Shown in pieces: positions 1 through 64,000 of a stretch of DNA of 64,000 bases. Numbering within the stretch: position 1 is the stretch's first letter; each line of letters starts with the position of its first letter. The stretch is from the NCBI GenBank assembly GCA_025980465.1, contig JAICXJ010000001.1:129705-193704 (forward strand). Reading direction: 5' to 3'. The stretch is from Frankiales bacterium. GTDB lineage: Bacteria; Actinomycetota; Actinomycetes; JAFAQI01. Both the position numbers and the translations under genes were made by a program. Under the pieces are notes generated by a model. It saw nothing but the letters and a program-made list of their open reading frames with translations. It made no database searches and was not told the DNA's origin.

Positions 1-1302
1 CAGCTCGCGGAGCCGGATCATTGCGTACCGCCGGCGACCCATCGCGTGGAACTTGCGGAGGTAGCGGTACAGCGACTCGAGCTTGATCATCGGGTCGAGA
101 GTGTGCGCCGCCCAGTACCCGAGCCGCTCGACGCTGACGCCGTCTTTCGTCGGAGCCTCGTACAGCTCGGGGAAGGCCGCGAATGACAGCGAGACCCGCC
201 GGGCGCCGCGCTGCTGCGCCCACTCGATCATGTCGAACGCCAGCCGCTCGTCGACACCGTTCGGCGCGCCGGCGGCACGCCACGGCAGGTCCTGGGAGAT
301 CTCCCGGCCCCGGTCGGCGGTCGCGAAGCGTTGGAATGCCACGACCTTGCCGTCTCGGTTGAACGCGACCGCGATCAACGTGCCGGCGTGCTGGTTGTCG
401 AGCAACCCGTCGAGGATCATCGAGAACCCGCGGTTCTTGTTGCGCTTGCTCCGCGCGACGAGTGATCGCAGGTTGGCATACAAGTCCGGTGGAAGCTCGG
501 TCTCGTCGTAGATCCGGGTGGTGAGACCGCAGTTGTGGGTCCGCTGCACCGCCTGGCGCAGGTTGCGGAACGCCCGCCCGGTCAGCGTGAAGTTGTTGAC
601 GTCGATCACGACGTCCCGACCGATCGGCACCGCCCGCAGGCCACGCTGCTGGCGCCACCATTGCGACCAGTCCTCGCCGGCGCCGAGTACGCCGATTCGC
701 CAGCCGTTGGCGTTGGCGGTGTCGATGAAGGCCTTTGCGGCCAGCGGCTGAGAGTCGGGCGCGCCGAGCGGGTCACCTGAGATCACGGCGACACCGAACG
801 TCACCCGATACGCGACGGCGGCATGCCCGTCGGGGGAGAAGATGTAGGACTTGTCGAGGCGCTGCGCGAACGGCGCCAGCGTGTCGTTCGGTGTCGAGTC
901 GATCAGCGCGTGGATCCGCTGCCGTTGTGCAGCGTTGCCGGGCTTTGCCGGCGGTGCCCAGAGTGCGGCCAGCGCAGCCGCGACCAACACGACCTGCTCC
1001 AGGCCGACGTGATGGCGGTCCACCGAAACCCGGGCGAGCACCAGCAGCGCTGCTGCGACCAGCAGGTGACGCGCCAATGGCGGGCGGCCCAGCGCGATTC
1101 CCCGGCCGATCACGGCGATGGCCAGGCCTTCGGCAAGGAGCTGGTGGCTCGGGCTGCGGCTGCCGAGCAGGGCCATCAGCAAGCCGATTGCCGCGATGAC
1201 GATGCCGACCCAGCTGACCTGCTCCGGGTACGCCGGAGCGGTGCGCAGGTCGGGATCAGTCAGCCGCACCGGCTGCTGCGTCGGATCAGGGCCCCCGGTC
1301 AC
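1..1302 (-). CDS. MprF-like lysyl-phosphatidylglycerol synthase-domain membrane protein (3' end off window)
   Basis: The frame is open from a GTG at 1302 to the left edge (434 codons, no stop), so the C-terminus is missing. A strong Shine-Dalgarno (GGGAGGA) sits about 6 nt before the GTG. Four hydrophobic segments lie near residues 31-48, 53-69, 73-88 and 92-107. They are followed by a soluble domain resembling the C-terminal GNAT-fold domain of MprF/LysX-type aminoacyl-phosphatidylglycerol synthases (DUF2156). Recognisable pieces are a stretch reading RSKRNKNRGFSMILDGLLDN, then FQRFATADRGREISQDLPWR, and a late SFAAFPELYE. Family members transfer an amino acid from aminoacyl-tRNA to membrane lipid or act as related acyltransferases. 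With only about four helices it lacks the long flippase part of classical MprF. Function is inferred from domain resemblance; the lipid and amino acid are unknown. Confidence 0.8.
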   Translation of the reverse strand, partial: MTGGPDPTQQPVRLTDPDLRTAPAYPEQVSWVGIVIAAIGLLMALLGSRSPSHQLLAEGLAIAVIGRGIALGRPPLARHLLVAAALLVLARVSVDRHHVGLEQVVLVAAALAALWAPPAKPGNAAQRQRIHALIDSTPNDTLAPFAQRLDKSYIFSPDGHAAVAYRVTFGVAVISGDPLGAPDSQPLAAKAFIDTANANGWRIGVLGAGEDWSQWWRQQRGLRAVPIGRDVVIDVNNFTLTGRAFRNLRQAVQRTHNCGLTTRIYDETELPPDLYANLRSLVARSKRNKNRGFSMILDGLLDNQHAGTLIAVAFNRDGKVVAFQRFATADRGREISQDLPWRAAGAPNGVDERLAFDMIEWAQQRGARRVSLSFAAFPELYEAPTKDGVSVERLGYWAAHTLDPMIKLESLYRYLRKFHAMGRRRYAMIRLREL

Positions 1303-1409
1303 CGTCGTCCTCCCGGAAATTGTCGTCGTGGCGATTTTAGTCCGTGTGTGCGACAGATACGGTGCGTAGCGAGCTTCCCGGACGGGTCAACTTTGAGGAG
1401 CACCTGGCG

Positions 1410-1712
1410 ATGATCCTGATCACCGCGCGCGGAAGGGTGCACGCTGCGCAGCGCGAGGCGGCTCTCGCCGCGGCTGCTGAGATGTGCACGGCAAGCGAGG
1501 CGGAGGACGGCTGCCTGGAGTACAGCTACTGGATCTCCGGTGACGACGAGCTGACGATGATGATCTTCGAGCGGTGGGACAACGAGGAATCGCTGACCGC
1601 CCACATCTCGACGCCCCACATGGCGACGTTCATCGGCGCGATCACCGCGGCCCTCGACGGCGGGATGGATGCCGTCAAGCACCAGGTCTCGTCGTCCGGC
1701 CCGCTCTTCTAG
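1410..1712 (+). CDS. Antibiotic biosynthesis monooxygenase (ABM)-domain protein
   Basis: A 100-residue protein beginning MILITARGRV. ABM-fold features are seen: an early strand, an Ala-rich helix, the EDGCLEYSYWIS strand and the IFERWDNEESLTAHISTPHM block typical of YgiN/ABM dimeric alpha-beta barrels. I prefer the ATG at 1410, with GAGGAG about 9 nt upstream, over an upstream ATG at 1344 because homologous sequence starts with MILI. Family members are cofactor-free quinol or polyketide monooxygenases or heme-related enzymes, and many have unknown substrates. The gene stands alone between two minus-strand genes. Confidence 0.75.
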   Translation: MILITARGRVHAAQREAALAAAAEMCTASEAEDGCLEYSYWISGDDELTMMIFERWDNEESLTAHISTPHMATFIGAITAALDGGMDAVKHQVSSSGPLF

Positions 1713-1725
1713 GTAGCAGCCGACC

Positions 1726-3177
1726 CTAGATCGTCGGCAGCCAGTTGCCGTGGAAGCCCTGCGGCACCCGGGCCGGGAGCCGGATCTCGGCGACCGTCTC
1801 GAGCGTTGCGGCGTCGAGGAGCACCAGATCACTGCGCGCGTCCGCGCGCCGGTAGACGTAGCCCATGAGGACCCCGTCGTCTTCCGCGGTTGATGCATGA
1901 CGTGGCACCATCACGAACTCACTGGCCTGGCTGCCGCTGCCGAGGTCGTGGTCGGTGACCGTGCCGGCGATCAGATCATGCTTGATGACCCGGCTCTCAT
2001 CAGCCTGGGTGCCCACGCCGACCGAGTAGCCGTACCGGTGTCGCCGACCGGTGAGCCGTTCGTCGATGCGGGGAAACTCCTGCCCGCGACTGTCGATCCG
2101 CTCCTCGAGCACCTTCCCGGCGCTGCGGTCGATCGTCCAGCGATCCAGGGTGGGCGGTCCCTCGTTGGGGCCTTGAACGTCGGTGGCGAAGCACTTCGGG
2201 TGGCGGACCACGTCGAGGATGATCTGCTCGCCGTCCTCATAGGCGTTGAGCGGGTGGAAGACGTAGCACGGCTCGACGTCATACCAGCGAACGTCGCCGG
2301 TGCCGCCGGTGCGGGGCAGCACTCCGACACGAGCCGGATAGTCGGGGTCCCATCGGTACGGAAAGCTCGCTGCGGAGTACGAGGCGCCGCCGCCGCTGCT
2401 GCGGGCCATCGCTGCCGACAGTGCTTCCGGGATTCGCCGCTTGCCGATAATCGGTCGCATTGTGGCCTTCGCGGGCACTCGCAACGGCCACGGCATCGCG
2501 CGCAGTGCAGCGTCGATGTTGAAGGTCACGGGCAGGTCGTAGATCACGACGTAGTTCTCGGTGAGTGAGAAGTCGTGGATCATCGGCGCGCCGTTGACCT
2601 CGATGTCGACGCGGCGTCGGACGCGGCCATCGGTGGCCACGACCGAGTACTCCACCTTGTTGCCCCAACCCCAGTAGTAGGACAGCGCGTGCAACTCGCC
2701 GGTGGCCGGGTCACGATGCGGATGGGCGGTGTAGCCGCCGCGTAGGGTGCCGCCGAAGTCACATGGTCCGACCGTGTCGAGCTCGTCGGTGAGCTCGTAG
2801 GGTCGCGGGCCTGCCTCGATCAAGGCGAGGGTCCTGCCGGCATGGCCGATCACGTTCGTGTTGGCCGAGAGATCGAACCGGGCATGGACCGGGCCGGGGC
2901 GCGGTCGCTCGCCGAGAGCCGCCGCCACCTCGCCGGAACGCACGTAGCGGTTGCGGTACCACTGCGCCATTCCGGCCGAGAGGCGTACGCCATGGACCAT
3001 CCCATCGCCGAGGAACCAGTGGTAGGTGGCCGGATCGGCGGGGCGGATCGGGTTCGGCCCGATCCGCAGGTAACGACCGTCGAGGTAGTCCGGAATCGAG
3101 CCGGTGACCGTGAGCTCGGTACAGGTGAGCTCCTCTTGCACTGGCCCGAGGTTGTCCGCGAGGTAGTTGTTCGACAT
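1726..3177 (-). CDS. Carotenoid-cleavage / lignostilbene-type dioxygenase
   Basis: A 483-residue protein of the carotenoid oxygenase (RPE65/CCD) family. Members use a four-histidine non-heme iron centre to split a conjugated C=C bond of carotenoids, apocarotenoids or stilbenes. All four expected histidine contexts are present: TAHPH near residue 150, MIHDFSLTENY near 200, FHPLNAYED near 310, and the C-terminal GFHGNWLP. The early YLRIGPNP and HWFLGDGMVHG motifs are also typical. The start ATG has an AGGGGCG Shine-Dalgarno. It is divergent from a TetR gene across a 56-bp gap carrying a repeated palindromic motif, so control by that TetR is likely. The substrate cannot be decided from sequence. 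Confidence 0.92.
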   Translation of the reverse strand: MSNNYLADNLGPVQEELTCTELTVTGSIPDYLDGRYLRIGPNPIRPADPATYHWFLGDGMVHGVRLSAGMAQWYRNRYVRSGEVAAALGERPRPGPVHARFDLSANTNVIGHAGRTLALIEAGPRPYELTDELDTVGPCDFGGTLRGGYTAHPHRDPATGELHALSYYWGWGNKVEYSVVATDGRVRRRVDIEVNGAPMIHDFSLTENYVVIYDLPVTFNIDAALRAMPWPLRVPAKATMRPIIGKRRIPEALSAAMARSSGGGASYSAASFPYRWDPDYPARVGVLPRTGGTGDVRWYDVEPCYVFHPLNAYEDGEQIILDVVRHPKCFATDVQGPNEGPPTLDRWTIDRSAGKVLEERIDSRGQEFPRIDERLTGRRHRYGYSVGVGTQADESRVIKHDLIAGTVTDHDLGSGSQASEFVMVPRHASTAEDDGVLMGYVYRRADARSDLVLLDAATLETVAEIRLPARVPQGFHGNWLPTI

Positions 3178-3192
3178 GGCGGCGCCCCTATC

Positions 3193-3229
3193 ACAACAGC
3201 GTTATGGAATAGGAATAACACCGTTATGA
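3193..3229. promoter_or_regulatory. Putative TetR operator (tandem copies, divergon)
   Basis: Two copies of a motif reading AACANCGTTATG start 22 bp apart, two helical turns, between the divergent oxygenase and TetR genes. The second copy contains a perfect ATAAC-N3-GTTAT inverted repeat (3215-3227); the first keeps most of it. It lies 4 bp before the TetR ATG, so a repressor bound here would cover both promoters. Auto-regulation by the adjacent TetR is inferred. Confidence 0.6.
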
Positions 3230-3233
3230 CAAA

Positions 3234-3836
3234 ATGGCAAGGGTGAGCCCGCGCACCTCCGAGCCTGCCGTCCGGGAACGGCTGCTCGAGACCGCCGCGG
3301 AGCTGATCACCGAGGAGGGGCCGGCCGCACTGTCGACCCGGCGCCTGGCCCAGGAGGTCGGCACGTCGACGATGGCGGTCTACACGCACTTCGGTGGGCT
3401 CCCACAGTTGGTGCGGGCGGTGGTCAGCGAGGGCTTCGCCCGGCTGGCTGAGCACCTGGCGGCCGTGCCTATGACCGATGACCCGCTCGCCGACCTGGCT
3501 GAGCTCGGGGTGGCGTACCGCGCCAATGCCCACGACAACCCGCACCTGTACGCCGTGATGTTCGGCAGCGCGTCCCTCGGCGGATATCGGCTGACCCGTG
3601 ACGAACTGGCCGAGGGCCGTTACACCTTTGACATGCTCGTCGCCGGTACGCAACGGGTCATGGATGCGGGCATCTGGAAGGCCGGCGACGCCGAGGCGGT
3701 CGCCGGCCAGCTCTGGTGCTCGCTTCACGGGTTCGTGATGCTCGAGCTAGCGGGCTATTACGACGGCGAGCCCGACGCCGAGGGCCGGGTGCTCTTGCCG
3801 ATGATGGCGAACCTCGCGAGCGCGCTATCCGGCTGA
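3234..3836 (+). CDS. TetR/AcrR-family regulator with WHG-type C-terminal domain
   Basis: A 200-residue protein. Residues 10-55 form the TetR helix-turn-helix, seen as AAELITEEGPAALSTRRLAQ followed by VGTSTMAVYTHFGG. The C-terminal half contains the WCSLHGFVMLELAGYY block that defines the WHG ligand-binding subfamily. The ATG lies immediately after a palindromic operator, leaving no room for a Shine-Dalgarno, so translation may be leaderless. The divergent carotenoid oxygenase is the obvious target. The inducer is unknown. Confidence 0.9.
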   Translation: MARVSPRTSEPAVRERLLETAAELITEEGPAALSTRRLAQEVGTSTMAVYTHFGGLPQLVRAVVSEGFARLAEHLAAVPMTDDPLADLAELGVAYRANAHDNPHLYAVMFGSASLGGYRLTRDELAEGRYTFDMLVAGTQRVMDAGIWKAGDAEAVAGQLWCSLHGFVMLELAGYYDGEPDAEGRVLLPMMANLASALSG

Positions 3837-4571
3837 GCGTCGGCGGCGGGCGAGGACGGCGTCGATAAGGGCGCGCACCTCTTTCTCTGCCTTGTCGTGA
3901 GTGACGCCGAGGTCGGTCAGCAACTTCGTTGCCGGGTCGTCGCCGTTGCGCAGCATGCCGAGCAACAAATGCTCGGTGCCGATGTAGTTGTGCTCGAGGC
4001 GCAGCGCTTCACGAAGTGAGAGCTCGAGGGTCTTCTTTGTCTCGCGGCTGAAGTTCACACCGCGCACTGCCCGCCGCCGCCCCGGCGGCATCGATGCCCG
4101 GGCTGCGGCCTCGATCGAGGCGACCGAGACGCCGATCGCCTCGATCGCCTTGGCTGCGATCCCATCCGGGTCGCCGACCACGCCGAGTAGGAGGTGGGTG
4201 TTCGTGACGTGTGTGCTGCCGCTCTCGGCGGCGCACTTCTTCGCGTCCTGGACGGTATGGCGGGCGCGCGGAGTGAATCGCGACAACCGACCGCCCGCCG
4301 GGAAGTCAGCGTCCTGAGATTCCTTCGGTACGAACCGCTTCTGGACCGCCTGCTTGGTCACTCCCATGTGGGCGCCGATATCGGTCCACGACGCACCTTC
4401 CGCGCGTGCGGCGTCGACGAAGTGGCCGATCAGGTGGTCGGCCATCTCGCCGAGATGGGAGGCCACCTCGACCGCATGGGACAGGTAGTGAAGCGCATCG
4501 GCCTCGTGGTCGGGGTGCTGCGTCCGCACCTGGGCGATCAGGTCGTCGAGCTTGACGGGATAGTCGGCCAT
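3825..4571 (-). CDS. HTH plus Clp N-terminal (ClpR) domain protein
   Basis: A 248-residue protein whose last codons overlap the end of the TetR gene tail-to-tail by 12 bp. The N-terminal 85 residues include a helix-turn-helix-like segment (SWTDIGAHMGVTKQAVQKRF). Residues about 95-245 carry paired Clp_N repeats, seen as RARHTVQDAKKCAAESGSTH followed by VTNTHLLLGVVG, and later LRLEHNYIGTEHLLLGMLRN. There is no AAA+ ATPase module, so it is not a Clp chaperone. Proteins of this build are found in actinobacteria, where the Clp_N domain may sense or present proteolysis substrates. Two copies of a 17-bp inverted repeat just upstream suggest autoregulation. Exact role not established. Confidence 0.8.
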   Translation of the reverse strand: MADYPVKLDDLIAQVRTQHPDHEADALHYLSHAVEVASHLGEMADHLIGHFVDAARAEGASWTDIGAHMGVTKQAVQKRFVPKESQDADFPAGGRLSRFTPRARHTVQDAKKCAAESGSTHVTNTHLLLGVVGDPDGIAAKAIEAIGVSVASIEAAARASMPPGRRRAVRGVNFSRETKKTLELSLREALRLEHNYIGTEHLLLGMLRNGDDPATKLLTDLGVTHDKAEKEVRALIDAVLARRRRSAG

Positions 4572-4573
4572 TC

Positions 4574-4619
4574 GTCAACCCTAGGTTGACGTACCCCTAG
4601 GTGTCAACCCTGAGTTGAC
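4574..4619. promoter_or_regulatory. Paired 17-bp inverted-repeat operator
   Basis: Two near-identical palindromes with arms GTCAAC and GTTGAC and a 5-nt centre (CCTAG, CCTGA) lie at 4574-4590 and 4603-4619, starting 29 bp apart. The first begins 3 bp upstream of the Clp_N/HTH gene's start. Their position and symmetry fit a dimeric repressor, possibly the neighbouring HTH protein itself (inference). Confidence 0.65.
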
Positions 4620-4655
4620 GCTGTCGCCAGGGCGCAGTACGACGGTGCCATCGCC

Positions 4656-5138
4656 TCACGCCAGCGGGTCGATCCGCTCCAATCGAGCGGTGAACGCGGT
4701 GTGGTAACGCCACATGAGGTGCTCGCCGTCGAGCCAGCGCAGGATCTCCATACCGGGCAGCCCTTGTGGCCGCAGGACGAGGACGCCGTCCTCGAAGCTG
4801 GCCGCAACCCTGATCGGGGTGGTGTAGTCGGTTGCCGCGACGTCGTTGACGCCGTTGTCGTAGCTGCCGTCGGCGTACATGTCGTGGATGATTCCGGCTG
4901 CGGTCACGACCACCCGGTTGCCGGCCTGCTCGATCCGTTCGACGTGGCCCCAGATCGGATGGCCCTGGTCGAGGCGCTCACCGTCGGCCTCGGCGTCAAG
5001 GAGCCGCCAGGTCCCGCGGAGGTCGGGCAGGCCGGGCCGGATCGGGTCCGTGCAGGCTGCCAGGATCGGAGGTGGCATCTCGGTGCCGTACCCGCCGGCG
5101 GGCGTGTAGGCCTTGGGGATTGCGGTTGCCGAGGTCAT
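4656..5138 (-). CDS. Conserved hypothetical protein, lipocalin-like size
   Basis: A 160-residue cytosolic protein with no signal peptide or membrane segment. The middle shows alternating strand-like patterns (LRGTWRLLDAEADGE, VVVTAAGIIHDMYADGSYD, TTPIRVAASFEDGVLVLRPQ) suggestive of a small beta-barrel. I do not recognise a named family. It is divergent from the TetR gene at 5204 with a short shared promoter region, so it may belong to that TetR's regulon together with the dehalogenase. Confidence 0.6.
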   Translation of the reverse strand: MTSATAIPKAYTPAGGYGTEMPPPILAACTDPIRPGLPDLRGTWRLLDAEADGERLDQGHPIWGHVERIEQAGNRVVVTAAGIIHDMYADGSYDNGVNDVAATDYTTPIRVAASFEDGVLVLRPQGLPGMEILRWLDGEHLMWRYHTAFTARLERIDPLA

Positions 5139-5156
5139 GATGACTGCGACTGTAAG

Positions 5157-5180
5157 AAACTGTCATGTATAGTGTCAATA
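5157..5180. promoter_or_regulatory. Divergent promoter region with motif shared with the sulfatase divergon
   Basis: The segment fits TGTCRTNNNTAGTGTCAATA at 5161-5180, and the same consensus recurs at 18285-18304 between the divergent sulfatase operons. It contains a TATAGT hexamer (5168-5173) usable as a -10 for the TetR gene and, on the other strand, TTGACA (5178-5173) usable as a -35 for the hypothetical gene. A protein bound here would block both. Assignment to the adjacent TetR is inference. Confidence 0.45.
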
Positions 5181-5203
5181 ACTTCGCGCCGGACGGGAGT
5201 GCC

Positions 5204-5803
5204 GTGACGCTGGATCCCACCGATCTCGACGGCCGCCGGGCGCGGCGCGGTCGCAACCGCGAAGCGGTCGTTGACGCCTTGCTGGCGTTCTTCCACGAGG
5301 GCGAGCTCAACCCGTCGGTCGCCGCCGTTGCCGAGCGTTCCGGGGTCTCGCTTCGGTCGGTCTTCCGCTACTTCGACGACCTCGACGAGATGGGCCGGAT
5401 CGCGATCCAGCGTCACACCGAGAACATCCGGCACCTGTTCGACCTGCCCGACCTCGGGCAAGGCAGCCGGAGCAAGCGGATCAACGACCTGGTCGAGCAT
5501 CGGGTCGAGCTGTACGACGCGGTCGCGCCGGTTGCTCGTGCCAGCATGTTGCGGGCGCCGTTCCAGCCGGTGATCGCCGAGGGTCTGTCGCGCCGGCGCG
5601 CTTATCTGCGGGACCAGATCGATCGGCAGTTCGCCCCGGAGCTCGACACTCTGCCGATGGCAGGGCGGTTCGCGGTCGCCGCCGCGGCGGACGTGCTGAC
5701 CTCGTTCGAGTCGCTCGAGGTGTTGCGGGTCGACCGGAACCTTTCGACCGCCAAGTGCGTGTCGGTGTTGACCGACGCGCTTGACCGGCTGCTTCCCGGC
5801 TGA
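5204..5803 (+). CDS. TetR/AcrR-family transcriptional regulator
   Basis: A 199-residue regulator. The N-terminal HTH reads VVDALLAFFHEGELNPSVAA then VAERSGVSLRSVFRYFDDLD. I choose GTG 5204, preceded by GACGGGAG at a good distance; an ATG at 5165 would place the first codons inside the promoter motif and has no Shine-Dalgarno. It is 26 bp upstream of the haloalkane dehalogenase and in the same direction, so the two are probably co-transcribed. The ligand may be a substrate or product of the dehalogenase (inference). Confidence 0.85.
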   Translation: MTLDPTDLDGRRARRGRNREAVVDALLAFFHEGELNPSVAAVAERSGVSLRSVFRYFDDLDEMGRIAIQRHTENIRHLFDLPDLGQGSRSKRINDLVEHRVELYDAVAPVARASMLRAPFQPVIAEGLSRRRAYLRDQIDRQFAPELDTLPMAGRFAVAAAADVLTSFESLEVLRVDRNLSTAKCVSVLTDALDRLLPG

Positions 5804-5829
5804 GCTGTCCAGACCTGAGGAGATCGCTG

Positions 5830-6738
5830 ATGAAATCGCTGCGCACGCCCGACGACCGGTTTGCCGACCTGCCGGGGTACTCGTTCGAGCCGCACTATGC
5901 CGAGGTCGCCGACGGCACCGGCGGCACATTGCGGATGCACTACCTCGACGAGGGACCGGCAGACGGCGCGATCGTCGTACTCATGCATGGTGAGCCGTCG
6001 TGGTGCTACCTGTACCGCAAGATGATCCCGGTGCTCGTCGATCGTGGTTACCGCTGCATCGCGCCGGACTTGGTCGGTTTTGGCCGTTCCGACAAGCCGG
6101 CCGAGCGGACCGACTATTCCTATGCCGCCCATGTCGAGTGGGTCCGGTCGCTGCTCATCGACCACATCGGGGTGAGTGACGCGACGTTGTTCGGCCAGGA
6201 CTGGGGCGGGTTGATCGGGCTTCGGGTGGTCGCCGAGAACCCCGACCACTTCGCTCGCATCGTGGTCGGCAACACCGGTCTGCCGACCGGCGACGCGAAG
6301 ATCACCGACGCATTCCTGTCCTGGCAGCGTTTCTCGCAGGAGACGCCGGACTTCAACGTCGGCGCCATCGTCTCGATGGCCGTCAAGACTGCGATGCCGG
6401 AGGAGGTCGTCGCCGCCTATAACGCGCCGTTCCCGGACGACTCTTTCAAGGCGGCGGCGCGGGCGTTCCCGCTCCTCGTGCCGACCTCGCCCGACGATCC
6501 GGCGTCGGAGGCGAACCGCGCGGCCTGGAAGACGTTCGAGTCCTGGGACAAGCCGATGCTCACCTGCTTCTCCGACGGCGATCCGATAACCGCCGGCGGC
6601 GAGCGGGTCTTCCAGCAGAGTGTGCCGGGTGCGAAGGGTCAGCCGCACGCGACAATCGAAGGCGCCGGTCACTTCCTGCAGGAAGACAAGGGGCCGGAGA
6701 TCGCCGGCATCGTCGCCGACTTCATCGCCGCGACCTGA
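5830..6738 (+). CDS. Haloalkane dehalogenase, HLD-I (DhlA/DhmA-like)
   Basis: A 302-residue alpha/beta-hydrolase, the usual length for haloalkane dehalogenases, which hydrolyse a C-halogen bond to alcohol plus halide in the cytosol. Visible elements are the oxyanion segment HGEPSW (53-58) and the nucleophile elbow GQDWGG with Asp124 followed by the halide-binding Trp125. A cap-domain Trp in FLSWQRFSQE sits where HLD-I enzymes carry the second halide ligand, and an acid in SDGDPIT and the C-terminal GAGHFLQED histidine complete the set. AGGAG lies 5-9 nt before ATG 5830. Haloacetate dehalogenases and epoxide hydrolases share the fold, but the Asp-Trp pair and cap Trp favour the dehalogenase. 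Substrate not known. Confidence 0.88.
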   Translation: MKSLRTPDDRFADLPGYSFEPHYAEVADGTGGTLRMHYLDEGPADGAIVVLMHGEPSWCYLYRKMIPVLVDRGYRCIAPDLVGFGRSDKPAERTDYSYAAHVEWVRSLLIDHIGVSDATLFGQDWGGLIGLRVVAENPDHFARIVVGNTGLPTGDAKITDAFLSWQRFSQETPDFNVGAIVSMAVKTAMPEEVVAAYNAPFPDDSFKAAARAFPLLVPTSPDDPASEANRAAWKTFESWDKPMLTCFSDGDPITAGGERVFQQSVPGAKGQPHATIEGAGHFLQEDKGPEIAGIVADFIAAT

Positions 6739-6801
6739 CAGCGGCGAGTTCGAGGTGCTCGAGGGCGACGGGTCAGCCAGCCGGACGGGCGCGATCGACG
6801 G

Positions 6802-7188
6802 CTACGACGACGCGTAGAGACCTCGGCGTCCAGCCGGATCGCGTTGGGCGCAGGTGATGCAGGTGCGGGCGACCGGTCGGGCTTCCAGCCGGCTCTCGGC
6901 AATCGTCGCGCCGCACGTCTCGCAGATCTCATACCGTCCGTCGTCGAGCCGCCGCAGCGCGCGCTCCACGTCGGCGAGGTGGTCGGTCGCCTGGCTGATC
7001 AAGGCCGCCGTCTTGGACCGTTCGTAGGCGATCGTGGCGCCTTCCGGATCGTGCTCGTCGTCCGTTGCCACATCGCTGGCGGCCGCGACGACCCCGGCGA
7101 ACTCCGCCCTCAGCTCGGCTCGGCGACGCTCGATCTCGTCCCGCTCGGCGAGGAGTCGTCGCCGTACCTGCACGAGGTCGAGGACCAT
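6802..7188 (-). CDS. DksA/TraR-type C4 zinc-finger protein
   Basis: A 128-residue protein. A long N-terminal helical region rich in Arg/Glu (RRRLLAERDEIERRRAELRA) is followed by ALRRLDDGRYEICETCGATI and a second Cys pair (CITCA), giving a four-cysteine zinc ribbon as in DksA/TraR. Actinobacterial homologues may bind in the RNA-polymerase secondary channel, but the DksA acidic tip is not evident. ATG 7188 has GCGGAG immediately upstream. It stands alone and converges with the dehalogenase gene. Confidence 0.85.
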   Translation of the reverse strand: MVLDLVQVRRRLLAERDEIERRRAELRAEFAGVVAAASDVATDDEHDPEGATIAYERSKTAALISQATDHLADVERALRRLDDGRYEICETCGATIAESRLEARPVARTCITCAQRDPAGRRGLYASS

Positions 7189-7232
7189 CTCCGCAGGCTA
7201 CGTCCTCGGTAGATCACGGCCGTTCCGCGGCA

Positions 7233-7961
7233 TCAGGCGGTGGCGACCAGCTCGACGAAGTCGCCGAACTGCGGCTTGAGCAAGGTCACGTACTGGTCGT
7301 CGGTCGACGAGACCGCCGCTGCTGCCTCGCGGACGGTGTCGGCGGACGCCGAGGGCAGCAGCCACCAGCGAGCCTCGGCCCACGGCCTGCCATCACCGAT
7401 CACCACGCCTTCGACGTCGAAGATCGCCAGCGGTACCGCGCCGTCGATCGCGAGTGCCGGCGTACCGGGGTCAGTGACCACCTGCAGGACGAGGTGCGAC
7501 TTCGCGGCGTCCGCGACGTCGAGCACTGCGCGGTTGATCGAGTCCGGCTGAGGGAACGTGGCGGCGCAGATCGTCGAAGCCATGCCGGCGTCCTTGTGAA
7601 TGTGTGCGTCCTGGAACTCCGGCGTCGCGTTCATCTCCGCAAGCGCGTTGCGATACGGGTACTTGACCACTGCGACGCGGTCCCAACGCGGTGACGCGCC
7701 CACCGGCTGGTCGACGACGATCGCCACGATGGCGAGAGAGCCACCGATCTTCGCGATCGGCTCGATCGGACTGTAGAGGTTGTCGGCTTCCCAGCCGCTG
7801 AGGTCGGACTCGCGGCCGTCGGGATAGTCGGCCTTCTCGCGGTAGTGCATCAGGTTGAGCGCCCACATCGGCTCGTCACGCGACGCGTCGGCCCAGGTGG
7901 CGATGTAGTCGAGGTCCATCGTTCCGTAGCGCGGCTGGGGTCGGTGTGCCATCTCGGTCAT
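7233..7961 (-). CDS. Hypothetical protein, last gene of the sulfatase/transporter operon
   Basis: A 242-residue cytosolic protein with no recognised catalytic motif. The block MWALNLMHYREKADYPDGRE followed by a strand-rich IGGSLAIVAIVVDQP segment resembles DUF1330/dimeric alpha-beta-barrel proteins, possibly two such units. I treat that as a weak guess. The ATG overlaps the stop of the sulfatase/DJ-1 gene (ATGA at 7961-7958), indicating translational coupling and a shared role. Confidence 0.6.
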   Translation of the reverse strand: MTEMAHRPQPRYGTMDLDYIATWADASRDEPMWALNLMHYREKADYPDGRESDLSGWEADNLYSPIEPIAKIGGSLAIVAIVVDQPVGASPRWDRVAVVKYPYRNALAEMNATPEFQDAHIHKDAGMASTICAATFPQPDSINRAVLDVADAAKSHLVLQVVTDPGTPALAIDGAVPLAIFDVEGVVIGDGRPWAEARWWLLPSASADTVREAAAAVSSTDDQYVTLLKPQFGDFVELVATA

Positions 7962-10543
7962 CGGTTCGCCTTCGTTGTGTCGGTTTCGCGGCGAGTGAGT
8001 AGCCGCATCATCTCGTGCGCGACCATCGGGCCGGCGTTCTGGTTCTGGCCGGTGACGAGGTTGCCGTCGGTGACCCAGTGGTTCGCCAGCGGATCGCGGA
8101 ACCGGGTCGCGTTCTCGAACAATGCGCCGCGGCGTCGCAGCTCGGTCTCCGGGTGGTACGGGGTCGCCGTGATCCGCAGCTCGCGCACCTGCTTGTCGGT
8201 CACGGCGCTGATCCGTCGGCCCTCGACCAAAGGCGAGCCGTCCGGCGCGGTGGCGTTGACCAGCCCGAGCGGCCCGTGGCAGACCCCGCCGATGACGAGG
8301 TCGGCGGCGGCGGCCGCGGTCATCGCGTCAGCGAGCTCGGTCGAGGTGGCGAAGTCGAACGCGGCACCCCAGCCGCCCGCGAGGAAGACGGCGTCGTAGG
8401 AGGTGACGTCGATGTCGCTGATCGCAAGTGAGTGCTCGAGCCGGTCCTGCAGCTCTGCGTCGGCGAGGTACCGGTCGTCGGTCGCAGCGCGAATCACCGG
8501 CCGCAGCGACATCGGATCGACCGGAATCACACCGCCTCGCGGGCTGGCGACATCGACGGTCATCCCGGCATCGAGGAAGGCGTAGTACGGCGCCGTCATC
8601 TCCGAGGCGAACACCCCGGTCGCCTTGCCGGGCTGAAGCGTTCCGTGGTTGGTGCACACGATGAGTGCATGCCGGCCGCCGAGAGCGAAGCCACTCGGCT
8701 CGGTGCGATCCGGATGCATGCCGGCTCGCTGGAGGAGTCTGCGCAGGAGTCGTGCGGGGGGAGGTGGCTGTCGCAGCGCGACGTCGGAGAGCTTGCTGGT
8801 GACGTATGGCCACGGGTTGTGTCGCTCTGGGACGCCGGCGTGGCGCTCTTCCTTGAGCCGAGCCGTGAGATGAAGGAACACGTCGCGACACGACTCGTCG
8901 GTTGCCCGGTTCGACGCCTCGGTCGGATCGGCCTCGAGGTCGTAGAGCTCCCACTCGTCGGGTAGCGGGTCGCGGCGCAGCTGAAGCCCACCGATCCCGT
9001 TCGCCGCAACGTGCTTCACGCCGGGCGTGGTCCAGGTCGCCGGATCATCGAAGGTGCGGACCAGTTTCCACAGATGACCGCCGGCCCCGGCCGCCTCGTC
9101 GTCGCTGACGCGTACGACGATGCCCTCGAAGTTGCTCGCCGTGTGGGCCGGCAACTGCATCCGCAGCGGCGGGGGAGGGTTGGTGTCGCGGCCGAGCCGG
9201 CGGGCGAGTGCCGAGGCGCCGCTGTCGCCCTCGAGGATGTTGTCGCGGGTCATCAGGTAGACCGCGCGCTGCGGGTCGGCGTCCCCGCCGCTGACGATCG
9301 GCATCAGGTTGCGGCCCGGCAGCGGGTGGACCTCGGTGAAGTCACGGCGAAGCTCGGCAGCAACCGCGTCCTCGTCGATCCCCGCCGCGGCAAGCAGCGT
9401 CGGCACTATGTCGACGTGCGACGAGGGCGCCGCGATCGTTCGAGGCGCCGTGGGTGCGGAGCCGACTCGCGCGATGAACAACGGGATGCGGGTCGACTCG
9501 TCGTAGAGGTTGAACCACTTCTGGTGCAGCCCGCCGTGCGACCCCAGCATCTCGCCGTGGTCCGAGGTCCTGACGATGACGGTCTCGGTGGTGGCACCCT
9601 CCGTGACCGCCCGCCTCACCCGCTCGAGCGGAGCATCGACCTCAGCGTGGAGCCGGTAGTAGAGGTTGCGATAGTCCTGCGCGCCGCGCCGGTACATGCG
9701 CGAGATGGCCATCGGCGGACCGTATGCCGAGGGATACGCGGCCCGGAACGCGACCTGGGCGGCCGGCTTGCCCAGCAGGCGCTCGTGGTCGGTGGGTGAC
9801 TCCGGCACATCGGGCGGGTCGAGCAGCGACGGCGCGATCGGGTTGCGCCGTCGCCAGGCCGGAAACAGCACGATGTCGTGCGGGTTGACGAAGCTGACGA
9901 CCAGCAGGAATGGTCGCGCTGCTTCCGGATCGCCGGCAGCGCGCCGGGCGTATCGATCGGTGACCCAGGCGACCACCCGGTCCGCGATGAGCGGGTCGCG
10001 TCGCAGGCCGCTGTCGCCGATCGCGCCGCCGTGCGGCTCCGGTCCGACCCAGCCGGAGAACCCATACGGCGCGAGCGGGTCGGCGTCGAGGTAGGCCGTG
10101 ACGTTGCCCGGGATGACGGTGCCGTCGGAGGTATTGGTCCGCAGCGGCCGGCTGGTGGCCGGGTCGATGAGGTCGGCATGACTGATGTGCCACTTGCCGT
10201 CGTAGTGGGTGTCGTAGCCGGCCGCCCGAAACCAGTTGCCAAGGGTCGGCACCTCACCCGGCGGCAGCCATCGCATCCGCGAGTCGCTCGCGGTCTTGCC
10301 CAGCCCGTCGGTCTGGGTCACGCCATGCAGATCCGGGTAGTGGCCGGTGAAGATCGTCGGCCGGCTCGGCACGCAGGCGAGGGATCCGGTGTAGTGCCTG
10401 GTGAAACTCACCGCGTTGTCACGGAACCACTTCGTGCTGACCAGCGTTCGGTCCCGCCACGCCCGGAGTTCCGCCGATTCGTAGGACGGCGCCGCGCGCT
10501 CCTCGTCGGTGAGGATGACGACGACGTCGGGACGCTCGGTCAT
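7958..10543 (-). CDS. Sulfatase fused to C-terminal DJ-1/PfpI (type 1 GATase-like) domain
   Basis: An 861-residue protein. Residues 1 to about 600 are an alkaline-phosphatase-fold sulfatase: metal ligands in VVVILTDEE (Asp13/Glu14), the CVPSR signature with Cys57 as the formylglycine precursor, then GKWHIS and SDHGEMLGSHG. From about residue 617 a complete DJ-1/PfpI domain follows, beginning HALIVCTNHG and carrying the nucleophile elbow GGVCHGPLGL (Cys near 753). The open frame extends upstream to 10945, but that part is low-complexity Arg/Gly/Pro overlapping the real SRPBCC gene; ATG 10543 overlaps that gene's TGA (ATGA). Sulfatases hydrolyse sulfate esters after Cys oxidation by FGE, encoded at 20584. 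DJ-1-type domains act as hydrolases, glyoxalases or chaperones. The role of this fusion is unknown. Confidence 0.9.
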   Translation of the reverse strand: MTERPDVVVILTDEERAAPSYESAELRAWRDRTLVSTKWFRDNAVSFTRHYTGSLACVPSRPTIFTGHYPDLHGVTQTDGLGKTASDSRMRWLPPGEVPTLGNWFRAAGYDTHYDGKWHISHADLIDPATSRPLRTNTSDGTVIPGNVTAYLDADPLAPYGFSGWVGPEPHGGAIGDSGLRRDPLIADRVVAWVTDRYARRAAGDPEAARPFLLVVSFVNPHDIVLFPAWRRRNPIAPSLLDPPDVPESPTDHERLLGKPAAQVAFRAAYPSAYGPPMAISRMYRRGAQDYRNLYYRLHAEVDAPLERVRRAVTEGATTETVIVRTSDHGEMLGSHGGLHQKWFNLYDESTRIPLFIARVGSAPTAPRTIAAPSSHVDIVPTLLAAAGIDEDAVAAELRRDFTEVHPLPGRNLMPIVSGGDADPQRAVYLMTRDNILEGDSGASALARRLGRDTNPPPPLRMQLPAHTASNFEGIVVRVSDDEAAGAGGHLWKLVRTFDDPATWTTPGVKHVAANGIGGLQLRRDPLPDEWELYDLEADPTEASNRATDESCRDVFLHLTARLKEERHAGVPERHNPWPYVTSKLSDVALRQPPPPARLLRRLLQRAGMHPDRTEPSGFALGGRHALIVCTNHGTLQPGKATGVFASEMTAPYYAFLDAGMTVDVASPRGGVIPVDPMSLRPVIRAATDDRYLADAELQDRLEHSLAISDIDVTSYDAVFLAGGWGAAFDFATSTELADAMTAAAAADLVIGGVCHGPLGLVNATAPDGSPLVEGRRISAVTDKQVRELRITATPYHPETELRRRGALFENATRFRDPLANHWVTDGNLVTGQNQNAGPMVAHEMMRLLTRRETDTTKANR

Positions 10544-10998
10544 CGGTGCACCTTCCCTGCAGTTGTATCGACGTGCTTCGCGAGGCCCGCGAGCATCTGC
10601 TGATCCGCCTTTGCCAGCTGGCGAGCGAGGACCCGAGCGACGATCCGCCCGGGGGGGCCGGGCAGCGGCTCGATCGTCGTCGTCAGGGTGGTACGAGTCC
10701 GCCCCCCGGCCGGTTGGAGCTGCCAGCGATTGACGACGGTGCCGGCCTGCGGCGGAAGGCCGGCCAGCCGGTAGGCGAGTGCCACGTCGGGGGCCCACTC
10801 GGTGACCGTCTCGAGGACGGCGATCCGCCCGACCTGCACCCGGCGTACCGCGCCGACGCCGGCGCGGACGTCGCTCGCCCAGACGGAGTGATCGCAGTTC
10901 GGCGCCCAGTCCGCGATCGCGGCGAAGTCGGCCAGCGCCCACCACACCGCGCTCGGTGAGGCGTTGATCACCAACGACTTCTCGACGGTCACGGTCAC
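10540..10998 (-). CDS. SRPBCC (polyketide cyclase/START-like) family protein
   Basis: A 152-residue protein starting VTVTVEKSLVINASPSAVWW, the typical SRPBCC N-terminal strand and helix, followed by the WALADFAAIADWAPNC segment. The C-terminal helix ARVLARQLAKADQQMLAGL closes the hydrophobic cavity seen in this fold. GTG 10998 has GGAGG about 5 nt upstream and overlaps the TGA of the MBL gene (GTGA). Its own TGA overlaps the sulfatase start. The fold binds hydrophobic ligands, so a lipid- or aromatic-carrier or cyclase role in this operon is plausible. Confidence 0.85.
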   Translation of the reverse strand: MTVTVEKSLVINASPSAVWWALADFAAIADWAPNCDHSVWASDVRAGVGAVRRVQVGRIAVLETVTEWAPDVALAYRLAGLPPQAGTVVNRWQLQPAGGRTRTTLTTTIEPLPGPPGRIVARVLARQLAKADQQMLAGLAKHVDTTAGKVHR

Positions 10999-11840
10999 GT
11001 CCGCCTCCCCGGCGATCCGATGCGCACTGTGTGCAGGTCGTCTCCGAGCTCGATCCGGCCGTCGAAGTGGGCGGTCGCCCGAGCCCGCCACTCCGGCTCG
11101 TCGGCGGAGGTCAGGGCGGGCACGTAGTGGGTCAGTACGAGAGTCGAGGCGCCGGCACGGGATGCCGTCTGCGCCGCTTCCTCGACCGAGGAGTGGTAGT
11201 CGACGACGTCTCGAAGCCGCTGGATCGGCGCTTCGACGAGCAGGTCCTTTCTCAGCACGGTGTGCACGATCGCGTCCGCTCCGGCGCACAGCGCGTCCAG
11301 GCCGGAGCAAGGAACGGTGTCACCGGCGACAACGACGGCGTGCTCGCCCGCGTCGATGCGGAAGCCAACCGATGGCCTGACCGGCCGGTGATCGGTCGCC
11401 GCTGCGGTGACGGTGGCGTCGGCGGTCGTGAAGCACACGCCCTCGATGAACTCGCGCACCTCCACGGGTGGTTCCCAGCTGAGGTCGGCGTGATGGTCGA
11501 GCCGGTAACAGACGTCCTGCCGCAGCATCGCGACGATCCCATCCACTACCTCGCGCACACCAGGAGGTCCGATGATGACGAGGGGGCTGGGCGCGAAGCT
11601 GGTGACCCACCGGCTGGTGATCACGTCGTTGAGGTCGGTGATGTGGTCGCTGTGCAGATGGGTGATGAGGACAGCGTCGATCATTCCCGCTGTGACGCCG
11701 ACGGCTGCCGCCCGCATCAGGACACCTCGTCCGGTGTCGACCAGCAGCCGGGTTCCACCGACCTGGACCAAAGTCGCCGGTCCGGCGCGGTGGGGATCGG
11801 GCAGCGGAGACCCGGTGCCCAGCAGGACGATCTCGATCAC
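10995..11840 (-). CDS. MBL-fold hydrolase, RNase Z/AtsA-like
   Basis: A 281-residue metallo-beta-lactamase-fold protein with no signal peptide. The metal-binding HLHSDHITDLND motif follows an N-terminal LLGTGSPLPDPHRAG segment as in RNase Z-type enzymes. Further ligands are likely Asp in VVAGDTVP and the C-terminal His in LVLTHYVPAL. The GTG at 11840 has AAGGAG upstream. The same RNase Z-like branch includes arylsulfatases of the AtsA type; because it sits in a sulfatase operon a sulfatase or lactonase role is more likely than tRNA processing (inference). It lies 9 bp after the exported protein gene. Confidence 0.85.
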   Translation of the reverse strand: MIEIVLLGTGSPLPDPHRAGPATLVQVGGTRLLVDTGRGVLMRAAAVGVTAGMIDAVLITHLHSDHITDLNDVITSRWVTSFAPSPLVIIGPPGVREVVDGIVAMLRQDVCYRLDHHADLSWEPPVEVREFIEGVCFTTADATVTAAATDHRPVRPSVGFRIDAGEHAVVVAGDTVPCSGLDALCAGADAIVHTVLRKDLLVEAPIQRLRDVVDYHSSVEEAAQTASRAGASTLVLTHYVPALTSADEPEWRARATAHFDGRIELGDDLHTVRIGSPGRRT

Positions 11841-11849
11841 GGGACTCCT

Positions 11850-12857
11850 TCAGATCGCCGGTGGGGGACCGTGGCGAGGAGCGCGGAACCGTCCCACTCC
11901 CGCAACCGTTGCGCGCGGGCGACGTTCGGTGCCGCTGACCCACGCGGTGATGACGATGAGGGCGACCAGGCCGCCGATCGCGGCGGTGCGGGTGCGGCTG
12001 TCATCGATCGGTGTCACCGCGTTCGTCAGTGCCTGCGGGGAGGTCGTGACCTGGCTCGCGACCTGCGGCGCGGCGGCAGGTGCAGGAGGAACGCTGGGAG
12101 TCGTTACCGGCAGGATCGGTCCCCCGGGCAGCGGTGGGGAGGAGATGGCGACGTGACTCGTCGCAGGTGACGGCGACGGTGGCGGATTGCTCCGCGACGC
12201 CGGCTGGCTGAAGTCGAGCAGGCTCAACGCCGCTTTGGTCGGCGGCCGGAAGACCAACCGTTCGAAGCCGAGGCTGCCGGGCAGGATGACGAGCGAGAGG
12301 GTGTGACCGGTGAGCAGTCGCCCGATCCCAGGAAACACGATCGAGGTGCGGTCGAGTGAGAGTTGACCGATCGCTGAGCTGTTCGTGCAGTCATAGCCAG
12401 GCGCCGCCGAGAACGGCTGTTCGAGGCCGGGCCGGAAGCGGCGGGTTGTGGCGCACGCGATCGGTGTTGCTCCGCTCGGCAGTTTCGCATCGAGCTTCGC
12501 CGTCGTCAGGCCGGTCAGGCCAAGCGACAGGCTTGCCGGAGTGGCACCGCTCGGGATCCGGAACGACAGTGCCGTGAGCGCCGTGATCTGGTGAAACGGT
12601 GGCAGCGGTGGCAGCGGAATCGGCAGTTGCGAGGCGTCGAGGGTGAGGCCCTGAACCAGCAGGTCTTTGCGGCCGACTCCGGGCGTTGGCGCGGCCGGCG
12701 TCGACGCCGTCGGGCGGGCTTCGTCGTACCACGCCACCACTGCTGGGCCGATGTGCTTGGGAATCCGCGAGGCGCGCGCCGGCTCAGCAAGCGCCGGGGT
12801 AGCGGCGAGGAGGGCGAGGCCGAGCACCGCCCCGGCGACTGCGGCTCGGCGGATCAT
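11850..12857 (-). CDS. Exported, C-terminally anchored protein of unknown function
   Basis: A 335-residue protein. An N-terminal signal peptide (MIRRAAVAGAVLGLALLAAT then PALA) is followed by an extracytoplasmic domain with two Cys (CATT, YDC). A Pro/Ser/Thr/Ala-rich linker covers about 225-290, a single TM helix (IGGLVALIVITAWVS) lies near 296-312, and a basic tail ends it. No known domain is recognised. The ATG overlaps the transporter stop (ATGA). A second transporter set at 39-46 kb also includes an exported protein with the same signal/linker/C-terminal TM plan, so these may be accessory receptors or scaffolds for the fused ABC transporters (inference). Confidence 0.7.
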   Translation of the reverse strand: MIRRAAVAGAVLGLALLAATPALAEPARASRIPKHIGPAVVAWYDEARPTASTPAAPTPGVGRKDLLVQGLTLDASQLPIPLPPLPPFHQITALTALSFRIPSGATPASLSLGLTGLTTAKLDAKLPSGATPIACATTRRFRPGLEQPFSAAPGYDCTNSSAIGQLSLDRTSIVFPGIGRLLTGHTLSLVILPGSLGFERLVFRPPTKAALSLLDFSQPASRSNPPPSPSPATSHVAISSPPLPGGPILPVTTPSVPPAPAAAPQVASQVTTSPQALTNAVTPIDDSRTRTAAIGGLVALIVITAWVSGTERRPRATVAGVGRFRAPRHGPPPAI

Positions 12858-15800
12858 CTCGCACCCACTCGAAGAGCAGTTGAGTGGTTGCGGCCCGATC
12901 GGTTCCGTGCTGCATCGTCCGTGCCGAGGTAGCTGGCGATCACCTGTGGATCGCTGAGCACATCCTGCGGTGAGCCTGACACCACGACCCGGCCCTGCTC
13001 GAGGGCAAGTAGCCGATCGCTGACCGCGCAGATCAGTGGCATGTCGTGCTCGATGACCAGCAACGCGCAGTCGGCTTCGTCGCGGATTCGATGCAGCAGC
13101 GGGCCGAGCGCTTCCGCCTCTCGTTGTGCGATGCCGCTGCTCGGCTCGTCGAGCAGCAGCACTTTCGGGTCGTACGCCAGAGCCATGGCTAGGTCGGCGA
13201 TCCGGCGGGTGCCGGTCGACAGCTCGCGCGCCAACTTGTCGCGGTAGGCGCCGAGCGAGAGCAACTCGATCAGGTCGGTGACGGTCCAGGCGATGTGCCG
13301 CTCGGCTTCCGCCACGTCGGGAAGGGCGAGTGCGGCGGCGAGATGGTCGTGGACGTCGAGGTGGCGTTCGAGCGCGACCGCGATGTTCTCGGCGACCGTG
13401 AGGCTGCCGAAGATCCGAGCGTCCTGGAACGACCGTCCGAGGCCGAGCCGTCCGCGAGCATCCGGACCGAACGCCGTGACGTCGAGACCGAGGAAGCTGA
13501 CCCGCCCCTGCGAGGGCCGGAGGAAGCCGCTGACCAGGTCGAACACCGTGGTCTTGCCGGCACCGTTCGGCCCGATCAGGCCGAGGATCTCCCGCCCGTG
13601 CAGTGTGAAGGAGACGTCATGCACCGCGCGCACACCACCGAAGGACACCGCGATGTCGTTGACCCGCAGCACCTCACCGGCGAGCTCTGGCGAAGCCGAC
13701 CGAGCGGCGGGCACCGCGGCCCGAACCGGCTCGGTGAGGAAGACCGAGCGGACGATGTCGTCGCGCTCGAGCAACTCCACTGTCGAGCCCTCGAAGCGCA
13801 CCTCGCCCTTCTCCATGAAGTAGGCGCGGTCAGCGATGGTCAAGGCGACGTTCAGGGACTGCTCGACCAGGATCACGGTCGTTCCCTCGGCATTGAGCTG
13901 CCGGACGACCTCGAGTAGCCGCTCGACGACTGTGGGGGCAAGGCCGAGCGAGAGCTCGTCGATGATCAGCAGGGTCGGGCGGGTGATGAACGCCATACTC
14001 ACCGCGAGTTGTTGCGCCTCGCCGCCGGAGAGATTTCCCGCAAGGGTGTCCCACTTCGTCGCGAGGTGGGGGAAGGACGCCAGCGCCTGGGCCTGGGCGG
14101 CATCGGCATCGGCCGCGTGCCGGCCGGAGCGGGTCCAACGAGCCGCGCGGAAATGATCCGCGACCGTCACGGTCGGAAAGATCCCCTTGCCGCCCGGGAC
14201 CTGCGCGATGCCGCTGCTGCACCGCTGGACGGCGGCGGTGCGCGCGATATCCGTGCCGCGATAGTGGATCGTGCCGCTCCAGGCTGGGGTGAGGCCACTG
14301 ATCGCCCGAAGCAAGGTCGACTTACCGGCCCCGTTGGTGCCGAGCAGCGCCAAGACCTCGCCCTGTCGCACGTGCAGGTCGACGTTGAACAGCACCTGCA
14401 CCCCGTCGTACCCGACGTCGAGGCCGCGGCAGACCAGTAGTGCGTTCTCCGGTGGGTCGTCGAGGTGTGACCGCTCGATGCCGATGGTGGCGACTCCGCC
14501 CCGCACATCACTGTCGAGCCGGTCGGCGGTCAGGCTCGGCAGTTCCATCCCGCGTCGATGAGCCACCCAGCGCAGGAAGCGATCACGGATCGCGACGCCG
14601 GTCGCGGCGATGCCGCCGGGGAAGAAGGCCAAGACGATCAGTACGCCGCTGGCGAGTCCGAGCTCGTCGATGACGGCGAGCAGGCTGTGCAGCCCGATGT
14701 GGTTGAGGAAGCTGAAGATGGTCGGCCCGAAGTAGCGCAGCGACTCGTATGCGATGGCGCCGAGCACCGCGCCGTACGGGCTCGCGATCCCGCCCACGAT
14801 CGCGAAGACGAAGACGTCGATGCTCATCTGCAGGGGGAACGTCGTCGAGTCGATGGCGCCGACCTGGTAGCCGTACAGCGCGCCGGCGACGGCAGCCATT
14901 GCACCGGAAAGGGCGAAGGCCGCGATTCTTGTTCGCGCCGAGTTGACGCCGAGTGCCTGGGCGTTGCGCAGGTTGTCGCGCTGCGCGACGAACACCCGCC
15001 CGGATCGGCTGGCGCGCAGCCGCCGCGCCGATCCGACGAACAGCAGCAGGATTGCCAGACATAGGTAATAGAACGCATGGTCGCCGGTCGCGTCGAACCG
15101 GCCGAACAAGATCGGACGCTCGATCGTCTGGCCGTCCTTCGGCAGCAGCCAGCCGAAGTAGCGGGGATCGAGGACCCATAGTTGGACGAGCGCAGCGAAG
15201 GCGAGCGTGACGACGGCGAGGAACAGCCCGGGCAGCCGAAGCGCCGGGATGCCGATCAGCGCCGCGACGAGGGCGCCGACGGCAGCTGCCACTACCAACG
15301 TCACGAAGAAGTCGGCGTGGGCGCGGGTAGCGAGCCCGCCGGCGACCGCCGCGCCGACACCTGCAATGCCGAACTGACCCAGCGAGACCTGGCCGGCCCA
15401 GCCGGTGAGGAGGGTGAGGGAGAGCGCGACCATCGCCGCCAGCGCGATGAGGGTCAGGAACCCGAGTCGCGACGATCCCACGATGTACGGCGCCAGAACG
15501 AGGAAGGCGAGGCCGGCTGACCGTGCGCCTCGACCGGCCCAGACCACCTCGGGCAGGCGTCGTAGCTGCGTCGGGATCGGCCTGGTCTCGGCGAAGGTCT
15601 GGAAGCTCGAGATGCCGGTGTCAAACGCGCGCGTGACCCGCCGTCTCCCGAGCAGGGCCACCAAGATGATTGGAAGCACCAGCGCAGCCGGAAGGTTCGG
15701 GTTGTTCGAGGAGTAGTACGCGGCGCGGTCGAGCATGCCCAGCCCGATACCGGCCACGAGTGCGGTCGGTAGGTCGTCAAACCGCGCGATGACCGCGGCC

Positions 15801-16558
15801 GCCAGCGGGAAGAGCAGCAGCGCCGGGTCGACATCGGATCCCAGTGACTGCCCGACGACCGCGATCTTCAGGAACGCCGAGGCAGCGGACAGCACGCCCG
15901 CCAGCACCCACACCAGGACTGCCATCCGGCGTACCGGGATACCGAGCAGCAGCGCCCGGTCGGCGTTGTCGGCGGCCGCACGCACCGCAAGTCCGGTCCG
16001 GCTGACCCGGAAGAAGACCGAGAGCCCGATCGACACGACAGCCGCGACCACGATGATGGCCAGGTAGTCGCCGGTGAGCACGACCTGGCCGATCGAGAGG
16101 TGCAGTTTCGAAAACGGCGTCGGCAGCTGGGTCGCTCCGAGCACGGTGCTTCCGAACAGCGAGGGCAGCACCACCTCGCCGACGACGAGGATCTGCCCGA
16201 CACCGATTGTTGCCACCGTGAGCACCAGCCGCGACTTGGTGGCGAACCGGCGCAGCAGGGTCCGCTGCGCGACCGCACCGAGCAGTCCGCCGCTGGCGAG
16301 CGCGACCACGACACCGACGAGGTACGGCAGGTGCGCCTGCGTGATGACAAGCAGACCGAGGACTGCGCCGCTACCGCCGAGCGCGGCCTGCGCGAAGTTG
16401 ATGATCCGCTGCGCTCGGTAGACCAGGATCAGTCCGAACGCGGGTAGCGAGTACAGCAGACCGAAGATCGCACCCTCGACGAGGTTGCCGAACGGCACCC
16501 GGAAGATCAGCTCGGCAGCGAGCGCAATGGCTCCAAGCGCGAGGATGCGCTTGATCAT
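12854..16558 (-). CDS. Four-domain fused ABC transporter (LivH-LivM-LivF-LivG in one chain)
   Basis: A single uninterrupted 1234-residue frame holds an entire branched-chain-amino-acid-type (HAAT) importer core. A LivH-like permease spans about 1-330 (RIINFAQAALG, GLAVRAAADNADRALLLGIP). A LivM-like permease spans about 345-665 (GWAGQVSLGQFGIAGVGAAV, SGAMAAVAGALYGY). A LivF-like ATPase spans about 704-935 (Walker A GTNGAGKST, signature LSGGEAQQ, Walker B LLIIDELSLGL). A LivG-like ATPase spans about 963-1205 (Walker A GPNGAGKTT, signature-like LSTGTRRI, Walker B LLLDEPSSG). ATG 16558 overlaps the binding-protein TGA (ATGA); the open frame upstream of it is out-of-register sequence of that gene. 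Normally these are four separate proteins. Transport is inferred; the substrate is unlikely to be an amino acid given the sulfatase operon. Confidence 0.93.
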   Translation of the reverse strand: MIKRILALGAIALAAELIFRVPFGNLVEGAIFGLLYSLPAFGLILVYRAQRIINFAQAALGGSGAVLGLLVITQAHLPYLVGVVVALASGGLLGAVAQRTLLRRFATKSRLVLTVATIGVGQILVVGEVVLPSLFGSTVLGATQLPTPFSKLHLSIGQVVLTGDYLAIIVVAAVVSIGLSVFFRVSRTGLAVRAAADNADRALLLGIPVRRMAVLVWVLAGVLSAASAFLKIAVVGQSLGSDVDPALLLFPLAAAVIARFDDLPTALVAGIGLGMLDRAAYYSSNNPNLPAALVLPIILVALLGRRRVTRAFDTGISSFQTFAETRPIPTQLRRLPEVVWAGRGARSAGLAFLVLAPYIVGSSRLGFLTLIALAAMVALSLTLLTGWAGQVSLGQFGIAGVGAAVAGGLATRAHADFFVTLVVAAAVGALVAALIGIPALRLPGLFLAVVTLAFAALVQLWVLDPRYFGWLLPKDGQTIERPILFGRFDATGDHAFYYLCLAILLLFVGSARRLRASRSGRVFVAQRDNLRNAQALGVNSARTRIAAFALSGAMAAVAGALYGYQVGAIDSTTFPLQMSIDVFVFAIVGGIASPYGAVLGAIAYESLRYFGPTIFSFLNHIGLHSLLAVIDELGLASGVLIVLAFFPGGIAATGVAIRDRFLRWVAHRRGMELPSLTADRLDSDVRGGVATIGIERSHLDDPPENALLVCRGLDVGYDGVQVLFNVDLHVRQGEVLALLGTNGAGKSTLLRAISGLTPAWSGTIHYRGTDIARTAAVQRCSSGIAQVPGGKGIFPTVTVADHFRAARWTRSGRHAADADAAQAQALASFPHLATKWDTLAGNLSGGEAQQLAVSMAFITRPTLLIIDELSLGLAPTVVERLLEVVRQLNAEGTTVILVEQSLNVALTIADRAYFMEKGEVRFEGSTVELLERDDIVRSVFLTEPVRAAVPAARSASPELAGEVLRVNDIAVSFGGVRAVHDVSFTLHGREILGLIGPNGAGKTTVFDLVSGFLRPSQGRVSFLGLDVTAFGPDARGRLGLGRSFQDARIFGSLTVAENIAVALERHLDVHDHLAAALALPDVAEAERHIAWTVTDLIELLSLGAYRDKLARELSTGTRRIADLAMALAYDPKVLLLDEPSSGIAQREAEALGPLLHRIRDEADCALLVIEHDMPLICAVSDRLLALEQGRVVVSGSPQDVLSDPQVIASYLGTDDAARNRSGRNHSTALRVGAR

Positions 16559-18228
16559 CGGCCGGGGATGCGGAAGGTCGTGGCGGGGAACTGGCCGAGG
16601 GTGTAGCGGCGGCCGGCGTTCAAGGCGACGTAGCTGCCCGCCTTGCCGTTGATGGGGCTGCGCTTGGTCGGGTCCCAGAAGACGATCCGCGCGTCCGAAA
16701 CCGCAGTGAAGTCGCCCGCGCCGAACTTGATCAGCGAGTGGTAGCGCGTCCCACCCCACGCCGGCAGGCTCAGCACCGCTCGTTCGAAGGTGACCGGGTT
16801 GAGATTGGCGCCCGCTTGCTGGAGGCCGGCAGCCAGCACCGAGAAGAAGCCTTGGATGTTGTCGGCACTCGTGAACGGCCCGAAGGCGCCCTTGGTGGAC
16901 CGATAGACGGCGCCGGCGTCGTAGTGGCTCGGGGTTGACATGTCGGGAAGGTCACCGAGGCCGAAGGCATTTTTCCACTGCGACTTGCTGTAGAGCTGGG
17001 CGAGCGCGTCGAAGTCGGAGTAGCCACCACCGGTGATGACGTTCTCCGGGTAGTAGTTCTGCTGCGTCATCTGCTGGGTGAGGAACACCGGCAGCACCGG
17101 ATCGGTGAAGTAGATGATCGTCGTGATCCCGCTCTGCTTCGCCTGCGAGGCGAGCGTCGTCGACTGCACGACGGCCTGGCTGGTGTCAGGTGAGAACGTC
17201 TTGATCACGGCGCCCCCGCCGTGATCGCAGCCGTTGATGATCGAGGCGAGATGCTGCGCCGCCTCGACGTGTTCCGGGGTGTCGTCGACCAGCACTTCCG
17301 CGGTGCGCCGCTTCGACCGCAGCGAGGCCTCGCCGGCGTAGATCGCGTCGCGGTGCGCGAGCTGCTTGCAGTACCACTCGCCGGTGATCTCAGCTTGGGT
17401 GTCGCCGTCCATGTCGTAGTCGAAGTGGTACGGCGCCTGCCCGGTGTCGTAGCTCAGCGGCATCCCCGCGGCGCCGAAGTTCGTCACACCGAGATGTGAG
17501 AGCTCGGCGTTGAACCCTGGTGCGGTGAGATTGCGCGGGAAGACGACAGCGAACGGGTGGTACTTGGAGACGACGGTCTGCGCATCCTGGCGGAAGCACG
17601 CGTCACTCGGCGGTGAGGCCTCGCACGATTGGCTGATGTAGTCGTCGATGTGGATGCTGCGCCCGTACAGCTCGTAGCGCGCGTTGATGAAGCTGGTCTC
17701 TCGTGCCAGGAAGTCATTGATCTGGGACGCGCTCGGCGCCAGACCTGCCGGGCCGAGAATCGCCTTGAGGGCCAGGCTCTGCTCCGGCTGGTAGTAGACG
17801 ATTTCGATCTGACTGTTGGTGATCCCACGGGCTGTTGCGCCGCCGTTGTTGCCGGTGAAGGTTGGCTGGCACGCAGGCGCGGCGGCGAACCCAGGCACGG
17901 CGAACTGCCGGCCGCCCGTGCAGTGCGCCGTGCTCCCGCTGGCGGTCTGGCCGCCGCCCGCCCGGCTCGTCCCGCCCGTTGACGAACCGCCCGATCGGCC
18001 CGAACCGTTGAGCGACGATGCGCCGGTCGCGGGTCCGTGCTGGCCCGGCGCCGTACCGGTCGAGGAGGTAGCCGTCGGGATCGAGCCCGACGTGGAGCCA
18101 CCGGCACTCGTCGGGCCGGTGGCGTAGTTCGGGACCGTGGTGGAGGCGCCCTTAGACGGCGCGACGATCACGAGAAGCAGCAGCGCCGCGGCAATGATCA
18201 GCGCAGGCGCGTAGCGACGGATCGGCAC
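16555..18228 (-). CDS. Membrane-anchored HAAT-type solute-binding protein
   Basis: A 557-residue protein, first gene of the seven-gene run. An N-terminal TM helix (ALIIAAALLLLVIVA) lacks a lipobox Cys, so it is probably an uncleaved anchor. A Gly/Ser/Thr-rich linker follows to about residue 110. From about 130 a periplasmic-binding fold type I (LivJ-like) domain runs to the end, with GNNGGATARGITNSQIEIVY at its start and QQNYYPENVITGGGYSDFD later. GTG 18228 has GAGG upstream. Known LivJ-like proteins are soluble or lipoproteins; tethering by a TM plus flexible linker is unusual. It would feed the fused permease encoded next. Confidence 0.88.
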   Translation of the reverse strand: MPIRRYAPALIIAAALLLLVIVAPSKGASTTVPNYATGPTSAGGSTSGSIPTATSSTGTAPGQHGPATGASSLNGSGRSGGSSTGGTSRAGGGQTASGSTAHCTGGRQFAVPGFAAAPACQPTFTGNNGGATARGITNSQIEIVYYQPEQSLALKAILGPAGLAPSASQINDFLARETSFINARYELYGRSIHIDDYISQSCEASPPSDACFRQDAQTVVSKYHPFAVVFPRNLTAPGFNAELSHLGVTNFGAAGMPLSYDTGQAPYHFDYDMDGDTQAEITGEWYCKQLAHRDAIYAGEASLRSKRRTAEVLVDDTPEHVEAAQHLASIINGCDHGGGAVIKTFSPDTSQAVVQSTTLASQAKQSGITTIIYFTDPVLPVFLTQQMTQQNYYPENVITGGGYSDFDALAQLYSKSQWKNAFGLGDLPDMSTPSHYDAGAVYRSTKGAFGPFTSADNIQGFFSVLAAGLQQAGANLNPVTFERAVLSLPAWGGTRYHSLIKFGAGDFTAVSDARIVFWDPTKRSPINGKAGSYVALNAGRRYTLGQFPATTFRIPGR

Positions 18229-18275
18229 GGCACCTCGCTCTACGAAAGACGGGGGGTTTGCTCAGCTGGAGAGGC

Positions 18276-18305
18276 TTGAACTTTTGTCGTTCCTAGTGTC
18301 AATAT
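18276..18305 (+). promoter_or_regulatory. Possible promoter of the arylsulfatase/FGE operon, leaderless
   Basis: TTGAAC at 18276-18281, an 18-bp spacer and CAATAT at 18300-18305 end 6 bp before GTG 18312, so a transcript starting there would be leaderless. The -10 match is poor (3 of 6). The segment overlaps the motif shared with the TetR region at 5161-5180, so a regulator binding it would occlude the promoter. Confidence 0.3.
18281..18304. promoter_or_regulatory. Second copy of the TGTCRTNNNTAGTGTCAATA motif
   Basis: Aligned without gaps to 5157-5180, this segment shares TGTC, a T, and the last 11 bases TAGTGTCAATA. It is the only gap between the minus-strand transporter/sulfatase operon and the plus-strand arylsulfatase/FGE operon. 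GTGTCAA recurs at 18312-18318 over the GTG start. A common operator for the TetR at 5204 is inferred from the match. Confidence 0.4.
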
Positions 18306-18311
18306 ATCTGC

Positions 18312-20567
18312 GTGTCAAGCCTCGATCACTTCGACGGAGTCATCGGCCGGACTCACACCGAGTCGACGCCTTCCTGGCCGAGCCGAGCAGTGCCCGAAGG
18401 GTCCCCGAATGTCGTGGTGATCGTGCTCGACGACACCGGCTTTGCCCAGCTCGGCTGCTACGGGTCGAGCATCTCCACGCCGAATATCGACCGACTCGCC
18501 GCCGGCGGACTTCGCTACAGCAACTTCCATGTGACGCCGCTGTGCTCGCCCACCAGGGCCGCCCTGCTGACCGGGCTCAACCACCACACCGCTGGGATGC
18601 GTGCGGTCGCGAACTTCAACACCGGTTTCCCCAACATGCGCGGGCACATCACCAACCATGCCGTGACGATGGGGGAGGTGCTGCGACAAGACGGATACGC
18701 GACGTTTGCGGTCGGCAAGTGGCACCTGTGTCCCGCGATCGACTCCTCCGCCGCGGGCCCGTACGACCAGTGGCCGTGCCAGCGGGGGTTCGACCGGTTC
18801 TACGGCTTCCTCGAAGGCGAGACCGACCAGTTCCACCCCGACCTGGTCTATGACAACCACCGGATCTCACCGCCGGCGACCGCGGAGGAGGGCTACCACC
18901 TCTCGGAGGATCTGGTCGATCGCTCGATCGAGTTCGTGCACGACTCGGTGTCGGTGCGTCCGGACCGGCCGTTCTTCCTCTACCTCGCCTTCGGTGCTAC
19001 TCATGCACCGCACCAGGCGCCCGCGGTGTACCTCGAAAAGTACCGGGGCGCCTTCGACGCCGGCTGGGACGCGATCCGCGACGACTGGTTCGCGCGGCAG
19101 AAGGAGCTCGGCGTTGTGCCCGAAGGCACCGACCTCGCGCCACGCAACCCGGGCGTCGAGCCCTGGGACTCGCTGTCCACGGTGCAGCAACGGCTTGCCT
19201 GTCGGCTGCAGGAGGCGTTTGCCGCCTTCCTCGACCACACCGACGCGCAGATCGGTCGGCTGGTCGAGGACCTTGACACACTCGGCCTGCTCGACAACAC
19301 GCTGATCATGCTGGTGTCGGACAACGGGGCGTCGCAGGAGGGCGGACCATTCGGCGTACTGCACGAGATGAAGTTCTTCAACGGCATCCTCGAGACCCCG
19401 GAGGAGGCGATCGAGCGGCTCGATGAGATCGGCGGTCCGAACAGCCACTCCAACTACCCCTGGGGCTGGGCGCAGGCGGGCAACACACCGTTCAAGTGGT
19501 ACAAGCAGAACACCCATGAAGGCGGCGTCCACGTGCCATTCATCGTGCAATGGCCGGGACACATCGCCGACCCGGGCGGGATCCGTCACCAGTTCCATCA
19601 CGTCAACGACATCGCGCCGGCGGTGTACGAGGCGGTGGGCGTGACACCGCCGTCGTCGTACCGCGGTTACGACCAGATCCCGATCAGCGGCACCTCCTTG
19701 CTCTACACGATGTCGGCGCCTGACGAGCCGACTCGCAAGCACGTGCAGTACTTCGAGATGGGTGGGCACCGCGGCATCTGGATCGACGGCTGGAAGGCGG
19801 TCACTCGCCATACCCAGAACGTGCCGTACGACGAGGACACCTGGGAGCTCTACAACGTGAGCACGGACTTCTCCGAGTGTCACGACCTCGCGGGCGCCGA
19901 GCCGGGAAAGCTCCAGGAACTGGTCGATCGCTGGTGGAGCGAGGCGAAGACCCATGGCGTGCTTCCGCTCGACGACCGGCTGGTGGAGCTGTTCGCAGCG
20001 AGGTATGCCGATCACACGCCGCACGCGCCGTCACGGCGCTACGTCTACAAGCCGCCGATGGCGGCGTTGCCGGCTCAGGTGGGTGCGACGCTCGGTGGCC
20101 GGGGCTGGTCGATGACAGCGCGCATGACTCGCGACGGCAGCGACGGCGGAGTGTTGTTCGCGACCGGCACCGCGAACGCCGGGCTGTCGCTTTTCGTCGA
20201 GGACGGTCGGCTGGTTTTGGACTACAACGCCTTCGGTCACCACACGTTGCTGGAGTCGGACACCGAGTTGCCGACAGGGTCTGTGACCGCGGAGGTTCGG
20301 TTTGCTCGCGCCGGTGGCGAAGGCGACTTCGAGATGTACGTCGACCGCCGGCCGGTTGGGTCGGCGCATGTCCCGCTGGCGATGCGCTTCATGTCGAGCA
20401 TCGGTCACAGCATCGGCTTCGACAACGGATCGCCGGTCAGCTCACGGTATACGGGGGCCAATCCCTTCACCGGCGAGCTGCACGAGATCGAGATCGTGCT
20501 CGCCGGCGGAAAGCCCGATGCCGCTGACGCCGTAGCCGCGCAGGCGGCTGCGATGGCTCAGCAATAG
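18312..20567 (+). CDS. Arylsulfatase (type I, formylglycine-dependent)
   Basis: A 751-residue cytosolic sulfatase without signal peptide. The opening FDGVIGRTHTESTPSWP and VVIVLDDTGFAQLGCYG (metal Asp40/Asp41) match long bacterial arylsulfatases. The CSPTR signature gives Cys78 as the formylglycine precursor, with TGLNHH after it, then VGKWHL and SDNGASQEGG. The C-terminal third is a beta-rich domain (GWSMTARMTRDGSDGGVLFA) usual in this long class. GTG 18312 is chosen because conserved sequence starts there and no room is left upstream. FGE follows 16 bp later, so the two are very likely co-transcribed. The esters hydrolysed are unknown. Confidence 0.93.
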   Translation: MSSLDHFDGVIGRTHTESTPSWPSRAVPEGSPNVVVIVLDDTGFAQLGCYGSSISTPNIDRLAAGGLRYSNFHVTPLCSPTRAALLTGLNHHTAGMRAVANFNTGFPNMRGHITNHAVTMGEVLRQDGYATFAVGKWHLCPAIDSSAAGPYDQWPCQRGFDRFYGFLEGETDQFHPDLVYDNHRISPPATAEEGYHLSEDLVDRSIEFVHDSVSVRPDRPFFLYLAFGATHAPHQAPAVYLEKYRGAFDAGWDAIRDDWFARQKELGVVPEGTDLAPRNPGVEPWDSLSTVQQRLACRLQEAFAAFLDHTDAQIGRLVEDLDTLGLLDNTLIMLVSDNGASQEGGPFGVLHEMKFFNGILETPEEAIERLDEIGGPNSHSNYPWGWAQAGNTPFKWYKQNTHEGGVHVPFIVQWPGHIADPGGIRHQFHHVNDIAPAVYEAVGVTPPSSYRGYDQIPISGTSLLYTMSAPDEPTRKHVQYFEMGGHRGIWIDGWKAVTRHTQNVPYDEDTWELYNVSTDFSECHDLAGAEPGKLQELVDRWWSEAKTHGVLPLDDRLVELFAARYADHTPHAPSRRYVYKPPMAALPAQVGATLGGRGWSMTARMTRDGSDGGVLFATGTANAGLSLFVEDGRLVLDYNAFGHHTLLESDTELPTGSVTAEVRFARAGGEGDFEMYVDRRPVGSAHVPLAMRFMSSIGHSIGFDNGSPVSSRYTGANPFTGELHEIEIVLAGGKPDAADAVAAQAAAMAQQ

Positions 20568-20583
20568 CGGCAGGCTGCGGGTT

Positions 20584-21462
20584 GTGAGCTGTTGCCTCCC
20601 GGGCGCTTCCGACGGATCGCACGTCGTCGCGGCCTCGCCGGTCGTCGGTGGCGGATCCCGGCGCGATGCACTGTCGCTGCCCGGCGGCGAGTTCCTGATG
20701 GGGGACGACGGCCCGCTCAGCTATCCCGAGGATGGCGAGGGACCGGTCCGACGCGAGTCGGTCGACGGCTTCGCGATCGATCGCTACGCCGTCACGGTTG
20801 CGGACTTCACCGGCTTCGTCGACGCGACCGGATACCTGACTGACGCGGAGCGACTCGGGCGGTCATTCGTCTTCGCCGGACTCTTGCCGCAGGACTTTCC
20901 GCCGACCCGTGGTGTGGAGGCGGCACCCTGGTGGCGCGAGGTCCTCGGGGCGACCTGGCGGGCGCCGGAGGGTCCCGGCAGCTCGGCGGCGGACCGCCGT
21001 GACCATCCGGTCGTCCATGTGTCGTGGAACGACGCGCATGCCTTTGCGTCGTGGTGCGGAGGCCGGCTTCCGAGCGAGGCCGAATGGGAGTACGCCGCCC
21101 GTGCCGGAGCGTCATCGACGTTTCCATGGGGCGAGGAACTCGAGCCGGGCGGGCGTCACATGGCGAATGTCTGGCAAGGCACCTTTCCCGACGCGAACAG
21201 CTGCGACGACGGGTACTACGCGACGTGCCCGGTCACTGCGTTTGAGCCGAACGGCTTCGGCTTGTACAACCTGATCGGCAACGTGTGGGAGTGGACCGCG
21301 AGCCCGTTCACTGCCCAGGTCACGCATGGTTTCGAGCTCGCACTCAAGGGCGGCTCGTACCTGTGCCACGCGTCGTACTGCCATCGCTACCGGCCAGCCG
21401 CCCGAAGCGGCGCCGCGGCGGACTCCTCGACCGGAAACGTCGGCTTTCGGTGCGCGTACTAG
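20584..21462 (+). CDS. Formylglycine-generating enzyme (sulfatase maturase, SUMF1-type)
   Basis: A 292-residue FGE that oxidises the sulfatase Cys in CxPSR/CxPTR to formylglycine using copper and oxygen. The N-terminal MSCCLPG is typical of actinobacterial FGEs. The core shows GGEFLMGDD, HPVVHVSWNDAHAFASWCGG, RLPSEAEWEYAARAG and NLIGNVWEWTA. The active-site Cys pair is Cys261 and Cys266 in GGSYLCHASYCHRYRPAAR, and the protein ends GFRCAY. It follows an arylsulfatase by 16 bp and would also mature the CVPSR sulfatase of the divergent operon. Confidence 0.96.
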   Translation: MSCCLPGASDGSHVVAASPVVGGGSRRDALSLPGGEFLMGDDGPLSYPEDGEGPVRRESVDGFAIDRYAVTVADFTGFVDATGYLTDAERLGRSFVFAGLLPQDFPPTRGVEAAPWWREVLGATWRAPEGPGSSAADRRDHPVVHVSWNDAHAFASWCGGRLPSEAEWEYAARAGASSTFPWGEELEPGGRHMANVWQGTFPDANSCDDGYYATCPVTAFEPNGFGLYNLIGNVWEWTASPFTAQVTHGFELALKGGSYLCHASYCHRYRPAARSGAAADSSTGNVGFRCAY

Positions 21463-21575
21463 CTGCGGTTCGTAGCTTCTCGCCGCGCGGCTCCTCGCAA
21501 TGAGCTTCCAGCGGGACAATGCAATCGGCTGCGCGAATACTTTCGGCCTGAAACGGTAGGGGACCGAGAGGGGGC

Positions 21576-21965
21576 GTGATGCGGGCGGTGATCGTCGACG
21601 ACGAGGAGTCGGTGCGGACTCTGACGAGGTACTACCTGGAAGACGATGGCGGATTCGAGATCGTCGGTGAGGCCGACAACGGCCTCGACGCTCTCGAGCT
21701 GATCGACCACACCGCCCCAGACGTTGCCGTGATCGACATCATGATGCCGGGTCTCGACGGCGTCGAAGTCATTCGCCAACTGCGGGCCCACGGGACGACG
21801 ACTCGGCTGGTTGCGTTCTCGGCTGATCCGGGTTCGCTGGCTGCTGCCGCTCAGGCTGGAGCGGATGCGACCGTCGTGAAAAGTGGCAATTTCGGCGATC
21901 TGCTCAGCGCCATCAGCGACCCGGGCCCGGCAGATGCGGGAGCACCCGGGACGGCGGATGACTAG
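21576..21965 (+). CDS. Single-domain response regulator (receiver only)
   Basis: A 129-residue CheY-like receiver: acidic pair in AVIVDDEES, phospho-acceptor Asp in DVAVIDIMMPG, Ser in VAFSAD and Lys in TVVKS. There is no output domain. GTG 21576 follows GAGAGGGGGC; the ATG at 21579 is an equally good start. It converges on an RsbW-like kinase gene with adjacent stop codons, but no cognate histidine kinase lies beside it. Confidence 0.88.
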   Translation: MMRAVIVDDEESVRTLTRYYLEDDGGFEIVGEADNGLDALELIDHTAPDVAVIDIMMPGLDGVEVIRQLRAHGTTTRLVAFSADPGSLAAAAQAGADATVVKSGNFGDLLSAISDPGPADAGAPGTADD

Positions 21966-22547
21966 CTACGGCTCCTGCGGCGCCGGGTGGCTTCCGCCGT
22001 TCAGGGCTTGGAGGAGCAGCTCCCGAGCCGGCGCAGTTGGATCGAAAGCGAGGTGCTTGACGAGGCAGACGAGGGTGCCGTTCTCAGGCTCCGACACGAG
22101 TTTAATGTGGTCCACCAGGGAGTGCATCAGTCGAAGTCCGCGGCCCCGCTCAGCTGTCAGCCCGTCCGGGTCGGCAATCGGCGCGCTGACGCTACCGTGG
22201 TCGAATCCGTGGCCGATATCGATGATGCGCAGTTCGCAGCGGTCGGAACGAATGGTGACAGTGACCTCGTAGGCATCGCCCGGACCCGCGTGGTCGACAA
22301 CGTTGGTGCAGGCTTCGGAAAGTGCAAGCTGGATGTCGCTGCAGATGTCGTCGAGCACCCCAACCTGCTTGAGGGCGTCGCCGACGAGGTGGCGCACAAC
22401 CGGGACGCTTCGCTCGTCACGGGGGAGCCGGATCGCCAACGTCACACCCACGGGAGCGTCTGTGCCGTCGCCGGCGGCGGCCGTGAACGATTCACGGCGG
22501 CGTTCGGGACTCTGGTCGGAGACGGCCATGAGGGGATGGCTACCCAC
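21966..22547 (-). CDS. RsbW-like anti-sigma factor / serine-protein kinase (HATPase)
   Basis: A 193-residue protein with a GHKL ATPase of the SpoIIAB/RsbW type: N-box DIQLALSEACTNVVDHA, G1 RIIDIGHGFD and G2 RGRGLRLMHSLVD. Such proteins bind or phosphorylate anti-anti-sigma factors, or serve as partners of PP2C phosphatases in stress signalling. No sigma factor or antagonist gene is nearby. GTG 22547 or ATG 22529 could be the start; neither has a clear Shine-Dalgarno. Confidence 0.85.
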   Translation of the reverse strand: MGSHPLMAVSDQSPERRRESFTAAAGDGTDAPVGVTLAIRLPRDERSVPVVRHLVGDALKQVGVLDDICSDIQLALSEACTNVVDHAGPGDAYEVTVTIRSDRCELRIIDIGHGFDHGSVSAPIADPDGLTAERGRGLRLMHSLVDHIKLVSEPENGTLVCLVKHLAFDPTAPARELLLQALNGGSHPAPQEP

Positions 22548-22594
22548 GAAACATGATCAACAATGATGGGAACTCGCCGCGATCGAGGGCGGCC

Positions 22595-23248
22595 TTATTC
22601 GACTGGTCTGCGCGTGAACGTGAGGTGGGTCACTCCGCTCGGCGAGCTGACCGCCTCGATACTGAATCGCTGCTCGAGATCCTCGAGCTCATCCCACAGC
22701 CGTTCCCCCCGCCCGAGGACGACCGGTACGACTGCGACATGCATCTGGTCGATCAGGTCGGCCGCGAGGAACTGCCGGACGGTGGAAGGGCCTCCGCCGA
22801 TGCGCACGTCGAGGCCACCAGCCAGCCCGCGTGCCAGCTCAAGAGCGCCGGCCGGGCTCTCATCGGCGAAATGGAAGGTCGTGCCGCCCTTCATCTGCAG
22901 CGCCGGCCTGACATGGTGGGTGAGCACGAGAACGGGAGTATGGAACGGCGGGTTGTCGCCCCACCAGCCCTGCCACTCCTCGTCCGCCCAGGGCCCTCGC
23001 TGGTACCCGAACTTGTTGCGGCCCATGATCTCCGCCCCGATGCCGGGCCCCCACTGGCTGGCGAAGGCGTCGTCGATGCCCATGCTGCCGCCTGGCTGCC
23101 CCTGCATGGCGTGGAAGGCGCGAGTCGCGAAGAACCAGTCGTGCAGCTTGTGCCCGGCGTGCCCGAATGGGGCTTCGAATCGCTGCCCCTCACCGGTGCC
23201 GAAACCGTCGAGTGACACCGAGAAGTTGTGGACCCGAACAAGCGACAC
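22595..23248 (-). CDS. Dihydrofolate reductase-like (RibD C-terminal) protein
   Basis: A 217-residue RibD_C/DHFR-fold protein. MSLVRVHNFSVSLDGFGTG gives the first strand and loop. EIMGRNKFGYQRGPW, TPVLVLTHHVRPAL, DVRIGGGPSTVRQFLAADLI and the DQMHVAVVPVVLGRGERLWD block are the standard family features for NADPH-dependent reductases. GTG 23248 has AGGAGGG upstream. Many members have no known substrate. Confidence 0.88.
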   Translation of the reverse strand: MSLVRVHNFSVSLDGFGTGEGQRFEAPFGHAGHKLHDWFFATRAFHAMQGQPGGSMGIDDAFASQWGPGIGAEIMGRNKFGYQRGPWADEEWQGWWGDNPPFHTPVLVLTHHVRPALQMKGGTTFHFADESPAGALELARGLAGGLDVRIGGGPSTVRQFLAADLIDQMHVAVVPVVLGRGERLWDELEDLEQRFSIEAVSSPSGVTHLTFTRRPVE

Positions 23249-23495
23249 GCGCCCTCCTGGGGTTTGACCACGAGTCGTTACCGATGACAGGTGCCATCCT
23301 CGCCTAGGGGTCCGAGAGCCCCGCGCGCGCCTCCGCCGGGCAGCGGCTACGACGACGAACGCAGTCCTGGGTGCTGCCGGGCTGGACGAGTTGACCTAGT
23401 TAGTTGTCGCCATTTCCGGCTTGATCGGTGTAGCGCTGAGGCCCGCCTGCCGATAAGTCCGTGAGGCATCGATTGAGCACATTCGCGTAGTTAGG
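23249..23495. other. Longest intergenic gap (247 bp), divergent
   Basis: It separates the divergent DHFR-like and GGDEF-EAL genes and presumably holds both promoters. A GGGG/CCCC pair around TCCGAGAG at about 23306-23322 is too short to call a terminator. No RNA gene or repeat was seen. Confidence 0.5.
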
Positions 23496-25850
23496 TTGGT
23501 TGAGTTGTCGACTGGCGCGGGGGCCATCGCCGTCAGGGCTGCGGTCGGGGCGGTCGTGGTGGGCTGCGCGCTGGCTTTGGCGAGTGTCGGAGGTACCGTC
23601 ACGGCGTTGGTGAACGTGGCGACGGTCGTGGTGTTGGCAGTCGCATTGATGAGTGGGGCCCGTCGGTATGACGCGCTTCGCCGGACGCGTCGACTCCTGC
23701 TGTGCGCGCTTGCCGCGGCGTTCGTCTCCGGCCTGATGCCGGTCGGCTACCGCGCCTTCGTTGGCCACGCGCCGCCGACCCCATGGGTCTCCGACCTGGT
23801 GGCCCTTCTCTACGTGCCGTTCACGGTTGCCGGCCTGCTGAGTATTCCGTCGGCGTCGCGACGGGCGGGGTTCCGCGCCCGCGCCATGGCCGATGGCGGG
23901 CTCGCTGCGAGCTCGTTGTGGTATCTGCTGTTGGCGCTCAACGGTCATGCGATGCGTCACGACCATGGTCTGGCCGCGACCGTGGTTGCGCTGGCGTATC
24001 CGGTCGGTGACGTGTTTGTGGTGGCAACCGCACTGACCGTCCTCGCGCGCTGCTGTACTCCGGCGCGCCGAATGGTCGCCTGGATGACCGCCGGCCTGAG
24101 CCTCGTGGCCGCCAACGATCTGTGGTTGACCACGCACGGCGCGGCATCGAGTCCGGTTGCCGCGGCGCTGTACGAAGCCGGCCTGCTGCTGCTGGTTGGG
24201 GCGGCGGCGGCTCCGCCGGTGGTGTCGAGCGACGGCCCCGAGCCGGTCACCGGTCTGGCATGGATGGCGGGTGCATTGCCCTTCGTCCCGCTGTTCGCAT
24301 CGATGGCGGCGACGGCCCGAATGGTCATCCGCGGCGTTGGCATGCCGAATCGACAGGTACTTCCGGCACTTGTCGTGGCCGTAGCGCTCTCCGCGCGACA
24401 GCTGACCGGGTCGCGCGAGATGCGGCGGCTCATCCTGGGACTGCGCGCCCGCGAACGAGAGCTTTATGCGGCGCTGCGCCGGGATGACCTGACCGGGCTG
24501 GCGAACCGGCTCGGGTTCAGCGAGACTCTCACGTCGCTGCTGGCTGTCAGTTCTGATCGTCCAGTGGCCCTGGCCGTGCTGGACATCAACGACTTCAAAC
24601 TCATCAACGACAACCACGGGCACGGCACCGGCGATGAAGTCCTGCGCGTCGTTGCGCGACGGCTGCAGTCTTCGGTCAGATGCGATGATGTTGTCGCGCG
24701 ACTTGGCGGCGACGAGTTCGCCGTCATCGCCGCCGGCTTGGGCGCCGCCGACTATGACGCTTTCGCTCACCGGCTGGTGCACGCCTTCCGCGGCCCGGTG
24801 CAGGTCGGGTCACGGCGCTTTACGGTTGCCGCGAGTGTGGGCATAGTGACGGCGGAGTACCTGGACAGTGCCGAGGAACTGCTCGCGCACGCAGACGCCG
24901 CGATGTATCAGGCGAAAGAACTGAAAGATGGCGGCACCACGGTCAGCCGGCTGACCGCGGCGGACCGCTCCGAGACGATGCGCCGGCTGAGGATCCGCGA
25001 GGAGATCGCTCGACCTGATCTGGCGCATCTCTCAGTGCGGTACCAGCCGATCGTCGACCTCGCCACTGGCCGGATCCGTGGCATCGAGGCGCTGCTCCGG
25101 TGGAACCACCCGGAACTAGGCTCGACCCCGCCCGAGGTGTTCATTCCTCTCGCCGAGCAAGCCGGCACCATCCACACCCTCGGCAACTTCGTCCTCGCCA
25201 CGGCGGTAGGTGACCTCGCTCGGCTCGCGCAGCGTTACCCAGACCACAGGCTCGCGGTCGGTGTGAACGTCTCGCCCCAGCAACTCATCGGGGAGCGGTT
25301 CGTCGAGACCGCGCTGGCGCTGGTCCGCGACCACCGGCTGCAGCCCGATCAACTCGTCATCGAAATCACGGAGCAGGCGTTCGAGGCCGATCTCGACACG
25401 CTGGCGAGCATCACGAAGCAGCTGATCGACGAGGGTGTCTCCGTCGCTGTCGATGACTTCGGTACCGGCTACTCCTCGCTGCGTTACCTGCAGCAGTTGT
25501 CCCTCGACATCATGAAGATCGACAGGACGTTCGTCGCCAACATGGTTGATAGCTCAGCCAGTCGCCACCTCGTGACCGGGCTGATCAGCGTGGGAACCTC
25601 CTTGGACCTGCAGATGATCGCCGAGGGCATTGAAAACCTTGACCAGCTGCGCCAGCTGCAGGCGGTCAACTGCGAACTCGGCCAGGGTTACCTGTTCAGT
25701 GAACCGCGGCCGATCGAGGACATCGAGACCCTCATTGCAACCGGCCACGCCTACCCAGTAGGCAGCGGGGACGCCACCCCGCTTGCCGCCGAGATCCGGG
25801 GCGCGGCTCCACGAGCGGAGACCAGGATCCCGGAACCGCGGAAATACTGA
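23496..25850 (+). CDS. Membrane-bound GGDEF-EAL cyclic-di-GMP enzyme
   Basis: A 784-residue protein with about 8-10 hydrophobic segments in residues 1-310. A GGDEF domain covers about 325-485 with an intact LGGDEF. An EAL domain covers about 505-755 with IEALLRW, NVSPQQL, EITEQ, DDFGTGYSS, MKID and AEGIE, so catalytic residues of both halves are kept. It may make or degrade c-di-GMP under control of the membrane sensor part. The start is probably TTG 23496; another TTG 9 nt later is possible and neither has a clear Shine-Dalgarno. Confidence 0.9.
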   Translation: MVELSTGAGAIAVRAAVGAVVVGCALALASVGGTVTALVNVATVVVLAVALMSGARRYDALRRTRRLLLCALAAAFVSGLMPVGYRAFVGHAPPTPWVSDLVALLYVPFTVAGLLSIPSASRRAGFRARAMADGGLAASSLWYLLLALNGHAMRHDHGLAATVVALAYPVGDVFVVATALTVLARCCTPARRMVAWMTAGLSLVAANDLWLTTHGAASSPVAAALYEAGLLLLVGAAAAPPVVSSDGPEPVTGLAWMAGALPFVPLFASMAATARMVIRGVGMPNRQVLPALVVAVALSARQLTGSREMRRLILGLRARERELYAALRRDDLTGLANRLGFSETLTSLLAVSSDRPVALAVLDINDFKLINDNHGHGTGDEVLRVVARRLQSSVRCDDVVARLGGDEFAVIAAGLGAADYDAFAHRLVHAFRGPVQVGSRRFTVAASVGIVTAEYLDSAEELLAHADAAMYQAKELKDGGTTVSRLTAADRSETMRRLRIREEIARPDLAHLSVRYQPIVDLATGRIRGIEALLRWNHPELGSTPPEVFIPLAEQAGTIHTLGNFVLATAVGDLARLAQRYPDHRLAVGVNVSPQQLIGERFVETALALVRDHRLQPDQLVIEITEQAFEADLDTLASITKQLIDEGVSVAVDDFGTGYSSLRYLQQLSLDIMKIDRTFVANMVDSSASRHLVTGLISVGTSLDLQMIAEGIENLDQLRQLQAVNCELGQGYLFSEPRPIEDIETLIATGHAYPVGSGDATPLAAEIRGAAPRAETRIPEPRKY

Positions 25851-25953
25851 CCCCTGTCGGGTTGCTGACTGATTGCCCGGAATCGAGTATGGCGACCATT
25901 GGCATGTGCAAGGGTGGCGCGATCAGCGCCTCACCCACGGGGAGATCATCGCC

Positions 25954-26646
25954 ATGACGGATCAGACCACCTCGACGCAGATCCCCAGCCAAGCCGGCCC
26001 GCCGCTCGCCGAAACCGGCGACATGGCCCAGGTGCACCGAGTCCTTCGCAACGCTATCGGCGAGGCGCCGGCACTGTTCGGCTCCGCGATCGCGGCCGGA
26101 CCCGACCGCAGCGAGCTGGTCGGCAGCTACTACGCCAACGTCCTGGACTTCCTGAAGGTGCACCACGAGGGCGAGGACGCAATCGTGTGGCCGATCCTGT
26201 GCGAGCGGGCGCCTGCCCAGGCCGCCGAGGTTCGCCGCATCGCTGACCAGCACCACGACGTGACCTCGACGCTGGAGGCTGCGAGCGCCCGCGTCAGCGA
26301 ATTCCGCGCGGCGCCCGACGAGACCACCGCGGTCGGCGCCGTCGCAGCAGTCGCCGCGCTCGGAGCTGCGCTTCTTCCGCACCTCGACGAGGAAGAGGCG
26401 TATATCGTCCCGCTCGCCGCCCAGCACATCTTCGCGCCCGAGTGGGGCCAGCTTCCCGGCCACGCGATGCAGAGCTTCGGCGGCGACAAGCTGTGGCTGA
26501 TTCTTGGCTTGATCCGTGAGCAGTTCCGGCCCGAGCAGATCGCGATGATGGACGAGCACATGCCGCCGCCGGTCTTCCAGATGTGGACCAACCAGGGCCA
26601 GCACGAGTTCAGCGAGTTCGTCTCCGCGCTACGCAACTACCGCTGA
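25954..26646 (+). CDS. Hemerythrin HHE-domain protein
   Basis: A 230-residue helical protein with His/Glu metal ligands of the hemerythrin type: DMAQVHRVLR, FLKVHHEGEDAIVWP, DQHHDVTS and LLPHLDEEEAYIVP. Such proteins bind a di-iron centre and sense or store O2, NO or iron. ATG 25954 (MTDQTTST) is preferred to an upstream start at 25873 because the HHE domain follows and GGGGAG precedes it. Confidence 0.87.
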   Translation: MTDQTTSTQIPSQAGPPLAETGDMAQVHRVLRNAIGEAPALFGSAIAAGPDRSELVGSYYANVLDFLKVHHEGEDAIVWPILCERAPAQAAEVRRIADQHHDVTSTLEAASARVSEFRAAPDETTAVGAVAAVAALGAALLPHLDEEEAYIVPLAAQHIFAPEWGQLPGHAMQSFGGDKLWLILGLIREQFRPEQIAMMDEHMPPPVFQMWTNQGQHEFSEFVSALRNYR

Positions 26647-26724
26647 CCCGTCCCGCCACTGTGCCGGTCCAACGCCGGCGGGCCAGCCTCTGGGTCGCTG
26701 CTGGTGCCAGCATCCCGGCTCGTG

Positions 26725-27858
26725 CTACCGGTAGACCGCGGCGAGGGCCCCCCAGCCTTGCGGGATGGCGCCGCGTCCGGCGCCGGTCAGCGGGTTCCAG
26801 AATTCGGCGAACTCCGAGGCGAGAGCTCCGGCCTTGCTGATGCGGGCGATCTCAGCCGACAGCGCCAGGTCCCCGTGGCGCTCGGTGGCGACGTAGGCGA
26901 GGTAGTTCAGCTGCGGCCAGGCCGGCCCACGCCAGTAGGCATCAGGGTCGAAGGCGGGTTCGCTCGGCGGCAGGTAGGCCAGGCCGTAGGGCGTGGCGAA
27001 CCGTTCCGGGTCCCCGAGCTGGGACAGCGCACGGGAAGCGCGATCGGCGTCAGCCGTCACCAGCGCGCCGAACACGCCATCCAGCGTCGGGATCGCGACA
27101 GATGGTCCGCCTCCCACGATTGCCTGGTCGCGCCACAACGCATCGCCGTCGTCCCACAGCAGGTTGTCCATCGCTGCGGCGAGGTCAGCCGCTCGCGCTG
27201 CCCAAGCGCCGCCGCTCCGTAGCTCGGCCAGCTCGAGTGCCGCGTGGGCCGCGAAGGCGTTGAACGCCGCGGGAGCTGCGACGAACTCCGCCGACCAGAC
27301 CGCGATCGCGTCCTCGTCGAACTGGGTCTGCTCGCGCAGATGTGCGTCGTACTCGCGGAACCGACCGCGGTCGTAGTCGGCGAGACCAACCCAGCTGTCC
27401 CAGCGCGGCGAGTCATCTGCGCCTGACTCCCACGGATGAACGATGTACAGCAGACCCGACTCGTGACGTCGCTCTCGCCACAGCCACTCGAGCGCCGCCT
27501 CGATCCGATCGATCAATGGCTCGGGCACTACTCGACCAGAGCGGGCGATCATGGCAGCGGCGTGGGCGTAGATCGGTGGCTGGAGGTACGACGAACGAGT
27601 CTGCGACGGACCGCGATCGGAGTTGGGAAAGAGGTAGCGCATGTGCGGGACGAAGCCGTTCCGGAGCTGGCTGTCGAAACACGAGGTGAGTTCGACCAAG
27701 GCACGTTCGTCACCGAGGGCGTTCCAGGCGATGGCGTGGAAGCAGGAGTCCCACAACCACTGATGCGGATAGACCCGGGTGTTGGGTGGGCAAAAGCCGT
27801 CGGATCGGCGCCATGACTGCTCGAGTACGGCGCGCGACCCGGCTAGGACATCGGTCAA
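26725..27858 (-). CDS. GH63-like (alpha/alpha)6 glycoside hydrolase
   Basis: A 377-residue protein in the six-hairpin glycosidase group resembling GH63 mannosyl/glucosylglycerate hydrolases. Motifs are YPHQWLWDSCFHAIAWNALG near the start, SYLQPPIYAHAA, WRGPAWPQLNYLAY and GRGAIPQGWGALAAVY at the end. TTG 27858 overlaps the TGA of the amidohydrolase (TTGA) and gives a protein starting at the conserved region. The longer upstream frame is Arg-rich sequence inside the amidohydrolase gene. It is somewhat short for the family. The substrate may be a compatible-solute glycoside, but this is a guess. Confidence 0.75.
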   Translation of the reverse strand: MTDVLAGSRAVLEQSWRRSDGFCPPNTRVYPHQWLWDSCFHAIAWNALGDERALVELTSCFDSQLRNGFVPHMRYLFPNSDRGPSQTRSSYLQPPIYAHAAAMIARSGRVVPEPLIDRIEAALEWLWRERRHESGLLYIVHPWESGADDSPRWDSWVGLADYDRGRFREYDAHLREQTQFDEDAIAVWSAEFVAAPAAFNAFAAHAALELAELRSGGAWAARAADLAAAMDNLLWDDGDALWRDQAIVGGGPSVAIPTLDGVFGALVTADADRASRALSQLGDPERFATPYGLAYLPPSEPAFDPDAYWRGPAWPQLNYLAYVATERHGDLALSAEIARISKAGALASEFAEFWNPLTGAGRGAIPQGWGALAAVYR

Positions 27859-28997
27859 GCCCGGAGGAGAAACTCGACGTTGCCCGCCATCAGCTTCGCC
27901 CGGGAGGCCTCGGACAAGCCGGTGACGGCTCGGTGGTAGTCGGCGTACGGCTCCGCGATGCCCTCGGCATGCGGCCAGTCGCTGCCGAACATGATCGTGT
28001 CGTCGCCAACACACTGGACCAGACCAGCCGGGTCCTCGTACGACAGCGCGCTCACCCTCACCTGGCGCCGGAAGTACTCCGACGGACGCTGTGCGAGTGG
28101 CGAGTACGGACCGCCGTGGCGCATCGAGTAGAAGTCCCACGAGCCGTCGAGCATCAGCAGGAACGAGGGGACCCACGCGGCCGTCAGCTCGACCACTCCG
28201 ATTCGAAGGTCGGGGAACTTCTCGAGTGTTCCGTTGATGATCAGGTCGGCGAGTGCTACCGACGGTGCGACGTTGAGGAAGACCGACTCGAGCAGCTTGT
28301 CGACCGGCTCCGGGTCAGGCTCGTACCAGGCCGGGTGCAGCGGCCCCTTGAACCCACCGACATGAAAGACCGGCGTAACGCCGTGATCGCAGAACGCCGC
28401 CCAGATCGGCTCGAGGTCGGGATGCGAGAGCCGTCTGCCGTCCACCGGCGCGGGCGCCACCATCGCCAGCCGGACACCGTCGCGATCTAGCCGGGCTAGC
28501 TCGGCCAGTACCCAGTCGGGGTCGCGAAGCGTGAGGTGGGCGACCGGGAAGAGCCGGCCGGCCCCCGCGGCAGCGTTCTCCGCCTGCCAGCGGTTACAGG
28601 CGGTGAGGTTGGCACACAGCGCCGCGACATCGGCGGCGAGCATCTCCTCCCACAGCAGGCCGAAGTTCGGGAACAGCACCGCTGCGTCGAGACCGAACTC
28701 GTCGAGTGCGCAGACCCGCGCCGCCGGCTCGGTGTAGGCAACCGGAATCGACTCGTCGTACGTCGTTGCGGCGCGCTCGCCGCGCTGCAGTTGCTGACGA
28801 CGCTCTCCGATCTGGCGGGCGTGCGTCGGTTCCTGCGGCTCGGCGAGGTACAGCCGGCGGCCGCGCCAGGTCAGCCAGGCATAACCGAGGTCGTCATCCT
28901 CGATGGCGAGCGCGGTGTCACGATGCGCCGGGTCAATGTGGTCGCGCCACATGGTCCGCGGCTCGAAGATGTGCTGGTCGGCGTCGACGGTCCGCAT
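27855..28997 (-). CDS. Amidohydrolase-2 (ACMSD/LigW-like) family hydrolase or decarboxylase
   Basis: A 380-residue TIM-barrel protein. MRTVDADQHIFEP gives the first metal motif, then VFHVGGFKGP, a Glu/Asp-rich middle and GSDWPHAEG, the usual amidohydrolase-2 Asp. These enzymes decarboxylate or hydrolyse aromatic or ring-cleavage acids, and many are uncharacterised. It shares a TTGA overlap with the glycosidase, so the two are co-translated. Confidence 0.86.
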   Translation of the reverse strand: MRTVDADQHIFEPRTMWRDHIDPAHRDTALAIEDDDLGYAWLTWRGRRLYLAEPQEPTHARQIGERRQQLQRGERAATTYDESIPVAYTEPAARVCALDEFGLDAAVLFPNFGLLWEEMLAADVAALCANLTACNRWQAENAAAGAGRLFPVAHLTLRDPDWVLAELARLDRDGVRLAMVAPAPVDGRRLSHPDLEPIWAAFCDHGVTPVFHVGGFKGPLHPAWYEPDPEPVDKLLESVFLNVAPSVALADLIINGTLEKFPDLRIGVVELTAAWVPSFLLMLDGSWDFYSMRHGGPYSPLAQRPSEYFRRQVRVSALSYEDPAGLVQCVGDDTIMFGSDWPHAEGIAEPYADYHRAVTGLSEASRAKLMAGNVEFLLRA

Positions 28998-29071
28998 ATG
29001 CGGCTAACCGTAGAGGACGGCGGACGGCGCCGTCGCCCCTAGTTGCCCAGCGGTCTTCTAGGGTTGAGGGA

Positions 29072-29626
29072 GTGCCTGTCCATCCCGCGTCACCGCCGCA
29101 GCTCACCTCCGGCGACCTGGTGCTTCGAGCGTTCCGCGATTCGGATGTCGCGGACCTGTTGTCCGTCTTCGACGACGAGGATGTAGCCCGCTGGAGCCCC
29201 GGCCCGCACAGCGAGCCGGAGGTGATCGAGTGGATGCGTGGCCGTAACGACTGGTCGGATCGCACTCACGCATCGTGGGCGGTGAGCGACACCGCCGGCC
29301 GGGTGCTCGGCTCGGTGTCGATGCACAAGTTCGACTCAGACCAGCGTGACTGCGAGCTCGGTTACTGGGTGGCGCCCTGGGCGCGGCGCCGCGGGATCGC
29401 GGCACGCGCGGTGCGGCATGTCGTGGACTACGGCTTCACCGAAATGGGGCTGCACCGGATCTACCTGTTCCACGCGATCGAGAACGTCGCGTCATGCGGT
29501 GTCGCGTACGCCGCCGGGTTCCGGGTCGAGGGCGAGTTGAAGCTGTCCTACCGCTACCCGGACGGCACCTACCACGACGAGCATCTGCATGCGATCCTCG
29601 CCGCGGAGGCGCCGGCTCTGGGTTAG
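29072..29626 (+). CDS. GNAT acetyltransferase, RimJ/RimL type
   Basis: A 184-residue protein. LVLRAFRDSDVADLLSVF, CELGYWVAPWARRRGIAARA (acetyl-CoA loop) and the FTEMGLHRIYLFHAIENVAS block are typical RimJ/L features. GTG 29072 has TTGAGGGA upstream and is preferred over longer upstream frames lying in the antisense of the amidohydrolase. Members acetylate N-terminal or small-molecule amines; the acceptor is unknown. Confidence 0.88.
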   Translation: MPVHPASPPQLTSGDLVLRAFRDSDVADLLSVFDDEDVARWSPGPHSEPEVIEWMRGRNDWSDRTHASWAVSDTAGRVLGSVSMHKFDSDQRDCELGYWVAPWARRRGIAARAVRHVVDYGFTEMGLHRIYLFHAIENVASCGVAYAAGFRVEGELKLSYRYPDGTYHDEHLHAILAAEAPALG

Positions 29627-29634
29627 CGGTGCGG

Positions 29635-30408
29635 TCAGCTGGTCGGCGGTGCGGGAGCGGTCGAGCCGTAGGCCATGTTGAAGCCGTCGGTGTCGCCGTC
29701 CGGGTTCGACGGCGTCGAGACCTGGACTCGCTTCTGGATCATCACGCCGCCGTCGTTCGCCGTCAGCCCCGGGTTGGCGCCGTTCGCAGTGCCGTTGTCG
29801 AAGGTGGCGGGGCTGCTGTACTGGGCGAGGGTCGCGACCCGGCCGCCGAGGCTTGGCGCTTCCTCGATCCACTCCACGGAGCTACCCGGACCGGTGTAGC
29901 TCTGCGTCGTCGTGAATGACTTGCCGGTGGTGGCGTCGGTGATGGTGATGGTCCAGCTGGTGCCGGCACCCTTCGCGATCGCGGCGGTCATCGTGTCGCC
30001 CGGACGGACTGCGATGGTGCTGATCGGGGTCTCGGCGGCGGGCAGGATCTCCCACCAGGCGTTGTAGTGCGCCTTCCCGCTGTAGTAGTCGGACTCGGTG
30101 CCGGTCTGGATCAGGCTGGAGTTGTTGAAGCCGTCGATGCCGACCCATTGCGAGGAGTACGCCGAGGTCCGACGGCTGCCGGTCACGCTCTGTACGACCC
30201 ACTGCGCAGTCGCGGAGCTGTAGGTGCCGGTCTTGGCGTAGCCCGACCAGTTGCTCGCCGACCAGCCGGTGTTGTGGACGTGCTTGTCCGCAATCCGGGC
30301 GGGGTGGTAGATCGCCGGGCCGGCGACCGAAGCGGCGACGCCGCTCGTCAGGAGCCCGGAGCCGGCGAGGACCGTGGCGGAGGCAAGCAGGACAGCACGA
30401 CGACGCAT
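29635..30408 (-). CDS. Secreted G1-family (eqolisin-like) peptidase
   Basis: A 257-residue protein with a signal peptide (MRRRAVLLASATVLAGSGLL then TSG) and a jelly-roll core. NWSGY, SSQWVGIDG with the candidate catalytic Gln, SLIQTGTE, YNAWWEILPA and VEWIEEAP with the candidate catalytic Glu match G1 peptidases, which work with a Gln/Glu dyad at acidic pH. ATG 30408 has GAAGGGG upstream and is better than the earlier ATG at 30447. It would be an extracellular protease. Confidence 0.85.
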   Translation of the reverse strand: MRRRAVLLASATVLAGSGLLTSGVAASVAGPAIYHPARIADKHVHNTGWSASNWSGYAKTGTYSSATAQWVVQSVTGSRRTSAYSSQWVGIDGFNNSSLIQTGTESDYYSGKAHYNAWWEILPAAETPISTIAVRPGDTMTAAIAKGAGTSWTITITDATTGKSFTTTQSYTGPGSSVEWIEEAPSLGGRVATLAQYSSPATFDNGTANGANPGLTANDGGVMIQKRVQVSTPSNPDGDTDGFNMAYGSTAPAPPTS

Positions 30409-30505
30409 CGGATCGGCCCCTTCTAGATGGTGCTGGGACGTTCTCACACCCGTCGGAGGCTGTCAGCCAAACGCCGCAAGACGTCGAAAGGTGTCGAATT
30501 GTCCT

Positions 30506-31774
30506 TTATCTATTGACTTGTCGTGACTCGGATGCGGCCCAGGCGAACACACCCTTGGCCATTGTTGAGGCCTCGGCTTCGGAGCGCTTGCCGAAGACTG
30601 CGGCACGAACCTGATGGACAGCGGCGTCGTCGGGTGCGGCCAGCGCCGCAAGCTCGGCGAGGTGGCCGGCGAGACGCAGTGCTGCATCGTCACCGGCGGC
30701 GAGCAGGGCCGCCGCGCGATCGGCGAGCTTTCCGGCTCCGCCCGCCAGCTGCGCTAGTTCGGTGGCGAGTTCTGCGTCTCGGGCCGGCTTGAGTGTCGAG
30801 GGGTTTCCGTCGTACCAGCCGCCGTAGAGCCGCCAGACATTTCGGACCACGAACTCTGGCTCGTCGTACACCGGCCGCAGGTACGGCCGGTCGAGCAGGT
30901 GCTGCGGGGCGCGAACGGTGTGGATGATGTCGTCGAGCCGGGCGCCTTCGTTCATCATGGCGACGGTCTGATCGTGCAGCGACTGAAGCATCTCGGCGGT
31001 GTCGAGCAACGCCGTCCGTACCCGGTCGGCGCCGACGACCGGTACGCCGTGCCCGGGCAGCAGGAGCTCGGCGCCGAGCGCCGCCATCTCGCGACAGGCC
31101 CGCGCCCACTCCGCCGGGTACCGCTGCACCTTCTGCGGGTTGCCGGCGTTAGGCGCCGCCCAGATGAACAGGTCTCCGGTGCACAGCGTCTTGCGCGACG
31201 GAATCCAGGTCCAGGTGTGGTCGTCGGTCTCGCCGCGCGCGTGATGCAGCTCGATCTCCAACCCGCCGACGTTAAGTGTCAGCGCCGAGCGGTAGGTCAC
31301 ATCGGGATAGCGGTAGTTCATCGGCCACTTCAGGCCGGGGGTCTGGAACTGTCGCTGGTTGATGATCGCGTTGTAGCCGTTGGTCAGCTTGTAGCGGTCG
31401 AACCTGGCGGGCATCGCCTCGTGGGCCACCACCTGCGGCGGCTGGTAGCCCTTCTCCTGCGCCTCGGCCTCGAAGACTCCTACGCCGAAGACGTGGTCGA
31501 TGTGCCCATGCGAATAGATAGCGGTGTGCAGCCGCGCCGGGGTCCACTCCCTGACCTGCTCGTGGATCTTCGCCGCGAACGGCGCGCTGCCGGTGTCGAC
31601 CATCACGATGCCGGCATGGGTGGTCAGGACGCTCACGTTGGCGAACGAGGGGATGAAGGCGACGCCGTCGGCGAACTGCTCGAGGCCGCCGTCGGCGAAG
31701 ATCAGCTGATGGCCGCTACCGATCTCCGCGATGCCGCGCCACAGCTGATCGGCGTAGTCCTGCGTCTTGCCCAC
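30506..31774 (-). CDS. Alkylsulfatase, SdsA1-like (type III, MBL fold)
   Basis: A 422-residue protein. The MBL core has SHGHIDHVFG (HxHxDH), HHARGETDDHTW and LLPGHGVP, and is followed by VVRNVWRLYGGWYDGNPSTL, the alkylsulfatase dimerisation segment. These zinc enzymes cleave primary or secondary alkyl sulfates such as detergents and do not need FGE. GTG 31774 overlaps the upstream TAG (TAGTG) and has GGAGGA in front; the 11 residues upstream are less likely. It is shorter than full SdsA (about 650), so the C-terminal SCP-2-like part is reduced. Function is assigned from these motifs. Confidence 0.8.
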   Translation of the reverse strand: MGKTQDYADQLWRGIAEIGSGHQLIFADGGLEQFADGVAFIPSFANVSVLTTHAGIVMVDTGSAPFAAKIHEQVREWTPARLHTAIYSHGHIDHVFGVGVFEAEAQEKGYQPPQVVAHEAMPARFDRYKLTNGYNAIINQRQFQTPGLKWPMNYRYPDVTYRSALTLNVGGLEIELHHARGETDDHTWTWIPSRKTLCTGDLFIWAAPNAGNPQKVQRYPAEWARACREMAALGAELLLPGHGVPVVGADRVRTALLDTAEMLQSLHDQTVAMMNEGARLDDIIHTVRAPQHLLDRPYLRPVYDEPEFVVRNVWRLYGGWYDGNPSTLKPARDAELATELAQLAGGAGKLADRAAALLAAGDDAALRLAGHLAELAALAAPDDAAVHQVRAAVFGKRSEAEASTMAKGVFAWAASESRQVNR

Positions 31775-32658
31775 TAGGTCCTCCGGGTCCGCGCCGCCGG
31801 CATCCATTCGGTGCCGGCAGTCTCGTCGATGCGGGCAAGCAGTCGGGCACCGACCGGCTCGACGAGATCGAGGAACTCGACCGTTCGTGGCTCACCGAGC
31901 CGCCGCCAGGCGCGCTCGCTCAATTCGTCGGTGCGGTCCTCGATGCGTTGCCGCAGTGCCAGCCCGGCCGCGTTGACCTCGCCAGCTGCGGCCAGGCCGC
32001 GGGCCTCGAGGTCGGCCATCGCCGCCCGCAGCGCATCGTCGTCGGAGCCGCGGCTACGCGGGATCCAGTGCTGTGGATAGTTCAGCTGCGCGTTATGAAG
32101 GATGCCGGCCTGAACCGCCGAGATGTCCTCGGCGGCGAGGATCGCGAAGTGGGTGTCGCCACGCCACTCCCGAATGCAGTTGACGGCGAGCCACGCCGAC
32201 AGCAGCGGGTCGTTGGTGGGCCGAGGCCGCTGCCGATGGGCGGCGAACAGCACCCGCCCGGACACCGGCAGCGCATCGGCCGCCTCCCACAACGCCGGGC
32301 CGAGTGCGGCAAGTCCGTCGCAGATCTCCGGCACGTAGTGCCGCAGACCGGCCGACACGGCGAAGTCTCGTGCCTGCTGTAGCGCCCCGTAGGTCGTCTC
32401 TTGCTCGGCGAGCTCGAGTGAGGCCTGGATGAACGGCGGCGAGATCGAATAGAAGGCGGCGCAGACCGCCTCATGGCCGGCCGGCGCGAGTGGTGCGCCG
32501 CGGCTGACGATGTAGCTAATCCCGCCGACGTCGATGCCGAGCCTGGCGTACTTCTCGAGGGCCAGCGGGTCCCAGTAGATCCAGCCAATCAGGCGGTGCG
32601 AGGCGAAGGACGCGCGCGCACTGAGCGCCCGCCAGTCGGGCGCCCGCTGGTCGCTCAC
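31774..32658 (-). CDS. SCO6745-family HTH-like protein
   Basis: A 294-residue cytosolic protein with ASHRLIGWIYWDPLALEKYA, SPPFIQASLEL and the WLAVNCIREWRGDTHFAIL block found in actinobacterial SCO6745-type proteins of unknown function. Its TAG overlaps the alkylsulfatase GTG (TAGTG), so it is in the same transcript. GTG 32658 follows AGGAACGACCGC. It might regulate or assist the alkylsulfatase; this is guesswork. Confidence 0.75.
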   Translation of the reverse strand: MSDQRAPDWRALSARASFASHRLIGWIYWDPLALEKYARLGIDVGGISYIVSRGAPLAPAGHEAVCAAFYSISPPFIQASLELAEQETTYGALQQARDFAVSAGLRHYVPEICDGLAALGPALWEAADALPVSGRVLFAAHRQRPRPTNDPLLSAWLAVNCIREWRGDTHFAILAAEDISAVQAGILHNAQLNYPQHWIPRSRGSDDDALRAAMADLEARGLAAAGEVNAAGLALRQRIEDRTDELSERAWRRLGEPRTVEFLDLVEPVGARLLARIDETAGTEWMPAARTRRT

Positions 32659-32687
32659 GCGGTCGTTCCTATCATCTGGCAGTCAGT

Positions 32688-33695
32688 ATGCCAATAGTTC
32701 TCGGCCGACCCGCGGATGCCCGCCCTTTTCATCGCATCGTGCGGTACCGTCGCGCCGTGGTTGCGGTGCCGTCGGACCTTGCCCGCGACGACGTCCAAGA
32801 GCCGGATTCGAGCCTGCGTCGCGACTTTCACGACCTGCGGGCGGATCGGGCCACCGAGCGGTGGAACCTCGGCTATGTCGCCCTGTCGTGGGGAGTGATC
32901 GCCGCGTCCGTGGCAACGTTCTGGAAGCGTCGTACGCCGCTCACCGCCGCCGCCGCGATAGCCGTCATCGCGTCGCGGCAGCAGGCGCTGCTCAACGTCG
33001 AACACGACGCGCTGCACCGTTCGCTGGCTCGGGACCGCCGGGTCAACGACGCCGTGGGCATCATCGCGGCCGGCGCGCCCTGCGGCTCCGGCTTCCGGTC
33101 GACCCGGGTGCACCACCTTCGACACCACCGCTTGCTCAACACCATGGACGACCCCGACGCCGTCCTGCATCGCGGACCGCATCTCGACACCCGCAACGGC
33201 CTGCTGCGACACCTGGCGGAGGGGTTCGTCGGCATCTACGCCGTGAAGGTGCTGCGCCGCCGCGAGAGCTGGGTCGGACCGGATCTGCGGCGCAAGGACA
33301 AGCGCGACCTGGTGCTCGTCCAGCTCGGCTTGTGGGGGCTGTTCGCCAGGTTGACCGCATGGTGGACCTACCCATTGCTCTGGCTAGCGCCGCTCACCAC
33401 CATCACCTCTGGCGTCGTCGTGATCCGCAACTATGTCGACCACGCGCTGGTCGGCGACGAACTCGATGAACATCCCGACCGGCGGGTGTCGGTCGACGCC
33501 GGTCCGGTCGAGGGCAGCAACATCTCGCCGCACCAGATGAACTGGCACGCCGAACACCACCTCTTCCCGTGGGTGCCGGCGCGCCGGCTGCCGGAGGCCG
33601 CCCGCCGGCTCGCGGCACGCGGCGACCGCCCTGACGAGCTGGTACGCACCTCCTACCTGCGCGCGATCCTCAGTCATCTGCGGCAGTTGGGTTGA
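32688..33695 (+). CDS. Membrane fatty-acid desaturase-like enzyme
   Basis: A 335-residue membrane protein with the three histidine boxes of acyl-lipid desaturases: HDALH near 106, HHLRHH near 142 and HAEHH near 283, and hydrophobic segments around 60-80 and 215-250. The di-iron enzyme would insert a double bond into, or hydroxylate, an acyl or carotenoid substrate. ATG 32688 leaves only 29 bp to the divergent gene; GTG 32757 is an alternative start. Confidence 0.85.
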   Translation: MPIVLGRPADARPFHRIVRYRRAVVAVPSDLARDDVQEPDSSLRRDFHDLRADRATERWNLGYVALSWGVIAASVATFWKRRTPLTAAAAIAVIASRQQALLNVEHDALHRSLARDRRVNDAVGIIAAGAPCGSGFRSTRVHHLRHHRLLNTMDDPDAVLHRGPHLDTRNGLLRHLAEGFVGIYAVKVLRRRESWVGPDLRRKDKRDLVLVQLGLWGLFARLTAWWTYPLLWLAPLTTITSGVVVIRNYVDHALVGDELDEHPDRRVSVDAGPVEGSNISPHQMNWHAEHHLFPWVPARRLPEAARRLAARGDRPDELVRTSYLRAILSHLRQLG

Positions 33696-34711
33696 GCTCG
33701 ATCCGCACCGTCCGCAGACCGTGCGCGTTGTGCGGAACGACCGAGGCGACGGTGCAGTGGAGCGGCCACGAGCACGAGTACGCCGGCACCACCGATGAGA
33801 CGTTCTCCGTCGTACGGTGCGACGAGTGCGGCCTCGGCCGGCTCGACCCCTGCCCTGACGTCAGCGAGCTCGACCGCATCTACCCCCCGGCGTATTACAG
33901 CTACAACATGGTCAGCGACCGCAAACCGGGCGGGAAGCTGCCGCTGAAGGAACGGGTCTCGGCCAAGTACGCCGGCGGCGTCCTTCGCACCGCGGCCGGG
34001 CGAGCCGGTGTTGCCGCCGACCAGCCACTGCGGCTGCTCGACATCGGCTGTGGCGACGGCCGGATCCTCGACTTCTACCGGGCCAGCCGTTCGACCGGCT
34101 CGCTCGAGACCGGGTTACTTGACACCTGGGGGATCGACATCAACGCCGACGCGTTGGCGATCGCCGAGCGCGCCGGACACCGCACCGTGCACGGCGCCTT
34201 CGAGCACGACAGCGCGTTGCCCGCCGGCTACTTCGACGTCATCACCGCTCGCCACGTGATCGAGCACGTCGAGGATCCGGTGGCATTCGCGTCACGGGCG
34301 CGCGACCTGCTGCGGCCGGGCGGGGTGTTCATCGTGGCGACCCCCGACTTCGCCTCGCCGGACGCCCGCAGGTTCAAGGGGCACTGGGGCGGCAACCACT
34401 TCCCCCGGCACTGGTGGTTCTTCGACACTGCGGCGATGCACGCGGTTGCCGAGCAGATCGGGATGGAGTGCCTCGCGGTCGACCACGAGCTCAACCCGGT
34501 GTTTTGGACCTGGACCGCGCACTCCGCGCTGCGAGACCGCTACCCCCGGGCGAAGTGGGTCGACGCCGTGTTTCCGCCGGTGAAGATCTTCTACGGCGGA
34601 GCCCGGAGCTTTCTGTTGCAGGGCGTCTTCACCGTCATCGACGGGGTCGTTCGCAACCGGTCCGGGGTGACGGGCAGCATGCTGGCGACGTTGCGTAAGC
34701 CGGCCGGGTAA
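33692..34711 (+). CDS. SAM-dependent methyltransferase with N-terminal zinc ribbon
   Basis: A 339-residue protein. Residues 10-50 have two CxxC pairs (CALC, CDEC) forming a zinc ribbon. A class I methyltransferase core follows: LRLLDIGCGDGRILDFYRAS (motif I), WGIDINADAL and YFDVITARHVIEHVEDPVAF. TTG 33692 overlaps the TGA of the desaturase (TTGA), so the two are translationally coupled. A lipid or glycan target is possible. Confidence 0.85.
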   Translation: MSSIRTVRRPCALCGTTEATVQWSGHEHEYAGTTDETFSVVRCDECGLGRLDPCPDVSELDRIYPPAYYSYNMVSDRKPGGKLPLKERVSAKYAGGVLRTAAGRAGVAADQPLRLLDIGCGDGRILDFYRASRSTGSLETGLLDTWGIDINADALAIAERAGHRTVHGAFEHDSALPAGYFDVITARHVIEHVEDPVAFASRARDLLRPGGVFIVATPDFASPDARRFKGHWGGNHFPRHWWFFDTAAMHAVAEQIGMECLAVDHELNPVFWTWTAHSALRDRYPRAKWVDAVFPPVKIFYGGARSFLLQGVFTVIDGVVRNRSGVTGSMLATLRKPAG

Positions 34712-34758
34712 ATACCGGCAGGCTTGCCTGTTTGTTAATTTTTCGGTACGTTTCGGGG

Positions 34759-35457
34759 ATGAGCCGACATCACTCGCCCCGCCGCGAGGGGACTCGGACG
34801 GCGCCCCCGCCGCGCCGGTCGCAGGCAGAGCGGGCCGAGCAGATGCGCGCCCGGCTGCTCGACGCCACGATCGAGTGCCTGTCCGAGTCCGGCTATGGCC
34901 GGATGTCCACCAACGACATCGTGCGCAAGGCCCGAGTATCGCGGGGCGCCCTCGCCCACCACTTCCCGACCAAGGCCGATCTCGTGAAGGCGGCAGCGCA
35001 GCGACTGCTCGACCACCGCGCCGAACAGTTCCACGAGCGGTTCGCCGCCATTGCGCCTGAGCGACGTACCCCGGCCGAGGCGCTCGCCGTGCTCTGGTCG
35101 TTCTACGACGATCCAAGCGGTCTGGCGTTGATCGAGCTCACCGTGGCGGCCCGCAGCCACCGGGAGCTTCGCTCGATCTTGCAACCGATGTCGAAGCAGA
35201 TCGAGAAGATCACCGCCGAGGTTGTCGTCGCGTACTTCCCTGACCTGGCCGGGCTGCCGTTCATCGAGGAGGCGCTGCGCGCCGTGCACGCGATGTACGT
35301 CGGGCTCGCCCTGTCCGCGCAGGCCGGAAGCGAGGCGGTTCAGCACTCCGCCGAGGTCCGCGCGTTCCTCAAGGTGCTGGTGTCGATGACCGGCTCCCTG
35401 GAGCCGATCCTGTCCGGTCCAACTCAGTCCCTCGAACTCGTTCGGAGCCGTCCATGA
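34759..35457 (+). CDS. TetR-family regulator heading the PF10118/FMO operon
   Basis: A 232-residue regulator with an Arg/Pro-rich N-terminus and the HTH LLDATIECLSESGYGRMSTN followed by DIVRKARVSRGALAHHFPTK. ATG 34759 fits; a frame from 34732 adds residues from the promoter. No clear Shine-Dalgarno is seen, and TACGTT 6 nt before the ATG could be a -10, so a leaderless start is possible. Its TGA overlaps the next start (ATGA at 35454-35457), so it is co-translated with the metal-dependent hydrolase. Confidence 0.88.
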   Translation: MSRHHSPRREGTRTAPPPRRSQAERAEQMRARLLDATIECLSESGYGRMSTNDIVRKARVSRGALAHHFPTKADLVKAAAQRLLDHRAEQFHERFAAIAPERRTPAEALAVLWSFYDDPSGLALIELTVAARSHRELRSILQPMSKQIEKITAEVVVAYFPDLAGLPFIEEALRAVHAMYVGLALSAQAGSEAVQHSAEVRAFLKVLVSMTGSLEPILSGPTQSLELVRSRP

Positions 35458-36305
35458 CCACCCCCACGATTCGCACCCGACGGGTGAAGTTCGACTACTA
35501 CTCGCCCGGCCATGTCGACCGCCACTTCGCGCAGGGTGACCTGGTGCTGAGTCATATCGTCGCGATGCTCTCGGCGGTGTTCCCCGAGGGTGAGGATTTC
35601 TTCGTTCGTTCGGTCCGGCACTACGCCGACGACATCACCGACCCTGAGCTGAAGAAGGCGGTCGCCGGTTTCACCGGTCAGGAGACGATGCACGGCAACG
35701 AGCATCGGGCTCTCAACAAGCGATTGCAGGAACTCGGCTATCCCACCCGTCGAGTCGACCGGATGACCAAGGCTGATCTGGCCCGGGCTCATCGGCGACT
35801 CGACCCGAAGATCCAGCTCGCGATCACTGCTGCCCTCGAGCACTACACCGCAACCTTGGCCGAGGTCCTGCTCACGAGCGAGAAGGCGCGTGAGCTTCTC
35901 GGCGATGGCGACGTGCGCTCGATCCTGTTGTGGCATGCGCTCGAGGAGTCCGAGCACAAGGCGGTCGCGTTCGATGTCTACCGCGCGGTGGGCGGCACCG
36001 AGAAGATGCGAATCCGCACGATGCGAATGGTGACCTTCTCGTTCCTCGTCGGCATGATCTTCGAGAGCATCGTGTCGATGCTCGGCGACCGCTCGACGTA
36101 CCACCCGGTGCGGCTGGTGAAGAGCCTGGCGGCGCTGCGCCACTCACCGTGGCTAGCGAAGGAGGTCCGCAAGCGGATCGTCGACTACAACCGGGTCGGC
36201 TTCCACCCGAACGACAACGACAACACCGCGCTGCTCGAGTACTGGTCGAAGGAGTTGTTCGGCCCCGGTGGACAGCTCGAGGAGAACCTCAAGGGCGCGG
36301 CATGA
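35454..36305 (+). CDS. Predicted metal-dependent hydrolase (PF10118-like, ferritin-like)
   Basis: A 283-residue helical protein with carboxylate/His clusters GQETMHGNEHRAL, ALEHYTATLAE and WHALEESEHKAVAFDVY, as in the YbaK-unrelated PF10118 metal-dependent hydrolase family. ATGA overlaps on both sides tie it to the TetR and the flavin monooxygenase. The reaction is unknown; the metal site suggests an oxidase or hydrolase acting on a hydrophobic compound. Confidence 0.78.
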   Translation: MTTPTIRTRRVKFDYYSPGHVDRHFAQGDLVLSHIVAMLSAVFPEGEDFFVRSVRHYADDITDPELKKAVAGFTGQETMHGNEHRALNKRLQELGYPTRRVDRMTKADLARAHRRLDPKIQLAITAALEHYTATLAEVLLTSEKARELLGDGDVRSILLWHALEESEHKAVAFDVYRAVGGTEKMRIRTMRMVTFSFLVGMIFESIVSMLGDRSTYHPVRLVKSLAALRHSPWLAKEVRKRIVDYNRVGFHPNDNDNTALLEYWSKELFGPGGQLEENLKGAA

Positions 36306-37789
36306 CGCCTGACCATGAGGTCCTCATCGTCGGTGCCGGCTTCGGTGGGCTGGGTACGGCGATCGAGTTCAACCGGCTCGGCATCGACGACATCCTCATC
36401 CTCGAGCGCGAAAACGACCTCGGCGGCACCTGGCACGTCAACCGCTATCCCGGCCTCGCGGTCGACATCGCCTCGGTGACCTACTCGTACTCCTTCGAGC
36501 CCAATCCGTACTGGTCGCGGTTGTATGCGCCCGGGGCGGAGTTGAAGGGCTACGCCGACCACGTCGCCGACAAGTACAACCTGCGTCGGTACATGCGCTT
36601 CAACGCTGCCGTCGAGAGTGCCCGATGGGACGACGAGGAGCAGCTGTGGAGCGTCTCTCTCGCCGGCGGTGAGACCGTGTCGGCGCGTTATCTCGTCACC
36701 GCCACCGGCTTCCTCTCCCAGCCCTACCGCCCCGAGATCGAGGGCATCAATGACTTCACCGGCACGGTCATCCACACCGCCAAGTGGGACGACACCGTCG
36801 ATCTGGCCGGGAAGCGCATCGCGATCATCGGCACCGGCGCCACCGCCGTTCAACTGATTCCCGAGCTCGCGAAGGTCGCCGGCCACCTCACGGTGTTTCA
36901 GCGGACGCCGATCTGGGTGGTACCGAAGGTGGACGGGCCGATCCCGAAGCCGGTGCAGCAGTTGTTCGCCCGGCTGCCGATTGCGCAGCGGATCGCTCGC
37001 GCCGTCAACATCGGCATGTACGAGGCGCTCATCGGCGGCGTCATCCGGTTCCGCCAGGCGAAACGGCTGAACCTGCACCGTCGACCGACGGCGATGGGCA
37101 TCAAGCACATGCGGCGGCAGATCGCCGACCCGGAACTACGTCGCAAGCTCACGCCGGACTACGACTTCGGCTGCAAGCGACCGACGTTTTCCAATGACTA
37201 CTACCCGGCGTTCACCCGTCCCAATGTGCGGCTCGAGACCACGCCGATCGGTCACTTCACACCAACCGGGATCGTGACGACGGACGGCAACGAGACCGAG
37301 ATCGACGTACTCGTCCTTGCGACCGGGTTCAACATCTGGGACAGCAACTTCCCCGCGATCGAGATCATCGGCCGCGAGGGTCGCAACCTCGGCAAGTGGT
37401 GGCGTGACAACCGGTTCTGCGCGTACGAGGGCGTCTCGGTCCCGATGTTTCCCAACTACCTGTCGATCGCGAGCCCGTACTCCTACATCGGGTTGTCCTA
37501 CTTCACGACGATCGAGGCGCACATGCGCCACATCGAGCGGCTGTTCGGCGAGATGCGACGTCGCGGCGCCCGGACGTTCGAGGTGACCGACGATGCGAAC
37601 ACCCGGTTCCTCGACCGGATGACGGCGAAGCTCGCCGACTCGGTCTTCTACAACGGCAACTGCGCCACCGCCAACAGCTACTACTTCAATCAGCACGGCG
37701 AGGCCGCGATCCTGCGACCCACCTCAACCATCAGCGCCCGCCGCGAAGCCGGCCGCTTCCCGCTCAACGACTACACCTACGCCGCCTAG
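36302..37789 (+). CDS. Flavin-containing Baeyer-Villiger-type monooxygenase
   Basis: A 495-residue FAD/NADPH monooxygenase. GAGFGGLG near 11 binds FAD, DLGGTWHVNRYPGLAVDI is typical, and FTGTVIHTAKWD near 150 is the BVMO fingerprint with Asp in place of the usual Pro. GTGATAVQ near 180 binds NADP and DVLVLATGFN closes. ATG 36302 overlaps the previous TGA (ATGA). It likely oxygenates a ketone or related lipophilic compound, with the adjacent PF10118 protein acting in the same pathway. Confidence 0.9.
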   Translation: MTPDHEVLIVGAGFGGLGTAIEFNRLGIDDILILERENDLGGTWHVNRYPGLAVDIASVTYSYSFEPNPYWSRLYAPGAELKGYADHVADKYNLRRYMRFNAAVESARWDDEEQLWSVSLAGGETVSARYLVTATGFLSQPYRPEIEGINDFTGTVIHTAKWDDTVDLAGKRIAIIGTGATAVQLIPELAKVAGHLTVFQRTPIWVVPKVDGPIPKPVQQLFARLPIAQRIARAVNIGMYEALIGGVIRFRQAKRLNLHRRPTAMGIKHMRRQIADPELRRKLTPDYDFGCKRPTFSNDYYPAFTRPNVRLETTPIGHFTPTGIVTTDGNETEIDVLVLATGFNIWDSNFPAIEIIGREGRNLGKWWRDNRFCAYEGVSVPMFPNYLSIASPYSYIGLSYFTTIEAHMRHIERLFGEMRRRGARTFEVTDDANTRFLDRMTAKLADSVFYNGNCATANSYYFNQHGEAAILRPTSTISARREAGRFPLNDYTYAA

Positions 37790-37794
37790 CACAC

Positions 37795-37844
37795 GACTTG
37801 TCAGCATCACCGGGTGCTATAGCACTCAGTGGTGCTGACAAGTC
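37795..37844. terminator. Long bidirectional hairpin between convergent genes
   Basis: Arms GACTTGTCAGCATCAC (37795-37810) and GTGGTGCTGACAAGTC (37829-37844) pair over 16 bp with one G-U wobble. The loop contains a further perfect TGCTATAGCA palindrome. It begins 5 bp after the FMO gene and ends 14 bp before the end of the convergent epoxide hydrolase. No T-run follows either arm, so it may stop transcription as a hairpin or protect 3' ends. Confidence 0.7.
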
Positions 37845-37857
37845 TTCCGGCGAAGCA

Positions 37858-38994
37858 TCAGCGGACGAGGCGGAAGAAGTTTCTGACTTCGTCGACGAAG
37901 ATCCCCGGTTGCTCGAATGCGGCGAAGTGGCCGCCGCGCTCCGGTTCGTTCCAGTAGCGCAGGTCCGGGTACGACGCCTCGGCCCAGTGCCGGGGCACCT
38001 GCAGGATCTCCTTCGGGAACATCGAGGCGCCTACCGGCACCTTGACGTCGCTGGTCCGGAAGCTGCGGAAGCTCTCCCAGTACAGGCGTGCGGATGAGGT
38101 CGCGGTTTCGGTCAGCCAGTACAGCGTGATGTTGTCCAGCAGCCGGTCGGCTCCGAAGAAGCCCACCGGGTCGCCGTCGCAATCCGACCAGGCCCAGAAC
38201 TTCTCCAGGATCCACGCGCACTGTCCGACCGGCGAGTCGGTCAGGCCATAACCCAAGGTCTGCGGTCTGGTGCTCTGCTGCGTGGAGTACCCGGCCTCCC
38301 ATCGCTGGTAGTGCAGCCCGGTGGCGATCGCCTCCTGCTCGGCCGGCGTGAACTCGGTCTGACCCTTCGGCGGCAGTGCCCGGATCAGATTGAGATGGAT
38401 GCCGACGAGCGGATCGGGATGTTGCTGGGCGAGGCAGGTGGTGACCGCCGCACCCCAGTCGCCGCCCTGGGCGCCGTAGCGCTGGTAGTCGAGCCGGTAC
38501 ATCAACTCAGACCAGACGTCGCCGATGTGCTCGATGCCCCATCCCGTGGTCCTCGGTCGCCCGCTCCAGCCGTAGCCGGGCAGCGACGGTACGACGACGT
38601 GGAACGCATCGGCCGGGTCGCCACCGTGCGCGGCCGGGTCGGTCAGCGGCCCGATCACCTCGACGAACTCCAGGAACGATCCCGGCCAGCCATGGGTCAG
38701 GATCAGTGGCAGCGCGTCCGGTCGTGGCGACCGCACGTGCAGGAAGTGGATGTCGACGTCGTCGATCTCGGTGCGAAACTGCGGCAGCTCGTCGAAACGG
38801 GCCTGGCGAGCTCGCCAGTCGTAGCCGTCCGCCCAGTAGCGGCACAGCTCCCTGAGGTAACCGAGCGGAACACCCTGCGACCAGTCGGGGACAGTGGCGT
38901 CCTCGGGCCAGCGAGTGCGGCGGATCCGGTCTCGCAGGTCGTCGAGGTCGGTGTCGGGAACGCTCGGCGTGAACGGTTCGATGCTGGCGGTCAC
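37858..38994 (-). CDS. Epoxide hydrolase (EHN-domain, microsomal type)
   Basis: A 378-residue alpha/beta-hydrolase. The N-terminal EHN region (FTPSVPDTDLDDLRDRIRRT) precedes LPLILTHGWPGSFLEF (oxyanion HGWPG), nucleophile Asp in YGAQGGDWGAAV and His in ERGGHFAAFEQP. It opens epoxides to diols in the cytosol. It follows the fused transporter by 21 bp and is likely in the same transcript. The substrate is unknown. Confidence 0.9.
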   Translation of the reverse strand: MTASIEPFTPSVPDTDLDDLRDRIRRTRWPEDATVPDWSQGVPLGYLRELCRYWADGYDWRARQARFDELPQFRTEIDDVDIHFLHVRSPRPDALPLILTHGWPGSFLEFVEVIGPLTDPAAHGGDPADAFHVVVPSLPGYGWSGRPRTTGWGIEHIGDVWSELMYRLDYQRYGAQGGDWGAAVTTCLAQQHPDPLVGIHLNLIRALPPKGQTEFTPAEQEAIATGLHYQRWEAGYSTQQSTRPQTLGYGLTDSPVGQCAWILEKFWAWSDCDGDPVGFFGADRLLDNITLYWLTETATSSARLYWESFRSFRTSDVKVPVGASMFPKEILQVPRHWAEASYPDLRYWNEPERGGHFAAFEQPGIFVDEVRNFFRLVR

Positions 38995-39015
38995 TGGCGC
39001 ACGCTAACGCGCGGC

Positions 39016-42000
39016 TCAGGACTTCGCGGCGGCGGTCTTCTTGCGCGGTGCCCGCTTCGCCGGCGCCTTCTTCGCGGTGGTGCCGGATCGGTCGATCGCG
39101 GCACCCTCGACGCCGAGGTAGGACTCGATCACTCGCGGATTCTCGAGCACGGACGTAGGCGCGCCCTCAGCGATCACTTCGCCCAGCTCCAGTGCCACCA
39201 GCCGGTCGCACAGCGAGGTGAGCAGTGGCATGTCGTGATCGATGACCAGCATCGTGCAGCCGGCGTCCTCACGGACCTGGCGGAGCAGCGGGCCGAGTGC
39301 CTCGCTCTCCCGTTGCGCGACGCCGGCGGTCGGCTCGTCGAGGAGGACAACCGCCGGGTCTTGGGCGAGCACGCAGGCGAGCTCGACGATGCGACGGGTG
39401 CCAGTGGACAGTGCGCCGATCTGGGACTCGCCGTACTTGTGCAGACCGAGCTTGTCGAGGAGTTCGTCGACCCGGACCGCGACCTCGAGCTCCGAGAGGG
39501 TCGAGGCCGGCAGTCGCAGTGCCGCAGCCACGAGGTCGCGTGAGGTGAGATGACGCTCGAGCGCCACCGCAACGGTTTCCTGCACCGTGAGCGCTGGATA
39601 CAGCCGCGCCTCCTGGAACGAGCGACCGAGGCCGAGGAACGCCCGGTCGGCGGGGGCGAGGTCGGTGACATCGGCGCCGCCGAGCAGCACGCGGCCGTGC
39701 TCGGGCCGCAGGAAGCCGCAGATCACGTCGAACAGGGTGGTCTTGCCGGCGCCGTTGTGTCCGATCAGGCCGAGGATCTCGCCCTTGTGCAACGACAGCT
39801 CGATGTCGTTGAGGACCCTGATGCCACCGAACGCCTTTCCGACGTAGACGCACTCAAGAACCGTCGGCGCTGCGACGATGTCGGCGATCGTGCGCGCCGT
39901 GCCGCCGTTGCTCTTGGCGGCGGCCGCGGCCCGCTTGCCTCCGCCGCCCACAGATCCACCATTGAGCTCGGGGGAGCTGACGTCGGCGGCATGGAGCTCG
40001 GCCGCCACCCCGGCCGCACCGTGGATGAAGACCGAGCGCAGAACGTCGTTTCGCTCGAGCAGGTCGGCGGTGTCGCCGCTGAACCGCACCGAACCGCGCT
40101 CCAGGAACACCGCCCGCTTCGCGACTTCGAGCGCGACGTTCACCGACTGCTCGACGATGACGATGGTGATGCCCTCGTCGACCAGTTCCTGTACGACGTC
40201 GAGCAGGCGGGACACCACGGTCGGGGCGAGGCCGAGCGACAGCTCGTCGATGAGCATCAGCTTGGGCGTCGTTCGCAACGCCATCGCCAGCGACAGCATC
40301 TGCTGCTGGCCGCCCGACATCGTGCCGGCGAGCTGGTTGTCGCGCTCACCGAGGGTCGGGAACAGGTCGATGACGCGGCTGCGGCTGCGGGTGAGGCTGG
40401 CGGTGTCCTTGCGGCTGAGCCAGGCCGCGACCCGGAGGTTCTCCCCGACCGTGAGGGACGGGAAGATCGACTTCGCCGGCATGAGTGTGAGACCGGCCTT
40501 GACCCGTTCCTGCGGGCTGAGCTTGGAGATGTCGCGACCGTGGTATCTGACCTCGCCAGGTGCCGCCGACATCAGGCCGGCAACGACCTTCAGCATCGTC
40601 GACTTGCCGGCGCCGTTCGTGCCGAGCAGAGCGACGACCTCGCCGTCGTTGACGTCGAGGTCCACGCCGAAGAGCACCTGCATCGCGCCGTAGCTGGTTT
40701 CGACATTGCGGCAGTGCAGCAGGGTGCCATCCGGGATCGCCGTGACCTGCTCGGGGACGATCGGCTCGGTGATATCGACATTGGATCCGGCCGCCGTCGC
40801 CACCAGGTCGATGCCGCGCCGATTCGCGACGAGGACCAGCAGCCGGTCTCGCACCCAGTTGACCGCGCCGATCAGACCACTCGGTAGCACCAGCAGGATG
40901 ATCAGCAGGCCGGTGCCGGTGATAAGCAGCTGGTACTGCGGATAGGTGTGGACGGCCAGCTCGACGGCACCCACGCCGAGCAGTGCACCGAAGATCGAGT
41001 CGACACCGCCGATGATCAGCATCGAGAAGACGAGCAGGCTCTCCGACGGCGGGTAGGTGCCGAAGCCAACCGCTTGCAGGATCGTGGCGTGAAGCCCGCC
41101 CGCGATCCCCGCGATCGCGCCGGAGGTCACGAAGCTGAGGAGCGTGACGCGGGTGGTCGGCACTGCCATCGCGGCGGCGGCCCGTGGATTGTCCCGGGTG
41201 GCGACCATGACCCGGCCGGGCCTGGCCCGCCGGATGCCACGAACGAACACGATGACGAACAGCAGGAAACCGAGACACAGGTAGTACAGCGGTCGCTCGC
41301 TTTGCAGATCGAACCGCTTCCACAGGACCGGGCGGGTGATGGTGCCGGGGATCAGCGAGTTGAAGTTGACCGGGTTGAGGAAGAACGCGTCCATCGCCAC
41401 CGCGAGCGCCATGGTCGTCACGGCGAGGAACAGCCCGCGCATCCGCAGCGCCGGCACACCGACGAGTACGGCGAGGAAGGCCCCGGCTACCCCGGAAGCG
41501 ATCAGGCAGATGAACAGGTCGAGATTGAAATGGTTCAACAGGTCGCCGGTGAGGACAGCACCCAGCCCGACGAACGCGTACTGACCGAGGCTGACCTGGC
41601 CACCCCAGCCCGAAAGCACGACAAGCGAGACGGCGACGATTCCGTAGATCACCGTCGTACTGAAGATCTGGATCGTTGCCGGACTGGTGGTCAGCGGAAT
41701 CAGGATCGCCGCAGCGAGCAGGGCCAACGGGCCGCCGATCCGCATCGCGAGGACCTCGGGCAGGTTGCGCAGCACCGCCGGGATCTCGCGCGAGCCGCCG
41801 CCGGCGAGCGACAGGGTGGACTCCTCGGCGCCCTCACGTCGCCCGATCGGTCCGCGGTTGAGCACCAGCGCGACCAGGATGATGATCAGGAACGCGACGG
41901 TCGTCACCGACTGCTTGTTGAAGTTCCAGCCGATCAGCGAGTTCAGGATGCCGAGGCCGATACCGGCGACGACGGCGATCGGCAGTGACTCCATGCCGGC

Positions 42001-42810
42001 GATGACCGCGGCGGCGAGGGCGGGCAGCAGCAGCGTCGGGCCGGCGGCGGCATCGATCGTCAAGCCTTGGTTCGGCGCCGGCAGGATGACGGCGAGCGAG
42101 GCCAGCAGGCCGGCGACGGCCCACACGACGGTGGCCAGCCGCTGCACCGGGATGCCGAGCAGTAGCGCCCGGTCACGGTTGTCGGCTGCCGCCCGCACCG
42201 CGATGCCGGCGTCGGTGCGCAGCAGGAACCAGGCCAGGATCGCGATCGCGATCGGCACTGCGCCGACGGCCACCAGATCATTGCCGGTGAACAGCACCGG
42301 CCCGATGTTGAGACTGTGTCCGGACAACCCGGTGGTGAAGCCGCCGATCAGCGTCGTACCGCCGAGCCATTTCGGCAGCAGCAGCTGGATGCCGCCGAGC
42401 ACCTGCGCCAAGCCGATCGTCGCGACCGTGAGGATCAGCCGTGACGCCCGCGCGAACCGGCGGATGACGAGGACCTCGACGAGGCCGCCGACGATCGCGC
42501 CGGAGACCAGGCCCACCGCGATCGCAGCCGCCCAGTTCCATCCGTGCTGGAGGTAGAGCAGGACGCCGATCGTGCCGCCGACGCCGCCCATCGAGCCGTA
42601 GGCGAAGTTGACGATCCGGTCCGAGCGGTAGGTCAGCACCAGGCCGAGTGCGAGCAGGCCGGTCACGCTGCCGTAGACCGCGCCTTGCAGGATCACTCCG
42701 AACGGCGCCTTGCCACTGTCGGCGAAGTGGGTCAGGAGCAGCGCAACGACGACACCGATGCCGATCGACAGCGGGATGTTCTGCCGCGCTGTCGCGAGGA
42801 GCCGATTCAC
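39016..42810 (-). CDS. Second four-domain fused ABC transporter (LivH-LivM-LivF-LivG)
   Basis: A 1264-residue polypeptide with the same order as the 12.8-16.6 kb gene. The LivH-like region (DRIVNFAYGSMGG, AAADNRDRALLLGIP) spans about 1-340 and the LivM-like region (GWGGQVSLGQYAFVGLGAVL) about 360-690. ABC ATPase 1 has Walker A GTNGAGKST near 731 and MSGGQQQML; ATPase 2 has Walker A GHNGAGKTT near 1016, LSTGTRRI and VVLLDEPTAG. It ends in a Lys/Ala-rich tail (KKAPAKRAPRKKTAAAKS) absent from the first copy. GTG 42810 overlaps the binding-protein TGA (GTGA). A paralogue of the first set, probably with a different substrate. Confidence 0.93.
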   Translation of the reverse strand: MNRLLATARQNIPLSIGIGVVVALLLTHFADSGKAPFGVILQGAVYGSVTGLLALGLVLTYRSDRIVNFAYGSMGGVGGTIGVLLYLQHGWNWAAAIAVGLVSGAIVGGLVEVLVIRRFARASRLILTVATIGLAQVLGGIQLLLPKWLGGTTLIGGFTTGLSGHSLNIGPVLFTGNDLVAVGAVPIAIAILAWFLLRTDAGIAVRAAADNRDRALLLGIPVQRLATVVWAVAGLLASLAVILPAPNQGLTIDAAAGPTLLLPALAAAVIAGMESLPIAVVAGIGLGILNSLIGWNFNKQSVTTVAFLIIILVALVLNRGPIGRREGAEESTLSLAGGGSREIPAVLRNLPEVLAMRIGGPLALLAAAILIPLTTSPATIQIFSTTVIYGIVAVSLVVLSGWGGQVSLGQYAFVGLGAVLTGDLLNHFNLDLFICLIASGVAGAFLAVLVGVPALRMRGLFLAVTTMALAVAMDAFFLNPVNFNSLIPGTITRPVLWKRFDLQSERPLYYLCLGFLLFVIVFVRGIRRARPGRVMVATRDNPRAAAAMAVPTTRVTLLSFVTSGAIAGIAGGLHATILQAVGFGTYPPSESLLVFSMLIIGGVDSIFGALLGVGAVELAVHTYPQYQLLITGTGLLIILLVLPSGLIGAVNWVRDRLLVLVANRRGIDLVATAAGSNVDITEPIVPEQVTAIPDGTLLHCRNVETSYGAMQVLFGVDLDVNDGEVVALLGTNGAGKSTMLKVVAGLMSAAPGEVRYHGRDISKLSPQERVKAGLTLMPAKSIFPSLTVGENLRVAAWLSRKDTASLTRSRSRVIDLFPTLGERDNQLAGTMSGGQQQMLSLAMALRTTPKLMLIDELSLGLAPTVVSRLLDVVQELVDEGITIVIVEQSVNVALEVAKRAVFLERGSVRFSGDTADLLERNDVLRSVFIHGAAGVAAELHAADVSSPELNGGSVGGGGKRAAAAAKSNGGTARTIADIVAAPTVLECVYVGKAFGGIRVLNDIELSLHKGEILGLIGHNGAGKTTLFDVICGFLRPEHGRVLLGGADVTDLAPADRAFLGLGRSFQEARLYPALTVQETVAVALERHLTSRDLVAAALRLPASTLSELEVAVRVDELLDKLGLHKYGESQIGALSTGTRRIVELACVLAQDPAVVLLDEPTAGVAQRESEALGPLLRQVREDAGCTMLVIDHDMPLLTSLCDRLVALELGEVIAEGAPTSVLENPRVIESYLGVEGAAIDRSGTTAKKAPAKRAPRKKTAAAKS

Positions 42811-44507
42811 CGCGCGTTCGGGTCAGGCTTGTGCGGGAAGTTGCCCTTCGGGAAGTGGCCGGTCTTGTAGCGCCCGCTGGAGAACACGTAGGCGCCCTTC
42901 TTGCCGTTGTACGTCGACACCCGGTTCGGATCCCAGTAGATCTCGGCGCCATCCAGGGTCGGCGTGAAGTGACCGGTCGGGAAGCCCCAGGTGCCGAACT
43001 CGCCGGTGCCGCCCGGGTAGGACCGCATTCCGCGTTCGAAGTTCGCCGCGGTCAGATCGGGGCCGGCGAGCTGGATGCCGAGCGCCAGCATGTACATCTG
43101 GGCGTAGATGATGTTGACCGCCTGGGCCGGCTCGTCGCTTCGGACGCTCTTGTACGCCGCGTATCCGAGCGTGGCCTGGTAGGGCAGCGTCTTGCCCTGG
43201 TAGGTGAGACCGAGGGCGTGGGCCCACTCGCTCTGGTTGAACAGCTGGCCGACGATGTCCTGGTCGGTCAGCGCGACGCCGACGACGTTCCACTCCGGGT
43301 AGTAGTTCTGCTCCTGCGCCCGCTGGGTCAGGTACACCGGGAAGACCGGGTCGCAGCCGCACACCACCGTCGTGATGTTGTTGGCCTTCAGCTTCGAGAT
43401 CACACTGGCGGCCTGGCTCGACAGGGTCGCGAGGTTGAGCTGGTACTGGATGTTCATCGCGATCGAATGGCCCGATGCCTTCCAGATGTTGATCGCATTC
43501 TGGACGCACTGCTGGTACCACGGGTTGTCGGGCGCGAGGATCGCGAACTTGCGGGGCTGGTTCGCGAACGCCGGCGCGAACGAGGCCTTCTTACCCGCCA
43601 GCTGCGCCACGCCGAGTTGGGCGTTCGACTCGCTGACCAGCGAACAGTCGGTGGCGAGGCTCCAGGCGTACGGCGCTCGCTGCCCGAACCACTGTGCCGA
43701 CAGGTAGGGCTCGCCGAAGTTGAGCACCTTGTCGCGGGACAGCGCGTCGCCGTACGGCTCGGTCGCAGCACTCATGTCGGCGAACGCCTTGATGCTGGTC
43801 GCCACGTGCAGCGCGTCGTCGTCAGCCTGCTGCTGGCCACCGCCGAGCAGCTCGTTGGTCTGCGAGCCCTGGCCGTTGTAGAAGACGAACTTGATCTTGC
43901 GGCCGTAGAACTGGAAGTTCTTGTTGAAGTAGTCGGAGAGGCCCTGGATCGTGCGCCGGACGTCCGCCGGGGTGTCGGCGAACTGCGCTCCGCCGATGGA
44001 GGCGAGGGTCTGCTGGAAACCGGGGTCGGAGGTTTGGCGGTAGGCGACCGTGATCGTGCTGCCAGTCACGCCTTGGGTGGTCACCCCGCCGTTGTTGCCA
44101 TGGAAGGCAATACACGGCGGCGAGTACGGGTCGCCCTTCACCTGAGGGCCGCTGCAGCCCTTGGCCTTGGCAACCGGGACGCTCCCACCGCCCGACGGTG
44201 ACGTCGAGGTCCCGCCGGACCCGGTCGAGCCAGGCACACTCGCGGACCCGCCCGACCCCGGGCTGGTGATCGCGCCGCCCGGCGTGGTGCCGGTAGAGCT
44301 ACCCGTGCTGCCGAGTCCGCCGCCAGCGGCGGCACTCTGGGTGCGAATCGTGACCTTCTGGGGGGCGTCGGTCGGCACGAACGCCGCCATCAGCGCGAAC
44401 GCGACTACCAGCGCCGCGAGCGGGCCGTAGCCGCGGAGCAGCGGCTGGCTGATTCCGCCGCGGCGGGCAGCCGGCGGGGTGTTGACCGGCTCGGTGGCGC
44501 CGCTCAC
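42807..44507 (-). CDS. Membrane-anchored HAAT-type solute-binding protein, second set
   Basis: A 566-residue protein. A TM helix (GPLAALVVAFALMAAFV) lies near residues 28-45 without a lipobox. A Gly/Ser/Thr linker runs to about 110 and a type I binding domain follows, with FHGNNGGVTTQGVTGSTITV, VVCGCDPVFPVYLTQ and EQNYYPEWNVVGVALTDQD. GTG 44507 has GAGAGG upstream. It is paired with the fused permease by a GTGA overlap and has the same architecture as the 16.5-18.2 kb protein. Confidence 0.88.
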   Translation of the reverse strand: MSGATEPVNTPPAARRGGISQPLLRGYGPLAALVVAFALMAAFVPTDAPQKVTIRTQSAAAGGGLGSTGSSTGTTPGGAITSPGSGGSASVPGSTGSGGTSTSPSGGGSVPVAKAKGCSGPQVKGDPYSPPCIAFHGNNGGVTTQGVTGSTITVAYRQTSDPGFQQTLASIGGAQFADTPADVRRTIQGLSDYFNKNFQFYGRKIKFVFYNGQGSQTNELLGGGQQQADDDALHVATSIKAFADMSAATEPYGDALSRDKVLNFGEPYLSAQWFGQRAPYAWSLATDCSLVSESNAQLGVAQLAGKKASFAPAFANQPRKFAILAPDNPWYQQCVQNAINIWKASGHSIAMNIQYQLNLATLSSQAASVISKLKANNITTVVCGCDPVFPVYLTQRAQEQNYYPEWNVVGVALTDQDIVGQLFNQSEWAHALGLTYQGKTLPYQATLGYAAYKSVRSDEPAQAVNIIYAQMYMLALGIQLAGPDLTAANFERGMRSYPGGTGEFGTWGFPTGHFTPTLDGAEIYWDPNRVSTYNGKKGAYVFSSGRYKTGHFPKGNFPHKPDPNAR

Positions 44508-44520
44508 TACTGCACCTCTC

Positions 44521-45966
44521 TCACAGCTGGACCACTGGAAGCCGGCGACGGCGGCGCATCACGAAGAAGTCCGCGGCACCGATCGAGCCCACCGCGGCGA
44601 GCGCGATGAGGCCGACCGTGAGGCCCTGCCCGTCGGTACAGCCTGGGGAGTGCGCCGGGCTGGTGCTCGAGCAGTCGCGGCTGACGGTGACGTCGCCGGC
44701 GATCTGCGGCGTGCCGCCGCCAGGCGTGGTGGTTGCCGAACCGGTGCCGGGAAGGTTCGTGCTCGGGACCGAGCCACCGCCCGACGGCGAGGTGGTCGGC
44801 GGACTCGTTGAACTGCCCTGGTTACCGAGCGGGTGGCCGCCGCCGAGGGTCTGGTTGCCGAACGGGTTCGCGTAGGTCTTGCCGTCCGTGTTGGCGCTGG
44901 CCCCGCCGAAGTCGACGTCTGCCCCCCCGGTGCCGTCGATTGCCGCGGCGGCGAGGTCAGCGACCGTGAAGAGCTTGCCGAAGCTGCAGCTGATGCCGTC
45001 GAGCGCGGTTCGCAACGGGTTGGTGACCGGGTCGAGCGCGCCCAGGATCGGGTTGACGATCTGACCGCCGAGCTTGGAGTTGTTGATACCGATCTCGAGC
45101 GGGTTCTCGGTCAGCGTTCCGCCCTGGAACAGGGCGGTGGGCAGCGTGATGTGGATACCGGTCGGAGCCAGCAGCTGGTTGAGCCGTTTGAACGTGGATT
45201 CGATACTGCCCTGGTCAACCGGCAGCGGCTTGCCGGCGAGGCTCAGCCCGCCGAGTGAGAACGAGGAGCTCTGGCCGTGGTGCGTGCCGCCGCGCTGAGT
45301 GGCCGTCCACTTCATCCCGGTGAGCACGATCGCGCCGTTCAGCAGGCTGATCGACCCGACTTCCGAGCTAGCGGTGGCGACTCGGGCCTTGCCCGGGATC
45401 AGCGTCGAGTGACCTTCGCTGTGCAGCCCGCTGGCGCTGAGCAGTCCGGGCAGGACGAGCGCGCTGCCGTCGAACGTCGCGATCGCTGCCGGGATCGTCT
45501 TGGCGATGACCGCCTCGTGACCTGCGACGGCGATCAAGCCCTTTGCGCCCTGACCTGCTGTGTTCTTCTCGGCGTGGGCGTTGCCGTGGGTGGACTCGGC
45601 GACCAGCGGCTGTGGCAGCTGGTTGGCCTTGAACAGCGGGGGAGTCGAGTCACACTGGGTGGTGAGCGTGGTGCCGACCACGCCGAGGTTGAGTGTCTGG
45701 CTGGACGCCTGCGCAAGGGTGTGGCGGTACTGCGCGATCGACGTACCGATGGCGAGAGTCGCCGACAGCCCGCCGGTCTTCGGCGCGATCTGAAGCGCCT
45801 GCGAGATCGCGGTGGCGTCCCCCGCGACGAACGGCTTCGCCTTGCCGGCGAAGGCCAGCTGGGTCGGTACGACGACGGCGATTGAACAGGCTGTGACGAG
45901 TGTGAGGACGCGACGCGTCCGGGGCATGGCCAGCCGCTTTCGGCCGGGCCCGCACTCCTTACTCAT
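44521..45966 (-). CDS. Exported, C-terminally anchored protein, second set
   Basis: A 481-residue protein beginning MSKECGPGRKRLAMPRTRRV with a signal peptide through QLAFAGKA. Extracytoplasmic Cys are few. A Pro/Ser/Gly/Thr-rich stretch (residues about 370-440) precedes a C-terminal TM helix (GLTVGLIALAAVGSIGAADF) and an Arg-rich tail. No known domain is recognised. ATG 45966 has GGGAG 5 nt upstream; ATG 45927 is an alternative. It stands first in the second transporter run, 13 bp before the binding protein, and matches the layout of the protein at 11.8-12.9 kb without obvious sequence identity. Confidence 0.72.
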   Translation of the reverse strand: MSKECGPGRKRLAMPRTRRVLTLVTACSIAVVVPTQLAFAGKAKPFVAGDATAISQALQIAPKTGGLSATLAIGTSIAQYRHTLAQASSQTLNLGVVGTTLTTQCDSTPPLFKANQLPQPLVAESTHGNAHAEKNTAGQGAKGLIAVAGHEAVIAKTIPAAIATFDGSALVLPGLLSASGLHSEGHSTLIPGKARVATASSEVGSISLLNGAIVLTGMKWTATQRGGTHHGQSSSFSLGGLSLAGKPLPVDQGSIESTFKRLNQLLAPTGIHITLPTALFQGGTLTENPLEIGINNSKLGGQIVNPILGALDPVTNPLRTALDGISCSFGKLFTVADLAAAAIDGTGGADVDFGGASANTDGKTYANPFGNQTLGGGHPLGNQGSSTSPPTTSPSGGGSVPSTNLPGTGSATTTPGGGTPQIAGDVTVSRDCSSTSPAHSPGCTDGQGLTVGLIALAAVGSIGAADFFVMRRRRRLPVVQL

Positions 45967-46142
45967 CTGACTCCCGTCCGCGCCCGGGATGTGCCGTGCG
46001 TCACAGCGATCCGTCACCATAGGAGGGTCGATCCGCGTGCGGCAAGGGTGGTACGCACGATTCCCAAGAGGACGAATGTGGTTCGACCGGCCGATACTGG
46101 CCGGCAGGCCTTCCAGCGTGCGTTGTCGAAGGATGGTTCGGT

Positions 46143-47537
46143 ATGGCTGTCCGGTCTTCTCTCGCGCTGGGCGCGCTGCTCGCCCTGCTGGCGGTGGCGC
46201 TTCCTGGGGTGAGTCCTCGGGCGGACGCCTCGGGTCCAGTGCCGGTCAATCAGGGCGTCGTGCTCCACAGCGGGCACGGGGTGACAGTCATCTCGGTCGA
46301 GCGGATTGGCTCGCGACAATTGCTCGCGACGATCCGCCCGAAGGCGCTGGCGCGCCCGATCACGGTGCGGATCCTGCTGCCGGTCGGCTACCAGGCGGAT
46401 TCGCCCCGCCGCTACCCGGTGCTCTACCTCTATCCCGGCACCAGCGGGCACAGTTACGACTGGATGACGGTGGGTCGGGCGCCACAGGCGACGAGGCCCT
46501 TCGGGCTGATCACGGTCTCCTCCGACATCGGCTTCGACGGTGACGGGGGTGGCTGGTTCACGAACTGGGTCAACCAGAAGACGATGCTCGGGCCGTCGCA
46601 GTGGGAGACCTACGACATCCACGAGCTGATCCCGTGGATCGATTCCAACCTCGCGACGATCCGGTCCCGTGACGGGCGGGCGGTCGCCGGTCTGTCCCAG
46701 GGAGGGTACGGCTCGACGGAGCTGGCGGCGCGACATCCCGATCGGTTCACCGAGCTGGCCTCGTTCTCGGGGGCACCTGAGATCGAGCGGGACGTGCCGG
46801 TGCGGGTGGGCGCGGCGCTGGTCATCGGCGGGACCATGGTCGGGCTGAACGGGGTCGGCCCGAACGCGCCGTTCGGGCCGCATGGCAGCGACGAGATCAA
46901 CTGGCGCGGGCACGACCCCGCCGAGCTGATCCCCAACCTGCGGCCGGTCGGGATGTGGTTCGCGACGGCGGACGGCTTCCCGGGCAAGTACGACGACCCC
47001 GTGACGAGGCCGGGTGAGGCGATCGGCGCCGGGATCATCGAGAGCCTCACCCACATCTCGACGGACACCTTCTTAATGCACCTGCGGCGGGCCGGGCTGT
47101 CCGCGGTGGTTTACGACTACGGCACCGGCACCCACACCTGGCCCTACTGGGCACGGGACCTTCGCCGGTTCCTGCCGGTGCTCATGCGGCGCTTCGCGCA
47201 TCCGGTCGCAGCACCGGCGCGGGCGCAGTACATGTCGATCGAGCCGACCTGGCGGCAGTGGGGCTGGTGGTTTCGGGCCCGCCGAAGCCAGCGACTGCAG
47301 TTCGCGATGCTGCGCGACGCGACCGGGTCCGGATTCGTGCTACGGGCATCAGGCGACGACGTGATGACGACTCCGGCGACGTACCAGCCGGGCGCCGTCT
47401 ACCAGGTTCGGGTCGGGCCGCGTGATCGTCAGGTCCGGGCGCTTCGCTCCGGCCGGCTGCGCATCGCGGTCCCGCTCGGTCCGACCGTGCGTGAGGTCCG
47501 GGTGCGCATTGCCGGCCCTGCAAGACTGGAGCCATGA
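46143..47537 (+). CDS. Secreted esterase, antigen 85/esterase-D-like
   Basis: A 464-residue protein with a signal peptide (SLALGALLALLAVALPGVSP). The alpha/beta-hydrolase core has the Ser elbow AGLSQGGYGSTEL, an acid and a late GTHTWPYW histidine as in mycolyltransferases and EsterD-like esterases. The C-terminal 90 residues are an additional strand-rich part. ATG 46143 is divergent from the second exported-protein gene (176 bp). Its TGA overlaps the SDR start (ATGA). Activity on acyl or mycolyl esters is possible but not shown. Confidence 0.82.
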   Translation: MAVRSSLALGALLALLAVALPGVSPRADASGPVPVNQGVVLHSGHGVTVISVERIGSRQLLATIRPKALARPITVRILLPVGYQADSPRRYPVLYLYPGTSGHSYDWMTVGRAPQATRPFGLITVSSDIGFDGDGGGWFTNWVNQKTMLGPSQWETYDIHELIPWIDSNLATIRSRDGRAVAGLSQGGYGSTELAARHPDRFTELASFSGAPEIERDVPVRVGAALVIGGTMVGLNGVGPNAPFGPHGSDEINWRGHDPAELIPNLRPVGMWFATADGFPGKYDDPVTRPGEAIGAGIIESLTHISTDTFLMHLRRAGLSAVVYDYGTGTHTWPYWARDLRRFLPVLMRRFAHPVAAPARAQYMSIEPTWRQWGWWFRARRSQRLQFAMLRDATGSGFVLRASGDDVMTTPATYQPGAVYQVRVGPRDRQVRALRSGRLRIAVPLGPTVREVRVRIAGPARLEP

Positions 47538-48292
47538 GACTGTCCGGTGCCGTCGTCATCGTGACCGGCGCCGGAAGCGGTATCGGACAGGCGACCGCAC
47601 TCATGCTGGCCGAGCGCGGTGCAACGGTGGTGTCGGTCGATCGTGACGGCGAGGCGGTCGACAAGGTCACCGCGACGACCGGCGGGCTGGCCATCATCAC
47701 CGACATCCGGGATCCCGATCACGGCGGCACGCTGGTGGCCACGACGCTCGAGCGCTACGGCCACATCGACGCCGTCGTGGCGAACGCCGGCGTCGGGTAC
47801 GTCGGGGACTTCGCCACCATGCCGCAGGACGTGATCACCACCCTCGTCGAGGTGAACTTCCGCGGTCCGATGATGCTCACCCGGGCCGCGTTGCCGTCGC
47901 TGCTCGCGCAGGGCGGCGGCGCCCTGGTCTATACGACGTCGATCGCGGGCGGGGTGCCGGTACCGACCGAGGCGGCGTACTGCGTGTCGAAGGCCGCCTT
48001 GGAGAACTTCGCGGACGCGTTGCGTGAAGAGGTCCGCAAATCGGGCGTGATCGTCACCACGATCCGGCCCGGTGTGGTGCGCACGGCGTTCCACGATCAC
48101 CGCAACAAGCCTTACTCCCGGAAGTTCCCGCGTCCGGTCGAACCGGAGAAGATCGCAGCCGCGATCGTCGACGCGCTCGAGAAGGGCAAGACCCGCCGCA
48201 CCGTCCCGGGCTGGCTCGAGCTTGCGGTGAAGGCCCAGCGACGGGCGCCCCGCGTGTTCGAGGTGCTCTCGCGGGTCTTCGGCGGCAACTGA
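47534..48292 (+). CDS. Short-chain dehydrogenase/reductase
   Basis: A 252-residue classical SDR: GAGSGIGQ for NAD(P), VVANAGVG, catalytic Ser in YTTSIAG, and Tyr/Lys in AAYCVSKAAL. ATG 47534 overlaps the esterase stop, so the two are coupled. The C-terminal extension after 210 is basic and helical, and the substrate may be lipid-like. Confidence 0.88.
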   Translation: MRLSGAVVIVTGAGSGIGQATALMLAERGATVVSVDRDGEAVDKVTATTGGLAIITDIRDPDHGGTLVATTLERYGHIDAVVANAGVGYVGDFATMPQDVITTLVEVNFRGPMMLTRAALPSLLAQGGGALVYTTSIAGGVPVPTEAAYCVSKAALENFADALREEVRKSGVIVTTIRPGVVRTAFHDHRNKPYSRKFPRPVEPEKIAAAIVDALEKGKTRRTVPGWLELAVKAQRRAPRVFEVLSRVFGGN

Positions 48293-48318
48293 GGCCGGGG
48301 CCCGCCTTCCCAGCAGCT

Positions 48319-48336
48319 TCAGAGCAAACTCAGAGC
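48319..48336. promoter_or_regulatory. Tandem TCAGAGC repeats upstream of the response-regulator operon
   Basis: TCAGAGC occurs at 48319-48325 and 48330-48336, 11 bp apart, one helical turn, about 45 bp before the response-regulator start. OmpR/PhoB-type regulators commonly bind such tandem repeats and control their own genes, so autoregulation is inferred. Confidence 0.55.
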
Positions 48337-48380
48337 CGGATCATGGTCACGGTCAGGCCGGGCTGAGCGATCCTTTTGCT

Positions 48381-49133
48381 GTGACTACCCGGACCCCTGC
48401 AGCACCCCAGCGGCTCGGCGGAACCGCGCTCACCCGCGCGGACGGGACGCCCGCCCGAGTCCTTGTGGTGGACGACGAACCGAGCCTCGCCGAGCTGCTC
48501 GCCCGGGTGCTACGCAACGAGGGCTGGGCAGTCGAGACCGCCGGCACCGGCGGCAAGGCGATCCGGGCCGCGCGGGCGTTCAAACCGGACGCCGTGATCC
48601 TCGACATGATGCTGCCGGACATCGACGGCATGGAGGTGCTGTCCAAGCTTCGGGCCGACAATCCGTCGGTGTGCGTGGTCTTCCTGACCGCCCGTGACTC
48701 CGTCGAGGACCGGGTCGCGGGCATCACGGCCGGCGGCGACGACTACGTGACCAAGCCGTTCAGTCTCGAGGAGGTGCTGGCCCGACTGCGGGGCGTGCTG
48801 CGCCGTGCCGGGATGGCGCCAGAGACCACCTCCAACCTGCTGGCCGTCGGCGACCTCACGGTGGATGAAGACGCCCATGAGGTGCATCGCGACGGTCAGC
48901 GCATCGAACTGACCGCGACTGAGTTCGAGCTGCTGCGCTACTTGATGCAGAACCCGCGCCGGGTGCTGTCCAAGGCACAGATTCTCGGTCGGGTCTGGGA
49001 GTACGACTTCGGTGGCCAGGCTCACGTCGTGGAGCTGTACATCTCCTACCTGCGAAAGAAGATCGATGCCGGCCGCGAGCCGATGATCCACACTGTGCGC
49101 GGAGCCGGATACGTGCTACGACCGGTGTCGTGA
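48381..49133 (+). CDS. OmpR/PhoB-family response regulator
   Basis: A 250-residue protein: receiver at about 27-140 with VLVVDDEPS, phospho-Asp in AVILDMMLPD and Lys in YVTKPF, then a winged-helix output domain ending VHTVRGAGYVLRP-like. GTG 48381 is the probable start. Its TGA overlaps the kinase GTG (GTGA). Tandem TCAGAGC repeats upstream may be its own binding site. Resembles mycobacterial TcrX/TrcR-type regulators. Confidence 0.92.
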   Translation: MTTRTPAAPQRLGGTALTRADGTPARVLVVDDEPSLAELLARVLRNEGWAVETAGTGGKAIRAARAFKPDAVILDMMLPDIDGMEVLSKLRADNPSVCVVFLTARDSVEDRVAGITAGGDDYVTKPFSLEEVLARLRGVLRRAGMAPETTSNLLAVGDLTVDEDAHEVHRDGQRIELTATEFELLRYLMQNPRRVLSKAQILGRVWEYDFGGQAHVVELYISYLRKKIDAGREPMIHTVRGAGYVLRPVS

Positions 49134-50599
49134 ATGAAGCCGGCGCAGCCGCCGACGCCGTAACCACTCGGGGTCGCTGGTGGGATCGCCGGACGTTGCG
49201 GTTCCGGGTGCTGGCCAGCATCGTGACGGTGCTGGTCCTCGCCTTCCTGATGATCGCGCTGGTCACCGTCTCCGCCCTCAGCCGCTTCCTGGTCGGGCGG
49301 CTCGACCAACAGCTTCGGATCGCGACCAACCGTTATGTGAGTGCTGCGAAGGAGGCCACGCGCAACGGCTTCGGTGACCAGCGTGGCCAGTCGGTCGAGA
49401 CCCTCGGTGTCCGGGTCCGCGACGGCAAGGTGATCAAGGTCGGAATCGTCGGCCATCCCGAGCCGATCGTGTTGTCGACGTCCGATCAGCAGGTCCTCGC
49501 CCAGTTGCCGCTCGGCCGCGATGCGTCGCACGACCTGTCGATCGGTGACTACCGGGTGCGCACGGCACCGCTGTCCAACGGCGAGATCGCGATCGTCGGG
49601 CTGCCGCTGCACTCCGTGCACGACACGTTGGCCGAGCTGGTGCTGGTCGAGCTCATCGTGTTCGGCGTCGTACTGCTCGTCACCATCACGACGAGCGGCT
49701 TCCTGATCCGGTTCTCGCTGCGGCCGCTGACCCGGGTGACGGCGACCGCCCAGCGGGTGGCGGAGTCACCGCTGACCGATCAGAACGCCGAGCTCACCGA
49801 CCGGGTGCCGATCGCCGGGCCCGGCACCGAGGTCGGCCGGCTCGGTGTCGCGTTCAACCGGATGCTCGACCATGTCGAGGCGAGCCTGCTGACCCGACGG
49901 GACACCGAGGACCGGCTGCGGCGTTTCATCGCCGATGCGAGTCATGAGCTGCGTACGCCGGTGGCCGCGATCCGTGGTCACGCCGAGTCGGTCCGTCGCG
50001 GGAAGGAGCCGGTGCCCGACGAAGTGCGGGAATCCATCACCCGCATCGAGTCCGAGGCGATGCGGATGGGGGTGCTCGTCGATGACCTGCTTCTTCTCGC
50101 GCGCCTCGACGCCGGTCGCCCGCTGGCTCATGAGCCGGTCGATTTGAGCCGCATTGCCATCGATGCGACGAGCGACGCCCGGGCGGCTGGCCGCAATCAC
50201 AAGTGGTCGTTGGATCTGCCGTCGGAGCCGGTGCTCGTCATCGGTGATGACCATCGGTTGCACCAGGTCCTCGCCAACCTGCTGACCAATGCGCGAATCC
50301 ACACCCCGTCGGGCACCGGCGTCCAGATCAAGATCCGACGCAACGCCTCCAATGCGACGCTGAGCGTGATCGATGACGGCCCCGGAATGGCGCCGGGGGT
50401 GCGCGATCGGGCGTTCGAACGCTTCTTTCGCGCCGATCCGGTACGGGCACCGCGGACCGGAAGCAGCGGTCTCGGTCTTGCCATCGTCGATGCCGTGGTG
50501 AAGGCGCATGCCGGCACGGTTGAGGTGACCAGCGAACCGGGACACACCTGCTTCGCCGTGAAGTTGCCGCTCGTTGACAACGGCGCCGGCTATACCTAG
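49130..50599 (+). CDS. Sensor histidine kinase
   Basis: A 489-residue kinase: TM helices near 28-50 and 165-188 flank an extracytoplasmic sensor, then a HAMP, phospho-His in FIADASHELRTPVAAIRGH (near 270) and an ATPase with NLLTNARIHTP, DDGPGMAPG and GSSGLGLAIV. It is co-translated with the response regulator. The signal is unknown. Confidence 0.93.
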   Translation: MNEAGAAADAVTTRGRWWDRRTLRFRVLASIVTVLVLAFLMIALVTVSALSRFLVGRLDQQLRIATNRYVSAAKEATRNGFGDQRGQSVETLGVRVRDGKVIKVGIVGHPEPIVLSTSDQQVLAQLPLGRDASHDLSIGDYRVRTAPLSNGEIAIVGLPLHSVHDTLAELVLVELIVFGVVLLVTITTSGFLIRFSLRPLTRVTATAQRVAESPLTDQNAELTDRVPIAGPGTEVGRLGVAFNRMLDHVEASLLTRRDTEDRLRRFIADASHELRTPVAAIRGHAESVRRGKEPVPDEVRESITRIESEAMRMGVLVDDLLLLARLDAGRPLAHEPVDLSRIAIDATSDARAAGRNHKWSLDLPSEPVLVIGDDHRLHQVLANLLTNARIHTPSGTGVQIKIRRNASNATLSVIDDGPGMAPGVRDRAFERFFRADPVRAPRTGSSGLGLAIVDAVVKAHAGTVEVTSEPGHTCFAVKLPLVDNGAGYT

Positions 50600-50612
50600 C
50601 ATTCCTAGGTAT
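50592..50612. promoter_or_regulatory. PadR operator overlapping the padR start codon
   Basis: A perfect inverted repeat ATACCTAG-N5-CTAGGTAT ends on the first two bases of the PadR ATG (50611) and begins inside the end of the kinase gene. A dimeric PadR bound here would block its own transcription and translation start. ATAC/GTAT-type arms are usual for PadR-family sites. Confidence 0.7.
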
Positions 50613-50934
50613 GGCGGCGGAGCGGCTCAAAGGCAATCTCGACATGATGCTGCTGCAGATCCTCGGTGGCGGCGAGATGCACGGCTACCGCGTGGTGTGT
50701 GAGCTGCGCGATCGCAGCGGCGGAGAGTTCGACCTCCCCGAGGGCACCGTCTACCCCGCGTTGCACCGGCTGGAGAGCCAGGGACTGCTGAGCAGCTCCT
50801 GGAGCACCGCCGGGCCGCGCCGGCGTCGGGTCTACCGGCTCAGCGCCGCCGGGCACCGGGCACTTGCCAACGAGCGCCGTGAATGGGCCAGGTTCGTCGA
50901 CGCGGTGGGTGCCGTGATGGCGGTGACGGCATGA
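50611..50934 (+). CDS. PadR-family transcriptional regulator
   Basis: A 107-residue winged-helix protein: LDMMLLQILGGGEMHGYRVV and DLPEGTVYPALHRLESQGLL are standard PadR. It has only a short C-terminal dimer helix, as in subfamily 2. The ATG lies in the palindrome just described. Its TGA overlaps the next ATG (ATGA), the usual PadR/HAAS pair. Confidence 0.93.
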   Translation: MAAERLKGNLDMMLLQILGGGEMHGYRVVCELRDRSGGEFDLPEGTVYPALHRLESQGLLSSSWSTAGPRRRRVYRLSAAGHRALANERREWARFVDAVGAVMAVTA

Positions 50935-51710
50935 GCCAGGGTGACGGACCGATCGAGAACTACCTCGATGACCTGCTCGGCCGGCTCTCCGGCCGGCCCA
51001 GCGAGGTCCGCCGGGCGCTTCGCGAGGCCGAGGACCACCTCTACAGCGATGCTGACGCACGCGTTGCGGCCGGCGAAGATCGCCACGCGGCCGAACTCGA
51101 GACGGTCGCCCGGTTCGGTAACGCCGCGGCGGTCGCTGAGTCGTTCAACCTCACGCACCGCTCGGCGACGCTTCGCGAGGTCATCGAGCAACTGATCGCG
51201 CTCGCGGGGCTCGGGCTGGTGGCGATTGGCATCAGTGGGCTGGTCGAGATCGCCATGACGGCGATCTGGGGCAAGGTCTGGGTGTTCGCCGACCCGCCGG
51301 GCACCCACTACCAGGCGGCGTCGTGCCGCTACTGGGAGTCGCTTCACCCGCACGCCGTCGGATGTGCTCAGGCCTACGTCGCCGAGGCGATGTCCGACGG
51401 TCTGCTCTACCGCTTTGTTGCCGGCACGGTCGGCCTTGTTGTGCTGGCGGTGCTGGTTGTCATGGGTCGGCGCAGCGGTCGCCGGATTCGCGGCGTACTT
51501 GCCACCCCGGTCACGGTCGTGCTCGGCGGCGTCGCGAGTTCGGCGGCCGCGGCGGTCTTCCTCGCCGTCGGCGCCGATCGCTTGACGACGGGGAGCGGCC
51601 ACGGTGCCGGTCAGTGGCTGAGCGCGGTCGTGGTCAGCGTGCCGATTGCTGCGGCGTTCGGGTGGGCGGCGTTGAGACGGATCCGCCGAGTCGGCCTGCC
51701 GGTCTGGTAA
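50931..51710 (+). CDS. HAAS-type permease-prefix membrane protein
   Basis: A 259-residue protein. The N-terminal ENYLDDLLGRLSGRPSEVRR and EAEDHLYSDADARVAAGED form the HAAS signalling domain usually paired with PadR. About five TM helices follow (residues 80-110, 165-190, 200-225, 235-250). ATG 50931 overlaps padR. Its partner function is membrane-linked regulation by PadR; targets are unknown. Confidence 0.85.
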   Translation: MSQGDGPIENYLDDLLGRLSGRPSEVRRALREAEDHLYSDADARVAAGEDRHAAELETVARFGNAAAVAESFNLTHRSATLREVIEQLIALAGLGLVAIGISGLVEIAMTAIWGKVWVFADPPGTHYQAASCRYWESLHPHAVGCAQAYVAEAMSDGLLYRFVAGTVGLVVLAVLVVMGRRSGRRIRGVLATPVTVVLGGVASSAAAAVFLAVGADRLTTGSGHGAGQWLSAVVVSVPIAAAFGWAALRRIRRVGLPVW

Positions 51711-51881
51711 CGGCTCGTTCAACTGAGTCCTACGGCGAATCGCCGGGTGTGGCTGGCGACGCCGATGCTCGCCGCGCTGCGAGGAGACACCGGCCGCGTC
51801 ACCTGGCTTAGTTGTCCTTGCCGGATGTGATCTGCGGCACGGACTGCGGCGGAACGAAGTCGCCGGCCTTACGCTTCGATC

Positions 51882-53408
51882 ATGGCGGCGCCATCCTCCC
51901 GCGGCGACCGGTTGCAGGCTCAGTTGAGCCGTAAGCTCACGGTTCGCATTCCCGCTGCGAACGTCATCGGTGCGATTCTGGCGCTCGCTTCGGGCGTGCT
52001 GACCGCGGCGCACATCCACGGTCAGCCCGGTGTGGGCCGGGCCGACTACCTCACCTTCGTGATTTACCTGTCGGTCTCCGGTGGGGCCAGTTCGTGGTAT
52101 CTCGGCCGGCGAACCAAGGCAGCCTTGGTCTGGCTGGTTGCGGACCGCGAACCGACCCGTGCGGAGCAGCGAGCAACGCTGGGGCTCCCGATGGTCATCA
52201 GCCTGACTGCGCTGGTCTCCTGGGCTGGCGCGGCGTCGATCTGGGCCGGCCTCACGGCTTCGGAAACCGACAACTGGCGGTACACCGTGTGTGTCGCGTT
52301 GTCGATCCTGCTCGGTGGCGTGACGACATCGGGTGTGTCCTACCTGCTCGGCGAATGGACGATGCGCCCAGCGGCGGCGCTCGCGCTCGCGGGTGCTCCA
52401 CCCACCCGGCGGATCGGACCGGGCGTCCAGACCAAGCTATTGCTGTCGTGGGTCGTCGGCGCAGACGTGTTCCTGCTGATGATCGGCCTGGCGATCTTGG
52501 GTCGCCCGGCGGACCAGCCGCCGAGCCGTTGGGCGATCTGGTTCATCATCGGTGCCGGCTTCGCGGCCGGCACATTCGTGTTGTACGTCGCGAGCCGGTC
52601 GCTCGCTTCGCCACTGATCGACCTGCGGCGGGCCGTTGACCGGGTCACCCACGGCGACCTCGACGTCGGCCTGGAGGTGAACGACGGTGGTGAGCTCGGC
52701 CTGGTCCAGGCCGGGTTCAACCAGATGGTTCGCGGGTTGCAGGAGCGGCGCACTCTGCAGGACCTCTTCGGCCGCCACGTCGGAGCGGACGTCGCCCGCC
52801 TCGCCCTGCGCAACGGTGATGTCACCCTCGGCGGCGAGCGGCGCGAGGTGGCCGTCATCTTCGTTGACGTGATCGGCTCTACCCGGCTTGCTCAGACCCG
52901 GCGCCCGGAGGAGGTCGTCGCGATGCTCAACCGGTTCTTCGGCGCCGTCGTACGAGCGGTAGCCGACGAGGGCGGATGGGTCAACAAGTTCGAGGGCGAC
53001 GGCGCGATGTGCGTCTTCGGTGCTCCCGTCATGGCGGACGACTATGCGGCGCGGGCGCTCCGAGCGGCGCGCACTTTGCGTCGGGAGCTGCTCGCCGTCT
53101 CGATGTCGGAGACCGAGCTGGACGCGGCCATCGGCGTTTCCGCCGGGACGGTGGTTGCCGGCAACGTCGGCGCCGAGCAGCGCTTCGAGTACACGGTGAT
53201 GGGCTTGCCGGTGAACGAGGCCGAGCGGCTGACCACCGAGGCCAAGAGCCGGCTCGGCCGAGTCCTGGCCAGCGAGGAAGTCCTCAGCCGCGCCCCCGGT
53301 GAAGCGAGTCGCTGGATGGTTGCCGGGGAGACCCGACTGCGTGGCTACGACGAAGCGATCCTGGTCTACGAACCGGCCGACACCGTAAGGGTCGGCCAGA
53401 ACGTCTAG
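51882..53408 (+). CDS. Membrane adenylate/guanylate cyclase, class III, with HAMP
   Basis: A 508-residue protein with six predicted TM segments, a HAMP near 235-290 and a cyclase domain near 320-480. Metal Asp in IFVDVIGSTRLA, substrate Lys/Asp in VNKFEGDGAMCVFGAP and VVAGNVGAEQRFEYTVMGLP are present. The layout matches mycobacterial Rv1318c-type six-TM/HAMP cyclases. It lies alone, 171 bp after the HAAS gene. Confidence 0.92.
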   Translation: MAAPSSRGDRLQAQLSRKLTVRIPAANVIGAILALASGVLTAAHIHGQPGVGRADYLTFVIYLSVSGGASSWYLGRRTKAALVWLVADREPTRAEQRATLGLPMVISLTALVSWAGAASIWAGLTASETDNWRYTVCVALSILLGGVTTSGVSYLLGEWTMRPAAALALAGAPPTRRIGPGVQTKLLLSWVVGADVFLLMIGLAILGRPADQPPSRWAIWFIIGAGFAAGTFVLYVASRSLASPLIDLRRAVDRVTHGDLDVGLEVNDGGELGLVQAGFNQMVRGLQERRTLQDLFGRHVGADVARLALRNGDVTLGGERREVAVIFVDVIGSTRLAQTRRPEEVVAMLNRFFGAVVRAVADEGGWVNKFEGDGAMCVFGAPVMADDYAARALRAARTLRRELLAVSMSETELDAAIGVSAGTVVAGNVGAEQRFEYTVMGLPVNEAERLTTEAKSRLGRVLASEEVLSRAPGEASRWMVAGETRLRGYDEAILVYEPADTVRVGQNV

Positions 53409-54904
53409 CCCAGTCGGAACAGATTGCGGCCGTCGTCAGCGCTGGCTACCCGACCGGCCCGCCCTATCGATTCGCGTTGCTGGTCGACGAGGGTGGCGAG
53501 GGTGGCGTGATCGTCATCGGCGGCGTTGGCGACGAAGCGCGAACCGTCGGTGAGCCGGCCGATGATGACCGCGCGCAACGGCTCACCTTCCCGGTTGTAC
53601 TCGACCGTGAAGGTCTCGACCGACGCATCGCCTGAGGCGTGCTCGACGATCGACGGCGGAGCCTCGGTCGGCGGCGAGACCGGGTCGAGCCGACCGACGT
53701 GGCCATCCGGATGAGGCGAGCCGCCGAGCAGGATCGCGTGATGCTTCGTGACGATCTCGCCGTTGCCGTACACCAGCGCGGTTGCGGCTCCACCTCTGAT
53801 GGCACCGACGGCGTTGGCGATCGCATGGGTTGAGTAGTTGTTGCCCGGCCCGCCGAAGGCCGTCAAGCCACCGGTGAGCGTCAGCGGCATGTCCGCCGGG
53901 AGTGTGAGGTGAGCGGCCGCGAGCTTGGGAACCACTGGAAAGCAGCTGTAGAGGTCCACGGCCTCGAGGTCGGCAGCCTCGATCCCGGCCTGAGCGAGGG
54001 TGGCATCGAAGGCGGCTTCCATCGCCGGTGCGCGGCTGTATGACGTGCGGTCGAGCAGGTCACGCGAGTCCGCGCCACCCGCACCTCCCCAGACGTACAC
54101 CAGCCTCTCCGCTGCGACGCCGAGTTCGCGCGCCGCGTCGAGCGAGGTGATGATCACGGCGGCGGCCTGGTCGACGGCGGCGAGCGCGTTCATCAGCAGC
54201 GGGTACGGAAAGCAGATCATCCGGTTCTTCGGGCTGACCGTTGCGATCTCGTCGGTTGACATCGGCGTACGGTTCCACGCCGCCTCGTGGCTGGCGGCGA
54301 TCTCGCTGAACCGGGCGTACAACTGCGCCGAAGCCCGCTGTGAGTCGGCGAAGGTCTGGCCGAGTGCTGCACGCAGCGCGTTCTCGTACAGCGCGTAGCC
54401 ACGGATCGGCCGAGTCAGCCGATGCCTGATTCCGTACTCGCTGCCGGCGATCTCTCGGGCGAAGCGCACCGGGCCGCCCGGTCGCATCAGCCACGGTGGC
54501 TCGACCCCGGCTTTCAAGAACGCGCCGAGTGATGCGGCGGCCTCGGACCCCGCCACTACTGCGACGTCGAGCTCGCCGGCGGCGATCCGCGCCGCGGCAA
54601 GATCGACCAGCTTTGGCGGCCGATTGCCACCGATGTCGCTGTGGTCGGTCTCGGTCGGCGAGATGCCGAGTCGCCGGGACACCTCACCCGGAAGATCCTC
54701 GTAGTCCCAGCAGATGACCCGGACCAGATCGAGTCGTTGGGTGCGAGCGAGGACGGCGTCGGCTGCCCCGGAGTCGGCCGCCGCGCGCCGTACGGCGTCG
54801 GCAATGAGGTCGGCCGGCTCCCTTGCGCCGTCGAGCGTCTTGTCGCGGTTGCTGCGAAGTTGCCCGACGCCGACGATCACAGGCAGCCGTCCGTCCGCGG
54901 TCAC
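53405..54904 (-). CDS. Thiolase-like protein, TLP1 type
   Basis: A 499-residue thiolase-fold protein. The expected nucleophile Cys region reads DIGGNRPPKLVDLAAARIAA with no Cys, although DLYSCFPVVPKLAAAHL and the GGLTAFGGPGNNYSTHAIAN block are present. An extra C-terminal beta domain after about 400 (VETFTVEYNREGEPLRAVII) matches the TLP1 additional domain. Mycobacterial TLP1 lacks thiolase activity and may bind CoA or acyl substrates. GTG 54904. Its end overlaps the cyclase end tail-to-tail by 4 bp. Confidence 0.82.
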   Translation of the reverse strand: MTADGRLPVIVGVGQLRSNRDKTLDGAREPADLIADAVRRAAADSGAADAVLARTQRLDLVRVICWDYEDLPGEVSRRLGISPTETDHSDIGGNRPPKLVDLAAARIAAGELDVAVVAGSEAAASLGAFLKAGVEPPWLMRPGGPVRFAREIAGSEYGIRHRLTRPIRGYALYENALRAALGQTFADSQRASAQLYARFSEIAASHEAAWNRTPMSTDEIATVSPKNRMICFPYPLLMNALAAVDQAAAVIITSLDAARELGVAAERLVYVWGGAGGADSRDLLDRTSYSRAPAMEAAFDATLAQAGIEAADLEAVDLYSCFPVVPKLAAAHLTLPADMPLTLTGGLTAFGGPGNNYSTHAIANAVGAIRGGAATALVYGNGEIVTKHHAILLGGSPHPDGHVGRLDPVSPPTEAPPSIVEHASGDASVETFTVEYNREGEPLRAVIIGRLTDGSRFVANAADDDHATLATLVDQQRESIGRAGRVASADDGRNLFRLG

Positions 54905-54969
54905 GACGACGACCGTAGCGCCGGGGTACGGTCGCGGTCGAAGCGCTCACGACTGGAGAGGAACACCCA

Positions 54970-55872
54970 ATGGGAGCACTCGACGGCCGGGTTGCCGTCA
55001 TCACCGGTGCCGGCCGCGGCCTCGGCCGCGAGCACGCGCTGCTGTTCGCCAAGGAGGGCGCCGCTGTCGTCGTCAACGACCTCGGGGGCAACTACGACGG
55101 CACCGGCAGCGACAAGACACCGGCGCAGGAGGTCGTCGACGAGATCAAGGCGGCTGGCGGCGCCGCGGTCGCGAACGGCGACGACGTGTCGACCGCGGAG
55201 GGCGCGAACAGCCTCATCGCACAGGCAGTCGAGGAGTTCGGGGCGCTGCACGCCCTGGTCAACAATGCCGGCATCTTGCGCGACCGCACGATCGTCAACA
55301 TGACCGACGAGGAGTGGGATGCGGTCATCCACGTGCACCTGCGCGGGCACTTCATGCCGCTGCGAAGCGCCGCCCGGTACTGGCGGGAGCAGTCAAAAAG
55401 CGGTAACGACCTCAAGCCGAGCATCATCAACACCACCTCGACCTCCGGGCTGTACAACAACCCGGGCCAAGCGAACTACGGCGCTGCGAAGACCGGTATC
55501 GCCACCTTGACGATCATTGCCCAGCAGGAGCTGGACCGCTACGGCGTGCGAGCCAACGCGATTGCCCCGGTGGCGCGGACCCGGCTGACGCTGTCGGTGC
55601 CCGGCGCGTCCGAGGAGGCGATGACCGCGCCGGAGGGCCAGTTCGATCGGCTGCACCCGGCCAACGTCTCGCCGTTCGTCGCCTATCTCGCCACTGAGGA
55701 CTGCCCCATCAAGGGCAGGGTCTTCTTCGTTGCGGGTGGCGAGGTGCATTTGTTCCAGCCGTTCGCCATCGTCGACGGGATCAAGAAGGACGATCGCTGG
55801 ACTGTGGCCGAGCTGGAAAAGGAAGCCGCACACTTCGCCGACTTCCCGTTCAACCTCGGTAAGCCGTACTAG
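54970..55872 (+). CDS. MFE-2/17beta-HSD4-like (3R)-hydroxyacyl-CoA dehydrogenase
   Basis: A 300-residue SDR of the multifunctional-enzyme-type-2 branch: GRVAVITGAGRGLGREHALL, the insertion NDLGGNYDGTGSDKTPAQEV, VNNAGILRD, TSTSGLYNNPGQANYGAAKTG with Tyr/Lys. These oxidise (3R)-hydroxyacyl-CoA with NAD. ATG 54970 has GAGAGGAAC upstream. The neighbouring MaoC-like hydratases would supply its substrate. Confidence 0.9.
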   Translation: MGALDGRVAVITGAGRGLGREHALLFAKEGAAVVVNDLGGNYDGTGSDKTPAQEVVDEIKAAGGAAVANGDDVSTAEGANSLIAQAVEEFGALHALVNNAGILRDRTIVNMTDEEWDAVIHVHLRGHFMPLRSAARYWREQSKSGNDLKPSIINTTSTSGLYNNPGQANYGAAKTGIATLTIIAQQELDRYGVRANAIAPVARTRLTLSVPGASEEAMTAPEGQFDRLHPANVSPFVAYLATEDCPIKGRVFFVAGGEVHLFQPFAIVDGIKKDDRWTVAELEKEAAHFADFPFNLGKPY

Positions 55873-56687
55873 GTGCCGTCCGGGCGCCGTCCCGGAAAGT
55901 GGTGTCCGAAACGGAACAACGTCTCCTGGGCCAGGCTGGCGAGCAACCGCCCGGACTCGTCGTAGACGGAGCCGGTGTACCAGCCCCGTCCCTCGGCCGC
56001 GGAGTGGCCTACCAGGTCAGTCAGCAGCCAGTCGTCGGCGCGTCCCGCCCGGTGGAACCAGATCGCATGGTCGAGGCTTGACGTCGATCGCGCCTTCTCG
56101 GTGTGCATCGGCACGAGCCCGCTAGAGATGTCGGACAGGTAGGCGATCGCAGCCGCGTGGAGCAGCGGGTCATCCGGCAACCTGATGTCGGTGCGGGCCC
56201 AGAATCGGATCGGGAACTCGTATGGGCCGCCCTCGATTGCCGGCGCCGCCGCTTCGAAGTTGAACAACCTCAACAGGTTGAGCGGCTTGGACTCTTCGGG
56301 CCGCTGGATATCAGCCGGCGGCTGCACCCGTTGCGCGTCCGGACCGTCGTCCGCGACGTGGAACGACGCCGACATGTTGAAGATCACGTCGCCGTCCTGC
56401 ACCGCAACTACCCGGCGGGCCGAGTACGACCGACCGTCGCGGTCCCGGTACACCTGGAAGATGATCGGCTGGCGGGCGTTCCCGGGGCGGAGGAAGTAGC
56501 CGTGTAGTGAATGCGGCGGCCGGTCCGACTCGACCGATCGACCTGCGGCGAGCAGGGCCTGGGCTGCGACCTGCCCGCCGTAGAGGTTGAACGGGTCGTC
56601 GAAGACGAACGTCGAGCGATACAGGTCGCGGTCGATCGCCTCGAGGTCGAGCATCGCCAGCAGCGGTGGCGTATCGGGGCTGGTCAT
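55869..56687 (-). CDS. tesB: Acyl-CoA thioesterase II (TesB-like)
   Basis: A 272-residue double-hotdog thioesterase: DPFNLYGGQVAAQALLAAGR, HSLHGYFLRPG, AYLSDISSGLVPMHT and SLDHAIWFHRAGRADDW, and a late LASLAQETLFR with the catalytic Gln. It hydrolyses acyl-CoA. Its ATG directly follows the MaoC-like TAG (TAGATG). Its 3' end overlaps that of the dehydrogenase gene by 4 bp. Confidence 0.9.
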   Translation of the reverse strand: MTSPDTPPLLAMLDLEAIDRDLYRSTFVFDDPFNLYGGQVAAQALLAAGRSVESDRPPHSLHGYFLRPGNARQPIIFQVYRDRDGRSYSARRVVAVQDGDVIFNMSASFHVADDGPDAQRVQPPADIQRPEESKPLNLLRLFNFEAAAPAIEGGPYEFPIRFWARTDIRLPDDPLLHAAAIAYLSDISSGLVPMHTEKARSTSSLDHAIWFHRAGRADDWLLTDLVGHSAAEGRGWYTGSVYDESGRLLASLAQETLFRFGHHFPGRRPDGT

Positions 56688-57092
56688 CTAGCCGGGGATG
56701 CGCACCGACGCGGTGCCGGCGAGCACCTCCTCGCCCCGCTGGTTCGTGGTCACCACGGACAGGTCGAGGACACCGTCGGCGATCTCGGTCACCGTCGCGG
56801 TCGCGGTGAGCGTGTCGCCGGGCCAGACCTGGGACTTGAACCGCACGCCGTAGGACAGCAGTCCCTCCGGGCCGGCCAGGTCGACCAGCAGACGGCCGGT
56901 CATGGCCATGGTGAGCATGCCGTGGGCGAAGACACCTGGGTACCCCGCGACGCCTTTCGCGAACGGTTCGTCACTGTGCAGCGGGTTGTAGTCGCCGGAG
57001 GCACCGGCGTACTGCACGATCTGGGTCCTGGTGAGGTCATCGACGATCGCTAGCTCGTGTACGTCGCCGACTTTCGTCGAGGCATCCAGCAT
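56688..57092 (-). CDS. MaoC-like enoyl-CoA hydratase (hotdog) subunit
   Basis: A 134-residue hotdog protein with the hydratase-2 motif YAGASGDYNPLHSDEPFAKG (Asp and His) and GYPGVFAHGMLTMA. It hydrates trans-2-enoyl-CoA to (3R)-hydroxyacyl-CoA. It starts 5 bp after the MaoC-N-type gene and lies end-to-start with tesB; the pair likely forms a heterodimer as in HadAB/ChsH-type hydratases. Confidence 0.9.
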   Translation of the reverse strand: MLDASTKVGDVHELAIVDDLTRTQIVQYAGASGDYNPLHSDEPFAKGVAGYPGVFAHGMLTMAMTGRLLVDLAGPEGLLSYGVRFKSQVWPGDTLTATATVTEIADGVLDLSVVTTNQRGEEVLAGTASVRIPG

Positions 57093-57097
57093 GGTGA

Positions 57098-57592
57098 TCA
57101 GCCCTCCTGCTCGACGGCGCGTTCAGTGCGGACGCCGACGGAGCGGGCGGTGATGACGAGCTCGCCGTTCGCGTCGTGGTAGTCGGTGATGGTCTCCCCG
57201 AACATCAGCTTCCCGCCGCGCCGACCCTCCTTCTCCCACCGGTCACCGTCCCGAGTGGTGGCCGTGAGCACCATCCCGGCACGAAGTGGCTGGTGATAGG
57301 TGAAGTGCTGCTCGGCATGCAGGCCGCTGCCGATGGCCTTCCCCTCACCGCCACCACTCCCACCCCCGGCCGTGCCGCTCTCGGTCCGGCCGGAGCCGAA
57401 CCACTTCTGACCGATCTTCGGCCGCAGGATGTAGTCGGGGTCGTACTGGGCCGACGCCTGCACGAACGTCGGCGGTGCCGGCACCGGCTGGTCGCCGCTC
57501 ATCGCTGCGTAGTAGGCCGGATCGTCCTCGCCGATGGCCCGGGCGAACATCATGATGTGGCCCGCTTCGATCGGAAACCGCTCCACCGCCAT
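57098..57592 (-). CDS. MaoC N-terminal-like hydratase subunit with Gly-rich insertion
   Basis: A 164-residue FAS1/HTD2-like hotdog: FPIEAGHIMMFARAIGEDDP, then VPAPPTFVQASAQYDPDYIL. Residues about 68-88 are a Gly/Ser-rich insert (RTESGTAGGGSGGGEGKAIG) in the loop where such proteins are usually shorter. The rest matches the non-catalytic partner of a MaoC heterodimer. It precedes the catalytic subunit by 5 bp. Confidence 0.85.
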   Translation of the reverse strand: MAVERFPIEAGHIMMFARAIGEDDPAYYAAMSGDQPVPAPPTFVQASAQYDPDYILRPKIGQKWFGSGRTESGTAGGGSGGGEGKAIGSGLHAEQHFTYHQPLRAGMVLTATTRDGDRWEKEGRRGGKLMFGETITDYHDANGELVITARSVGVRTERAVEQEG

Positions 57593-57672
57593 TGCGCCGC
57601 CTCTACGTCGTTGCTCGGATCTCAGAACGGATAGTCGCCGTCACCGGACGCGAGGGGATTCTCCCTCGCGTC

Positions 57673-59562
57673 CTAGTGGTGGCAGTGCGTGGGTGGATCG
57701 ATGTCGAGTGCGGGGTTCTCGGGGAAGAAACCGTGCGGCCGCAACGTGAAGCCGGTGACCTCCGTCGGCATGACCGGGAAGTCCTCCGGCCTGGTGACAT
57801 GGGTGGAACCGAACGTGTGCCACAGCACGATGTCGCTGTCGACCACCGGGCGCTGCTGCTGCGCCCAGGCCGGTAGGCCGGCGCCACCGGGATGCAGGTT
57901 CGCGCAGTCGCTTGCGGCATGCAGTTCGGCCGGGTCGTATGCCGTGACCCACAACGCGTGTCGGGCGAAGTTCGCCCGTTTCGCGACGCTGCTCGACGCG
58001 GCGGCGATCAAAGTCGGCGTCCCCGCGGGGACGAGCTCGAAGCCGACCGGTTCACCCACTGCGTTGCGCACCGAGGGGTTGACCACCCGCCAGCGTCGTT
58101 GCGACGCCGCGCATGCGTCGCGCGGACCCTCAGTGTCGACGACGGTTTCCGATAGCTCCCACGCGTGGTCGTGCGACGGGACGACTTCGGTTTCCACGAC
58201 TGTGTTGGTCTCGCCGTCGATGTCCAGGTCGAGCCGGGCGCAGAAGATGTGCTGATGGTGTGCACCGGCGAGGCCAGGCAGCACCAGCCGGGTGCCGTCG
58301 GGCGCGAGGCCCGAGTCGAGGGCGCGCTCGGTCTGGATGATGCCGGTGAGCTGGATCTCGAGCTGGACCTTGCCGTCGGTGTGAAAGCACCAGCGAAATC
58401 CGTACTCGTAGTTGCCGGCGGTGATCACGGAGTTCACGACGAAACGGCGGCCTCGGCGGATCTCGACGACGCCGGAATGCAGGTCGGTGTGCTTCCAGGC
58501 GATCCCGGTGTCTTCCTCGTGGAGGCACACCGCGCTCACCCTGGTGTAGGGGTCGCCGAACTCGTTGGCGAACACTGCGTCGAGGTAGGTGATGTCGCCG
58601 AGGCAGTCACAGCCCAGCTCGAGTGAGTTGACGAGGCGGCCCATCGACAACTCGCCGGCGTCGAAGGTGTTCTTCCATCGGGTGTTGGCGGAGCTTCCGC
58701 CGTAGGGCACCACCATCTCGGCGAGTGACAGCCGATGAGCGATCGAGCGGCCGCGGTAGGTGACGTTGTGGATGATCAGACCGGTCACCGGATGCACTGT
58801 GAAGCGGAAGGTCCAGCCCTCCCACGTGACATGGTTGCCGTGTAGATCGAACGAGGTGCCGTCCGGCTGGGTGATCTCGATTCGCTTAGCGGTGCCGCGA
58901 GGCGGTCGGGCGTGTTCGCCGTCGTAGCGGGAGGGCGTGCGCGGCACCGGCTTCGGATCGACGTCCAGTACGTCGACCACTTCTGCGGTGTCGAGATCGA
59001 CGGTGGCGATCAGGCCGTCGAGCGGGTGCGCGTACCCGTTGTCGGTGCGGTCGGCTCGCCAGTAGCCCACCACACGTGTCACCCGGCGGGTCCCGCCGTC
59101 CGGCAGCGTCTCCCAGGGCTCGCCGAAGCGGCCCGCAGGCCACGGGTCGAGCTGCACCTGGCTCACGTCATCGACGCCACGCGCGGCGCAGCCGGCGATG
59201 AAGCGTTCGTCGCAGCGGGTCGCCTCGACTGCGGCCGCCAACTCCAACATTCCGTAGGGCGGATGGGCATCGACGAGCTCGGTCAAGGCCGTGACGGTGC
59301 CCGTCGTGGCGGAAGCGACCACGTCGTACCCCAGCCGAGTCCGCTTCGATCGCAACAGGTAACGCACCCGCCGGTCGACCGGCATTCCTGGCGAGTGCGC
59401 GAGCAGCTCCGGCTTCGGCGGCTCGTACAGCGCAGCGACGTGAACAAGGACATCGTCCGGGATGCGGGGATCGGCACGCCAGGCCGCCGTCGCGGCGTTG
59501 ACTTCCTCGACGGTGAGCGGATCCAGCGGATGGGCTGCGGTCGGCGACGCGTCGATGGTCAC
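57673..59562 (-). CDS. Copper amine oxidase (TPQ-type)
   Basis: A 629-residue enzyme of normal length, no signal peptide. The TPQ precursor Tyr lies in TAGNYEYGFRW (NYEY), the catalytic base Asp in YLDAVFANEFGDP, and copper ligands in AHHQHIFCARLDLD and the downstream SDIVLWHTFGSTHVTRPEDF. It oxidises primary amines to aldehydes with H2O2 and NH3. GTG 59562. It is 80 bp upstream of the MaoC pair and divergent from the GntR regulator. Confidence 0.95.
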   Translation of the reverse strand: MTIDASPTAAHPLDPLTVEEVNAATAAWRADPRIPDDVLVHVAALYEPPKPELLAHSPGMPVDRRVRYLLRSKRTRLGYDVVASATTGTVTALTELVDAHPPYGMLELAAAVEATRCDERFIAGCAARGVDDVSQVQLDPWPAGRFGEPWETLPDGGTRRVTRVVGYWRADRTDNGYAHPLDGLIATVDLDTAEVVDVLDVDPKPVPRTPSRYDGEHARPPRGTAKRIEITQPDGTSFDLHGNHVTWEGWTFRFTVHPVTGLIIHNVTYRGRSIAHRLSLAEMVVPYGGSSANTRWKNTFDAGELSMGRLVNSLELGCDCLGDITYLDAVFANEFGDPYTRVSAVCLHEEDTGIAWKHTDLHSGVVEIRRGRRFVVNSVITAGNYEYGFRWCFHTDGKVQLEIQLTGIIQTERALDSGLAPDGTRLVLPGLAGAHHQHIFCARLDLDIDGETNTVVETEVVPSHDHAWELSETVVDTEGPRDACAASQRRWRVVNPSVRNAVGEPVGFELVPAGTPTLIAAASSSVAKRANFARHALWVTAYDPAELHAASDCANLHPGGAGLPAWAQQQRPVVDSDIVLWHTFGSTHVTRPEDFPVMPTEVTGFTLRPHGFFPENPALDIDPPTHCHH

Positions 59563-59693
59563 CGCGACTCCGTCTCGATCATCAGGACGCGCTCGGGTCG
59601 ATCGTCACCTTCACCGCACACTCCTCCGTACCGCCCGCTAGGTACACTAATTAACCGAAATACCCGAACGTGCGCCGGGACGAAGGGCGGGCT
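59563..59693. promoter_or_regulatory. Divergent control region of amine oxidase and GntR
   Basis: An AT-rich segment GGTACACTAATTAACC (59641-59656) stands out from GC-rich surroundings and holds candidate -10 sequences such as TACACT. It is roughly symmetrical (GGT/ACC ends). Binding by the GntR at 59694 is inferred from position only. Confidence 0.4.
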
Positions 59694-60500
59694 GTGGCCG
59701 ACTCCCGCTTGCCTGCGCGAGCGCCCATCGGGCAGCAGATGAGAGCTCCCAAGACGGCAGAACTGATCGCCTCGCATCTGCGCGGTCAGATCGTTCGTGG
59801 GGAGCTCACGGCGGGGGACACCTTACCGCCGGAGACCACGCTGATGGAGCAGTTCGCGGTGTCGCGACCGACGCTGCGAGAGGCCTTTCGGATCCTCGAG
59901 ACCGAGTCGCTGATCAGCGTGCGTCGCGGTGCTCGTGGCGGGGCTCGCGTGATCTCTCCGGACCTGTCGGTCGCCGCCAGGTACGTCGGGCTGCTGCTTC
60001 AGGTGTCCGGTACGACGATCGCCGACGTCTACGAAGCGCGAATGGTGATCGAGCCGGCAGCGGCGCGAATGCTCGCGGCGCGTCGTACCAAGGCTGACAT
60101 CGAAGCTCTCTACCAGGCGGTCGAGGAGGTCGTCGAGCTCGTCGACGGTGACACTGCCCTCGACCGGCGCGACCCAGCGTTATGGAGCGGTCGGGTCCAG
60201 CGTTTCCACGACATCCTGCTCGAACGGGCGGGCAACAAGACGCTCGCTGTGCAGGCGGGTGTCTTGACCGAGGTGGTCGCGATGCACGTCGCGATCGCGG
60301 TGCGGTCCGCGATCACCCAGCCGGACAGCCTCGAAGCGTTTCCTAAGACGATCCGGTCCTACCGCAAGCTGATCGGCTTGATCGAGGCCCGCGATGGCGA
60401 CGCGGCCGAGAAGCACTGGCGGACTCACATGGACGTCACCGGTCAGCGCATCCTCGGCCACGGGCTCGGCGCCAAGTCGATCGTCGACCTGTTCGCCTAG
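59694..60500 (+). CDS. GntR-family (FadR subfamily) regulator
   Basis: A 268-residue regulator: winged HTH in TAELIASHLRGQIVRGELTA then GDTLPPETTLMEQFAVSRPT, LREAFRILETESLISVRRGA and a C-terminal FCD helical effector domain with metal-binding-like His/Asp. GTG 59694 has GAAGGG upstream and is preferred over the start at 59670. Likely controls the amine oxidase/MaoC genes and the SDR operon that follows 50 bp later. Confidence 0.88.
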   Translation: MADSRLPARAPIGQQMRAPKTAELIASHLRGQIVRGELTAGDTLPPETTLMEQFAVSRPTLREAFRILETESLISVRRGARGGARVISPDLSVAARYVGLLLQVSGTTIADVYEARMVIEPAAARMLAARRTKADIEALYQAVEEVVELVDGDTALDRRDPALWSGRVQRFHDILLERAGNKTLAVQAGVLTEVVAMHVAIAVRSAITQPDSLEAFPKTIRSYRKLIGLIEARDGDAAEKHWRTHMDVTGQRILGHGLGAKSIVDLFA

Positions 60501-60549
60501 TGTCGGTCGTCGAGACCCGCGGCGGCGCCCGAGAAGTTAGGTTGACCGG

Positions 60550-61353
60550 GTGTTCGAACTGGACGGTCAGGCTGTCGTCGTTACCGGCGCCGGTACCGGG
60601 ATTGGTCGGGGAATCGTGCGCGCGATGGCGAAGGCCGGCGGCTCAATCGTGCTCGCCGGACGCACGCCGTCGACCCTGGAAGGCTCCGCCGCGGAGGCGA
60701 GCGCGATCGGTGCCCGCTGTCTCGTCGTACCGACCGACATCACGAGGTCGGCCGATCTCGACAACCTCGTCGCCGCGACGACCGAGGCGTTCGGCCGGAT
60801 CGGATGTTGGGTCAACAACGCCGGAAGTGCCCGCGCATCCGACGTCGGTCCATTGCTGGAGCTGTCGGAGTCGAGCTGGGACAGCGTCGTCGACCTGAAC
60901 CTCAAGTGGACGTTTTTCGCGTGCCAGGCAGCGGCCCGTTCGATGGCTGCCAGTGGCGGCGGCTCGATCATCAACATCTCGTCGCGGAGTGGGAGCGCCC
61001 CGAACCCGAACACCGGTCAGTACGGCGCCGCGAAGGCCGGCATCGACAACCTGACCATGACGATGGCTGCTGAGTGGGGACACCTCGGCATCCGCGTCAA
61101 CGCCATTGCACCGGGTGTCGTGATGACCGAGGACAACGCCGAGCACATGACGCCGAGCCGGACCCGCAGGCAGGTCGAGACCGTCCCGCTACAGCGGCTC
61201 GGCACACCCGACGACATCGGACCGCTGTGCGTGTACCTCGCGTCGACGGAATCGGGGTGGCAGACCGGCACGATCACGCAGATCACCGGCGGCAGCCCGA
61301 TCCCGATCGGCTACCTCACCTATCTCCATCACAAGAACGCCGAGCGCGAGTGA
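60550..61353 (+). CDS. SDR family oxidoreductase (first of three)
   Basis: A 267-residue SDR: GAGTGIGRG, WVNNAGSARA, Ser in INISSRSG and Tyr/Lys in QYGAAKAG. The start GTG at 60550 lies 49 bp after the GntR stop. Its TGA overlaps the next GTG (GTGA at 61350-61353). Three tandem SDRs with overlapping ends suggest successive alcohol or keto steps in one pathway. Confidence 0.88.
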   Translation: MFELDGQAVVVTGAGTGIGRGIVRAMAKAGGSIVLAGRTPSTLEGSAAEASAIGARCLVVPTDITRSADLDNLVAATTEAFGRIGCWVNNAGSARASDVGPLLELSESSWDSVVDLNLKWTFFACQAAARSMAASGGGSIINISSRSGSAPNPNTGQYGAAKAGIDNLTMTMAAEWGHLGIRVNAIAPGVVMTEDNAEHMTPSRTRRQVETVPLQRLGTPDDIGPLCVYLASTESGWQTGTITQITGGSPIPIGYLTYLHHKNAERE

Positions 61354-62210
61354 GCGGCTTGACGATCGATCTCACCGACCAGGTCGCGCTGGTCACCGGT
61401 GGAGGTGCCGGCATCGGACAAGGCTGCGCGATTGCGCTGGCCCGGTGCGGGGCCGATGTGGTTCTCGCCGAGATCGATCCCGAGCGTGCCGCGCAGACGG
61501 TCGCACTCGTGGCGGCGCAGGGTCGCCGCGCCGTGTTCGCTGCCACCGACGTGATGGACACCGATCAGGTGCGCGCCGCGGTCGTGGCGGCGGACCGCGA
61601 GTTCGGCCGGCTCGACATTCTCGTCAACAACGCCGGCGGCGTCGCCGGCAAGCGGTTCCTCGATCAGAGCGAACGCAGCTGGCGACGACACATCGACATC
61701 AACCTGGTGAGCATGCTGGCCGCCACTCACGCCGCCCTCCCGCTGATGATTCGCGGCGGCCGAGGCGGCTCGGTGGTGAACGTCGCGTCGATCGAAGCGG
61801 CGCGCGCAGCGCCGATGTATGCGGTGTACGCCGCGTGCAAGGCCGCAATGGTCAATTTCACGAAGACGCTCGCACTGGAAGTCTCCGAACACGGAATCCG
61901 GGTGAACTGCATCGCGCCCGACCTGACCGCTACGCCGGGACTGCACGGAATGACGGGACCGGTGCCCGCCTCGGGACTGCCGCAACGATCCACCGAGATT
62001 CAGCAAGGCATTGCTCGCTACATCCCGCTCGGCCGCGAGGGAGTGATCGACGAATGCGGTGAGGTCGTCGCGTTCCTGTGCTCGCCGCTCTCGTCGTACG
62101 TGACCGGGGTCACGATCCCGGTTGACGGTGGCACCGCATCCGCCGGGGGGTGGGTGCGCAGCGCCGACAGCGGCGGCTGGGACTTCGGCGTTGGTGAGCT
62201 CTCGCCATGA
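61350..62210 (+). CDS. SDR family oxidoreductase (second of three)
   Basis: A 286-residue SDR starting VSGLTIDLTDQVALVTGGGA (Gly-rich NAD site), VNNAGGVAGK, Ser in VVNVASIEAA, Tyr/Lys in YAVYAACKAAM and a late PVDGGTASAGG. GTG 61350 overlaps the first SDR; the frame further upstream belongs to that gene's opposite register. The next SDR overlaps its end (ATGA). Confidence 0.88.
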   Translation: MSGLTIDLTDQVALVTGGGAGIGQGCAIALARCGADVVLAEIDPERAAQTVALVAAQGRRAVFAATDVMDTDQVRAAVVAADREFGRLDILVNNAGGVAGKRFLDQSERSWRRHIDINLVSMLAATHAALPLMIRGGRGGSVVNVASIEAARAAPMYAVYAACKAAMVNFTKTLALEVSEHGIRVNCIAPDLTATPGLHGMTGPVPASGLPQRSTEIQQGIARYIPLGREGVIDECGEVVAFLCSPLSSYVTGVTIPVDGGTASAGGWVRSADSGGWDFGVGELSP

Positions 62211-62971
62211 CGCTGGAGATTGATCTGACCGGGCGACGAGCGCTCGTCACCGGCGCGGGTCGCGGCGTGGGCGAGTCGATCGCGCGTGATCTCGCTCTGG
62301 CCGGTGCATCGGTGGTGGTCAACGACATTGATCCGCAGCGGGCGACGGCGACCGCGTCACGGCTGGCCGCCGTCGGGGGCGACGTGACCGCCGTGGCGTT
62401 CGACGTGACGGTCGCGACCGCCGTGCTCGATGCGTTCGAGGCGTTGCCCGGCGTCGACATCCTGGTCAACAACGCCGGCAATGCGGGTATCGACACTTGG
62501 CCCGGGTTGGTGCCGTTCGCCGAGACGTCGCCGGCCGACTGGGAGCCGTTTGTTCGGGTCAACCTTTACGGCGTCATGCACTGCACCCGTGCGGCTTTGC
62601 CGGCGATGATCGAGGCAGGCTGGGGCCGGATCATCACCGTGGTGTCCGACTCCGCCCGCACCGGCGACCCGCTGATGGCGGCGTACGCGGCGGCCAAGGC
62701 CGGTGCTGCGGGGCTGTCGCGTTCGGTCGCCCGAGAAGTCGGTCAGTACGGCGTCACCGTCAACTGTGTCGCCCTCGGGACGATTCGCATTGGCGCCAAG
62801 GATGCGCCGCTGCATCCGGCCCAGGAGCGGATCGTGCGCCGCTATCCGGTGTCGCGACCCGGTCTGCCGGAGGACGTGTCGCGACTCGTCGCACTGCTCG
62901 CCAGCGACGCGGGTGAGTGGATCACCGGCCAGACGATCCCGGTCAACGGTGGAGTGTCGACCTCGCTCTAG
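62207..62971 (+). CDS. SDR family oxidoreductase (third of three)
   Basis: A 254-residue SDR: GAGRGVGESI, VNNAGNAG, Ser in TVVSDSARTG and Tyr/Lys in AAYAAAKAGAA, ending PVNGGVSTSL. ATG 62207 overlaps the second SDR stop. End of the operon; about 100 bp of non-coding follow before the DUF222 promoter. Confidence 0.88.
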   Translation: MTLEIDLTGRRALVTGAGRGVGESIARDLALAGASVVVNDIDPQRATATASRLAAVGGDVTAVAFDVTVATAVLDAFEALPGVDILVNNAGNAGIDTWPGLVPFAETSPADWEPFVRVNLYGVMHCTRAALPAMIEAGWGRIITVVSDSARTGDPLMAAYAAAKAGAAGLSRSVAREVGQYGVTVNCVALGTIRIGAKDAPLHPAQERIVRRYPVSRPGLPEDVSRLVALLASDAGEWITGQTIPVNGGVSTSL

Positions 62972-63033
62972 CGACGCGTCGGCCCGGGCCGGCGCGGGTG
63001 GATAAATTCCCGGGCAATAAAGGCGTCTGGGGC

Positions 63034-63062
63034 TTGAACCTGTCGTCGCTGTCGGGCATAAT
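63034..63062 (+). promoter_or_regulatory. Near-consensus leaderless promoter of the DUF222 gene
   Basis: TTGAAC (63034-63039), an exact 17-bp spacer and CATAAT (63057-63062) end 7 bp before ATG 63070. No Shine-Dalgarno is present, so the mRNA would start at or next to the ATG. This is the clearest sigma-70-like promoter in the window. Confidence 0.75.
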
Positions 63063-63069
63063 CGAACGC

Positions 63070-64000
63070 ATGTTCGAAGCCTTTGGTTTCAATCCGGATG
63101 GGCCGGATGGGCCGGAGGAGCCGCAGGACTTCCCGCGGCTCTCGGATGACGAGTTCGCCGAGATGATGAACGAGCCGCTGCCGGCGGAATATGCCCACTA
63201 CCAGGCGTGCGGCGCGGATCCGGATGTGTTCGTGGTGCAGGCCGCCGAGGCGCGGCCGGGCGCGCAGACGCTCTCGCTTGTCCAGGCCGCTCCGATCGGA
63301 GCGTTGTCGGAGACCGGCCGAAGCCTCGCCTTGCAGCAGTTGGAGAAGCTGTCCTCGCATATCGAGGCCGTCAAGGCTCAGTTCACCGCCGCGATCGCCG
63401 GCCCCGCCTCGACCACGCCGGAAGCGAAACGTGACGACTACTCGCCGATGGAGGTCGCGGCCGCTACCGGCTGCAGCGTCTACGGCGCAGACCGCAAGAT
63501 CGCATTCGCCCGTGACCTCGAGACCCGCCTGGTTGCACCGTTGGCCGCGATGCACGACGGGCGGATCACGTTCCTGCAGGCCCGCGAGCTGTCCGAGGCC
63601 ACCCGCCACATCACCGACCTGCACATCCTCCGCGATATCGAGTCCGGCCTACTCAAGTACGCCCACCGCCAGGACCTCAGCAAGTTCCGCCGCTCGCTGA
63701 CCCGGTGGATAGCGAAGAAGGATCCGGCATGGGCCGCAACGGCTGAGGCGGCGCGGCGTGAGGTCAGCGTCACTCATCACGCCAACGACGACGGCACCGG
63801 CGAGCTGCATATCCACGGCCCGCTGGAGACGACGGCCCTGATCGATCTGGCGGCCGCGGCGAGAGCGCAGCAGATGAGCTCAGAGCTCGGCGGCCCGGTC
63901 GCGGAACGCAAGCTCGCCGCCCTGCGCGACTGGGCTGACAGCGTGCTGAGCGGCCCTGACGCTCCGACCCGGCACGGGCTGCCGATCCGGGTGCAGCTCG
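63070..64000 (+). CDS. DUF222-domain protein (3' end off window)
   Basis: The frame is open from ATG 63070 to the right edge (310 codons). An acidic N-terminus precedes a helical DUF222 region: SLALQQLEKLSSHIEAVKAQ, YSPMEVAAATGCSVYGADRK, FLQARELSEATRHITDLHIL and the HIHGPLETTALIDLAAAARA block. Actinobacterial DUF222 proteins usually end with an HNH nuclease domain, which would lie beyond the window. They often occur in many copies; only one is visible here. Confidence 0.85.
   Translation, partial: MFEAFGFNPDGPDGPEEPQDFPRLSDDEFAEMMNEPLPAEYAHYQACGADPDVFVVQAAEARPGAQTLSLVQAAPIGALSETGRSLALQQLEKLSSHIEAVKAQFTAAIAGPASTTPEAKRDDYSPMEVAAATGCSVYGADRKIAFARDLETRLVAPLAAMHDGRITFLQARELSEATRHITDLHILRDIESGLLKYAHRQDLSKFRRSLTRWIAKKDPAWAATAEAARREVSVTHHANDDGTGELHIHGPLETTALIDLAAAARAQQMSSELGGPVAERKLAALRDWADSVLSGPDAPTRHGLPIRVQL

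Follow-up and report, generated by a model that had tools for sequence, protein, structure and literature searches.

The importer gene and its neighbors

The window, i.e., the whole stretch of 64,000 nucleotides analyzed here, contains at positions 12854..16558 the gene HMFG1, which encodes a four-domain importer core of 1234 aa. HMFG1 lies on the minus strand, a detail missing from the first-pass annotation of this DNA, starts with an ATG at 16558, stops with a TGA at 12856-12854, has zero internal stops, and overlaps its neighbors SBP1 and SEC as ATGA at either end. The coordinates claimed in that annotation are correct, searches with Pfam and NCBIfam confirm its domain order LivH-LivM-LivF-LivG in one 1234-residue frame, and its statement that the ATPases are placed after the permeases is borne out as well (H, about residues 24-325; M, 335-695; F, 703-945; G, 960-1222). 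As it had expected, Pfam recognizes two BPD_transp_2 domains (PF02653, 1.4e-51) and two ABC_tran domains (PF00005, 1.2e-54), and in addition a LivG-type tail, BCA_ABC_TP_C, at residues 1190-1216. On motif inspection, both Walker A/B pairs are intact, as had been stated, and this holds across the F and G sets of fused and unfused relatives. The signature motifs of HMFG1 are LSGGE in F and LSTGT in G; among fused and unfused relatives, the F set carries LSGGE/LSGGQ together with a Gln in the H-loop and the G set carries LSTGT/LSTGS together with a His H-loop.

When the domains of HMFG1 are scored singly, H is matched best by the NCBIfam model UrtB, M by UrtC/LivM, F by UrtE/LivF, and G by LivG/UrtD, and none of the four domains reaches a curated Liv or Urt equivalog cut-off, each of them being far below those of UrtB, C, D, and E by which UrtABCDE is recognized. 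The whole chain passes the UrtD and UrtE cut-offs solely by a summed score, because its two ATPases add up; these passes vanish once the ATPases are scored one at a time, and a urea transporter identity was rejected on these grounds. The characters of the HAAT family are present in HMFG1, i.e., two PF02653 permease domains, distinct LivF- and LivG-type ATPases, and, by profile comparison, a Peripla_BP_6-type (type I) binding protein as partner.

The first-pass annotation had named sulfatase genes as the operon partners. Sulfatase genes do occur nearby, but the closest partner is SBP1 (16555..18228, minus strand, 557 aa), a Peripla_BP_6/LivK-type binding protein whose gene overlaps the importer start as ATGA. 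The notion that sulfatases replace the usual partners is not upheld, given this LivK-type neighbor and a sulfatase link that is limited to close relatives of the window. Although SBP1 has no significant match in Pfam, its fold is, judged from profile comparison, of the Peripla_BP_6 type, since its family aligns with that of SBP2a, the binding protein of a second system, with an hhalign probability of 100% (E 2e-69). SBP1 has an N-terminal hydrophobic segment with no evident lipobox Cys and a Gly/Ser/Thr-rich linker, and an AlphaFold2 model built with six sequences has a pLDDT of 39. At the other end of HMFG1, SEC (11850..12857, minus strand), which overlaps the importer stop as ATGA, encodes a putative secreted, C-terminally membrane-anchored protein that by inspection shows a signal-like N-terminus, a Pro-rich region, and a C-terminal hydrophobic segment. 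SEC is kept downstream of HMFG in loci L001, L110, and L011.

The second system, also on the minus strand, consists of HMFG2 (39016..42810), a four-domain importer core of 1264 aa that belongs to a different clade from HMFG1, SBP2a (42807..44507; Peripla_BP_6, PF13458, 1e-11), and a gene at 44521..46020 for a secreted, anchored accessory protein without any Pfam hit. This last gene is conserved beside other HMFG2-type loci and was considered as a second binding protein (SBP2b), a role that was rejected since the sequence points to a product that is secreted and anchored; no match was obtained between its profile and that of SEC. By inspection, SBP1 (16555-18228) and SBP2a (42807-44507) share an apparent N-terminal helix anchor and a long Gly/Ser/Thr-rich linker rather than being lipoproteins.

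A sulfate-ester theme is evident near HMFG1, comprising two sulfatases, a formylglycine-generating enzyme (FGE), and an arylsulfatase-like hydrolase. Beyond SEC, the packed minus-strand run continues with a metallo-beta-lactamase-fold hydrolase (10995..11840; PF12706), arylsulfatase/RNase Z-like, whose best PDB relative is 8gyg, named "Arysulfatase" (3e-25), and whose NCBIfam family name, above cut-off, is ribonuclease Z. It is followed by an SRPBCC/Polyketide_cyc2 protein (10540..10998; PF10604, 3e-21; the start is uncertain, 10998 or 10992), by a fusion of an S1-type sulfatase with a DJ-1/PfpI domain (7958..10543; 861 aa; CVPSR signature; PF00884, 3e-43, and PF01965, 3e-11), and, as last gene of the run, by one for an uncharacterized 242-aa protein with no Pfam hit (7233..7961). 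On the plus strand, a divergent arylsulfatase (18312..20567; 751 aa; CSPTR signature; PF00884, 6e-66), whose nearest PDB relatives are the arylsulfatases 4cxk/1hdh, precedes the gene for the sulfatase activator FGE (20584..21462; PF03781, 1e-71), which matches the formylglycine-generating enzyme 8aru in PDB (2.6e-90) and has the cysteine pair of the CHASYC motif in the alignment. Farther away, the window encodes on the minus strand (30509-31807) a metallo-beta-lactamase protein with an alkyl-sulfatase dimerization domain, by its sequence possibly another sulfate-ester enzyme.

Close relatives of HMFG1 retain much of this gene arrangement. An orthologue of the sulfatase-DJ-1 fusion is present in exactly those genomes of the family that possess HMFG1, i.e., the window and three relatives (4 of 12), and the sulfatase linkage is confined to them. 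The divergent sulfatase is found at 74-76% in both HMFG1 relatives whose contigs extend that far, the contig of the third ending inside SBP1 and so not covering the position. FGE, adjacent in the window, is absent next to the importer locus in L110 and L123, and L004, L005, and L011, fused relatives with 55% identity, encode no sulfatase in the flanks examined.

Predicted transport function and substrate

Judged from its domains and motifs, HMFG1 is very probably the core of a binding protein-dependent importer within one chain, with a predicted function in transport. The substrate is the least certain part of our reading. As the likeliest single proposal, tentatively held, a sulfate ester would enter the cell intact, to be cleaved by the linked sulfatases once in the cytoplasm. 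No obvious signal peptide was seen when the N-termini of the sulfatases were inspected, which suggests that desulfation after import is favored. Arylsulfatase genes linked with an ABC importer also occur in Pseudomonas. We know of no organosulfates as an established substrate class of the HAAT family. As no sulfatase lies in the examined flanks of L004, L005, and L011, the substrate link is clade-specific, and it may amount only to co-inheritance as a block.

HMFG1 might instead be a conventional importer of branched-chain or hydrophobic amino acids with incidental sulfatase neighbors, which we consider possible but rather unlikely. The closest characterized domain families, Liv and Urt, and the fused relatives that lack sulfatases in the flanks examined would agree with it. 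However, the failure of all four domains at the Liv and Urt equivalog cut-offs, the location of sulfatase genes in the same packed run, their co-occurrence with the importer in the family, and the lack of adjoining genes for amino acid metabolism argue against an amino acid substrate. Unlikely as well is a reading in which the sulfatases act at some other step of the pathway and HMFG1 imports a desulfated product or a different metabolite of lipid-like or aromatic nature; the SRPBCC lipid-binding-type protein and the uncharacterized proteins in the run would fit such a substrate, but sulfatases without obvious signal peptide favor desulfation after import.

With regard to its mode of action, HMFG1 would supply all membrane and ATPase parts of the core in a binding protein-dependent importer of the HAAT type (LivHMGF/Urt). 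SBP1, probably tethered via its N-terminal helix, would capture the solute outside and hand it over to the H-M permease pair, and F and G would form a single dimer of nucleotide-binding domains (NBDs) within one chain. In ABC transporters the NBDs dimerize head-to-tail, and from this family knowledge the pairing of motifs can be deduced, according to which one composite ATP site looks canonical and the other degenerate. ATP would be hydrolyzed mainly at the site made up of the G Walker motifs and the LSGGE signature of F, while the F Walker motifs, with Gln in the H-loop, and the LSTGT signature of G would make up the degenerate site. This asymmetry in motifs is shared with unfused relatives; it is therefore not caused by the fusion. 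Covalent linkage would fix a 1:1:1:1 ratio of the domains, in support of the earlier view that the fusion fixes stoichiometry, and would block subunit exchange with the several other HAAT-type systems of the genome.

The structure of the monomer, prediction of which had been suggested in the first-pass annotation, was modeled by AlphaFold2 for residues 24-1222 with 63 related sequences (pLDDT 89.0, pTM 0.90). According to this model, in which weak confidence is found chiefly at the linkers, HMFG1 is predicted to fold as one compact unit. In a fold search of PDB, good matches were obtained only with single-NBD chains and with the fused-NBD chains DppD and OppD from M. tuberculosis, the best structural match being DppD (TM-score 0.72 on target). 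No full-length fold match to HMFG1 was found in PDB, the TM-score on the query being at most 0.34, and sequence searches of PDB found no homologue of the permease domains.

In the relatives compared, the M-F linker contains no internal start that is both conserved and preceded by a plausible Shine-Dalgarno sequence, and a separate FG protein made from such a start was rejected. That activity requires proteolytic cleavage of the chain or a pair of domain-swapped chains, with the fusion serving assembly, seems very unlikely; the low model confidence and weak conservation of the M-F and F-G linkers would be compatible with it, but the pTM of the single-chain model and the absence of a conserved internal start speak for the intact chain.

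Spread and origin of the four-part fusion

The order H-M-F-G in a single frame was encountered at 44 distinct loci, a number far above what chance would give. Orthologues of HMFG1 with the same frame exist in three other assemblies (76-79% identity), and one four-part fusion is located in the single-contig genome G024, in whose family four of the five genomes encode such a fusion. The fusion is present in 5 of the 396 genomes of an even sample of the phylum and in 17/395 genomes of the class of G113, probably Acidimicrobiia; a search of plasmids yielded only partial matches. The fusion is not singular, as the host genome encodes three of them and there were several independent origins. A search for the same order, proposed in the first-pass annotation, revealed two further four-part fusions in the host genome, HMFG2 within the window and another outside it. 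The HAAT-type systems of this genome add up to one unfused, four of the type HM + G + F with G and F separate, and three HMFG.

In comparison with the three orthologues, dN/dS of HMFG1 is ~0.2 overall and within all four domains, i.e., HMFG1 is under purifying selection in each of them, and its linkers evolve more loosely than the domains, yet remain in frame. A joining of the coupled genes HM and FG by an assembly or frameshift artefact, a sequencing error of the kind that the first-pass annotation had named as able to refute its claim, could in principle result from one indel error, given that close two-gene relatives overlap as ATGA/GTGA, but its probability is negligible and a pseudogene is likewise ruled out in view of the identical frame in the three orthologues from independent assemblies, of the 44 loci, including a single-contig genome, whose linkers vary in length and stay in frame, and of the dN/dS value.

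The closest relatives of HMFG1 on the tree are two-gene systems consisting of HM and FG. In 55 of 60 two-gene systems, ATGA or GTGA terminates the HM gene and usually forms an overlap with the start of FG, so that one indel could fuse both genes. We propose that HM and FG, genes coupled in translation, fused repeatedly and thereby gave rise to the four-part chain. On a tree of the concatenated domains, the four-part state needs 4-5 changes, with at least 3-4 of them forced, some of which could be fissions rather than fusions. Forcing all fusions into one group costs 475 log-likelihood units in the AU test (p 2.4e-5) and 104 units (p 5.5e-6) are lost when the clade of the window is forced together with the two large fused clades, p values that are somewhat optimistic because the groups were chosen after inspection of the tree. 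A single origin is rejected by these tests, with the groups named once the tree had been seen. At the C-terminus of HM from several two-gene systems, L010, L012, L015, L016, L017, L020, L021, L022, and L079, a short C-x-x-C...H-x-H motif occurs that by its sequence resembles a zinc ribbon; it is not found in any M-F linker of the four-part fusions.

Taken together and leaving the substrate aside, a one-chain importer core that originated by repeated HM/FG fusion is quite probable. The wider statement, that in uncultured Actinomycetota a HAAT-type importer repeatedly collapsed to an asymmetric machine made of one chain and that HMFG1 imports intact organosulfates, is much less so as a whole and is offered as a conjecture.

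Comparison with known systems

Binding protein-dependent importers are textbook multi-subunit complexes, and in the Dassa-Bouige scheme IM and ABC parts of class 3 importers are independent polypeptides. HMFG1 departs from this usage with its continuous frame of 1234 codons that lacks a conserved internal start. In Brucella, IM and ABC proteins of HAA systems are listed separately (PMC2821768), and a structural classification from 2020 assigns single chains to types IV and V, not to the importer types I-III (Table 1; PMC8386196). No published description of a four-part HAAT fusion was found in the open-access literature, which is weak evidence of absence. As a second way to refute its claim, the first-pass annotation had named many well-described identical fusions of known substrate; for the 44 loci, neither description nor substrate was found. 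The four-part fusion is real, recurrent, and, as far as this literature shows, undescribed. In a HAAT core that occurs naturally as one chain and has two unlike ATPases, every half-site, every coupling contact, and the stoichiometry would become mutable within a single gene, and the graded series within one genome (unfused, HM fused, and HMFG) together with the repeated origin offers a clean setting in which to study why subunits become fused.

Single-chain transporters of types IV and V, such as P-glycoprotein, resemble HMFG1 in having two transmembrane domains (TMDs) and two NBDs per chain, but differ in the fold of the TMDs, in the order TMD-NBD-TMD-NBD, and in the absence of a binding protein. 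Membership in the type IV single chains was rejected, as matches of the P-glycoprotein type reach a TM-score of at most 0.34 at an rmsd above 19 A. The DppABCD and OppABCD systems of M. tuberculosis share with HMFG1 the presence of two importer NBDs in one chain (DppD or OppD, with TM-scores up to 0.72 on target), whereas their permeases are separate and of the peptide-transporter type.

LivHMGF of E. coli and UrtABCDE (TC 3.A.1.4) possess, like HMFG1, two BPD_transp_2 permeases, LivF- and LivG-type ATPases, and a type I periplasmic-binding-protein partner, but distribute the membrane and ATPase functions over four separate proteins that HMFG1 unites in one chain in the order H-M-F-G. The HM + MFS-F-G systems of Acidimicrobiia (L038, L042, L054, and others) contain H, M, F, and G domains homologous to those of HMFG1, but their ATPase gene begins with MFS_1, a domain that none of the four-part fusions carries. 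Such an N-terminal fusion of MFS_1 to the LivF-LivG ATPase pair beside an HM fusion was seen in 45 of the 45 HM + long-FG systems of Acidimicrobiia and relatives (e.g., L038:10004-12970, L042:9980-12970, and L054:10061-13039, in addition to 42 other loci), and the chain joins a secondary-transporter fold to importer ATPases. In the HM + FG systems of Actinomycetota (L010, L014, L025, and others), finally, the same domains occur in the same order as in HMFG1, but they are divided between two coupled genes, mostly with an ATGA/GTGA overlap, whereas HMFG1 is one gene.

Follow-up and report, generated by a model that had tools for sequence, protein, structure and literature searches.

Organisation of the locus

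The window, a 64,000-nucleotide stretch of DNA from a Frankiales bacterium, contains three consecutive genes on the minus strand that encode an exported protein (E2, 45927-44521), a binding protein (B2, 44507-42807) and a fused transporter (T2, 42810-39016). E2 and B2 are separated by 13 nt, while the stop codon of B2 overlaps the GTG start of T2 by 4 nt (GTGA). The original prediction had placed three such genes at 39016-46002. All three are present, but E2 is less likely to start near 46002 than at 45927, where, judging from the sequence, the protein opens with a signal-peptide-like segment (MPRTRRVL, 468 aa). The features of this set, hereafter the second set, are the following.

39016..42810, minus strand: T2, four-domain fused HAAT-type (LivHMFG-like) ABC transporter, LivH-LivM-LivF-LivG, 1264 aa (Pfam BPD_transp_2 twice, ABC_tran twice, BCA_ABC_TP_C)
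41821..42711, minus strand: LivH-like permease domain, T2 residues 34-330
40786..41730, minus strand: LivM-like permease domain, T2 residues 361-675
40036..40725, minus strand: LivF-like ATPase domain, T2 residues 696-925 (Walker A GTNGAGKS, signature MSGGQ, LMLIDE)
39091..39861, minus strand: LivG-like ATPase domain, T2 residues 984-1240 (Walker A GHNGAGKT, signature LSTGTRR, VVLLDE, IDHD)
39019..39090, minus strand: Lys/Ala-rich C-terminal tail of T2, 24 aa, not in the orthologues L116 and L117
42807..44507, minus strand: B2, binding protein, 566 aa, with N-terminal TM anchor, Gly/Ser-rich linker and Peripla_BP_6 domain (Pfam PF13458, 1e-11)
44385..44441, minus strand: N-terminal membrane anchor of B2, at LLRGYGPL (predicted TM, residues 23-41)
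42981..43976, minus strand: periplasmic-binding-protein domain of B2, residues 178-509 (Pfam)
44521..45927, minus strand: E2, exported partner, 468 aa, with signal-like segment, ectodomain, Pro/Gly/Ser linker, C-terminal TM and RRRRR
44560..44616, minus strand: C-terminal TM segment of E2, residues 438-456

T2 and B2 have the parts of the HAAT importers (LivFGHMK), which we take to be family TC 3.A.1.4. T2 has two BPD_transp_2 permease stretches (1.6e-51, Pfam) and LivF- and LivG-type ATPases with BCA_ABC_TP_C, and the Walker A, signature and Walker B motifs are intact in both ATPase domains. B2 passes the Peripla_BP_6 cut-off. The core parts of HAAT systems are usually, although not by strict definition, separate polypeptides, whereas T2 is a single frame with its four core domains in one chain and its ATPases in F-G order. 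B2 also departs from the family in being carried on an N-terminal helix with no lipobox, a pattern lacking in all 28 B-type binding proteins inspected, and the set differs further by its additional exported, C-anchored partner. B2 matched none of the NCBIfam models, and the B profile matched no solved structure at E 0.01.

Related sets in the same genome

The window contains a first set of the same kind.

16555..18228, minus strand: B1, anchored binding protein, 557 aa, TM residues 7-25, 30% identical to B2
12854..16558, minus strand: T1, fused transporter, 1234 aa from MIKRILAL (Pfam), 43% identical to T2
11850..12857, minus strand: E1, exported C-anchored partner, 335 aa, overlapping T1 by 4 nt
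11853..11900, minus strand: cytoplasmic C-terminal tail of E1, GVGRFRAPRHGPPPAI, its motif kept in 16/16 members of one transporter clade

Both T1 and T2 have two permease and two ATPase domains within one open frame, in agreement with the original prediction. BLASTP aligns them over 1245 aa, and B1 with B2 over 517 aa (E 2e-50); B1 has no Pfam match of its own, yet it is homologous to B2. The gene order does change between the sets, from E-B-T at 39016-46002 to B-T-E at 11850-18228. The idea that the same three-part set occurs twice holds for the transporters and the binding proteins, but the exported parts are alike in layout only. Nor are there only two sets. A third complete one, also in the order E-B-T, lies on another contig (C98), with an E of 368 aa that is truncated close to where the contig begins, a B of 563 aa (44% identical to B2) and a T of 1254 aa (52% identical to T2). 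The Lys/Ala-rich tail, thought to be peculiar to the second copy, is indeed found on T2 but is not a family trait, as its orthologues L116 and L117 end after the last ATPase domain.

These sets are old paralogues, with nearer relatives in other genera (81% identity between T1 and L118, 77% between T2 and L116) than in each other. The orthologues of the second set in genomes G004 and G005 are 40-46% identical for E, 68-70% for B and 68-72% for T. Five clusters of the conventional type, in which F and G are separate genes, are present as well (L089, L090, L091, L092 and L093, of which L089 also holds the third set); H and M form one gene in four of them and are apart in L092. Gene calls outside the window come from our own codon-usage script rather than from annotation.

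Two kinds of exported partner

E1 and E2 share an ectodomain, a Pro-rich linker and a C-terminal TM segment. In E2 the hydrophobic segments are residues 7-25 and 438-456, the latter followed by RRRRR. Using a hydropathy threshold, a C-terminal TM segment was found in 16/16 E2-type and 13/15 E1-type proteins. BLASTP detected no homology between E1 and E2, and comparison of their profiles (15 and 16 relatives) gave an hhalign probability of 11% over 9 linker columns. Most E1-type proteins end in a cytoplasmic motif, G[VIL]GRF-x3-R, which is present in 13 of the 15 in our alignment A2 (the exceptions being L153 and L155) and in L208, L246, L247 and L249, and is missing in L209, L211, L214, L215, L216 and L168. 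This scoring left out L210, L212 and L217, where the gene is unclear or incomplete.

E2 has no match in Pfam or NCBIfam and no convincing one in PDB. When all E members were scanned against Pfam, 2 and 4 families appeared, each matched by one member, with a best value of 0.049, which we regarded as chance; the best hits of the E profiles in PDB (E 0.17 and 0.16) were judged likewise. Single-sequence AlphaFold models of E1 and E2 were unusable (mean pLDDT 38 and 35). We considered whether E2 is a sortase-anchored surface protein and rejected this, as LPxTG occurs in 2/16 E2-type proteins, some 40-50 residues before the TM segment.

Some conventional clusters have comparable proteins. In L215 and L216, an E1-type protein comes ahead of a binding protein that resembles a lipoprotein and of unfused H, M, G and F genes. 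On contig C52, a C-anchored protein directly follows LivF and has relatives in G004, G005, G011 and, weakly, G009. Such companions indicate that a surface protein is recurrent in the HAAT clusters of this family. Between E2 and the exported protein encoded in the conventional clusters of C52 and C98, hhalign gave a probability of 18% over 53 columns, which is only suggestive of a relationship.

Conservation of the set across genomes

We searched a class-wide sample of 148 genomes and read the neighbours by eye to count linkages. E2-type genes occur at 19 places in 10 genomes. The 18 strong matches, from 9 genomes, all lie within sets that also include a B-type and a transporter gene, although in one of them (L162) the HM gene, encoding the joined permeases, has no adjoining FG gene. 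The 19th (in G130) is a weak match outside any set. E1-type genes occur at 26 places in 11 genomes, of which 22 adjoin HAAT-type genes, one is at a contig edge (G010:C193) and three are elsewhere (G005:C31:86113, G010:C488 and G004:C133). Among 44 B-type places in 17 genomes, 39 adjoin a transporter gene of T2's subfamily; the others are one at a contig edge (G010:C280) and four orphans (G050:C26:130083, G028:C1:4326889, G067:C36 and G036:C90). The original prediction depended on the pairing with a binding protein recurring elsewhere, and these counts reveal that it does.

A phylum-wide sample of 149 genomes gave strong matches in 8, the genome under study included. We read 15 loci, of which 12 are readable sets and three (L254-L256) could not be read with the gene caller. 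An E gene is present in four of the 12 (E2 in L243; E1 in L246, L247 and L249) and absent from eight (L242, L244, L245, L248, L250, L251, L252 and L253), of which L248, L250 and L251 have no B-type match either. L151, from the host's own order, is a fused set that includes B and lacks E. Hence, E is not required for transport in general and belongs to certain clades rather than to the whole subfamily.

The repetition of the module had been taken as the sign of a selected unit rather than of a chance fusion. The conservation of the set, seen in the strong E2-type places and in the B-type genes beside a transporter gene, agrees with the first part. It provides no support for selection of the fusion itself, because split HM and FG sets keep the same partners, so that what is conserved is the set. 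From these sequence comparisons, the three-gene unit is conserved and its exported partner is of either of two unrelated kinds, E1 or E2.

Phylogeny of the fusion and of the partners

We inferred trees of 43, then 39, then 51 sets by quick searches with SH-aLRT as the sole support; L168 forms a long branch. Loci that were partial or fetched later (L129, L130, L132, L133, L166, L208, L209, L211, L215-L218, L220 and L122) were left out, as were L162, with no FG gene beside HM, and L254-L256, with broken frames and no E match in their ORFs. L125b was included without part of its H domain, L161 and L243 with partial FG.

The fused state requires three changes in each of the three trees, and does so on HM, on FG and on all four domains. 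Fused rows fall into three groups: four in the T1 clade, ten in the T2/T3/f14 clade, and L151 together with L168, to which L242 was later added. Placing all 16 fused rows, a group defined by gene structure, in one clade was rejected with the four domains of the 39-set tree (p-AU 3e-62), with HM alone (7e-5) and with FG alone (3e-8). A clade of the 12 fused rows outside T1, a group picked after seeing the first tree, was also rejected (p-AU 9e-4). In every split ingroup relative of the tree, HM is joined and FG is joined. The ancestor thus most likely had two core genes, the single chain being the last step, and the T1 and T2 fusions are most likely independent joinings of adjacent HM and FG genes. 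Domain phylogeny had been proposed as the test that could undo the original prediction, were the two fusions unrelated. The domains are homologous paralogues, but the fusions are most simply separate.

The partners have histories of their own. In the 51-set tree, E2 forms one clade (17/17, SH-aLRT 93) that extends beyond the host's class (L243), while E1 (19 rows) requires three changes. The E1 tail requires a single change: it is found in 16/16 members of the starred clade and in 0/3 of the E1 rows outside it.

Other Actinomycetota encode systems of T2's subfamily arranged as MFS-LivF with LivHMG or as HM with MFS-LivFG (L010-L024, L127 and others). Like T2, they have a joined HM, and the signature of their G domain is LSTG[TS]RR. 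In contrast with T2, which lacks it, they have an MFS domain (PF07690) fused before the ATPase or ATPases. The MFS-type loci that we checked (L010-L024 and L040) have no E and no B-type gene.

Genomic neighbours and substrate

Beside T2, the window and G005 both have genes for an FMO-like monooxygenase, a Metal_hydrol protein and a TetR protein (34843-37789 in the window), and G004 shows the monooxygenase and the Metal_hydrol gene before its stretch ends. An EHN epoxide hydrolase adjoins T2 in the window and was not seen in the G004 and G005 stretches. On the basis of the flavin monooxygenase, epoxide hydrolase and Metal_hydrol neighbours in a few genomes, the substrate would be organic and probably not an amino acid. 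Sulfatases flank T1-type sets, on one side or on both, in L118, L120, L121 and the window. Taken together, the neighbours of T1 and T2 suggest organic, possibly hydrophobic or sulfated, substrates.

Discussion

The reading that we favour, with some confidence, is that the locus encodes a HAAT importer of variant form, whose binding protein is tethered and which has a surface accessory subunit dedicated to it. T2 unites both permease and both ATPase domains in a single chain, and we infer import because a binding protein is present. B2 would be the substrate-binding protein of T2; rather than a lipid, its N-terminal helix and long flexible linker would tether it to the membrane. E2 would be an accessory subunit exposing a secreted ectodomain on a C-terminal helix, most likely to capture or present the substrate at the cell surface, or else to hold B2 close to the transporter. 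The domains, gene overlap and conserved linkage of the E2-B2-T2 locus, with its predicted anchors, can be read from the DNA; E2 would associate physically with B2 and T2. Weighing against this reading are the sets without E, among them the fused L151, the weak E2 match in G130 away from any set, and the four orphan B-type genes.

Several core domains per chain are also found in full-length ABC exporters of the P-glycoprotein type and in importers with fused parts, such as FhuB or RbsA. However, ABC exporters have no binding protein, whereas T2 has the arrangement TMD-TMD-NBD-NBD and a separate one. In OpuA and GlnPQ, the binding domain is fused to the permease and hence permanently near the transporter; B2 would likewise be tethered nearby, but by its own helix and long linker. 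In the open literature, with most subscription papers outside the search, we found no report of four-domain HAAT proteins or of the E partners.

It is quite possible, if somewhat less probable than the contrary, that the four-domain fusion is a neutral by-product: as HM and FG overlap by a few bases in the operon, a small indel would join them, and the fused gene could drift to fixation with no benefit. The three changes on the tree fit this account, and so do the 4-nt overlap of HM and FG in the split sets L127, L128 and L152 and the M-F linkers of the fused transporters, which are short and unconserved. Yet the fused state appears to have been kept over long branches, by 10 rows of three families in the T2/T3/f14 clade.

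A more doubtful alternative is that E2, like E1, is not a subunit but a surface protein that is co-expressed with the importer and has a separate task (for example adhesion, wall contact or polymer binding), the two being encoded together because they serve the same substrate. The three E1-type places away from transporters, one of which belongs to a 931-aa protein that is esterase-like in one half (L213), are what one would expect of such a protein, as are the weak E2 relative in G130 and the sets without E. Against it, the strong E2-type places are in sets without exception, the cytoplasmic tail of E1 follows one transporter clade with a single change on the tree, and E1 overlaps T1.

That a single ancestral fusion was later split in several lineages is improbable. 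Parsimony does not distinguish between three gains and histories that combine gains with losses, but a single fused clade was rejected with the four domains and with either half, and, given that the outgroup is split, several fissions would be needed, some with an MFS domain inserted before FG. A urea-type (Urt) transporter is very improbable: the whole-protein score of T2 exceeds the NCBIfam UrtE cut-off (296.9 versus 285.8), but as a sum over two ATPase domains, its UrtD score, likewise summed over two domains, is under the cut-off (303.2 versus 304.1), and B2 matches no Urt or other NCBIfam model.

Beyond the variant importer with a surface accessory subunit, we tentatively consider a broader scenario, itself rather unlikely. 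In one Actinomycetota subfamily, HAAT importers may have acquired a further subunit that is common to the clade. Its secreted ectodomain, carried on a C-terminal membrane helix, would touch the binding protein outside the cell, and unrelated protein families would have supplied it on two or more occasions. The E1 kind might in addition dock on the ATPase half by its conserved cytoplasmic G[VIL]GRF-x3-R tail and so signal surface capture across the membrane to the motor.

These systems add a four-domain, single-chain architecture to a major bacterial importer family, and neither kind of partner resembles a Pfam or NCBIfam family or, convincingly, a solved structure. Because a single tree contains both split and fused sets, and sets that have a partner as well as sets that lack one, nature offers before-and-after pairs in which the effects of the fusion and of the surface subunit on an importer are directly testable.

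Genes around the transporter sets

The T1 set (the first fused HAAT-type transporter with its anchored binding protein and exported partner) is bracketed in the window by sulfatase genes (7958-10543 and 18414-20567), one of which is joined to a DJ-1/PfpI domain. A sulfatase also lies on at least one side of the T1-type sets of L118, L120 and L121. The orthologues of T2, the second fused transporter, are followed by an AIM24-family gene in two genomes (L116, 9683-10432; L117, 10954-11709, the latter judged by reading), but no such gene follows T2 in the window. Anchored binding proteins are also encoded as orphans, and for two of these three genes a complete set lies within a few kb:

L223, 3866-5614
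L225, 6060-7805
L222, 7032-8747

Companions and fusions in other HAAT clusters

Conventional HAAT clusters encode an exported protein with a C-terminal anchor, a small membrane protein, or both. Several of these companions have a Cys-rich motif, H-x2-DC ... C-x2-C, at their C-terminus. The companions are encoded at:

L090, 10588-12632
L089, 11657-13802
L091, 6166-6777
L228-L231

Separately, some HAAT operons encode an MFS-type domain (PF07690) N-terminal to LivF-LivG, or to LivF alone, in one chain, i.e. ABC ATPases joined to a secondary-transporter fold. Such fusions occur at L246, L247, L252 and L253, as well as at:

L127, 7849-10779, PF07690 at 105 bits
L012, 6657-8876, PF07690 at 105 bits

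E1-type partners

E1-type exported partners usually carry a conserved C-terminal cytoplasmic motif, G[VIL]GRF-x3-R (window 11853-11900), which, among the sets in the tree, is confined to one transporter clade. Since a 931-aa protein (L213, 1621-4416) joins an E1-type ectodomain to a part judged by reading to be esterase-like, this domain serves outside transport as well.
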